Shown: piece by piece, positions 1 through 64,000 of the stretch
How the letters are laid out: the number at the start of each line of letters is the position of its first letter
Position numbering within the stretch: the stretch's first letter is position 1
Assembly (NCBI GenBank): GCA_964036295.1
Contig: OZ038464.1
Coordinates: 25,648,508-25,712,507 of the forward strand
Direction of reading: 5' to 3'
Source: Plumapathes pennacea
Taxonomy: Eukaryota > Cnidaria > Anthozoa > Antipatharia > Myriopathidae
DNA length: 64,000 nt
The notes under the pieces: generated by a model
Database searches by the model: none
The model's input: only the letters and a program-made list of their open reading frames with translations
What the model was told of the DNA's origin: nothing
Position numbers and translations under genes: made by a program

Positions 1-11
1 TTGGAATTCAG

Positions 12-1586
12 ATAACAACACGTGCTAACCCGGCTGTGACAGACACAGCAGGTACGTCCCTTCGTTGGTATGAGATCCTCGGCGCTGTCATGGGTGGAAT
101 CGTGTTGCTTGTCGTCGCTGTCGTTCTCCTTTACAAGGTAAGAATGTATTCTTTTATGATCCATTAAACATTTCCTCCCGCGCGTGATTGGTGGAATCGT
201 GACACGTGATCGAATAACGTCCGCTTACGAGCGGACGTTATCAGCAAATAACTCCCGCCTGGCGAACCATCGCTGTTTATTGACAATATCCGAACACAGT
301 TTTATGCATTTAATCACAAAAAGCATTACAAAATGATTACCGAGGAGGACATTAATTCATCTATCAAAAAAGCAGTTCCAGAAAGCACCAACAAGCTTCA
401 CAGTCCTTGCGCCATTATTTGCGCTGCGAAAGGAAACATTTGAAGGATAATAAAGACAATAAACTACTTTTGGCTTCGGAAATATGCACAGATAATTGTT
501 CTTGGACATTATCTGTTTCTCGAAGCTCACAGTTGCCCTCGAGCTTCGCTCTCGGCCAACTGTTCGCTTCTCGGAAAAGATAATATCCTTGGACAATTAT
601 ACGTGCATATTTCCGAAGCAAAAACAGTTTATTGTTTATTTACTGTATGATGTGAATTATTAAAGTTTCCTAGTGCAGCAATGGTACTTACCAGCAGGCT
701 AAGGCGTTATGTTAATATTTTGTTGCCATCATTATATTTGTGGAAGACCGTAAAAGGTAAAGCCTAGTCTCAGGATCAAATCGAGTTATATGGTATATTT
801 GCACACAAAGCAATGGACATTTATATTGCCAGTTACTTGAGTGTGGACAAAATGATGATAGAAGTATGGTATAGCAATTGATCTGTACACGTGATACCAA
901 CGCTGCACTCTGTAGATACACGTTTATCAGTCACCTTGCGTGGCAAACGAGCTAGTAATATCAGTGGACGGTATTCCCGCACATACCCTGTATTTCATAG
1001 TAACATTTTAACATACTTTCTCGATCTAATTCACTGTTCCTTGCTGTGTTGCTTTGTCTTCCGTTCTTCTCTGTGCCTATGCAAGTGTTGTATGCACTGT
1101 CATGTACAGCAGAAATTAGTATATACCACACAAGTGAATAGTGCTTTTCGCGCGCTCTGATTGGCTCCTCAATCTCGGAATATCAAGTACTATTCACCTC
1201 CCGGCGGCTTCCGGTAAAACAAAATGGCGCGCGAACCCAATTTTTGGCCCAATTTTGTCGGAAATGAAATAACTATTTGGGAGTTGGCTATTAAACTTGT
1301 GTGGTATATACTAAAACAATTATTCGCCTCAGTGTCGGTGAATAGCGGTGGATATTTACCTCGCCGAAACGGCTCGGTAAAATAATATCCACCACTATTC
1401 ACCTCCACTTCGGCGAATAATTGTTAAATAGCTTGATGTAACACTAGCAGCTTATTAACAATATCTTAATTTACAGTAGTCTTTAACATATTTTAATCGT
1501 CACTTTGTCCTCAGTATGGATTCTTCAAACGGAAACGAATTGGAAAAGAAATCTCGAATCCACAGAACGATGAAGAAGAAGACTAG
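12..1586 (+). CDS. Integrin alpha subunit, copy A, last two coding exons (3' partial)
   Basis: These are the last two exons of an integrin alpha chain whose remainder lies before the window. Exon 12-137 (42 codons, phase 0 at both ends) reads ITTRANPAV and then a hydrophobic stretch ending LLYK, which is the membrane helix. Exon 1515-1586 reads YGFFKRKRIGKEISNPQ and ends in an acidic EEED before TAG. GFFKR is the membrane-proximal hinge of integrin alpha tails that pairs with the beta tail and binds cytoplasmic regulators (family knowledge). Exon boundaries and phases match the last two exons of the two complete copies downstream. Unlike them, this tail lacks the EPMNI ending and is strongly acidic. 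A single-pass plasma-membrane receptor is inferred. No alternative tail exon was seen after it. Confidence 0.9.
1118..1312. repeat. Inverted-repeat element (MITE-like) in copy A intron
   Basis: The ends are perfect 17-bp inverted repeats, AGTATATACCACACAAG at 1118 and its complement ending at 1312. The interior carries no long ORF and includes GC-rich text (GGCGCGCG). It lies in the last intron of integrin copy A. No transposase is visible, so a non-autonomous element is inferred. Confidence 0.6.
1315..1427. repeat. Long imperfect palindrome (hairpin)
   Basis: AACAATTATTCGCC at the left returns as GGCGAATAATTGTT at the right. The inner arms also pair (GGTGGATATT against AATATCCACC), with a short GC-rich centre near CGAAACGGCTCG. 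It abuts the inverted-repeat element on its left, in the same intron of copy A. Confidence 0.6.
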
Positions 1587-3410
1587 ACAGAGTCTATGGC
1601 CAGTTTTTCACGAGTTGAACTAAAGGCAACTTAGCTCAAACGATGGCTCTTGCTATCCCCGTCCATCCGTCCACACATATCCTTTTCGATTGCAAAAGGA
1701 AATTTTTCGAAACTTTTATAAACCGCGCTTGCTCTCCAATCAGTTCTTTTTTTCTTGAACGGCGGTTACACAAGTCATTACCCAATCATGTAGTAAAACA
1801 GTGGACACAGCTTTTTAGATAATGTTTGCGAATAGTATAAGTGTGTAATAATATAAGTGTGTAATTATAATTATAATTATTTAATAAGGAAAACTAAGTT
1901 TCAGAAGAAATGCGAATAAATTGCATTAGGTAATGATGCACTTTGTATTGGCGTAAGAGCGGGTCCCACAGCGGTTTTTGGATGACTGTCGATAGTAATC
2001 GTGTGGTTTTCGGATAACTGTCGATAGTAATCGTGTGGTTTTCGGATGATTGTCGAAAGTAACCGTGTGATTGCTTTGGTTTGCGTTTGCTACACTTTTT
2101 GATTGGTCCAAACAAATTTGCAACATTCTTGGCCAATCAGGAACAAGAGCAAAACAAGCGGTGGTGGCATGTGTTTGTTTGCACTTTTGATTGTTTTCTT
2201 TTTTTCTTCAAAGTAAACTAGAAGCAACTTATTCTGGACTGTGATTGCTTGAAAGTGTTTCTTACAACCAATAATTGGCGATGTAATTGTTTCATTTGAT
2301 TTTGGTTTTCCGAACATCATCCGAAAATCGCTGTAAATAGGGAAGCCCCCGGTCTGCTCATCTGTCATCTAGAAACTGATCAGTGTGTAATAAAGGGAAT
2401 TTAGTGGCATTTTGGTGTTACTCGCTTTGCGTAGCATCAAGTGAGCTGGCGTGGGTGAAAAAAATAAACCTCTGGGAATCGATGAATGTGAATATTGCTC
2501 TCGTGTTTCTTTTTTGTTTGTTTGTTTGTTCTTGCTTTCTCGTTCCTTGACGCCGATTGGTTCTTTGTCCTGACACTGCCGTACACGATTGGTCGAGTCA
2601 TGTCACGTGAATTCAATAACAAACCCGTGGTATTTCGCGCGATTGCAGTTGGAATATGTCACTACTTTTTTAACTGTGAAGACATTTCAACTAACAAAAC
2701 TGAACAGCCAACCAAATTACTTTAGGTCAATTGCAAACGTCAGAACTTCTTCTAAATACCTCCATATACACCAAACAGCCATATTCAACGCGGGATTCGG
2801 TCAAATTCCAAAAATAGCACCTAAAAGCTTATTTTTGTCCGAAAATAACGCATTTTGGCTGAATATGTCGAAAGAACGCTGTCTGGAATTCTGTGTTTTT
2901 GTCATTTCAGTATGCACTACAGCACAACTGTCATCATTCCGAAAGAAATTTAAAACCGAAAGTTTTCACCTTCAAAAGCCAAATATTTCCGTGAAAAATA
3001 GTTTCAGTTGAACTCTTAATTAGGACTGTATATCTTACAAAATTCTGATGAATTGCTCAGTTGGTTTGGCACAATAATTTAAAACATTATCACTGATTAT
3101 TTAAAGGCTGGGGGAAGGGTGGGGTGGGGTAGACAGAAAAAAAAGGGACCGTAAACGAGTCTTTATTGAGACTGAGACTTTATACTTTGTTACGTCCTCG
3201 TCACAAAATACACCATCAGAAAAATGTGTATAAAATAATCAGCTAACTGCGTTCTGTCTGAATTCGAATCGACACAAATATTCAAGCATTCACCAAGAAT
3301 TTGTACTATTTGTCGAAACGGAGCGATGGTTGACCAGAGGTCCGGTTGTTCATATTTGACATGCTGCCAGCTTATTTGTCGCATTCATTCCGAAATAGAA
3401 ATTCAATGCC
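1587..3410. other. Intergenic region between integrin copies A and B
   Basis: This holds the presumed 3' UTR of copy A. AATAAA occurs near 1914 and again near 2390, and either could be the poly(A) signal. It also holds the inverted-repeat element at 1968-2334. The rest is AT-rich. Short ORFs between 2495 and 3011 have no recognisable family features. Confidence 0.5.
1968..2334. mobile_element. MITE, AGCGGTTTT family, copy 1
   Basis: Termini are ACAGCGGTTTTTGGATG and CATCCGAAAATCGCTGT, an imperfect inverted repeat. Just inside the left end, a unit of about 33 bp (TTCGGATGACTGTCGATAGT and flanks) is repeated about three times, making a small internal satellite. The interior has CCAAT-like text (GATTGGTCCAAAC) shared with relatives at 33964, 42084 and 60105. 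No coding capacity is seen. Confidence 0.65.
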
Positions 3411-3418
3411 TATAAATA
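3411..3418 (+). promoter_or_regulatory. Candidate TATA box of integrin copy B
   Basis: TATAAATA lies 143 bases before the copy B start codon at 3561, a plausible spacing for a core promoter with a short leader. No initiator or transcript evidence is available. The corresponding region of copy C has no equally clear TATA box. Confidence 0.35.
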
Positions 3419-3560
3419 GTCAATCGAATTAAGATTGGTCAGGTATTTGATCCATGTCAAATTTATGATCTCATAAATAATATTTAGTCGTCTGTGGTTC
3501 ACTTAGTTTATTTTGGCCTCACACATTGCTCAGCGTGGGAGTCTTGCCGTTCGTACCGTG

Positions 3561-21219
<17,659 letters not shown>

Positions 21220-22951
21220 TCGATTTACCCTCCAAATTCCCTGCACAACTCATTTTCTAGCCGAGAATTGGTTCCGACGTTTCGGAAAACAATCGAGACA
21301 CTCCTACAGACTACTCCCGTATGCATCGCCGGAATATGTGGTGCCGGTGAGCCAAAAGAATTTACGAACTTTTTGCTCTTGAGTGAATGTTTTCATTTGA
21401 GACTTTTGCCGGGACACTGATAGGTTAGCGAGGCGGGGACGAGTGGATAGACTTTTAATCCGGGAAATCCTCTTACTTTGCACTGAATGTCACGTATCAT
21501 GTCGAGTTGCCTTATCTAGCATACGAAGAGACAGATCCACCTTGTTTTTACGTGTGGCTGGGTATTTCAGTTTAGTTAACCAAACTGTGATATAAGCAAC
21601 TCACCCCGGCATTTCACATTATGTTTAGGGGGGGAGGGGGCATTTATTCGGGTTATTTCAGATATTTTCTAAATAGGGTAGTCTTTCATATAGAAATAAT
21701 CCTGTTTTGTCTAATGCACGATGATAAAACGTTTGTTTAGGCAACCGGCACTTCTTTGTAGCCAGTGCGACTGACTTCAACCTATTACAGTGAACAGCAG
21801 CCACGTACAGTCAACTGAACTTTTGTTGATATATTATTAAATCAATCAATCTAGGTTTTTTGTAAAGTTTGACCTCTCGAAAACTCCCGGGTAGGGGGAG
21901 AGAGGGGGGGGGGGAGGGGAGGGGAGGGGTACTCCTTAAAATTTTGAGTGGGAGTATTCAGACCAAAATGTGCTATTTTCGACCCTATTTCAGACCAAAT
22001 GTCAAAATCTCCGACCCTATTCCAGGCCAAAGGTTAAAATCGATATCCTATTTCAGACTAAAATGTTGAAAATGAAACCCTTTGGGGCGACACATAACCT
22101 TTTATGGGAGTACCCCCTCCCCCCTCCCCCCGGGATTAATAAGTCAATCAAGGTTTTTTGTAAAGTTTGACCTCTCGAAAACTATACTTTCTTGGCCTGG
22201 TTTTCACAAGCGAGTCAGGCTCAAGTGAAAACAGGCTCAACGCAAGCGCGACAAGGATTTTCCGTACACAGTCGTTCCTCACTTTCGGTTTCGAACTCCA
22301 AAGGTCGCAGTTCTCTTAGTGCCAAAATCAGCTTGGATTAATCGATATGTTTAAATTCCATCGATTTTATGATCCCGGAGCAGTCTTGTATGACTTTCGT
22401 GCATTTTCCCGCGTTTCCTGTGTCATTCGTCACTTCCTTGAAGGCCGAACCTCCCGAACAGGATATATGTGGGCGAGGCAAGAGTCAAAAGGCAGTCTGG
22501 GGTTACAGCTGTCTGTCTTGGAAACCGAATTTAATGGCTAGAATTCTTCTTTGCTTAATACTTGCGGGTGACGTGAGGCATGAGACGATTGTATCCCAGG
22601 CTATTAGCCACCTTACATTCGACTTTCTGTATCTTTAGTGCTGAGCGGAATTCTGTTACAGAGTACGGACAAATAAAACAATGACGTTCCTCTCGTGACG
22701 TGTATTGAGTTTCCCGACCAACCACAGCGCGCGTTCCAAAAAGACACACCTCGAGGCCGGAGGGCAGCTCATTTGTCAAACGGAACTGAGCGGTGGATAC
22801 GGCAGAAGTTCCAGAAAGTTTCACATTTGTTTCAGCTGTTTAATTACCTGTTTAACCAAGACTGACACCAGTGTGGACATTCCCTTTGTCTGCATAAAGT
22901 TGGACATCTGATACAGCGGCAGTTATTAATCTTCGCCCATATAGTGCCGTG
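21220..22951. other. Intergenic region between integrin copies B and C
   Basis: This holds the 3' UTR of copy B, the upstream region of copy C and one dispersed repeat (21885-22135). No AATAAA was found shortly after the copy B stop, so its poly(A) site is unassigned. The bases just before both start codons share CCGTGATGGCTG, the only promoter-side similarity noticed. No other gene is seen. Confidence 0.5.
21885..22135. repeat. G-rich-bounded dispersed repeat
   Basis: It opens with CCCGGGTAGGGG and a G-rich tract, then GGGTACTCC, and closes with GGGAGTACCCCC and CCCCCCGGGA as an inverted partner. The interior has CCCTATTTCAGACC motifs in three variants. It is the same family as 12435-12735 and 14780-15320. 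Confidence 0.65.
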
Positions 22952-25900
22952 ATGGCTGCCTTTGGAAAGGTGATCCCAATTTTGACTTCCCTGCTCTTAA
23001 GCTGGCCGAGTATAGCGGCCTTCAATCTAGATGTAAACCCAAGCACAGTGAAAGTGTTGCAGTCTCCAGGTTCTTCTCAAGGGACTCAGTATTTTGGTTA
23101 TTCCGTCGCCCTCCATAATGGTGGCAGTTCCAATTGGTATGTGGGTTTATTATTGGTGGTCTGTATGTTAAGTTTAGCTGTGGTGGGTTCTTGTTTTCGT
23201 AAAATTCATCATGATTGAACCTTGAATGCCTTGCTTAATGGGCTGTTTGGAATGCCATTACGCAGAGGGCGTTCGTCCATGACTACATATATCATAACCT
23301 GACGACCTAAATTTACTTTCAAAAGATTAAGTTCGATGGTCAGTGATGTGTATTTGTCAATCTATCACTGTATTGCACTCATGTATATCTGGGAGATAGA
23401 CTGAGAGTGATATGATTCACTCCAGATAATTATAATTCCCTTCACACATAAACAAAATTGACTCTCAAAGAAAAAAGAGCACGGTCTCAAAAGTTGTTTA
23501 TGTTTCTCTCAAACCTGAAGAGGCTATTGGCAATTGCATGTTGAAAGTAAAGCAAACACCAGCAAAAGGAAGACAAATGAGCGGAAATTATGGCTTTGTA
23601 TTGTCTTCAACGAATATTATAACACAAGCTGATAAATAACTAAAAGTTATATTGCTTTTGTTCAGGGCAAGTCGAGGAAACATGAAATATATAGTTTTGA
23701 AATATATATATTTTTCATTTTAGGGTTCTGGTTGGGGCACCGCTGGCCAATGTATCAAATAATCTCCTGAACTTTGGAACTGTCTACAAATGCGCAGTAA
23801 CATCTAGTTCTGCATGTCAAGAAATTGAAATTGATCATGATTGTAAGTATCACTTTTATACCTTTGTTACAGTATCAAATGTCATCCTTAGCTACAATCG
23901 TGTCGCTTCAAGAGAGTGATAAAAGTCACATTTTCTAGCCCGGAGTTGCCAGATTTTCCTGATGGAACAATAGAATTTCCCCTCCAACTTGCTCAAAAGA
24001 AATCTGTTTGAGCTATAGTGGACTAGATGTGACAAGTTAGCAATAACTGCCAAACTCATGTACTGTACATTTTATCCCCGAACGAAGTGAGGGAAATACT
24101 CTCGACACTAATGCAGTAATATTATACCGCCTACTTGGGGACTCCAAGCCTGTCGCCATCTCGAAATTTAACGTTGTCTGTCAGTCAGTCTGTCTGTCTG
24201 GCGTACGACTTTAGGCGCGGTTACCCCACTAACCAATAACAAAGGTCGGATCGATCACGTGTGCCCTGTTGTTTTACTCGGAATAACTTAGAGATGAGAT
24301 TTGAACGAAGCATTTAGATTTGAACGAAGCAACAATATATCGTAGCTGCGTTCACGAAAATGGAAAACTTAACTGAAAAACTTGAAACACAACAGTCTCG
24401 CGAAGCTCGTCTTCAAATGAGAAAGGAACAGGCACGAGCAAGGCGAAATCGTGAAACGAGCGAACAACAGCGCATGAATGCCGATCGAAAGCGACATGAA
24501 CAGAAGCGGGTAACGCAGACAATTCCGCAAAGAGAACAGCGCTTGAACGCAAATCGGAAACTTCAGGAGAAAAAGCGGGCCGAAGAGAAGACTCCGCAAA
24601 GACGACAGCGATGAATGCCGACCAAAAGCGACATGAACAGAAGCGGGTAACACAGACAACTCCGCAAAGGGAACAGCGCTTGAAAGCAAATCGGTCGGGA
24701 GCTTCAGACGCCGTTTTGTGTTAAACTCAGATATTTATTTAGAAAGGACAAGCAACAAAGGTTAGTCAGTGGAAATCGAACAATCACCGTGACAAATATA
24801 TTCTATCCCGTATAGCTTGTAACTCGATCACTTCAAGAATGTATTAATATCTGTATGCTGATCATTTTCCCTCGAAGTATTGTTTTACTACGCTTCTGTC
24901 GCTAGTTTCGGCTACCGTATTCGCTCAGAGCAATCGGAACTTGGAGTCTTGAATGATTTAGTCAGATGTCTTATTTTTCTGTAATCTGGCACGCGGTGAT
25001 TGCAGCGAGAATCGTTCACAAGCCCTTAGAAGTATTACTGGGTCTGAAGCCCGTGTATAATTTGAAGTAAACTGTTCAAGTTTTGCTTTGATTCTGGGAG
25101 AAATCTTTCTGTTTTGAGTGGGTTCACATACAAAACAATTCGAGCCTATTAAATATGCATGCCTGAGTCTGGTGCATGCAGTAGTAAAAACAAATCGCAC
25201 TATTTAATTGTACTGCCTATGAATTCAAAATTGGAAAATCAGTGTTCCTTTTTTCCCGTACTACGACGGCCGACCAACTTCAAACTTTGAGTATTAAATT
25301 TCGAGAACGTGCTTGGCAGACTGTATGAATTAATTTGACGTGCCGACCGTGGGAAATACGTACTTCGTCACGCAATCGATTCTTTTTTCAACGCAAAAGT
25401 ATAACACACACCATTCTTTTTCTCCTTCCTTTGCGTGTAGCACTTGAGTTCGAAGAAAAGATTGAGTCAACATTTCGGTAAAACAAAGGCTACTCTTGTT
25501 GGGAGTTACCAAAGTAAAAGTCCCATCAATGGCAGAGTGAGGGGGTATATGCGATTATCGTATTTCTAGTACAGTGATAAATTGTGACATCATCATTTTG
25601 CAAACTTTTCCATTCGAACTTCTAAACCGCATCATACGATATACACAGCTGCTACAAGAATGTGGGCAAAATTTCATATTGCTAGCCCTACTGAAAGCAA
25701 ATATAGAGAAGTTTAAAGTTCCAGGTAGTCCAAATAAGAGGGTTTAGTATGGAGAAATTTGCAGTTCAAAAGCCTATGTCTGATCTGTTTAATGCACTAA
25801 AAGGCCATTTTATTATGTGTGAGCTTTTTTCAGATGGGCCATTCCAAAGAATTACGCAAAATCCATTATTTCCAAAAAAAATATTTTTGTGACAGCATCA

Positions 25901-28900
25901 CTTTACCACTCAATTTTGTGCCATATTAGAGCTGTTTTCGGATGTGTTGTTGAAAACAAAAACCTAATCAAGTACTCTGCCAATCACAGAGGCTGTAAGA
26001 AACACTTTTAACCAATCAGAAGCCAAAGAACTTTTGTTCCTAATTATAGATTGTACTGTATGAGAGATTTGTCATTAAAAAAAGGCAATTGAATTACACA
26101 GATAATTGAATTACACAGACTACAACTGATGGGCCCTATAAATAATTTACCCTCTGAGGCTAACCTCACAGTACCCTGCCTGTTGAACATCAGTTTACTT
26201 GAGTCTTCCTGTAATTTCTTCAGCTGTCCAAACAGCAAACGCAGTTCTAGATAGTAAACTAACTGAAGTGGACCTGGAAATTAAATCTGGTCAGTGGTTA
26301 GGAGCTGTAGTACACAGCACAGGAGACAGTGGCTCCAGGAACAAGGCTGTGGTCAGTAAACCATTTTATTATATAGACATGAGTGTTTTACTGGAAAATA
26401 TACCGTGCGTAAAATCCATACGAAACTACATCCGGGACCTGAGTGGCATATTTTCTATATCCTCACTAGCGAGGATATCGTTGGAATCATTTCCCGTTTT
26501 CACACGGTTGTTTGTGCAATTTCTCATAAAACACTCGTGTCAAATATAATAAAAAGAAAATTACACGGCGGCTTGAAGATATGGATTTTATTTTCTTGTG
26601 GTAAAAACAATATTTTACTCACTTGCGAAGCGCTCGCTCATAAAATATTGTTTTTACCACTCGAAAATAAAATTCATATCTTTGCGCTACCGTGTAATAT
26701 CCTCTATATATTTCCTTCACCCTCAATATCTGATTTTACATGTACTGTGTATCTTCTGATGCCTAGATACATGTATTCTACTCAAAGTTTTCATTACCTT
26801 TCAATATTAAGAGCTCAGGTAGTAGATTCTATAGTTCTTCATATATTGATCATCATCTGTGTGTATGATTGGTCAAGGCCAGGGCAAGAAAATCTAGCTC
26901 GGCAAGTCAGATATTGTCAGGGGGTAGGGAGTATGCATGCTTATGAGATTGATAGTTGAAAATTAGCCTGGGCTTTTCTATGTTACATGTAGTAATAGTG
27001 AACAAATAATATGGGAGTCAAAAAGTTGCTATAATCATGACCAAAATGAGTTGGAATGATCTGAATACTGTACATGCTCTACTAATAACTCCCCCTTCCC
27101 CACCCCTCCCTTAACTAGCTGCCTGTTGTATGTTTCACAAGATGATGTCATCTAAGATAGTATATACTTTTAAAAGGCTTGTAACTTGCAACTTGTAATA
27201 TTATTGCAGCAATTAGCAACTTTTAGACTTGCATCCATTGTAATAATTACAATATTCGTAATAATAGTGCCGCATGAACTATCTGGGTAGTTAGTCATGG
27301 CAAAAAAAGTGATGTTCTGAATTACTGTTTGCATATTACATTATAAGTACAACCAATATTGTCCTTGAGGCATTCTGGGCTTTGATCACTGTCTTTACTA
27401 GAGGTTTACTGTAAATACATTTAGGATGATAATGATTGTAGTGTTTTTGCATTTTCCTCAAGGTCTGTGCACCGAGGTATATTTGGAGAGGATTCCCTCC
27501 TTTTCAAGAAAGGAGCCTGCATTATAAGTGGCCATTAGGTCGCTGCTTTCTCTTGGAGGGTTCATTGAATGGCGTCAAGAAAACCATGGAGCCTTGCAAG
27601 GGTGGTGAGTATTGCAGGATTTTTTCTCTCAACCTCTGTTCCGTACTTGTTTTTTGTAATGCTGGTAAATGAGAAACTGTACCATTTGTCACTGATGAAA
27701 CATAACAAATTTCTGCTGGATAAAATAACTTTAATTTCATTTATTTATTACCAGACATGAACAATATTGACAGAAACAATTAGTGTTTTGACATCTTCAT
27801 TTAAATTGCAGAGTCCTATGGAACCTATGGGTATGGCTATTGTCAGGCTGGTATGAGCGCCGAATATACAGACACAGAGAACTTAGTGATGGGTGCTGTG
27901 GGAATAGCAGAGTGGAAGGGTACGTTATTGTTGTTACTGTACAGTACAGTGGAACCTCCCTGAGCACACTTATTTGTCCCTATTTACACTATGGTCTAAT
28001 GAGCTGGGGTACTATGTGTCACACTAGGCTAAATAAATTTATAACAAAGCAAAATAAATGCCTTTGCTGTAGTTTCTTTGTAAATAAAAGCAACCACCTC
28101 TCTTAAGCAACCGTGACCATCATCGAGCCTCACTGTTGGAGTTTTCCTATGGTTTTTTACCTCCAGTATGTGACCACTCTGTGCTCTTAAAGGGCAAATT
28201 TCTAAAGAAGAACTAACTTCCTTGCAGATACCAGATTGGACAAAACACTAACATATGTATTGTAATTTGCAGCAGGACCAAGGTTGATTTCTTAAAACAC
28301 ATGTTGTTTTTCAGTCACTAAAAGTGCATTATTTGACACTGGTTGTGGCTCAAAGCCAAATAAGGCCTCCCATGGTGAGAAATTCCTGTAAGCGACCACC
28401 TATCGTAAGTGACCACTTAAAGATGAATGAAGGGTGGTCACTTACAGGAGGTTCCACTGTAGTTGTGTTCAACTTGTGTTTTGTTTGTCAACTTGCATTA
28501 GATGGCTTAAGCAAAAAACTGAGGTTTATGACAGAAACCTAGCAAAGCATTTAACCCTTTCACTCCCAAGAGTGATCAACTTCAATTTTCTCCTTCAGTT
28601 TCTCGCCAGAAATGTATCACACAGTAAGGAGAACTTTGCTTTTGATACCTTGCTAAAGTTACAGCAGATTGAACTATCAATTCTCACTACATCACTCATA
28701 CATTTTCCTCTTAAAGGTTAGGAGAATCTGCATTTTGATTTGGGAGTGAAAGGGTTCAAAACTAATTTACTGAAGAAGACAATGTGCACCAGAGTATGTG
28801 AAATTGAGCTGATCTTGGGGTCATCATGATTTCAGTATTGCTAGAAATGCATAACACTTTGGGTGGTGGTGGTTAAATTTGTACACACTAGTAGTTTTCT

Positions 28901-31900
28901 TCCCTTCCCAGAGATTGTATATTTACTGTATCATACAGTATGTGGCTTTTTATAACTTTTTATGAGATAAAAGATATTGAATTATCGATTCTCACTACAT
29001 CACTTATAGGAGTTAAAGGTTAACCCAAAAGGTTCAGTTGTAATGTCAATTGTAAATTATGTATGTATGTCACACAATTGGGTGCACTATACAGCTGTAT
29101 GCTGCTTGTGTAATTTCTTCAAGGATCATATGAAAACTGTGGCTTTTCTTTCCTTTATTAAGGTGGACTTGCATACTACAGTCATGATTATGATACAACT
29201 GTGTTCTCAACTCAGGATCAGCTGGCACGTGCAGATTACATGGGTAAGTTTTGTGTGTACTGTAGCACATCTCAGGAGTGACATCTTCTCCTTCAGTTTC
29301 TTACCAGAGAGATAAGTCGTACAGTAATGAGAACTTGGCTTTTGATATGTACTGTAGCTTGCTGATCAAACTATCAGTTCTCAGTACATCACTCACACAT
29401 TTTCTTCTGAAGAAATGTTTTGCACACAGCTGTTGTGTATGGGTCATATTGTGGAGGTAGCTGATGACCAGCTTGTATATGCAGTACAGAGTTATACAGT
29501 CAATAGATATGGGTTTACCTCGGATTACTTTTAGCTACTTTTACAGTATATGTAGCATTACCAAAGTTTGACTTGTTTATACAGTACTGTATAGCAGGGG
29601 GCAGACCCAGAAGGGTTTCCAATAGTTTACTCAAACCAGTCAGATTCCCAGCTTCCAAAGGGTGTTTTAGAGAGGATTTTCCCTCCAGGGTTGCATGCAT
29701 TACTCGGACCCCACAGGGGCTCAGACTTTTACCTGGATATTTTCTCTCTCTGTAGTGGACATATTTCTTGGGTCTTGATTTTTTGCGTTGTGCCACAGGT
29801 TATGCGGTGGTGGGAGGCCATTTTTCCAAACCTTCCAGTTTGGGTGAGTTGACTGATCTATCAGAGAGATGTTCATGGAGCAGAGACGATACACATAGAG
29901 GCTCTTTTGCGTCAAAGACCGCAAGATCCTAAGAATAACCGTCCATTTGGAAGGGAAAACGAGAAGCTGTGTATTCTGGAAGTATTGCCTAATGAACGCG
30001 CATAGCTGCTAAAATTTCACTGAAGTTCAAGCAACTTTGTTGAAACTTTGCAACTTTGAAGGTTTTTGAAACGACGAAAAAACTTTTACATGTTTGCAGC
30101 GATGCAAATATTGCGAAAACTTGTTGTTAACGGGATGTCACAAAATTTGACGCAACATCATATCGTCACAAATCGTCGTTTAACATCTTTGCTTGTAGTA
30201 TCACCTTTATGAGGCACGTTTCTGATGACGCCGAATGTGATGTTATTTCTTCTTCTTATTCCTTCTTTGATTTGTAAACAGAGTTTGTTGGAGGAGCACC
30301 CAGAGCTGAAAATGTCAAAGGAAAGGTAAAGAGATATTTAGTTAACTTCAACAACATGATCATCGTCATCATTATTATCATTTAATCATTTTGTCGTTGT
30401 CATCATCATACTGTAGTGTTCGTGTTCGTGTTCGTGCTCTTGCTCCTGCTCCTGCTCCTGCTCTTGATCGTTTTTATGCTCGTGTTCGTGTTTGTGTTCG
30501 TACTCGTGTTCGTGCTCGTGCTCGTGCTCGTGCTCATGTTCGTGCTCGTGTTCGTGTTTATGTCCGTCTCTTGCCCTCCTCGTCTTGTCATTGTTTTCCT
30601 TGTTATTGTCACGTGTTTGTGTTTTTGTTTTTGTTGTGCTGGTTTGGTTTTTTGTTTTTTATTTTGGGCTCGTTTTGTCCCTGTTAATTTGTTCTCGGTC
30701 ATATTTCCTATTCATGTTCACTAGTTATTGTTGTTACTACATTGTATTTTCTCATCTTGATCTAGGTCCAGATGTACAATGTGCTTTATGATAGTCTGTC
30801 GGTGTCATCATCTCTCCCTCCGCCTCAAAACATTGGCGTATGTATCACAACATCTGAGTATGAACATGTAAACTATGAATCCAACACGTCCATTCCTTTT
30901 TTCCTGTAAAGTACGGCGAAGTTTGCTTATTTGTTGCTACCTATTGCTCATACACTATAAAACGTCGACAAATTTGCAAGTTAAGCCCGGATGGACGAAA
31001 AAAACACGAGATATTTATGTCTGCCGAGCTGTGCAATCATCGTGTTGGCATACTAGACTATAAAATATGTCCAAGATGCTCTTCGAGATTGATTTGCACT
31101 GCACATTGGTTTCGTCGTAGAAAGAAAAAGTATAGACTAAGAAATTATTTGATACCTGTACAGTACATCCAGTGCCATAGTCCCATATCGGGGGGTCCAC
31201 ATCCAGTAACAGCTCATCTTCTCTTTCCAAACTCATTCTGCGCCACGGTGTTGGCGCATCAAATCGAACAGAAAAGGTTTTTTTAAATGATAGAAAAGCG
31301 CAACATGCAAAAAATAACTTGGGAAATCGATCACTCATACTTTCAAGACTCGTTTGAAAATTGTTTATTTTTTTTGCATACAGTTCTCCTTTAAGTGGCT
31401 GTTAGTACAGTAAATATAATTTAAGTTATCTTTTATTTTCAGATCGGTAGCTATTTTGGAAGTGCGCTGTGTGCGGTGGATCTCAATTCTGACGGGTACA
31501 GTTGAACTTTTGCTGCAGTGCTGTGTTCGTGTCGTGTTCGTGCTCGTGTTCGTGCTGTGTTCGTGTTCTTGTTTGTGCTCATGTTCGTGCTCGTGTTTGT
31601 GCTCATGTTCGTGCTCGTGTTTGTGCTCGTGTTCGTGTTCGTGCTGTGTTCGTGTTCGTGTTCGTGCTCGTGTTTGTGCTCATGTTCGTATACTGAGCGA
31701 CGAAAGAAACGTTACACTTAGTAAATTAGTCAAATATTTTTATCATTTTTAATAATAATTTAGCGAACATTTTTTGCCGTTCTCCGGTTGACTTGAGTAT
31801 GATTTTGTTTTATGATTTTTCAAAGCAATCACATGATTACTTTCAACAGGCTAAAAACGGCTCTTTTAAATGATCAAGTTCGTAATTAATTTTGTGTCTA

Positions 31901-32124
31901 TACTGCAGTTACACAGACGTTTTAGTTGGTGCTCCACGATTTACGGAAAGCTTCGATGAAGGCCGAGTGTTTATTTACATCAACAATAGGAAGGTACGAT
32001 TTGTGCTCGTGGAGTATGTCGCTGGAATATTGGATCTTGAGTACTCGTTCTACTTATTCTTCTTTTTCTCGTCTTCCTTCTTGTTCATCCCGACCTTGTT
32101 CTTGTTCATCATCATCATCATCTA

Positions 32125-32199
<75 letters not shown>

Positions 32200-35100
32200 C
32201 CTCGTCATTTTCTTGTGGTGGTTGTTGTTGACAGTTCTTCTATTTTTTTGTTTGTCGTCGTTATTTTCTTGTGATAGATGTTGTTGTTGTTGTTGTTGTC
32301 GTAGTTTGTAGTCAATATTTAAAAGTAAGCAACAACCCTAGCCAAAAGTGCTGGGACACTTAGCAATTTATCTGAAAATTATGATACTTTGACCCTCCCC
32401 GCCCCTCTCCCCCCCATACAATGTTGACTGAGAGCGCTCAAAACGCACTCCCTTTATGCAACATTGCATAGTGGGGGGGGGGAGTTTAAGTTTTGGAAAA
32501 GGAGCCGCTTTCGTTGTTGAACAGAGAGTGATGGTGAAAAATAGCATTTTTTCAGAGTGTCTAACATACTTTTGACCAAGATTGTAGCCCGAAATGTCAG
32601 GCGTCTTCTCGACTCTTAACCCAAGCTTGGGCCGAGGAGACGACTGACATTTCAGGCTAAAAATATACCATTCTATTATATTCCCAGGGCGCACTGAATC
32701 CCAGTGAGACTGTTCTCAAAGGCGACAATGTACCTCGTGCCCAGTTTGGTTCAGCGATTGCTGCTATTGGAGATATAAACAAGGACGGATTTCAAGGTAC
32801 GCAGAGTGATACACAGTACTGTAAAGCCCACGCGGAGCAGTCCCAAAAATGCGTAAAGAGTCTAGCATATGTTGTGGACGGTTGTTCATGAGAATGTTTG
32901 GGTAATGTCTTGGTAAAGTGGTTCAGAATTCGTTAGTGTCCAAGTTCGGCAATCGTTGTAAAGTAATATGTTCTTTAAGGGTGCTGAACATTGCAAATTG
33001 CGTGCGCAGATGTTGGAATAGAAATAAATGTACAAGAAACTCCAAAAAAAAAAAAAATGCAATATTTACGCAGAGTTTTGCGTGAAATCAACAGACCATA
33101 AGGTCTCTTGGTGAAATACGATGTCTGACTGAGCAATGTTGTAAATTTGTGCTGTATAATTGTGCAATGTTGTAAACAGATGTGGCCATTGGTGCCCCGT
33201 ATGAAAAAGACGGAGCTGGAAGTGGTGCAGTGTACATTTATCACGGGACGAGAGAAGGAATAGAAAGCCAGTACAGGCAGGTACGTCACGCGGCTGCGTA
33301 AATCTTTAGAAACCACTTCCCTCAACAATCGCAGACGCTTGCATGTACACCAGTCACATGACCTCGCTCGGCAACCACATGATCATTGCTTCTGTTAAGA
33401 GTGTTCATTTTGGCCACAACTTTGAGTTTCATTTGACAGTTCAGGGGCCAATTCGATAAAACATTTACAAGTTTATTTTACAACTCGGACTAAATTCGCC
33501 ACACGTTAGAACACACTTTAATCCAATACAATGGCCAATTACTGTTGTGGTTGTGCACTGGGAACCTGTATCTGTAATACTGTACAGACCTTTCTGGAGT
33601 AGAGTCCGTTTAGTGGTGTTTGAATAATGGTCTAACTTGTAAAATACACTTGTAAATGTTTATTGAATTGACCCCAGGTGTTGTCAGTTTTCTTGGTTGC
33701 CTGGTTTTCGGGGTCTGATACAGACGGCGTTTACTCTAATCGTCCGATAGTACAGTGTTCTATTGTTCTTGTGTTGTTCTTGTAGGTGTCTTCGTCGTCG
33801 TTGTTGTTGTTTTCATTTGTTGTCGTTGTGTGTGGTGTTGTTTTGTTATCTTTTTAATGTCGTTGTCGTCGTTATCATTGTCGTTGGTTGTTGTTTAGAT
33901 TGTTGTTTAGATTGTTGTTGTTTAGATTGTTGTTGTTTAGATTGTTGTTGTTAATTGACATTGAAGTGGTTTTTGGATGACTGTCGACGGTAATCATGGA
34001 TTACTTTAACCTTTTGGATTGGTCCAAACAAGTTTGGAAGCATTCTTGGCCAATCAGGTCCTAAAGCAAAACCCAACTGTGATTTTCTCACGCCAGCAAA
34101 CAAGTGGTAATGGCGTTTTCTCGCACTGCTGATTGGTTTCTTCTTCAAAGTAAAACCCATGAAAATTACTTTGTCTTCCGATTGGTTGAAAGCGTTTTCT
34201 TACAGCCTCTGCGATTGGCGATGTATACCTGTTTTTATACTGCACCGCTTTGTAAAAGCAAAAAGAGAATTTTTGTTGATCATTGACGTTTGTCTTTTAG
34301 AAAATCCTGGGTTCTTCTGTTGGACAAGCGGGCCTGCAGATGTTTGGGCAGTCCATTTCTGGAAACGTCGATATGGATAACAATCAGTTTCCCGGTGTGT
34401 TGAGGAGTTGTGATTGCGGAACACTAAGATTACTGCAGTTTATTAGGCCCGGGTCAAACGCCGCACTTCACATGAGCCGAACTCAATGCAAATTAGCTCA
34501 AACAATGGAATTGAGTTCGGCTCATGTGAGGTACGGCCTTTAACCCTGGCCTTATTGATTTATTAACACATTTGCTTGAGGTTAAAATGTTCGCGTCTGC
34601 CGCGGGGAAATGGCGGAGAACTTAATTTTGTTCAAGGTCAGGGAATTTTGATCTTGGGCTAGTGGAGAAATAAATCATTTTCAACAAGCAAGAAAACTGG
34701 ATAAAAAAGATTGGAAGATTCAGAAGCAAGCTGAAATTTAACACAGCCATATACCGTTTTCATTTAGTCTCCGAGAGCCTAATCACGTTCAAATTAATTA
34801 CTATCGTGTTGCGCGTACAAATGAAAAGGAGAGCTGCACTCATAATGCGCACTTTTCCCAACAGATGTTGCGATTGGAGCATACGGTTCCGAAAAAGCAA
34901 TCTTCCTGAGGTATGTATAGAGCAAGAGACTTTGACAAGCACAAGTGATGTGCGTCAAGTAGTGAAAACAAGCACAGGATCGAGAAATATGCGCCAAGTA
35001 AAACCGAGCAACGCAAGGGTAGCGCAAGATAGATGAAACGTCTTTATTTCTCTTGTGCTTGTTATCGCCGGCTACTGTAAGTCCGAACTAAATTAAAGTC

Positions 35101-38100
35101 CACTATGACTTGAAAAGGCAGGGTTTTTTTTTTAAATGATTCCCAAGAGTGGAATTTCGAAAGCGATGTGTTTTCAAATGAAATCGTATAGTTGATAGGA
35201 GCAGCTTCCCTGCATAAACTTTAGTTAATTTAACACACTTATTGCCATATTATATCCGGTGACAACCGCAGCAGGCGATGACTTGTCATTTTCTTTGGAC
35301 AAAGATACGGCCGGCACTATACTGATACATCTAAAAAAAAAGTAGTAGATGTTGTGTTCTTTGTTGTAAAAATAAGATTTGTTGCCTTGTACAGATCCCG
35401 ACGGATTATCGATGTTATTGGTAAAGTGACGCTTAGCGAGTCGCGTATTGTTCTGGACAGCAACTCGACGTCATGCCAAGACAAGAAAGGAAATTCTCAC
35501 AAATGGTAACAATTGGCGTTTATTTTGCTCAGCCTCCATTACAATAATTTTATCGGGAATCATTATTTTTGCGATATTGTCTTTGTAAAGGTATTTCGGT
35601 ACCTATTTTTTTACGATTTCGTGTGACCCACTCTACCCAATTAATGATTGGAACAATTAAACAATTGTTTTGCGATTTGTCAGTTTTCTGCGGCATTTCA
35701 CCTAACGGTTTTACCTTCATCGTTTATAAAGTTAATACTTAAAGATCTGGAATGCAATACTTGAATATTTAACAGCATTGCTTCTTCCTTCTACAGCTTA
35801 AAGGTCACCATAACGTTTGAGTTCTTTGATCCAACACGACCAGGAGACACAGGTAAGAATAATTGGATTGAGTACTTTATAGTCTAAGTCAACCAAATAC
35901 TGTAAGCTCATGCCTGTCCCTCCGTTACTTACTCACTCACTTACGCATTACTCACTCACGTACCCACTCACTCACGTACTTACTCACTTGCGTACTTACT
36001 TGCTCACGTACTCACTCACTCACGTACTTACTTGCTCACGTACTCACTCACGTACTTGCTCACGTACTCGCGTACTTACTTGCTCACGTACTTACTCACG
36101 TACTCACTCACGTACTTGCTCACGTACTTACTCACGTACTTACTTGCTCACGTACTCACTCACGTATTTACTTGCTCACGTACTCACTCACGTATTTACT
36201 TGCTCACGTACTTACTCACGTACTTACTCACTTGCGTACTTGCTCACGTACTCACTTGCGTACTTACTTGCTCACGTACTCACTCACGTACTTACTTGCT
36301 CACGTACTCACTTTACTCGTGTACTCACTCGCGTCTTCACTCACTCACGTACCTACTCACTCATTACTCACTTGCTCACTCATTCACACTCGCACGTACT
36401 CACTGAATCATTCACGTACTCGTGTTACTCACGTGTTCACTCACTCACTCACTCTATCTCATAGAGACAGCGTATATTGGATGCACGCGGAACTTATGCT
36501 CAAGATGAGTTATCCATCGTCTCTTTTGTTTCTACCTACAGATTTGACACTTGACTATAAATTAGTACTGGACCGAGGTGTGCCGGAGAATCTGCGTAGA
36601 ATGTATTTCTTAAACGACAAATCTGAAAGAAGTTTTCAAGTCCAGGGAAGCTACACAATCAAGTTACAGAATACACCTGAGAGTTTGCCCGAACTTACTG
36701 TGTACATCATGGTAGGCTTTTATTTTGTTTACGTCTTGAGTAAACAAAACGAATAAGAAAACGATGCCCAATTCACACTGAACACGATACGTAAGACATA
36801 TTTTTATATAGATATCGATGAAATACCAGGTTTTGAGTCTTCTTGACTTATCTGACATCCCCTCAAAACTTTCCACTACTGCTTTCGGAGCAACAGCGAC
36901 TCTGACGATATTCTCACTTTTTTTTGTATCCAAAACAGGAGAAGGAACAGATCGCCGATGTTGTCAGCGAGTTGACTTTTGATCTGACGTTTTCTCTGAA
37001 TAAAACTTCCAGTTGTGTCAACAACTTGTGTCCAGTGCTGAACGACTACTTGAAAAGTGAAGCACGAGCTGTGGTGAGTCTAGAAACAGACAGACAGACA
37101 GAGACCGCCAGAGAGACAGGAAGACAGTAACACACAGACAGCGGAAATCAGACCGCAAAGAAAAAGTCATACAAGAGACAGACAGAGACACGTAGAGGCA
37201 GACAGACAGACAAAGACTAGTAAAAGGACCAAGTACAGTAGAACATCGCAAACTCAAACTTCCAGGGGAAACGAGAAATGAGTTAGCGGGAGTTCAAGTT
37301 AGCCAATAGTAAATGACTGAAAGGGAAATCCAAGGGAAATAGGTTTGAGTTGCAGGTAGCGGGGAGTTCGAGTTAACCGAGTCTGAGTTAGCGGGGGTTC
37401 TACTGTACAAAGAATGGGGAAAAAGACAAAGACAAAAGCAAAGAAACTACAGACACAAACAAGCAGAAAGAATAAGAACAGACAGGCGGACAGTGATAAA
37501 GGGATAGAAAAAGACAAACTGTACAAAGGCGAAACAGACGAATATGCAAAACAATAGGGACGAATCAAGAGAAGAGAATAGCTTTATCAAGAGAAGAGAA
37601 TAACTTTATTAAGAGAAGAGAATAACTTTATTAAGAGAAGAGAATAGCTTTATTAAGAGAAGAGAATAACTTTATTAAGAGAAGAGAATAACTTTATTAA
37701 GAGAAGAGAATAGCTTTATTAAGAGAAGAGAATAGCTTTATTAAGAGAAGAGAATAGCTTTATTAAGAGAAGAGAATAGCTTTATTAAGAGAAGAGAATA
37801 GCTTTATTAAGAGAAGAGAATAACTTTATTAAGAGAAGAGAATAGCTTTATTAAGAGAAGAGAATAACTTTATTAAGAGAAGAGAATAGCTTTATTAAGA
37901 GAAGAGAATAGCTTTTTTAAGAGAAGAGAATAACTTTATTGAGAGAAGAGAATAACTTTATTAAGAGAAGAGAATAACTTTATTAAGAGAAGAGAATAGC
38001 TTTATTAAGAGAAGAGAACAGCTTTATTAAGAGAAGAGAATAACTTTATTAAGAGAAGAGAATAGCTTTATCAAGAGAAGAGAATAACTTTATTAAGAGA

Positions 38101-39677
38101 AGAGAATAACTTTATTAAGTTGTACTGTACTGCATTCTTTATCTGTGACTCTTTCTCTTTTAGGCATATTTCCAGAAAGAGTGTAAGAAGGACAAGTGTG
38201 TCCTCGATTTAGCCCTCGAAGGAAAAATCGAGTATCAGGGGTAAGCGTGTGAATGGAGAAACTTTTGGGGTGAATTAGAATTTAGAAATAGTATATTTTG
38301 GGCAGCATACTCCTACCTACAATTATGACGAGTGCGTCCCCCCCGTCCCCCCCCCTCCGGGGGGGGGGGGGTTTCCTCTTTCCGGGAGACCTACCGTGTG
38401 TAGTACTTGTGTGAATTGCTGAACATTTCTTTGTTGTTGTTATATTTCCCCCAGCGGTCATACACAGCTGAGGATCGGCCTGGTAAAAGAGATGACTGTT
38501 CAGTTGACTGTTGAAAACAAGGAGGTGGACACTGCATACGATGCCAAAGTTATCCTGAACTACCCGTCCTTCTTGGGCTATATCGGCGTTCGATCTGAGG
38601 AGGTATACCACCTCACCGCCCGTCTTTCTTTATGACCCATTTTGCTATCTTCGTTAACTATGACATCAACTCAACAATGACACATTTTACGCTGCCATGC
38701 CCACGCATACCAGAGCTCACAGGGACCAGTGTATTGATGAAATCTGACACGTTTTACTCGTCATTTCTTACTTTGTGTTTTCGTCTTTTTTGTTTTGTGT
38801 TTTCTTCTTTCATCTCCTCTTGTCTCTTGTTTTGTTTGCTCCTTTCTTTCCAGAGACCTCTGTCAGTTCCTTCCCCGTTTCTTTCCACAACCTCTTCTTT
38901 TCTTTTCGTTGTTCTCTTTTCTTCCTCTTCACTCTGACTATTAATCTCTCTTCTCTCTTTTTTTTTTTTTTTTTTTTTCACCTCTTCTCTGTTGCTTTTT
39001 TTCTTCTTTTCTCTTCTCTTTCTGTTCGCTGTTATTAACTTCCGTCTTTCTTCTAATTTAGCGTTTAGTTTGTGAGAAAAGCCAAGGAGAGAACGGTACC
39101 GGAATTTTGACTTGTACCGTAGGTAGCCCAGCCAATCCGTTGGGAGGCCAGTCCAAGGTAAATCGTAAAGAATACATTCACGGGAAAGTTGTTTGCTCAC
39201 ACACACACTACCCTGTTTGTAACAAGCTTTATCACTGGCATGGAACATATAGTACGCACGTTCTGATTGGTCAATTTACCGATCCGTATATTTTCTCAAC
39301 GAAACTTTGTGTTTACATCGTTAGCTTGGTCAGTAAGTTATTGAACCTCGTTTTTTTGTTTTTGTTTTTTGTTTTTTGTTTTTTGTTTTGTTTGTTTTGT
39401 TTGTTTGTTTTTTTTAGTTTTTTTTAGTTTTTTTTTTTTTTTTTGTTTCCCTCACCTTATGGCCTACGTACTTAGCGCTGGGGCCATGAGGCGAAGAAAA
39501 ATCTTGGGAAAAACATCTGCGCACTCGTTCAATAAGATATGTACTTCGGAGAAACAGGACGTAGGCTGGGAGCGTGTAAAGGCCTCTTATCAGACCTCTC
39601 CTGTAGCATAGAAAACAGCTGTAATTTCCACGCTTTTGTCCCATTTCTGTTATGTGTGAGATCCAAATGTTCCAGTG

Positions 39678-39741
<64 letters not shown>

Positions 39742-42700
39742 TATTATTTCTTTCTTTTCACGAGATGTTGTTGTGTGCTTTTACCCTCAGGGAAGTTTTG
39801 GAGTCAAATTTTCAACAAGGCATGTGAAGAATGACTTTGTAATAAAAGTCGAAGCTTCAAGGTAAAACGTTATCATAATTTTTTTTTGTTGATAAATTTC
39901 ATATCTCTGCGCGCCCATGTATTATTCTCTATTTATCCTTGCAGTGGTGTGGTGGAAGATACCAACGAAAAGAACAATAAAATAGATGATTTCCAAGTGA
40001 AAGTCAAGTTTGAAACCGATCTGGAAATGAAAGGGTAAGTCCAGTTAGTAAATGCATGTATATAAGTACATACATGAAGTATCTTTTGACCTGCTGGATT
40101 TTTCAATTTTTTAGGTTTGTTTCTTCTACGTTTTTCTGTTTCTGATTCTTTCTTCCTTCGACTCATAAATCCTACGGATGTGTGCGTGTACGTATTGTCT
40201 AGTTTGACACACTGTGACAGAAGCTCCAGGTCCAGGAAAAAGTCTGGGAAGAACTTATTTTTTTTTAGTTCAGGGAAACGTCAGGGAGCTTCATTTATTG
40301 TTCATGCTGCTCCAGGTTTAAAGACTTTTCTTAAGATGTAGAATATGAGCACTGCAACTGCCTGTAAAAAATAACGCAATCTTTTTTTTTGTCACTGGTT
40401 GTCATTTTTCACATAATTTAACGACGATTACTGTCAGTTACTGGTGTTTTATTAGTGTTCCGACAAATTTCGGACGAAGGGCACTAGTGTTTTTTGGGAA
40501 GTAAAAAGTTGGAATTATTTCGCGTCTTATGAGTGGTGAGTGGTGAGACTGAATATATTCCAGTGAAAATTGTTTATCCAGAAGACATAGGACAGTAGCC
40601 CATAACAGTGCTCTCATAGAGCTCTTTTGTTCTCATATTGACAGCTCTAGCAATCCTGATCAAGTTGTGTATTCCGAGGAAGGCGCAAAGGATGCGAAAA
40701 ACATGCATCAAAAAGACATCGGACCGGAAATCATCCAAACTCTACAGGTATTGCCTTTAAAAATTTGCATATCTATTTTTATTTCGTATCTCGCGATCTA
40801 AAAAGTAAATTGCTCTAAACATAACCCGAAACCCAACCCTATTCCTAGGCCTAAAAAAATATCAAACGCGTACAAAATCTCTAACATAAAAAACTGCATG
40901 CTAAACAAGGCCCATACACAAAAATGCTCTTACATCATGCGATGGTTGACACCAGGGACAGGGTGTAAAATTTGATTTAAGCTAATCTAGGATTAATCAA
41001 TTTTCTTTTCTATGTGCCTTGGTGAAGAAAATGCCAGCTGAATGGTCGTGGCTGAAAACTTTTCTGAAAGTAAACTTAAAATAAAAACTGTGGATTCAAG
41101 TGCAGAAGAATCCTCAACTAAGCCAACCTCAAGCCAAGAAACTCAAACACAAGGACTCGATACTCAGCTATAAGTTTATAAATTTCTTTTTTTTTTCTTT
41201 TCTTTTCTTTCCTTTCCTTTTTTTTTTTTTTTTTTTTTTTTTTTTCATGTAACTTTTTTCGAATGCAGATAGTTTTACATGATTAACAGTCTAACGGTAG
41301 TAACTTATTTCCAGTGGACTTATTACAAAGGGACAGTTAGAACTGAAACTGTATAAAGTCAAATTTCCAGCTATGCATCCTTATTTGTCAACCCTTGTAT
41401 AGATCCGTAATAATGGCCCGAGTCCAGTTGACGGCTCCGAAGTTCAAATCAGCGTCCCTAGTTTCTACGGAAATGTGATTGGGCCGGAGAACTACCTGCT
41501 CTATTTGTTACATGTCGAGGTAAGCAAGTGCTGTAGCTGTACTCGACCATCCATGGCCTTCTTATTGTGTTGGTGCGCTTTCTTGTATTGTACTGTTTGT
41601 ATTCCGCCAAGCAGTTTACGGAAAACAAGGTTTGTTTGTCAGACTGGTTGAAACGTGTAGATCGATTGATTCTTTGATTGGTGGCTCATCATGGATGGAT
41701 TGATTTGGTTGATTGAATGATAGTTTGATTTATTGGTTGATTTATTGATTGATGGATTTATCGATTGATTAATTGAGCGATTGATTGATTAATTGATTGA
41801 TCGATTGGTTAATTGGTTGATTTATTAGTTGATTGACTGATTGATTATTGATTGATTGTCTGTTCAATTTATAAGTTGATTGATACTTCGATTCTCCGAC
41901 TGACTGACTGATTTATTTATTGATATTGCTGTTTGTTTGTTTGTTGGTTGGTTGGTTGGATCATTTGTTTTATTGATTAATTCATTGATTTATATATTGA
42001 TTGCAGCTTACTGGCCCTGGAACCTGTAATGTTACGGTCAATCCCGAGAATATTCTCAAAGAGGTTTGTTCATGCAAACTATTAGAGCGGTTTTCAGATG
42101 ACTGTCGAAAGTAATCGTGTGATTGCTTTGGTTTTGCGTTTGCTACGCTTTCCGATTGGTCCAAACAAGTTTAGAAACATTCTTGACCAATCAAGAGCAA
42201 AAGCAAAACCTGATTGCGATCTCCTCACCGCGAACGCAAGCAAGTGGCGTGCAAGAGCACGTGTTTCTCTGTAGACTTGCTTTACTGATAAACTTTGCTT
42301 GTACATCTTTTCAGAACGCGACAGCAAGACCTGAAAAAGACAACAGACGCCGAAAGCGACGGGAAGTGGAGTCGAAAACACTGGTATACACTATATTGAA
42401 TCAGACGTGGAATTTCTTTCGTATTATACACACGGAAGAAAAAATCTTTTTGTTTGTGTCACACACAAGAAAACACCTTTTTGTTTGTGTTCTTAGGATT
42501 GTCGCACTACCGCGTGCAAGACATTCAAATGCAGCCTGGGTCTGCTGCAAGTCGGTAGCACGGTAGAAATCGAAATAACGGCTCGATTGTGGCAAAGCAC
42601 CCTTGTGAAGGTAAAACAACTTTCAAGACATCATTTGTGTATATCCTGTCTTTATTCCATCAATTATTGGCTCTGTATCTGATTGTTTTTCTGTCTCATG

Positions 42701-44454
42701 GTATGTTTTTATGTCTTTATTGGCTCTGTATCTGACTGTTTTTCTGTCTCATGGTATGTTTTATGTCTTTATTGGCTCTGTATCTGACTGTTTTTCTGTC
42801 TCATGTTATGTTTTATGTCTTTATTGGCTCTGTATCTGGCTGTTTTTCTGTCTCGTGGTATGTTTTTATGTCTTTATTGGCTCTGTGTATCTGACTGTTT
42901 TTCTGTCTCATGGTATGTTTTTGTTTTTATGTCTATTGGTTTGCTGTTTCTGGCAGTCTTTCTCTTTTTCCATGTAAACTTAATTTTAAGCAGCTTGACA
43001 GTTGATTGATCATGTGTCTTTTTTTTTTTCTTTTTTTTTTTTGTTTGCTTTTCTTGTTTTTCTGCAGAAAAAGGTCGGAGTTGTAGATTTGGAGACAGAT
43101 GCTCGAGTCAAAGTTCCAGAGACGTTTTCTCAACCCGACGTAGATAATGACCAAGTGACGGTAATTCAGTTGAGTTTTTGGGTGGTACCCTCACAAAGGC
43201 GCACAAATCGTAACTGTTATTTTCTGCATACTAACCTGATCATTTTTTTTCTTTTTCTTTTTGCAATGCGTAACATTTGCCCGTAAACAACAACATGACG
43301 TTAGTATTATTTGATTATTGTACAAAGCCGATTGTTATAGTTCTAATAGCGACACACTTAAAGTCATGTAGCGTCGATTCGATCTCCGATGGTGCTAATT
43401 TGCCGTTTGTGCAAAAACAACACATTTTAAAGAGGAGAGGGGCGCTTATTCGAGGGAAGCGTTTATTTGAGAATTTTTTAAACGAGTGCGAGTGTGTCGC
43501 GAACTGCGCACGACTGTAAAAATGGCTTATTTAATTTGCTCTTTAGATAACAACGCGTGCTAACCCAGCTAAGAGTGAGGTAGAAGGCAAGTCGACTCCG
43601 TGGTGGGTGATCTTAGTCGCTGTTCTGGGTGGGGTACTGTTGCTGGTCATTGCTATTGTTGTCCTGTATAAGGTGAGTGTCCTCCCCTCCATTGAGTGGA
43701 AAATATGTTGCTCTTGACTGCATTCTCGTGACATGGACTGGCGTTTAGTAAATCTTCATACCAGTACCCCAACCCCCCCCCCCCCCCCCTTACCCACCTA
43801 CTTATAGAAGCACCTATACGAGAATATCGCATACACCCCCACCCACCCCACCCCCTTTCTTTAATTGCCTTTTTCTATCTGTCGGTCTGTCTGTCTGTCT
43901 GTCATTCTTTCTTTCGTTTTGAAATCTTTGAAATTCTTTTGAAGTCTTGTCAGTATTGTGTATAAATATCGTGTATACATTTGTGTGATAGAACCAGCGT
44001 TCGCTCGCTCATTCATTCATTAATGGTGATCCGTTATGTTTCACATTGCAGCCAGCCTTGAAAAATGTTTCCTATAAACGCTCTTCCTATATACTTTTGT
44101 TAAAATCAGTGCGTTTGATCCTAAAATACGTGCCCACAAACTCGTGCTTTGCTTCTTGACCCCCAATCAACTTAGGAATTAACACAATATTAGATCATGC
44201 TGACAACCGTAGGGCTGCCAACATTTCACTGACAGGCGTAACCCCCAGTAGCAGTGCATTACTATAATGCTGTGTGCAACGCATCAGCGAAAAGCAGTAA
44301 CCCGCAACACTGTCATATGCAGAGTTAGTGCATCTTACTTTAACATAATTATTAATTGTCACATTTTCCTCAGTTTGGATTCTTCAGACGAAAACAATAT
44401 GGAAAGGAAATCTCCGACCCGCAGACCGAAGAAAGAGAACCGATGAACATTTAG
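22952..44454 (+). CDS. Integrin alpha subunit, copy C (32 exons, 1041 aa, no I domain)
   Basis: Complete paralog of copy B with the same 32-exon plan and phases. Exons: 22952-23136, 23724-23842, 26224-26351, 27463-27604, 27812-27919, 29163-29243, 29799-29843, 30282-30325, 30766-30837, 31443-31495, 31909-31993, 32688-32796, 33180-33280, 34301-34394, 34865-34910, 35395-35505, 35797-35852, 36542-36711, 36939-37073, 38164-38240, 38455-38602, 39062-39157, 39791-39861, 39945-40034, 40645-40747, 41403-41519, 42007-42063, 42315-42383, 42497-42610, 43068-43160, 43547-43672, 44374-44454. The ATG at 22952 gives a signal peptide before FNLDV. The propeller has VCAPRY, FVGGAPRA and calcium sites DLNSDGYTD, DINKDGFQD and DMDNNQFPD. 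Exon 4 is 18 bases longer than in copy B, adding residues around RGFPPFQE, and exon 9 differs strongly (VQMYNVLYDS against VLIYSKTGSD). RRRKRR at about 892-897 predicts furin cleavage. The tail reads FGFFRRKQYGKEISDPQ and ends EPMNI, so the hinge is GFFRR rather than GFFKR. A matrix receptor pairing with a beta chain is inferred. Confidence 0.95.
24360..24720 (+). pseudogene. Fragment resembling the basic N-terminal repeats of Helitron-encoded proteins
   Basis: An 84-codon ORF (24360-24614) starts MENLTEKLETQQSREARLQM and then repeats an Arg/Glu/Gln-rich unit of about 20 residues (RRNRETSEQQRMNADRKR, then similar). The repeat continues as DNA to about 24690 after the stop. Such RxxETxEQREAR arrays are, from memory, common at the start of Helitron helicase proteins and related transposon ORFs. 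No Rep or helicase motif is present. It lies in intron 2 of copy C. A low-complexity coincidence is the alternative. Confidence 0.35.
25927..26040. mobile_element. Partial MITE, AGCGGTTTT family
   Basis: It begins TTAGAGCTGTTTTCGGATG, the family terminus, and then jumps to internal text in the opposite orientation (CCAATCACAGAGGCTGTAAG, AACCAATCAGAAG). It is a rearranged or deleted copy in intron 2 of copy C. A shorter fragment of the same internal text lies near 10503-10560. Confidence 0.5.
26574..26690. repeat. Long-arm hairpin in intron 3 of copy C
   Basis: GATATGGATTTTATTTTC and GGTAAAAACAATATTTTA on the left pair with TAAAATATTGTTTTTACC and GAAAATAAAATTCATATC on the right, around a centre at CACTTGCGAAGCGCTCGCTC. 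Arms are about 45 bases with few mismatches. The outer flanks have CCGTG-type partners about 170 bases away (26402 and 26690), so the hairpin may be the core of a larger element. Confidence 0.65.
27947..28459. mobile_element. Pogo-like MITE with intact ends and TA flanks
   Basis: CAGTGGAACCTCC at 27947 and GGAGGTTCCACTG ending at 28459 are perfect inverted repeats, each flanked by TA. CAGT(G/A)GAACC termini with TA duplications are typical of pogo/Tigger-type DNA transposons (family knowledge). Internal text repeats GTGACCACT. No transposase is seen in 513 bp. It starts 28 bases after exon 5 of copy C. Confidence 0.8.
28553..28756. mobile_element. MITE, AACCCTTTCACTCCCAA family, copy 2
   Basis: AACCCTTTCACTCCCAA at the left and TTGGGAGTGAAAGGGTT at the right form a 17-bp perfect inverted repeat over 204 bases. 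Relatives are at 11893-12095 (full length), 29275-29420 (internal part) and 61690-61768 (right end). It lies in intron 5 of copy C. Confidence 0.75.
30410..30575. repeat. Hexanucleotide array (GTGTTC/GTGCTC), intron 8 of copy C
   Basis: Tandem TTCGTG and CTCGTG/CTCCTG units. All three plus frames and one minus frame are open across it (poly Phe-Val, Cys-Ser, Arg-Val and Asn-Thr), which explains the apparent ORFs; none is a gene. A similar array is in intron 10 of the same gene. Confidence 0.9.
31515..31692. repeat. Hexanucleotide array (GTGTTC/GTGCTC), intron 10 of copy C
   Basis: The same unit and strand as the intron 8 array, starting shortly after exon 10. ORFs through it are artefacts of the 6-bp period. 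Confidence 0.9.
32125..32205. repeat. GTTGTC then GTT array, intron 11 of copy C
   Basis: TCGTTGTCGTTGTCGTTG grades into pure GTT repeats. More GTT/GTC text follows to about 32310. Confidence 0.85.
33755..33955. repeat. GTT-rich low-complexity tract with TTTAGATTGTTG repeats
   Basis: In intron 13 of copy C, GTTGTTTAGATTGTT repeats four times from about 33890 after a GTC/GTT-rich stretch. The repeat ends directly at the next inverted-repeat element. Confidence 0.7.
33964..34230. mobile_element. MITE, AGCGGTTTT family, copy lacking its right end
   Basis: It begins AAGTGGTTTTTGGATGACTG and carries the family interior: ATTGGTCCAAACAAGTTTG, CCAATCAGG and GATTGGTTGAAAGCG. No right terminal repeat is found. 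It lies in intron 13 of copy C, just before exon 14 (34301). Confidence 0.55.
34446..34551. mobile_element. Small inverted-repeat element with TTA target duplication
   Basis: GGCCCGGGTCAAACGCC at the left and a diverged complement ending CCCTGGCC at the right are flanked by TTA on both sides. Inner arms (CACATGAGCCGAACTCAAT and complement) pair perfectly. The whole 106 bp can fold as one hairpin. It lies in intron 14 of copy C. Confidence 0.7.
35920..36450. repeat. TCACGTAC-rich tandem array, intron 17 of copy C
   Basis: More than 500 bases of ACTCACGTACTTACTTGCTC-type units with variable order, ending about 90 bases before exon 18. Apparent ORFs rich in Leu/Thr/Tyr come from this array. Confidence 0.9.
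37235..37405. mobile_element. Pogo-like MITE with TA flanks
   Basis: It begins CAGTAGAACATCGC after TA and ends GGGGGTTCTACTG before TA. Internal text (GAGTTAGCGGGAGTTC and TTGCAGGTAGCGGGG) repeats the terminal motif. It lies in intron 19 of copy C. Confidence 0.7.
37568..38119. repeat. 22-bp minisatellite, about 25 copies
   Basis: The unit is AAGAGAAGAGAATARCTTTATT, where one position alternates between A and G among copies. I count 25 copies with few other changes. On the minus strand each typical unit contains AATAAAG. It lies in intron 19 of copy C, ending about 45 bases before exon 20. Confidence 0.92.
39678..39755. repeat. TTA microsatellite
   Basis: Repeated ATT/TTA units in intron 22 of copy C, shortly before exon 23. 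A poly-Tyr ORF across it is an artefact. Confidence 0.9.
41655..41995. repeat. GATT-type tetranucleotide tract, intron 26 of copy C
   Basis: Loose GATTGATT repeats with TTTATTGATT and GGTTGGTTGG variants fill the intron up to the acceptor of exon 27. The position matches the GATT array in copy B. Confidence 0.75.
42084..42255. mobile_element. MITE, AGCGGTTTT family, left half
   Basis: It begins AGAGCGGTTTTCAGATGACT after TTA and follows the family to GCAAGTGGCG, then stops. Its first 150 bases match the element at 60105 closely. It lies in intron 27 of copy C, between exons 42007-42063 and 42315-42383. Confidence 0.65.
42655..42960. repeat. Tandem repeat of about 50 bp, intron 29 of copy C
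   Basis: The unit TTTATTGGCTCTGTATCTGA plus CTGTTTTTCTGTCTCATGGTATG and a short tail recurs about six times with small length changes. Hydrophobic ORFs (CLYWLCI and similar) come from the repeat. Confidence 0.88.
43766..43860. repeat. Poly(C) and CACCCC-rich tract
   Basis: A run of about 17 C, then ACCCCCACCCACCCC, in the last intron of copy C. Likely length-variable. Confidence 0.7.
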
Positions 44455-44579
44455 TCGATTTCTCTGACTCCAAATTCCCATTTGTTTTAGTGAAGCTACA
44501 AACGATTCAAACTGTTCAATGCTTGGCTGTCAGCTAGATAGGATTTCAGCGAGAACCTTAGATGATGTTGGGAGAGTTA

Positions 44580-44761
44580 GGCCCCGTTTACACTTAAAAA
44601 CTATTTCGGATACAAAGTTCCCACTTTCGATTCCGGATTCGTTTTCTCTCTGGATTCACTAAAAATGACACCGGATTCGCAAAAACTAGTGTAAACGCTT
44701 TCACGAATCCGGAAACAAATGTCTCGAATCCGGATAAATTCACTCTAGTGTAAACGGGGCC
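44580..44761. mobile_element. MITE with GGCCCCGTTTACACT ends, TTA duplication
   Basis: Perfect terminal GGCCCCGTTTACACT and AGTGTAAACGGGGCC, flanked by TTA on both sides, length 182. Internal text is palindromic around GGATTCGTTTTC and GAATCCGGA motifs. It lies in the 3' region of copy C, between the two alternative tail exons. Confidence 0.8.
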
Positions 44762-44770
44762 TTAGTTTGA

Positions 44771-44952
44771 GGCCCCGTTTACACTTGAAAACTGTTTCGG
44801 ATACAAAGTTCCCACTTTCGATTCTGGATTCGTTTTCTCTCCGGATTCACTAAAAATGACCCCGGATTCACAAAAACTAGTGCAAACGCTTTCACGAATC
44901 CGGAAACAAATGTCTCGAATCCGGATAAATTCGCTCTAGTGTAAACGGGGCC
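44771..44952. mobile_element. Second MITE copy with GGCCCCGTTTACACT ends, TGA duplication
   Basis: 182 bases, nearly identical to the element just before it and in the same orientation, but flanked by TGA on both sides. The different flanking triplets indicate separate insertion rather than a simple tandem duplication. Confidence 0.8.
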
Positions 44953-45021
44953 TGAGAGAACTTATTTGGTAGATAGTTGGATGAATTGTCTCGCGCATCG
45001 CGTTACTGACATAATCCCTCG

Positions 45022-45147
45022 TTGCTGGATAGGATTTCAGGGAAATTCCACGAATCCCATGTTGCTACATAGGATTTCAGGGAAATTCCACGAATCCCAT
45101 GTTGCTACATAGGATTTCACTGGGAAATTCCACGAATCCCACGTTGC
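45022..45147. repeat. Three-copy 40-bp tandem repeat
   Basis: The unit GTTGCTACATAGGATTTCAG plus GGAAATTCCACGAATCCCAT recurs three times. A single partial unit lies near 44537, before the two MITEs. Confidence 0.75.
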
Positions 45148-45610
45148 TTTTACAGTATCTTTGTTTCGGCTGTTAAAAAAATTGTGTCAGAATGTTTGTT
45201 CGTGCTTGTGATTAGGATCAGTTTAAATTTAGTGATTCGTCTAGTTGTTACTTTCGATTATAAATGCAATTTTTGATTACCCGATTGTCCGTGTGATTAG
45301 TTCTTTTTTCAGACTTCGCAAGTCTGCCACTTCCCAAAACCTTGAGAAAAGGCTTATTCTTGACGTCAAATTTTTAGTTTCACATCAAAATGTCTAAGAT
45401 CTCAGGAATCCGACCTACTAACGTAAAAATAACTGTACCCCAGACTAATTGTATTAGAATTTCGTTGCTGTAATGATTTTCACGGCACGCTAGGTTATAA
45501 CCCTGCTCGTGGTTTTGTATGTTTGTTTTTTGTTATTATTTTTGTTCGGAAACTTAAAGAAGGACTGGTTGGTTGTTTAACTTTGCACGTATTTTCGTTG
45601 CATGCTGTAG

Positions 45611-45685
45611 GTTGGGTTTTTCAAACGCAAAACGATCAAGAACATTTCGGAACCCACAATGGATTCTGAAGTCATCTTGACATAG
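45611..45685 (+). CDS. Alternative terminal exon of integrin copy C (second cytoplasmic tail)
   Basis: After a TGTAG acceptor, this exon reads VGFFKRKTIKNISEPTMDSE then VILT and TAG. It begins in phase 0, so exon 31 (43547-43672) can splice directly to it, skipping 44374-44454. It keeps the canonical GFFKR hinge but shares almost nothing with the usual tail after the hinge. Vertebrate integrin alpha 3, 6 and 7 chains use alternative tail exons (family knowledge). The spliced form would be 1039 aa. The other reading is the remnant last exon of a lost fourth gene. A pyrimidine-containing stretch precedes the acceptor, and a poly(A) signal candidate follows at 47129. Confidence 0.75.
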   Translation, partial: VGFFKRKTIKNISEPTMDSEVILT

Positions 45686-47160
45686 GACCCTGCATGCTTC
45701 ATCAACCCGGCATACGTGACGGTAAACTCCTGTAGTTGTAGTTTTAATTTGCACTTTTTCATAATTGTCGTTTTGGGTAATTCCCGTTTTGGGTTGGTTA
45801 GGAGTCTGCTATACTTGATCGTTTGGACGATGGAACTCATCTTTGGTGTGAAGCTCGATGCGAAGCTTCAAACAATGGCGTTTCCTCTTTTTCAGCCACC
45901 ATTAATTCGTCTTCTATTTTGGAAACCACTCAGAAACACCCAAATATGAAGTCTTGTGAATGACTACTACATGAATCTAACTGCTTGTTATCGAATTTTT
46001 GGTCTTCGGACGTTCAATTGATTATAGCGAAATACTGCACGACGTTAGTAAATTTCGTGAGTGCCAGCCACAGATCTGATCATGTCCGGTATTAGTATAT
46101 TATCGCTGTAGACGCAACCTAAAGGGAAGTGATGCCCTTGGACTCGAGGTTCAATGGACACAAACATATTGCTCTGAACTTCTAATTTCACCATGTTTTT
46201 GTTGTTGTTGTTGTTTTTGTTGTTTTTGTTGTTGTTGTTTATTTCACGAGTATTAAGAGAATTGATATTCTGGGTTTATTCAGAGGTGGCAATTGCTGTT
46301 CTCGACTAAACGATAGTTATTGCAGACTGGTTGTACGAATCCAATTGCACAAACACACGAAAAGAGGATATATTGAATTTATAAGAATTTAGCCTACAAT
46401 CAGTACACTGTGTGACAAAACTAATGCACAATATAGACAAAACATTAATATCACTGATATAATTATTTATCATCATTTTTTTTATAAGATCATGTCCTGA
46501 ACTTGAAATACTGACAATAGTTATCCAAAGACATTCAGTTTTCGCATAAACTGAAACCAAGGTGAAATTTGAAACGGGAGTTGAGAAGTAGCAGCTAATG
46601 TAAGTCCCCAGTGAAAAAAAACTGGTGTTGGAGTTTTGTTGAGTCAGTTGTGAAAATAGGAGCTTTAGGTTTCATTAGACAGTCAGGCAGGAGTTAAAAT
46701 TGTGAGTTTGATTTGTACTTCGGTTGAGTAAATGTACCTTTGGCAGTGAATGGGTAACAAAAGTTGAAGTAGCAGGAAGAAAAACTCTGGTGTTACTTTG
46801 ACGCGAAGGACGTTAGCGTTAGCTGTTGTTCAATGCTGAATACGCCAACTTCGACCTTGCATGGAATCCTTTTCTTCTGAGGACATTCTAGCTTGTGTCT
46901 TAGAAATAGCGTTATTCTAGCTCCTAAAGTAGTTTCAGAGTTGCTGTCGTTTACAGGTGTTTTTAGAAATGTGAATTTTTATAATGAAACTGATTAATGA
47001 AAATATGTATTTTGCGACTATTTAGTGATTTTCTAACGAATAACTTTGAATTGTACAAGTGTGCAATAACATTTTTATATCGAATGTTTTTTGTAAATTA
47101 GAAGATAGATATAAGTGATAGATAAGCAAATAAATTGTATCAAGGTGCCGCGTTTTGTAT
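45686..47160 (+). other. Putative long 3' UTR of integrin copy C (alternative form)
   Basis: AT-rich sequence without a convincing ORF, including a GTT-rich tract near 46199-46241. AATAAA at 47129-47134 is followed by GU-rich text, so transcripts ending with the 45611 exon could finish near 47160. No comparable AATAAA was seen between 44455 and 45610 for the other form. Confidence 0.4.
47129..47134 (+). terminator. Candidate poly(A) signal for integrin copy C
   Basis: AATAAA followed within 30 bases by TGCCGCGTTTTGTATTAATT and a TGTCTGG stretch, a plausible cleavage region. Confidence 0.4.
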
Positions 47161-47751
47161 TAATTTTGTCTGGTGCAGGTGTAATCTAATGTAAAATTGA
47201 AAACAATAGCTGGGAACCTATTCTCTCTCTTTCATAAAAATCCGTATTTTATCCCAAGGGAGGCTTAGATAAGTATACACAGTAGACTTGTGCGTGAAGG
47301 AACCTTAGTCACTGCACAGCCTGTTAGATTTTTGCGGACTCGTGAGCCGGTCCGGGAAAACGTCATGCGAAGGCTCTGGACCTGACAAAAGGCCCGTCAA
47401 TCCGGGCCCGTTCGGAGTTAATGTTCTTTACACTTGAAAAGTTGTACAAATTTCACCGGATTTTCAGAGCGCGCAAAAGCTGGCGAGGCAAGATCCGTAT
47501 GGTATACAGGGAAATAAATTTGAATCAAAAGGAGATCCATTTTAAGTTTGCATGCGTGTCATGCCGGGACATAAGTGTGAAGAGCTTCAAGAAAGCAGAA
47601 GTTGGAAGTTAGTGTAATACTTGAAGTCCCGTGACACAGCCGGCAGGTAAACGGCACTACCAAAACTGACGACCGAAACAAATCTATGAAAAGGTCGAAA
47701 ATATTACGTTTTACATCGTATTCAATAAAATAATAAACATAATGGGGGTAT

Positions 47752-47757
47752 TTTATT
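47752..47757 (-). terminator. Candidate poly(A) signal for SPARC
   Basis: AATAAA on the minus strand about 225 bases beyond the SPARC stop codon (47982-47984). Other AT-rich hexamers are nearby, so the assignment is tentative. Confidence 0.35.
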
Positions 47758-47981
47758 TTCTAAATAAAGTGGCTAGTACTAAAAATCAAGTTGTAAGCCA
47801 GCGATTAGCTACATTTTGACTGGTTAGAATAATTGTATAGAGACCTTACGAGCAAAAGGGTTATGGCCACAGTTGATTACTTCTGCAATTGTTATAGTCA
47901 TAATTTCATTATCATATTGTGAGGTTTCGCTGAAGCCTCAATGTCATTGCTCATATTTCATGATGTAAAGCACTCTGGAGT

Positions 47982-48608
47982 CTATAGCCTCTTGGTACCG
48001 ATGGACTCTCCTGTGGATAAAATTAAATATAGACTTGTTTAAGCCACGACAGACGCCCAAAACATATTTGCATGCTAGCTTGCAGACAGGCGCCCTATTT
48101 TAGATATTTTTGTCGTTAGAATGTTGTTTGTTGTTGTTGTTCTTCCTCTTTGGCTCTCGTTAAGTAATTGTACAATGAAAAATGGCAGTAAAAGGTTAAT
48201 AAAAAAGAGGAGTTTGTAGTCATACCTCCCACACCGAACGCAGCGTTCCATTCATCATTGGTTATCCCATCCTGACCATCAAGATCAGCAGACAAAAGGA
48301 ACCCGGGAAGGCAAGCCTCGAGGGGAGCTGCTTCAACCATTCGCTGCCCTTCAATCTCGTTCAGCCGGCCATCTCCATTCAAATCCCGCCTCCTGAACTC
48401 CCACTGTGTCAGAGTAACAGTTTGATTTGATTAAGTGCAAATTACCCCCTATTGTCTCGTGAGTCAGTATAATGCGTGAAACATAGACGATTTAAGTTTC
48501 TTGATCAGTTGCCTGCTGTAAACAGATGAGATGCTAGTACCGTATCTGGCACTGGCATACAGCGTTGTTCAGAAGAATGATGTAAGGACTAAAAATTTTA
48601 ATTATTAC

Positions 48609-48668
<60 letters not shown>

Positions 48669-51600
48669 CATTATTATCATTATTATTATTATCATTATTA
48701 TTATTATAGTGAAGTGAAGCATTCTTTTTGTTATGGGTGAAGTCATACTCGAGGGAAAAAAGTGTTTCTTTGGGAAATTTTCATGTAAATAAGTGGGTTG
48801 TACTGAGTAAATGTTGTTCAGTGTATCAAGTTAAACACCATTAAAACGCTAGTCATGCGCACACATTACAGGCACACACACCTCGCACAATCAGTCACAA
48901 AGCACAGCTGACTCACCTCGACCAGGTCTCGTTTTACTGAATCTTCCAATTCTTCGAAGTCCCGGCTCGCCCTGAACTTTGGGTTCATGCGAAGCACATA
49001 CAGCCACATCACGTACCGTTGACGGAACTGCATTAATTTCCCTGTATCTGGGCACTGCTTCAACGACTCCAGCGGATCACTTCCTGCAAATGAATATCAC
49101 GCCGTTACAGACTGTTCCCCCGCACAACTGTCATGTACTGCAGTGAGGTGAGTGTCTCGTGGTGTTAGGTATACAGTAACTAGAAAGACGATTTTTGCAG
49201 ATATCCCCTCGCCATGTGGAAGGTTCCCGATAGGTTTGGATGTGGGATGTCCGAGTGAGTTGGATGAATCATTTTCTTGCAAATCGAAGGAGGGGGGGGG
49301 ACCCCGCTATCTCGAGCTCTCAAGGGAAGCGAGAATTAGTTCGAGACATTGGAGGATTGAGATAGCGGGCCGGTTTCTACCAAGGTAAATTTCTACCAAG
49401 GTCGGTTTCTGTTCGAGATAGCGGGGTTCTACTGTATTCGAAATCGGCAGTGTCTCGGGTGATTGCGTGATTTGTTTAGTTTTGTTTCGACTATTTCTTA
49501 GTAACATGTTGAACTTAAAATCCACCCACACCGTGGCACATGCATCCACAACAGTAAACCTACTGTTTTTCTTGCAGACGCCTTCGTATTTCACGGCTGC
49601 GAAAATCTGGTGCTCGCAGGTAAACTTGTGCAGTTCGCAGAGACTGCTGAATTCCATCAAGTAGACGGTACACACGGGTGTCCTAGTGTCCGGACAGTCT
49701 GTGGGACACACGCACGATTCGGCACCGTCCTGTTCCACAACACACATCTTTCCTTCTGGGCAAACAGGTCTGCAATCATGACCTAAAAATTAAGCCCAAG
49801 ACACCTTACAAGGACGATTGAACGTTTTGCTTGTACAAAAAGTACTGCGGGACCGAAATGAGACAACAAATGCGCACGATGATAGAGAAGGTGTGACTCC
49901 AAGAGCGAAAGAGAAGCGGCAAAACTTCAACAAAATTGACACGGAAAAATTGCATTAAGAAATAGGAATAATAAGAGGGCAAAGAAAAATATTAAACACG
50001 GAGATGTTGACGTCTAAGTAAGAAGAAAAGAAGACGAAGGAGCAACTAAGAACGAAAGAAAAAGAGGGAGAAGTCAAAACGCAGGAGGACAGTAGTGTTT
50101 TCTTCTTCATTTATATTTTCCTGCAGAAAGGAAACCAGAGACGATAAAAGAAGGAAAGGAACTTCTTAACTAGCCCGTACTAACCACTTTTCCAGACAGA
50201 TTGGCCTTCAGCCACCCCCTGCAAAATGGGAGAGAAGGAACTTACTAGAAAATATCAGCCGGAATATTAATAATGACCGTTGTTGCATGCAGGAAGTTGG
50301 GACGGTGTTTCATGCAGGAAACAAAATAATTATTTATCCTAATTTTACGGTGCGTGATCCGCGGCATGAGAAAATAATAAATAAAGCCGGGCTTACTATA
50401 TACTGATTTCCCATAAAGACACGAAGATTACACAGAATAAAGTTGAAACCGCTATGAGAAAAGGTTCATGACTAATGGCCTGGCAAAACGGTGACACATT
50501 GTGGCGGCAACATTGTGTCCTTCGATGTTTCCAGGGTGGCAAAACGTGCGGCAACATTGTTGCGTTCCGCGTGGACACAACAAATGTTTCTGAAGTTTTT
50601 CAGAAACATTTTTTGTGTCCAGGACACAAATTTGTGTCCGCAACAAATGTTTCGCGCGTGGTGTATTTAACCGGTTATTCAATCTCCAGCTTGCTGAACA
50701 TCCACAACGACGCTTCACAAAAGAGGGCGTGTAGCGTATCGCGCAAAGCAGCACAAGGGAGAGGAGGCGCAGTGCATTGTGGTCATCCACACGAAATATT
50801 TCGATTTCCTGACCAAGTCGGGGACCAAGTAGATTAACTGTTTGTGATCACGGCGGGGATAGGTAGTCTTTACTATCGCATTAGTAAGCTCCTAATACTC
50901 TTTATGGAAACAAAACGAGTTTAGTTAATCAGCTGCAGTTTCCTGCTCATTTCTGAAGAACGTGGCACACAAACAATACGCTTTTACCCTCTATTTTCTT
51001 GGTTTAACCGAGTCCCAAGTCATTATACACCAGTCAATTGTAACCACCACCTCGGGGAATGGTGGGGCAATGTGAGGCATTTTTTTGTATTTGAAAGGTG
51101 TTTAAGCCCGAAGGGGTGGGGGATATTCTTTTTATGATTCCCGACCTGCGGAGGTGGGGCTCAAGGTGGGAGATTTGACCAAAAATATGATGCAGTGCGG
51201 CCTCGTCCAGTTCGACCACGCGGTTCGTTCGTGAGAGAAGTTTCTGTGCAAAGCCTCTTGTAAGATTTTGCCAAATTTTTGGCCTCACATTGTGGGGGAT
51301 TTGTCAGCACATTATGTCCCATGGGGTGGGGGAATAGTCGATTATTGCAACAAAGAAAATCCATGTCCCCACTATTCCCCGAGGTGGGGGGGGGGGGGGG
51401 GTGGGGGTTACAATTGACTGGTGCATTACTGCAGTAAGGCTTCTAAAGCGCGCACAGGTGAGCGATACAACTTGTCAACAGAACTACAAAAATGAATTCT
51501 ACAACAAAGCGCCCAATGTAACATCCTTTCCATGCGCGGAGTTCAGAGCTACAGCAGTGTGGCATAGAATTTGCGCTATATAAATCACTGAATCTTTCAT

Positions 51601-51713
51601 TGTCGTTACGCCGTCTTTTTCGCAGCAAGCGTATTTAGACAAAAACGTAAACAACCCACCATACAAGATTGAATCGCGAGGACGGTCAAAAGCAGCGAGA
51701 GAGGTCCAGCCAT
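47982..51713 (-). CDS. SPARC: SPARC-like matricellular protein (5 exons, 213 aa)
   Basis: Secreted calcium-binding matrix protein of the SPARC family. Exons in order: 51713-51665, 49782-49564, 49083-48917, 48403-48226, 48010-47982, with consistent phases (1, 1, 0, 1). Exon 1 is a signal peptide (MAGPLSLLLTVLAIQS). Exon 2 is the follistatin-like/Kazal module: CRPVCPEGKMC, CVCPTDCPDTRTPVC, SSLCELHKFTC and EGVCKK. Exon 3 starts the EC domain (LKQCPDTGKLMQFRQRYVMW). Exon 4 carries two EF hands, DLNGDGRLNEIE and DLDGQDGITNDEW, ending NAAFGV. Exon 5 adds ESIGTKRL. There is no acidic domain between signal peptide and follistatin module. The first EC disulfide pair is present (KQC and EAC), but both cysteines of the EF2 pair in vertebrate SPARC are missing. 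Gln fills position 5 of the second EF loop. Exons 1 and 5 are short and rest on splice sites and phase, so their confidence is lower than for exons 2-4. Confidence 0.85.
48606..48705. repeat. TTA/TCA microsatellite in SPARC intron
   Basis: ATTATT repeats with ATC interruptions between the third and fourth SPARC exons. ORFs of poly-Tyr or poly-Ile here are artefacts. Confidence 0.9.
49290..49434. mobile_element. Pogo-like MITE, right part clear
   Basis: The right end GCGGGGTTCTACTG is followed by TA. Inside, CCCCGCTATCTCGAGCTC, GAGATAGCGGG and TTCGAGATAGCGGGG repeat the terminal theme in both directions. The left end is unclear and may start at CAGTAAC near 49175. It lies in SPARC intron 2. 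Confidence 0.55.
50470..50665. repeat. Repeat with GGCAACATTGT motifs and an internal palindrome
   Basis: GCGGCAACATTGTGTCC and TGCGGCAACATTGTTGCG recur, and ACAAATGTTTCTGAA pairs with TTCAGAAACATTTTTTGT at 50578-50618. Probably a MITE with unclear ends, in SPARC intron 1. Confidence 0.45.
51028..51423. mobile_element. MITE with CACCAGTCAATTGTAACC ends
   Basis: CACCAGTCAATTGTAACC at the left and GGTTACAATTGACTGGTG at the right are perfect inverted repeats. They continue as CCTCGGGGAATGGTGGGG against CCCCACTATTCCCCGAGG. A G-run interrupts the right arm near 51385. It is 396 bp, in SPARC intron 1, only about 240 bases from the first exon. Confidence 0.75.
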
Positions 51714-52595
51714 GACGAGAACACATCAAAGGACTCCTTCCGTCAGTAAGAAACGCTCCAGTCTGAATATAGTTCTTTGAAATGTCGATTTTATTACCCA
51801 GGTGTCGGGTTTTGTTTACCCGTGGAACGATATAGATATCCCGCTGAATCATCGGTATATAAATACGACATAAAGCCTAAACCCCAGGGAATGACTGAGT
51901 TTTAGCCGGGGCGCTAGGGCGGAGGCAGGAAATACTCATAGCGGGCTGTGATTATTTTATCAAGGTCATACAGTGTGAAAAAGCTAAAGAAACGTGCACG
52001 GCACCGAGTAAATAAACGTAAAACGAAATTAAAAAAAGATCATTTATGCGGTGAATGGTGGGCGCTGTGCAGAAGGGCGCTAAAATGTTTTCAATGGGAG
52101 TAAATTATTTGATTGATCAATGATCCCCCGCCGCCCTTCCTTGACGTCGGAAGAGAGAGACCACTCAGCAAAAAGAACCTTGTATATTGACTTCAGGAAA
52201 GCGCTGGCTGCTTATCCTGTGATAGTTTATTTGATCGCGTACTTTAGTTCGAGTTTCAGATGTTTCTTTTAACTGCCCGCCTTGATGATAGAAGTCGAGA
52301 CAGAGACAAATCTGTGACTTGACTGAGAAGGCTGCTTGCATGAAAACCAACTTTTTAAATAACTACAGTTGATGTAATTTTACCGTGGTTAAATAAAGGT
52401 ATTATCCTAATCCGCCTTATCCTTAGTAAGTTTTCGTGCTTGGCTAATATGATCACGTAGTAATTTTCTTTTTATCCGTCCGCTCTACTCGATGATAGAA
52501 GTGTCAAGGGACAATTCGGAAGAATTTGGAAGTTTATTATAAAGAATAATATTTCGTTTATCCTGGAGCGAACTTGTATTTGCAAACGGAAGAGC
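51714..52595. other. Region upstream of SPARC
   Basis: Presumed SPARC promoter and 5' UTR (minus strand). TATTTATATA occurs on the minus strand near 51855-51865, about 150 bases upstream of the ATG, a possible TATA box. No other gene is recognisable. Confidence 0.35.
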
Positions 52596-53140
52596 TCAGA
52601 CTTGACCTTCGGACTTAGGATTACAATAGCCTTTACTGGAGCATAGTTCATAACTGAGGTCAGCGAAGCATTTGCGTGTGCAGCACAAACCACAGGAAAG
52701 GCATAACGCCAGGTTCGCTAGAACGTGCCTGTCGGTAAGCTTTACCTGCACGATTTGAGCAAGCTGCCGAGTGTTTGCACGGCATCGTGATGCACAGACA
52801 CCTTCGGAGTCTTTGTAGTCACCTATGCCGCGGAAATTCTGTCCATCCTTTCGTTCTGATCTCATCGTGGTTTTGCTATCTAATTTAGTTGTTTACCCAA
52901 AAGGAAGTTTGTCACCGCTGTACGTGCTCCCTGAGCATACTTAACCGCTAGTTTGTAGTGTAGAATTGAGTTGTGAGTTGGAGCCCGAGCTCTCCGTTAG
53001 TCTCGAAGCTCAAGAGCTCAACCGTGATTCACGAATAAAGAAGTCAACAAGACCAGAAGCGAGTCCCCATAAAATCTGCTCCGTAACAGAAGAGCAATCA
53101 AACAGAAGCAGAAACAGAGCTGAATAGCAGAGACGTACAT
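52596..53140 (-). CDS. Putative cysteine-rich secreted protein (2 exons, 133 aa)
   Basis: I do not recognise a firm family. Exon 1 (53140-53023) starts MYVSAIQLCFCFCLIALLL, a strong signal-peptide pattern, and ends at a GTTGAG donor in phase 1. Exon 2 (52879-52596) follows a TTAG acceptor in matching phase. It contains SEGVCASRCRANTRQ, then after 26 residues CLSCGLCCTRKC, ELCSSKGYC and a stop. The CASRC start and cysteine spacing recall the N-terminal cysteine box of anosmin-like proteins, but no WAP or fibronectin domain follows, so this is a weak match from memory. A CAG/GTAAAG donor at about 52747 offers another splice inside exon 2. The ORF may instead be non-coding. It lies about 880 bases upstream of SPARC on the same strand. 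Confidence 0.35.
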
Positions 53141-53710
53141 TGTGTCAGTTGAGCCCACTGTCAGCCGCCGCTTACTGAATCTGATGATAAGGCGCGTCGG
53201 CATCACTGACAGCTGAAAGGACCAATTAAGGTAATTAAAACAAGACGAAGGTCTTCTGACAAGTTTCTTTTGGCACAGTGCTCGATTCTTTATATTATCC
53301 GTAGTCTTTTCATGTTCAGAAATTGCCAGAGGGATTACAGGGTGGGAGCCATGTGAGCCAATCTATCAACTCATATCGAAGCTAAAGGTTCAATTTCAAG
53401 AGAGGACTGGCCAGATTTTGACTACACTCCAGTCCATTCTCCAAGGTTCGCTTTTGTTTGCACGAGGGTCTTGTTTTATATCGTGATATTCTTTAGTAAT
53501 CACATGTCGGTCCATTCGTGACAAAAAGAGAGAAATAGCGACACCGCTGCTGGATCAACTTCAGAGAACATCGAGTACTATGTGCGTGATGTAATTCTTA
53601 ATGCATGAGGATGAACGAGAAGGACACGTGCAGGTAGTATTTATTGCAACATTTCCCTCGTGGAGCTATAGATAGGTACACATTAGTACTAATATGGGCT
53701 GGTTGCAACA

Positions 53711-53985
53711 GAGTTACCTTTGGACAGTGATTACCCGATCATATCATATTCAAGGGAAGGGCATAAAGCTTTCAACTGGCTTGACCAGTCTACATTACAC
53801 CTTAGAGTACTTACTTACAGGGCATTTTTGAGTAAGCTCAGAGCAACCCTACAATCGGCGGGCATTCAGGCTGCTGCCTATGCTGGCCACTCCTTTCGGC
53901 GAGGGGGGGGCATCCTTTGCCTCAACAGCTCAACTTTCTATCAGTTTTCACGGAAGACTAAATGATGGTTTTAAAAAAGTCATGC
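53711..53985 (+). pseudogene. Tyrosine-recombinase fragment (retroelement or Crypton-like), frameshifted
   Basis: The frame reads YRAFLSKLRATLQSAGIQAA and then YAGHSFRRGG, the conserved H-x-x-R core near the C-terminus of tyrosine recombinases, preceded by a typical helix. The family is carried by DIRS-like and Crypton elements in animals. A run of eight G at about 53902-53909 disrupts the frame; the sequence after it fits the family better one frame over (ASFAST). No catalytic Tyr or upstream Arg is visible, so this is a decayed piece. Confidence 0.6.
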
Positions 53986-54780
53986 ATCAGTTTTACCCTG
54001 TGACATAGGGTGTGTCATGATCCATCTTTGAATAAAATGCTCCTTTTGACAAGTAACGGGTGGACAGGACGCCAACACAGAACAGACCACGGCTTCAGTC
54101 ACATCATTTCGAAACAGCAGGGCAGTAGTAACGACAACGGAACTAAGCAATGGAATCTGACCGCCCGAATAATACTAGAACCAACAAGAACGCTAACTTA
54201 CAACATGTGTGTTTACAACTCGTTTTTTTTTGTTTTTTTTTTCAGTTAAGCAAATTTTTGAAATACCTCGTGCCGTTCTAGCCCACAAACTGTTGAGTTT
54301 TGATCATATCGAAGGGTCTGACTCATTAGAAAGTTTTGCACCTTCTGTATGGCTCAAAACATATCAAGGAAGTCGTTTTGTGAATGAAAGGTGCTCAAAA
54401 CATGCATAACGAAACTCGGGCCTAACCCAGGATTAGCCCACATAACCGGGCTCCCAGTAAAAATGAAGGCTAAGAAAAAGTGACTCAGCTCAGGACTTTG
54501 GATAACACTGGATTATTGAATATTGTGGAAGTTTTAGTATATATCCTCTTAGTTTACATTAACGCCAAATATTGTCAAAATTGACGAGAAAATCGCCTTT
54601 TCTCACAATGCGGCCATCTTTCATGCTAACTACAATCTGAAACGCCGAAAAAAGGCGATTGCTGTTCAAAGTGTATGCATAGTGAATGCCGACCAACGCC
54701 AACAATTTCAAGGGCGTAAGCTGGGCGGTGCTATAAAGGTATTTCAAGGGTAAACACGCCCCACCCCCCTAAAGAGGAGA

Positions 54781-54837
54781 AAACAAACAAACAAACAAAC
54801 AAAACAAAACAAAACAAAACAAAACAAAACAAACAAA
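54781..54837. repeat. AAAC/AAAAC simple repeat
   Basis: AAACAAACAAAC passes into AAAACAAAAC repeats between 54781 and about 54837. Confidence 0.85.
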
Positions 54838-55744
54838 TATAAGAAACAAAAACCCAATTCCACAAATTTCTTTAAGATTTTTCCAGGAACCATTTCAATA
54901 AACAGTTACAGCTGTATAGTACAATTTGACTCATTCTAATACCACTACTCTGCTGGTAGTAAGTCTGTATTACAGAAATTAAAGATACAGGTTGCATAGC
55001 TGCAACAGAGTGTGGTGTTGGATGAAATGTAGAGAAATTGGTCCAACTTGTATAAAATACAAGTATCCAACCCAGTTTTGGACACAGCAACTAACTGTAG
55101 ATTAATATATACAACAACGACCAAATAACTTTCTTCAAATGAAAAACTAAAACATTTGATCACTAACACAGTAGTAAGACCCTCTCTTTATATTATCTAT
55201 TCTTCCCTTCTATGAGAACTGTGACCAGCAAAGGTCCCATGTGACAGAAATCCAAGTTCATCATGTTCATGCACATTGTACTGTATAACTGACAAAACAA
55301 AGGTACCTTGGCAAACTCAGTCTGCACTCGGTATCTGAAAGTGTTCCTTGATTTCGGCCAAGTCTTGTGGATTCTTCACCAATTGTACTGTATACCCTTT
55401 GAAAATTGAAATTTAGTATTTACAACAAATCTACGATGCTGTTTAGTCGCTGCAGGTGAAATGAACCTGCCAAAACTATTTACCGAATCCTGCATAACCA
55501 GGTTTATAGATTGTCCTCTGAATCATATGAAAAGATCATAACACGTCGAGCGTATTGTGCAGGAAATCAGAGTCAAATCGTCAATTTAATTGATAAAAGG
55601 GTCTATAAGACAGTTTCATTGGAGCGAAACAGCTGCCGTCGCAATATATTCCAGGTAACCTCTCTAAACATGATTGCTGTTCTTCGAGTCCAGAAGTGTC
55701 TGTTTTCTAGATGCGGGCAGTTTTCCGCCTCGACAAATTTTCAT

Positions 55745-58700
55745 TCAAAATCCCCCACTTAAAGGATCGTCTTCTTGAGAATTTTCCAGTGGATGTCCAG
55801 GATGATCTGGCGACTTCTCAGTTGTGCCGTCGCGATTGACCAACACGAATCCCTGCAGTGGCGCATGCTCGCTTGGGGAGGTATCACTGAGCTCATCATT
55901 AACACTTTTTCCGGCTCGTTTCGTGATTTCGCCTTCTAAGCCTGTGCCTTCCAAAGGATGAGAAACTGATTCGTTCGGTTCGACGAGACGCTCCGCAGAG
56001 GACATAGAGGACGATCCGAGTTTTCGGAAGGCCGAGGACTCGCCGATTTTTAGATCGGAGTGTAACATACTCGGAGTTTCACTGGTTGCCCAAAGCTGAT
56101 CGACTTTTCCACTGCTAATGCTTCCTAGCATCGGAACCACATTCATCCCATTTTCATCACTTCGCTGCACACCTTCCTTTACATGCTGAGACTCAAACTC
56201 ACGTTCTGCTTGATCTCGAAAAACATCCTTTTTCTCGGGAAGTTTATTGTCAACTTCTCCATCAACTAAAGGCCCAGTTGTAATCCCAGCTTTCCCATCC
56301 TCTCCTTGCTCAATTATAAAGCTGCTCTCTTTTTCGTCACTATCCTGGAAGTGTCCGAAATCGCCCAAAAAGGGAACGGGGATATTTTCAGGCAAGTCTT
56401 TTTCCTGAGGCGTCGTCAAGTTTGAGGACAAAATCTGAAGCCTGCTGGCGATGCTGTTGTCGATATCCATAAAATCGCAGTCGTGCTCAGTGGTAGAGCC
56501 ACGGAACGACTCGGCACCCTTTAACATGTCACGGATCTACAATAGCAGAAAAATGTGCATTGCCATTAATGCTCTCTCTTAAAAGGTGGTGTTACACTGG
56601 TCGATTTGCAACGATGCAATGTTGCGCTAAAAATCGTTGAGGTGTAACACCCCATTGCGAACGATTTTTCGCGATGTTTGCAGTGCTGCAACGCGTTGCA
56701 AGTTTTTGAAAGCGATTCAAAAAATTGCAACGCCGTTGCGTGGATTTGGAGCAAATCGGCGTTGCGAATCGACCAGTGTAACACCAGCTTTACTCAAGTA
56801 CAGTTGAAGCTCCCGTAAGCGGAAACCCTTGGGAAGCAGAAAAAGTGTCCGTAACAACTGTCCGCTTACGAGAATGTGTAAATACATAGATTGACTGAGC
56901 TAGAGTTTAAACGGGGTTTCGTAGAGGTGTCCGTAAGTAGAGCTGTCCGCTTACGAGAGTGTCCGCCCAGATAGCTTTGACTGTAAATGATATAAAGAAA
57001 GTGATGAAGAACAAAAGTAGAAACCCACGTGGAACGTAAACCAACCTGCTTCAATCCCGCAAGAGATAAATAGATGATGTCCTGGTCGGAGGTCGTTTCG
57101 TCTTTCAAGACTTCCTCTTGAAGAAGACCTACAGAGAAAAACACGGTGTACACTATCGTTACAAAGGATACTCCTGAGGACGAGGCCTACTAGCAAAAGC
57201 AACACTGAGGGTTGTTTTCAAACAATCTTCTTTGACTTAGTTTTCTCTGGGCCTTTAGAACTTGGCTGTGAAAGTGAGCGAGTTCTGTATTATGTAGACT
57301 TAGTCCAGACCGGCGGCAATGGTTAAAGATCACTTTATTAAAAGGTTAACAACGTCATGTTTCTTTTATCCAAGTACGAAGAAAAAGCACGAGCTAACAA
57401 CGTTATCATGCGCCAAATGTATACATATACAGCTGTAATACATATAATAGGTCGAGTCAAATTCGTCTTTGGCAGTGAGAGTTTGCGGAACATTGATCAT
57501 GTATGGGTTTAAACTGTTTCGAGGCAAGTTTCCCTACAACTTGTACAGCAACGCTGACGACAGCATTGCGAGACAAGTTGAAAAGCCTACATGTCACACG
57601 GTGCAACAAGACCACGCAATGTTGCGAAAAGTAGAAGAATGTTCAACTTTTTCTTTGACTTGTCTTTCAATTTTTTGTCGCACCCAGAATTTCTTCTGCA
57701 ACTTGTCTCGTAACGGCGTTGCAAGGTGCAAGAAAAATTGCCTCGTGTGACATGGCCTTAAATATGAAGCGCAAACTCACTCACCGATGTAAGAGTCCAT
57801 CTTACGGCCGTAGTAGATCAACATTCCTTGTATCTTGTCCACTTCTGTGTTCAGTTCAGATACTCTCTTCTGTAGACGTTCGTGGTCCTACATATATATC
57901 ACAAAGAACGAGTAAATATTGTGTTAACAAACCGTATTACGCTGGTTGACCTTATTTGCAGTACATCCATACTGCGTAGGGTAATGATACACTACTGCAG
58001 AAGCATTTGTTAATTTCGGTTTTTTGCTGAGCAAAAACATTACAGCTCATTAAACTTTATAAACTTTCTTGAGATTAACGAATCACTGCGTAGCAGCATC
58101 CAAGACTCTTTGATTTTGACCTATCTGTATTCACTGTCGTAAACGTTAACAATCCTGGTCAGAAGTGTTTAGACACACAATATTTGGAAATATTTCGGAA
58201 ACATAAAGGCGAACGTTTACCTTTTGGAGTTCTTCTTGTTCAATGCGTGACCGAGTTTTGGGTTTTGTTAGCTTGTTACCAAAAGCTTTCATGGCTCTCA
58301 CTGGACTAGATCCCAGGGATCCTGAGTCTGCCCGTTCCCTTGCATCTGGGACTGGGACCGATGCCGGTCGGGGTGACCGCGCGTTCCTGGGCATTAACTC
58401 ATTTAATTTGCCATCAACTACATGTCCTTGACCTGTAGATAAAGAAGCGTTGAGAAAATAGCAAAGGAGATAAACAGAGGGGTGTGACAGTGATGATACC
58501 GTTCGAGAAGTTGGTAGTGATAGTAATGATGGTGGTGAAGTGATAGTGGTGATGGTGATGGTGAAATGGTTGTGCTTATGCTGATGATCATAATGACGTG
58601 GTCATGGTTATGGTAACAGTGATGACGGTGATGGTGATGGCTGTACTTATGCCTATGATGAAGCGGTAATGGTGATAATATTGGTTAAGATTATGAAGTG

Positions 58701-60536
58701 ATAATAAAGTGGTGATGGTTATGTTGATGTTGATGGTAATAGTGGTGACGGTGATGGTGATGGTGATAGTGATGGTTGTGGTGATGTGGTGGTGGTGGTA
58801 ATGGTGATAATGTTGGTTATGATGAAGTAGTGACAATGAAGTGGTGATGGTTTATGGTGATGTTGATGTTGATGGTAATAGTAGTGACGGTGATGCTGAT
58901 GGTGAGGGTTATGTGATAATGAAGTGGTGTTAGTGTTGGTTATGATAAAGCGATGGTGGTGAAGTTTATGATGAAGTGATTGTGGTGATGTTTATGGTGA
59001 AGTATGGTGATTATAACCTGTACCTGTGGTGTTTAGCCGTGACGATTCTTGCGCTTGTTTGGTTGTCCTGGCTGGTTCTGACTGACGAGCAGGTTCTCTT
59101 GATGGTATGTATCGTTTGGTGAAAGTGGAAAGTGAAGAGGGATGCCTTCTAGCCACAGGATTCTGCTGGGGAAAAATAAAAGCAAACTAGGTTTAGTCCA
59201 TTTATTCCGGAGTTCACGATACAAATCATTAAGAAGAAAACCACGTATAAGTGTGATAGTGAGAATTGAAAGTTTGATCAACTTTTATCTGAGCAAGCTT
59301 TCAATCAAGTACCTCTTTGGTGGGAAACTAAAAAAGGAAACTGAAGATGATCAATCCTATGAGCGAAAGGGTTGAGAAAACCCAAAGATAAAAGTTTGTA
59401 AAAAATGAATAAAACAGCAGTGGCCCCATGGAAATGGCGGGCCTGTGAGCCGCCTGTCAAACGCACCTTTGTTCGAGGAAAAGTTCCCGCGGATTGGGAA
59501 GGAACTGCAGAAGAGGACCGTGGTGCATTATTCAGCGCCAGAGAAGAAGTCTGCAGCACAAAGAGAGAAAGAAGTGTTTACTTAGCACCACGAAATCACT
59601 TACTCTACCATCGAATTGCAAAAAAAAACCTTTTTCCGCCAGACAGTACAAATATTCTCATAAAACAGGTTCCCTGTCAACTCCGTTCTTGAGCCTTTTG
59701 TGAGGGAAGTTGATGTTAGTTTTCATAATGATAACCAGGCTATTCTTATTTATTCCTACAAGCATGTTTCACTTTATCTTTCGAAGTCGAAACACTTACC
59801 GTGTGTTCTATAATGACGAAACAGAGAAAACGAAAAAACCAGATATTGCAAGCAAGAAACCACACTCAAACCTTTAAATTTCTCATCGTTAGAGCTTCTT
59901 CCACGTAGCGATAAACGTCTTTGTACACACGAGGGAATTTCATCAAATAACCGATGCAAGCAGAATAAGTGCCACGTAGAACTGTAAACACAAATTAAAG
60001 AGTGGTTTATAAACACACACACACACCAATACCTCATACACACTGATAGTATTAACTGAACTTTCTCTTTTGATGGATATCTTTGCACTTGCCTAAGTTG
60101 CTGTAGAGCTGTTTTCGGTTGACGGTCAAAAGTAATCGAGTGATTGCTTTGGTTTTGCGTTTGCTACGCTTTTGGATTGGTCCAAACAAGTTTGACTGCA
60201 TTCTTGACCCACTGGGTACAAAAACAAAACCCGATTGCAATTTTCTTGCGCAAGCAAGGAAGTGGCGATGGCATTTTTTTTTTTTTTTTACGTAAAACCA
60301 ATCGCAAATTACTTTGGCTTCTGATTGGTTGAAAAGTGTTGTGGTTGGTGCTGCTTGCTGGTTTGGTCTCACGAAAGTCATCCGAAAGTCATCCGAAAAC
60401 CGCTCTATAACTGCGAAGAACACGTTCATTATAATACTGCACTAACCTAGAGAAAATCCTAACAACGATAAAACAAGGGAGATGCGTGTCAATTGGGGCA
60501 AGAGTCCTGTTCCTGTCCTCACATGTGTGTGACGAA

Positions 60537-60570
<34 letters not shown>

Positions 60571-63500
60571 CTAAACTAGATATTTCCCTACAACCTTGGA
60601 GCAGATACTTCGTGAGTGTAAGGGGATAATTTGTAATTCAAGAGTCGGGAGCTGAAAATTTAGTGACGATAATAATCATGTTTAATATCTATATTTATGA
60701 GAACTTACGTTTTTCTCTGATGGATTCCAGCATTACGATATAAACGTGATCCACTAAGTCTAAGAGAGGACCGTCGGCAAACAATGCATCCCACACGATA
60801 AGGAGATCATCAATAGAAAACTCGCGACCGAACAGAAGGCGAATCCAACGTCTAAAAATGGATAAAATTATTGAAAATCAGATGGAAGTCACAGCACAGT
60901 TCCTTCCTTCTCTGTTGCATCTGTCTCTATTCCTCTTGTTCGCTATATTTCACACACAATACAGACAAACGCATACAGTACGCACATACGCTTCAACACG
61001 CATACCCCATACGCACACACACACTTCGTCATGTGACACTCGCCTCCTTTTACTCCAGCATTGATACAAATGCAGTATATATACTTTAGAAGAACTGACA
61101 ACTAGTTCAGCCGAATTTTACACAGATATACTCAGGTATGAGTTCAGACGTTCTTTATCCGCCTAACCTACCTATTTACACATTATAAACGTAATGTTTT
61201 TATTTACATCTGGACATGTGTAAAACGTCGAAGACTCTGCGCGCGAAAAGATCTGTGGTTGAATAGTCCCTCGGTAATTCGCCATGTGCACGCATATACA
61301 CACTACATACGCGTATATAGTTGTATTTATCATCTCTTGAAGTTATGATAACATTTCCACTACGACTGTTGTAATCAAGTAAGAGCAGTGTTCACATAGC
61401 GAGCAGGGTCGATGCATGAGCACTTACAGGCCATACACTTGTGGAGTGATGTCCAAATTCTTCATGTGAATCCACAGGTCAGGGTCGTGTTTTCGCAACA
61501 TGTAATCTTGAATTCTATTCAGCTTCTTAACTATGGCTGTTGACTAAAGAACACATAGGAACCCTAAGAAACAAGCTATTGTTACCTGTTACGAAAATAA
61601 GCAAAAGAGGAGCTACTTTTGAGGCTCAAATGTGTTGAAAAGAAACCGCAAATTATTGCATTTCCTAGATGAAAAACTTGGTATAAATTCTTATTGTATC
61701 ACTCAAACATCTTCAGCTTGAAAGATCGGGAGAATTTGCATATTATAAGTCCGGAAGTGAAAGGGTTAATCAATCGAAAAGGCAGTATCGAAGGTAGATA
61801 CCTGCCAGTCTCGCAGGCGGGTTCACATATACTTTGAGTAAGGTCATATATTGTCACTCACCGGTTCAGTGTCTCCAGAAAATGGTTCCGCGTGCGGATC
61901 AAGGAGCTGTGAATATGAAGAGAAACAAAACATCAGACAACCGGGACAGTTAAAGCAACAAGTGTCTTATTAGTATCTCGCTTACACATATACCATAAAA
62001 TTCCGGCTAGACGCCCACAAATAGTGTACTATAAATCGGTGACAAAATTACATGTTCATAAACATGCACAGAAATAAAGAGGATTGATCGTTTGGGACTG
62101 TTAGGGTCGATTTTGTAAACAAGGTTTGGACCGCGGTCACGAAAACCCTGGTCTAAACATAGTTTAAACAACAGCCATGCTTATTGGACCACGGCTAAAC
62201 GTGATCTTTATAAACGGACGCCGATATATGTTCTGAAAATGCAGTTTAACTTTGGCGAACCCTGGTTTACGGAGTCCGACTAATAAACCAGGTCTATGTT
62301 AGGATTTGTTTAAAAAATCGGCCCTTGGGGTCTTGGGAAGATCATTGCGAAGTTTGGCGCAGTCGTACCTTGTGTCTCTGGGGCTGGCGCTGTACCCTTG
62401 ATTCCAAAAACCAAGTTTCCGTTCGGTCCATCAGTTGACTGAAAAGGCCACTGACGAAAGTAAGTGAAACGAATATCAATTTTATTGCCCTCGTCCTCAT
62501 CATCATCACCGCATTCCCACCATCCACACTTTCATCTATACTGTATACATCTATAATGCCAGTTCTTTCTATGTTCCTAAATGTAGAACTAATATAAGAC
62601 TGTTCTCATTTCAGTATCAAGGGCCCAAATTTTTCAACTCCCTTAGCCCGGAAATTCAGAACTCAGTCAGTGTTACTGCTTTCAATCATAAACTGAAACA
62701 ATACCTTCTTTCTTGATACTTCTGCATGTGTGTGTGTATTTACTTTACCAGCAGTGTATTTATCATCCGCCATTACTGTGCTATTAACCTAGGAGATTAT
62801 CATCGAGGAAGCCCAATACCCATAAGCCCCATGGTTTCTTTTGGGCTTTCTCGCCACTTTTCTTTTCTTTCAACATTGATTTTGTAATTGTATATTCAGC
62901 TAAGGTGGCAAATGAATAAATTGATTGATACTGTCATCATAATGATCACCACCATCATCTTCACAAACCTCTTTATCGTTGCTGTCCACCATCAGGACAA
63001 TAAGAAATAAAAAGCAAAATTTGCCGTCCTCAGTTAATGATGGTGCAACTTCTATTAACTATTATTATTAGTATTATTATACATTACTCGCACTTACTAA
63101 GCATCGTGCTCCAGCCATTGGGGATCCAACACAACCTGGGCGATTTCTCTGTCAGAAACAAATATATTGTTGACTGTTTCATCAAAATATTGAGACAGTA
63201 GATTGGTTCTAATAGAGATTTAACCTATTCGTATTTCCAATCTTAGCTAGGACTTGCCCCGTGCTCATAGTTATCACATTTAAGTGGTATTGATGGAGAC
63301 GGAGGGGACTGCCATTTCCAAAACTTGATGGCGGTATATCTGCCCAAAAAAAACTGCCCCGGCGCACAGGGAGCCAATCAGAATCGCAGCTGAACGGATC
63401 GGTCACGTTCAGGAACAAATAAATAAACATAGGGCGAGAGGTCCTCATAGGAAACTGCTCAAAAACTGTTCAAACAGTTCCTTCTCACTTCATCAGTCAC

Positions 63501-63641
63501 ATATTCTCAGAACTTGCATTTTGAACTCAGCGGCGAAACGTTAAATGACGCAACTCACAAGGTGGTGCCTTCAAAGTACTGGTGCAGTTTTGAGTCACGC
63601 TCGAGCACATAGATAACGGGAGCCAACAGTTCGTGCATTCC
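55745..63641 (-). CDS. TBC1D5: TBC1 domain family member 5, 3' thirteen exons (5' partial)
   Basis: Rab GTPase-activating protein of endosomes; TBC1D5 acts on Rab7, binds retromer and ATG8 proteins (family knowledge). Exons in order: 63641-63559, 63148-63098, 62438-62369, 61906-61862, 61543-61428, 60851-60709, 59981-59872, 59550-59467, 59165-59024, 58432-58221, 57887-57785, 57128-57046, 56536-55745, giving 677 aa in one frame. The TBC domain part reads GMHELLAPVIYVLERD, LDPQWLEHDAY, QLMDRTETWF, MLRKHDPDLWIHMKNLDIT, YGLRWIRLLFGREFSIDD, VWDALFADGPLL, then RGTYSACIGYLMKFPRVYKD. A Ser/Pro-rich linker follows, then a predicted coiled coil (DHERLQKRVSELNTEVDKIQ) and a long acidic tail. Near the end, APLQGFVLVNRDG fits an LC3-interacting FVLV core, at the place where vertebrate TBC1D5 has its C-terminal LIR. 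The window starts just after the expected YxQ of the Q finger; the arginine finger and N-terminus lie beyond 64000. Confidence 0.93.
56582..56791. mobile_element. MITE with GGTGTTACACTGGTCGATT ends
   Basis: GGTGTTACACTGGTCGATT at the left and AATCGACCAGTGTAACACC at the right, with extra pairing outward (AAAG and CTTT). The interior is built from TGCAACG and CGTTGCA motifs. It lies in the last TBC1D5 intron. Confidence 0.75.
56801..56983. mobile_element. Pogo-like MITE with TA flanks (TGTCCGCTTACGAG type)
   Basis: It begins CAGTTGAAGCTCCCG after TA and ends TAGCTTTGACTG before TA. GTCCGCTTACGAG repeats twice inside, with GTCCGTAAC and GTCCGTAAG variants. It is adjacent to another MITE in the last TBC1D5 intron. 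Confidence 0.65.
57525..57755. repeat. Diverged repeat with CAACTTGT/ACAAGTTG and GTTGCA motifs
   Basis: ACAACTTGTACAGCAACGC, GCGAGACAAGTTG, TCACACGGTGCAACAAG and the closing GTAACGGCGTTGCAAGGTGC resemble the CGTTGCA-rich element at 56582-56791. Ends (CATGTCACACG and CGTGTGACATG) are inverted. It lies about 30 bases before the coiled-coil exon of TBC1D5. Confidence 0.5.
58480..59010. repeat. GATGGT/GTGATG low-complexity region
   Basis: More than 500 bases of GTGATGGTGATGGT-type text with TTATG and AAGTGGTGAT variants in a TBC1D5 intron. A diverged trinucleotide-based tract; no gene. Confidence 0.8.
60105..60406. mobile_element. MITE, AGCGGTTTT family, full-length copy
   Basis: The left end is AGAGCTGTTTTCGGTTGACG and the right end CATCCGAAAACCGCTCT, flanked by TA on both sides when read as GAGC...GCTC. 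The interior includes ATTGGTCCAAACAAGTTTG and GATTGGTTGAAAAG. The right end carries GAAAGTCATCC twice. It lies in a TBC1D5 intron and is the best-preserved member of the family in the window. Confidence 0.75.
60541..60578. repeat. TAAAC pentanucleotide repeat
   Basis: TAAACTAAACTAAACTAAAC continues for about seven units, following CTCAATAAAC. Confidence 0.85.
62104..62324. mobile_element. Inverted-repeat element with GGGYCGATTTT ends
   Basis: GGGTCGATTTTGTAAACAAGG at the left answers to AAAAAATCGGCCC at the right, with further pairing of AAACAAGGTTTGGACC against GGTCTATGTTAGGATTTGTTT. Flanks are TTA and TTG. It lies in a TBC1D5 intron. Confidence 0.5.
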
Positions 63642-64000
63642 CTGACACAAAGAAAGAAAAATAAAACAATCAAGATGTATTTGTAAGACATAGGAAAGGC
63701 ACGTGGAGATGGAAAAAAGGACAGTAAAATGTGAGAATAGAGGATTATAAAGTATGGAGTGTACGTATGTACGCATAGGTATAGTATTTAGGACCTCCCA
63801 GAAAAAAAAAACAAGTTTTTACGTGACGGGCGGTTCCTCGCGTATATACTACTTATCATTATGTGTATGTTTGTATATGTACGTATGCATATATTTCTGT
63901 ACATACAGTACATATCAGATGAACTGGCCAAGCATGCATATATACGTACATACGTACCCACATACCTATGCATACATATGCATGCATCCTAAACTTCACA
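63642..64000. other. TBC1D5 intron, no exon recognised
   Basis: AT-rich intron sequence ending in a loose GTACGTATG / CATACATATGCATGCAT tract (about 63760-63990). The exon carrying the catalytic fingers of TBC1D5 is expected further on. Confidence 0.5.

Follow-up and report, generated by a model that had tools for sequence, protein, structure and literature searches.

The 3'-most of three tandem integrin alpha genes in a 64,000-nucleotide stretch of the Plumapathes pennacea genome (the window) would, on balance, encode a single ectodomain and membrane helix with two alternative short cytoplasmic tails. Two tail exons, A and B, lie in phase behind one helix exon, each with an acceptor and a stop, at exactly the coordinates proposed in a first-pass annotation; that annotation had numbered the helix exon 31, which our gene model corrects to exon 30 of 31. 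The features concerned are as follows.

12 to 1586, + strand: end of gene 0, last two exons (helix exon from 12; tail exon 1515–1586, YGFFKRKRIGKEISNPQNDEEED)
3561 to 21219, + strand: gene 1, tandem paralogue, 31 exons, 1006 aa, single tail exon 21139–21219 (LGFFKRKRYGKDVSNPQYDETEPMNI)
22952 to 44454, + strand: gene 2, complete integrin alpha gene without an I domain, 31 exons, predicted
43547 to 43672, + strand: helix exon, exon 30 of 31 of gene 2 (ITTRANPAKSEVEGKSTPWWVILVAVLGGVLLLVIAIVVLYK, then donor gtgagt), ending in phase 0
44374 to 44454, + strand: tail exon A (FGFFRRKQYGKEISDPQTEEREPMNI, then stop), acceptor cctcag, phase 0, GFFRR...EPMNI
44455 to 45610, + strand: stretch separating the tails, with GATAAA at 44733 and 44924 and TATAAA at 45259
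45611 to 45685, + strand: tail exon B (VGFFKRKTIKNISEPTMDSEVILT, then stop), acceptor ctgtag, phase 0, GFFKR...EVILT
47129 to 47134, + strand: first AATAAA 3' of tail B, candidate shared 3' end (sequence match only)

The integrin alpha array and its last gene

Gene 2 closes an array whose first member, gene 0, has its remaining exons upstream of the window. The proteins of genes 1 and 2 are identical at 691 of 1002 aligned residues (NG86 dN 0.20, dS 0.64). Exons 1, 7 and 27 of the gene 2 model were placed by hand; the exon phases chain and leave one final stop, also when the model is built with tail B, and the predicted products are 1017 aa (tail A) and 1015 aa (tail B) long. Pfam families PF01839, PF08441, PF20805 and PF20806 (FG-GAP; integrin alpha Ig-like domains 1–3) score above cut-off, and the best PDB match is integrin alpha-V (E 3.3e-98, aligned over 8–1004). 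With an FG-GAP beta-propeller and three Ig-like domains, the predicted product is an integrin alpha subunit without an I domain. As to a link with the laminin-receptor alpha class (alpha3, alpha6, alpha7), its closest solved structures are alpha-V, alpha-4 and alpha-5; alpha-6 falls lower, but the alpha-6 chain is a 627-residue ectodomain. At the gathering threshold Rfam reports one tRNA and nothing else.

At the opposite edge of the cluster, 1.5 kb upstream of gene 0's own first exon, stands an orphan first exon with 87% DNA identity to the first exon of gene 1, which shows that isolated end exons do occur at this locus. Searching with the gene 2 protein (tblastn, E up to 1) revealed no remnant of a fourth gene in 1590–3555, 21220–22945, 44455–45605 or 45690–64000; a match at 22254–22535 (E 0.31) was dismissed as meaningless.

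Across the genome, the gene 2 protein has 48 listed matches, all within C3:25629662-25692958 (45 of 78 candidates scored), and no second close integrin alpha cluster appears among these; the list omits tail B and a distant downstream gene and is therefore incomplete for diverged genes. A search with the FG-GAP family reported C5:9404953, C5:9405324 and C8:18026939, all outside the cluster, and none inside it. At the C5 place the resemblance to gene 2 is confined to short propeller-type repeats (best E 1.9e-8), and the C8 locus has no similarity to gene 2; further integrin alphas may lie elsewhere in the genome. The DNA at 45500–45800 occupies a single place in the genome, in a search that skips common words.

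Two membrane-proximal hinges and the descent of tail B

Joined to exon 30, either tail is predicted to yield a normal integrin membrane helix followed by a GFFKR-type hinge. Both joined products find an alphaIIb helix–hinge structure as their best match (tail B, E 5.2e-9, 39.1 bits; tail A, E 2.1e-8, 37.4 bits). The 15-position PF00357 model (cut-off 20.2 bits) scores tail B at 11.4 (E 0.35), gene 1 at 13.5 and gene 0 at 8.5, and leaves tail A unlisted; the undoubted neighbouring tails of genes 0 and 1 thus stay below its cut-off as well. The pattern AG+NNN+GFF[KR]R occurs four times on the + strand of the window (1513, 21137, 44372 and 45609) and not at all on the − strand, and all four matches are integrin tails. 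Its chance expectation for 44457 to 47130 (2,674 bp) is 1.4e-4 analytically, and 3,000 dinucleotide shuffles of that stretch produced 1 match.

Genome-wide, the counts alone are background, lying near those of the reversed-pattern controls: AGNNNGGNTTYTTYARRMG has 17 matches (control 22) and AGNNNGGNTTYTTYCGNMG has 11 (control 14). Judged by eye, the integrin-like members of these 28 places are genes 0, 1, 2A and 2B plus a distant integrin alpha at C3:25758014; around 16 of the places tblastn was also used to look for a helix exon. In viral contigs, 0 of 108 pattern matches encode a relative.

Tail A, with 17 of 26 residues identical to the gene 1 tail and 14 of 23 to the gene 0 tail, is by its sequence their counterpart. 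The annotation had singled out its substituted hinge: GFFRR is indeed present and, among genes 0–2, limited to gene 2 (genes 0 and 1 have GFFKR), and the change from Lys to Arg is conservative. Vertebrate alpha9 also carries GFFRR.

The further claim that the two tails have only the hinge in common does not survive comparison of tail B with the three other tails. Counting the hinge, tail B matches tail A at 9 of 24 residues and the gene 0 tail at 13 of 22, and its similarity beyond the hinge gives p 0.0015 (gene 0), 0.014 (gene 1) and 0.041 (A), or about 0.0025 for the three summed, all p-values in this analysis being single tests without correction. In tblastn over the window, tail B retrieves the gene 0 tail (65% identity, E 0.001). 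The gene 1 tail scores the same as a chance match at 57125, on the opposite strand and interrupted by a stop (21.6 bits, E 0.018), and therefore only the gene 0 match is clear of chance on its own. On these alignments, tail B is homologous to the terminal exons of the array and has diverged from them. Searched by tblastn with the tail sequences, the whole window yields the four tails and otherwise chance matches; no second tail was found in the stretches behind genes 0 and 1, where the best match has E 3.2.

Tail B appears to be older than the split of genes 1 and 2: at third positions it differs from A at 17 of 24 codons, from gene 1 at 16 of 24 and from gene 0 at 14 of 22, whereas the gene 1 tail and tail A differ at 9 of 26. 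Codon positions 1 and 2 are less diverged than position 3 (0.40 versus 0.71 against A, 0.44 versus 0.67 against gene 1, 0.32 versus 0.64 against gene 0; one-sided Fisher p 0.012, 0.056 and 0.014), in mutually dependent tests on 22 to 24 codons of which one of three exceeds 0.05. The tail B hinge, GFFKRK, has 3 base differences each to gene 0 and gene 1, all synonymous (p 0.0085); the hinges of A and B differ at 4 of 18 bases. Under simulated neutral evolution (20,000 runs), the hinge was kept along with the open frame and the AG in 4.6%, 0.37%, 0.065% and 0 at 0.2, 0.4, 0.6 and 1.0 substitutions per site. Exclusively synonymous hinge changes beside third positions near saturation indicate that tail B was long under selection, and purifying selection on its hinge is shown.

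A probable tail choice by two acceptors and its rivals

The donor of exon 30 is strong: at 11.3 it outscores 58 of the 60 donors in genes 1 and 2. Tail A has no strong donor behind it: among 71 GTs before tail B, the highest score is 4.1 (at 44968), below all 60 donors under a matrix made from them (lowest 4.4). Leave-one-out scoring places 3 of the 60 real donors below 4.1, which weakens the argument from donor scores and makes a weak donor behind tail A possible. Decoy GTs above 5.8 number about 1.8 per 1,150 bp in introns and 0 between the tails. Acceptor scores do not discriminate, since both are weak (tail A 3.69, above 1 of 58 acceptors; tail B 5.69, above 10 of 58) and six other AGs outscore that of B, which ranks 7th of 171 between 43673 and 47130. 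Neither AATAAA nor ATTAAA occurs in the 1,156 bp between the tails (chance probability of absence 0.30), and the GATAAA and TATAAA motifs listed above are variants of the poly(A) signal. Two MITE-like copies occupy 44579–44956 and touch neither tail exon.

These signals modify the proposal that the tail exons are mutually exclusive. Both are intact and in phase, but with no strong donor after A, tail A is most likely a terminal exon, selection falling between two acceptors instead of two internal exons. The exon 30 donor at 43672 would join either the near acceptor at 44374 (tail A) or, as we infer for tail B, the far one at 45611, both within a common terminal region whose 3' end is probably set by the poly(A) signals at 47129 and beyond; a tail A message would then carry the tail B sequence inside its 3' untranslated region. 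Both tails keep the GFFxR hinge and should still clasp the beta subunit. Past the hinge, tail A retains an acidic stretch and an EPMNI end like that of gene 1, and tail B reads SEPTMDSEVILT, so a switch would presumably change the partners of the distal tail and leave ligand binding unaltered. Tail B would be a duplicate of the terminal exon, made most likely before the divergence of genes 1 and 2. It may be confined to gene 2 because this gene is the 3'-most: if the duplicated unit stopped between A and B, the other copies would lack B.

Alternatively, the array may have held a fourth integrin alpha gene that was deleted except for its last exon, tail B, which stayed intact because the loss is recent; any splicing to it from gene 2 would be accidental. 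We consider this unlikely, although several features of the locus suit it: the genes form a tandem array, the orphan first exon is a precedent for isolated end exons, B apparently predates the parting of genes 1 and 2, as expected of a tail from a gene of its own, the window tblastn found no counterpart of B behind genes 0 and 1, and the selection on B could date from a gene since lost. Such a deletion must, however, have taken 30 exons and stopped within the last intron, while the intact frame, hinge and acceptor demand that it be recent, and the gene 2 protein, run by tblastn against 44455–45605 and 45690–64000 at E up to 1, uncovered no further exon remnant. Even then, both tails would now be reachable from gene 2. 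It is improbable that B is joined at a low level as a functionless by-product of splicing, with A the sole meaningful tail; the purely synonymous hinge changes and the lower divergence of codon positions 1 and 2 speak against this, even if A has its conserved counterparts in the neighbouring tails, owns the acceptor closest to the donor, and both acceptors score weakly.

The remaining readings are very improbable. Tail A might be a cassette with a weak donor, as in vertebrate alpha6: inclusion would splice it on to the exon of B, and use of tail B would mean skipping it. The GT at 44968 matches or beats 3 of 60 real donors under leave-one-out, but in-sample it falls below all 60, and no decoy between the tails exceeds 5.8, against the intron rate given above. 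That tail B merely resembles an integrin exon by chance is, to a like degree, hard to credit: its 24 codons are few, PF00357 stays under cut-off (E 0.35) and the hinge pattern is at background genome-wide (17 matches, control 22), yet the local hinge expectation is 1.4e-4, p is about 0.0025 for homology past the hinge, and the tail-like members of those 17 matches are genes 0, 1 and 2 (A and B) and one distant downstream integrin alpha.

Comparison with known integrin tail switches

Choice of an integrin tail by splicing is known from the beta1 subunit, whose A, B, C and D variants are produced in this way (PMC3412830), but in a beta subunit; pat-3(sp) of C. elegans, in the same source, is an artificial splice mutant and no natural variant. 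Mutually exclusive exons in an invertebrate integrin alpha are reported for abalone ITGA8 isoforms, where variation concerns exons 1–5 and the beta-propeller (PMC13170236), as opposed to the cytoplasmic tail in gene 2. Among cnidarian integrin alphas, AmItg-alpha1 and NvItg-alpha1 have been described, and AmItg-alpha1, like gene 2, is an early-branching animal integrin alpha without an I domain (PMC2397394); the main text of that paper has no word starting 'splic', 'tail', 'tandem' or 'GFFKR'. Among the best-matching papers of the open-licence PMC literature, we found none that describes an invertebrate integrin alpha with alternative cytoplasmic tails.

If tail B is used, integrin alpha tail switching is no vertebrate speciality and has at least two origins in different gene architectures. 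Whether tail choice alone re-routes adhesion signals would become testable in an invertebrate, and the locus would clearly exemplify how a tandem array can supply an end exon to a surviving neighbour gene.

Vertebrate alpha3 and alpha7 have cytoplasmic variants of the same A/B type as alpha6. Splicing of alpha6 skips 130 nt, with a shift of frame and use of a new stop, and GFFKR is common to both tails (PMC5930856), so the alpha6 hinge presumably lies outside the skipped exon. The parallel with alpha3, alpha6 and alpha7 drawn in the first-pass annotation applies to the output: as in alpha6, one ectodomain and membrane helix would carry two tails that diverge after the hinge (PMC5930856), a single helix exon being followed by two exons that each code for a tail and end in a stop. 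It does not extend to the architecture, since in gene 2 the hinge is encoded within each tail exon, phase 0 applies to both joins and A is followed by no strong donor. Tentatively, gene 2 may be an invertebrate integrin alpha with its own tail switch, gained independently of vertebrate alpha3, alpha6 and alpha7 through duplication of the hinge-carrying terminal exon and a choice of two acceptors; with the orphan first exon in front of gene 0, this array would then be a receptor locus whose two ends, signal-peptide exon and tail exon, are exchangeable.

The integrin alpha cluster and its tail exons

Integrin alpha genes lie in tandem series on the + strand of the window (genes 0, 1 and 2, with gene 2 the 3'-most). 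Gene 1 and gene 2 were modelled by aligning their open frames and then joining exons at donors and acceptors consistent between the two; exons 1, 7 and 27 were placed by hand. The relevant features are:

Helix exon from 12, tail exon 1515-1586, + strand: 3' part of gene 0, terminating within the window
3561-21219, + strand: gene 1, 31 exons, 1006 aa, phases chaining to one final stop
22952-44454, + strand: gene 2, 31 exons, 1017 aa, phases chaining to one final stop
43547-43672, + strand: membrane-helix exon (exon 30) of gene 2, ending in phase 0
44374-44454, + strand: tail A (GFFRR hinge), phase-0 start after AG, TAG stop
45611-45685, + strand: tail B (GFFKR hinge), phase-0 start after AG, TAG stop

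Genes 1 and 2 are identical at 691 of 1002 aligned residues (dN 0.20, dS 0.64); the remainder of gene 0 lies upstream of the window, its first exon at C3:25631343 (C3 being the contig that holds the window). A domain search identifies gene 2 as an integrin alpha without an I domain, with alpha-V, alpha-4 and alpha-5 as its nearest solved relatives. Exon 27 of each model (19074-19148 in gene 1, 42315-42383 in gene 2) contains RRKRRE, which we take to be a furin-like site at the place where integrin alphas are cleaved into heavy and light chains. Gene 1 introns also hold a CAT/ATG-type trinucleotide repeat of >1 kb (about 9006-10195, several frames open), in a region of strong GC skew (-0.30 over 8001-12000), and a tRNA gene (8125-8196, - strand; Rfam RF00005, 59.4 bits). 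An opposite-strand neighbour gene was recognised by eye from an open frame with EF-hand-like loops (48116-48430, - strand; DLNGDGRLNEIEGQ, DLDGQDGITNDEW).

The first-pass annotation had placed two phase-0 tail exons, each with acceptor AG and stop, behind a single helix exon, and both coordinates and phases are confirmed. Joined to either tail, the helix exon gives a continuous helix-hinge that matches alphaIIb (E 5.2e-9 for tail B, YKVGFFKRK versus WKVGFFKRN; E 2.1e-8 for tail A). The frame of tail B stays open for 87 codons past its TAG (45686-45949, +; DPACFINPAYV...), probably by chance. Between the tails lie two MITE-like copies in tandem (44579-44956), each 187 nt long, at a spacing of 191 and sharing 95% identity; their inverted ends measure 16 nt (AGGCCCCGTTTACACT). 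A 40-nt repeat occurs there three times (45013-45148; TAGGATTTCAGGGAAATTCCACGAATCCCATGTTGCT...) and once more, in weaker form, at 44522 shortly after tail A.

Origin and age of tail B

Tail A matches the gene 0 tail at 14/23 residues and the gene 1 tail at 17/26 and, on these identities, is the counterpart of both. Tail B shares 13/22 residues with the gene 0 tail, 10/24 with the gene 1 tail and 9/24 with tail A, hinge counted in, and its post-hinge similarity lies above that of shuffled sequence (p 0.0025 for the sum of the three; 0.0015 for gene 0 alone; 0.041 for tail A alone). The tails thus share more than the hinge, contrary to the earlier claim that they have only this in common, and by its residues tail B is a diverged copy of the exon that encodes the others. 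In a plain search of the window with tail B, only the gene 0 tail rose above chance level (E 0.001); the gene 1 tail had the same score as a broken match at 57125.

Third codon positions of tail B are near saturation (17/24, 16/24 and 14/22 differ) compared with 9/26 between gene 1 and tail A (Fisher p 0.013), which suggests that tail B either split off before genes 1 and 2 separated or evolved faster at all positions. Its hinge differs from those of gene 0 and gene 1 by three changes each, all synonymous (p 0.0085), and in neutral simulations of a copied exon, hinge, frame and AG were kept together in 4.6%, 0.37% and 0.065% of runs at 0.2, 0.4 and 0.6 substitutions/site, respectively. Together these make it very likely that selection as an integrin tail acted on tail B for most of its history.

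Genome-wide searches covered 290 Mb in 24 contigs. The DNA around tail B matched one place, and the gene 2 protein gave 48 matches among those listed, all in the cluster C3:25629662-25692958 (45 of 78 candidates scored); this protein search misses diverged relatives such as the integrin alpha gene downstream. Of the 28 places at which two hinge patterns occur, those that look like integrin tails by eye are confined to the ends of gene 0, gene 1 and gene 2 (A and B) and to one more distant integrin alpha. Searches over the window found no second tail behind gene 0 or gene 1. The more diverged integrin alpha lies on the same strand downstream of the window (C3:about 25737696-25758110), with its tail (LGFFKRQKFEGNVMESEKGTKEEKQKIFGEVY) some 45 kb past the window end. 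On another contig, FG-GAP repeats of a different gene (C5:9404953-9405398, - strand; DLVIGAPGFSS, DLNRDGIDDLAVSAPS) resemble gene 2 in short propeller-type repeats only.

Acceptor choice and rival explanations

Most simply read, gene 2 ends in a single terminal region with a pair of acceptors, and the exon 30 donor would join either tail A or tail B; on balance we lean towards tail B being a used alternative tail of gene 2 through this choice. The exon 30 donor is stronger than 58 of 60 donors. Both acceptors are weak (tail B 5.69, above 10/58; tail A 3.69, above 1/58) and that of tail B ranks seventh among 171 AGs in the stretch, so sequence cannot tell which acceptor wins. We consider it improbable that joining to tail B is a splicing by-product. 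That tail A is instead a cassette with a weak donor of its own seems very improbable: the best of 71 GTs between its stop and tail B scores 4.1, against a minimum of 4.4 for the 60 gene 1 and gene 2 donors when these are scored with the matrix built from them, and in intron sequence of this length decoys scoring above 5.8 would number about 1.8. A weak donor there is nevertheless possible, because 3/60 donors drop below 4.1 when left out singly, a result that slightly lowers our confidence in acceptor choice. AATAAA and ATTAAA are absent between the tails (chance probability 0.30), variant poly(A) signals do occur there, and the first AATAAA past tail B is at 47129.

Chance resemblance is equally hard to credit: AG+NNN+GFF[KR]R occurs four times on the + strand of the window, every one a tail exon, and never on the - strand, and behind tail A its chance expectation is 1.4e-4 (1 match in 3,000 shuffles). 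A more serious, if still rather unlikely, alternative is that a fourth gene was lost and left tail B, its terminal exon, behind. Lone end exons do occur in the cluster, since an orphan first exon (C3:25629662-25629846) lies upstream of the window, 1.5 kb before gene 0's own first exon, and tail B could therefore be a comparable remnant; however, no other remnant of such a gene was found, and the loss would have to be recent. The orphan exon encodes a signal peptide (61 codons, intact frame, phase 2, donor gtatgt) and has 87% identity with exon 1 of gene 1 (dN 0.061, dS 0.285); gene 0 may use it as an alternative first exon, or it may be left over from a lost copy. Whether tail B is such a relic or an alternative tail, one gene 2 donor has two tails in reach.

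Predicted function and comparison with known tail switches

In resting integrins, the hinge contributes to holding the beta subunit. Both tail A and tail B keep the hinge's GFF and last Arg, so their difference should concern which partners the distal tail binds. The terminal residues are MNI in tail A and in the tail of gene 1, presumably a fit to a class II PDZ-binding motif; in tail B they are ILT, presumably no such fit.

The arrangement would operate in the manner of the vertebrate A/B switch. It differs in that every tail exon of gene 2 bears its own hinge, and for this reason we do not class the two together. Vertebrate alpha6 is a cassette whose skipping (130 nt) shifts the frame (PMC5930856), whereas gene 2 is most simply read as two acceptors of one terminal region. 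Among the open-licence papers listed by our searches, we found none that describes an invertebrate integrin alpha with alternative cytoplasmic tails.
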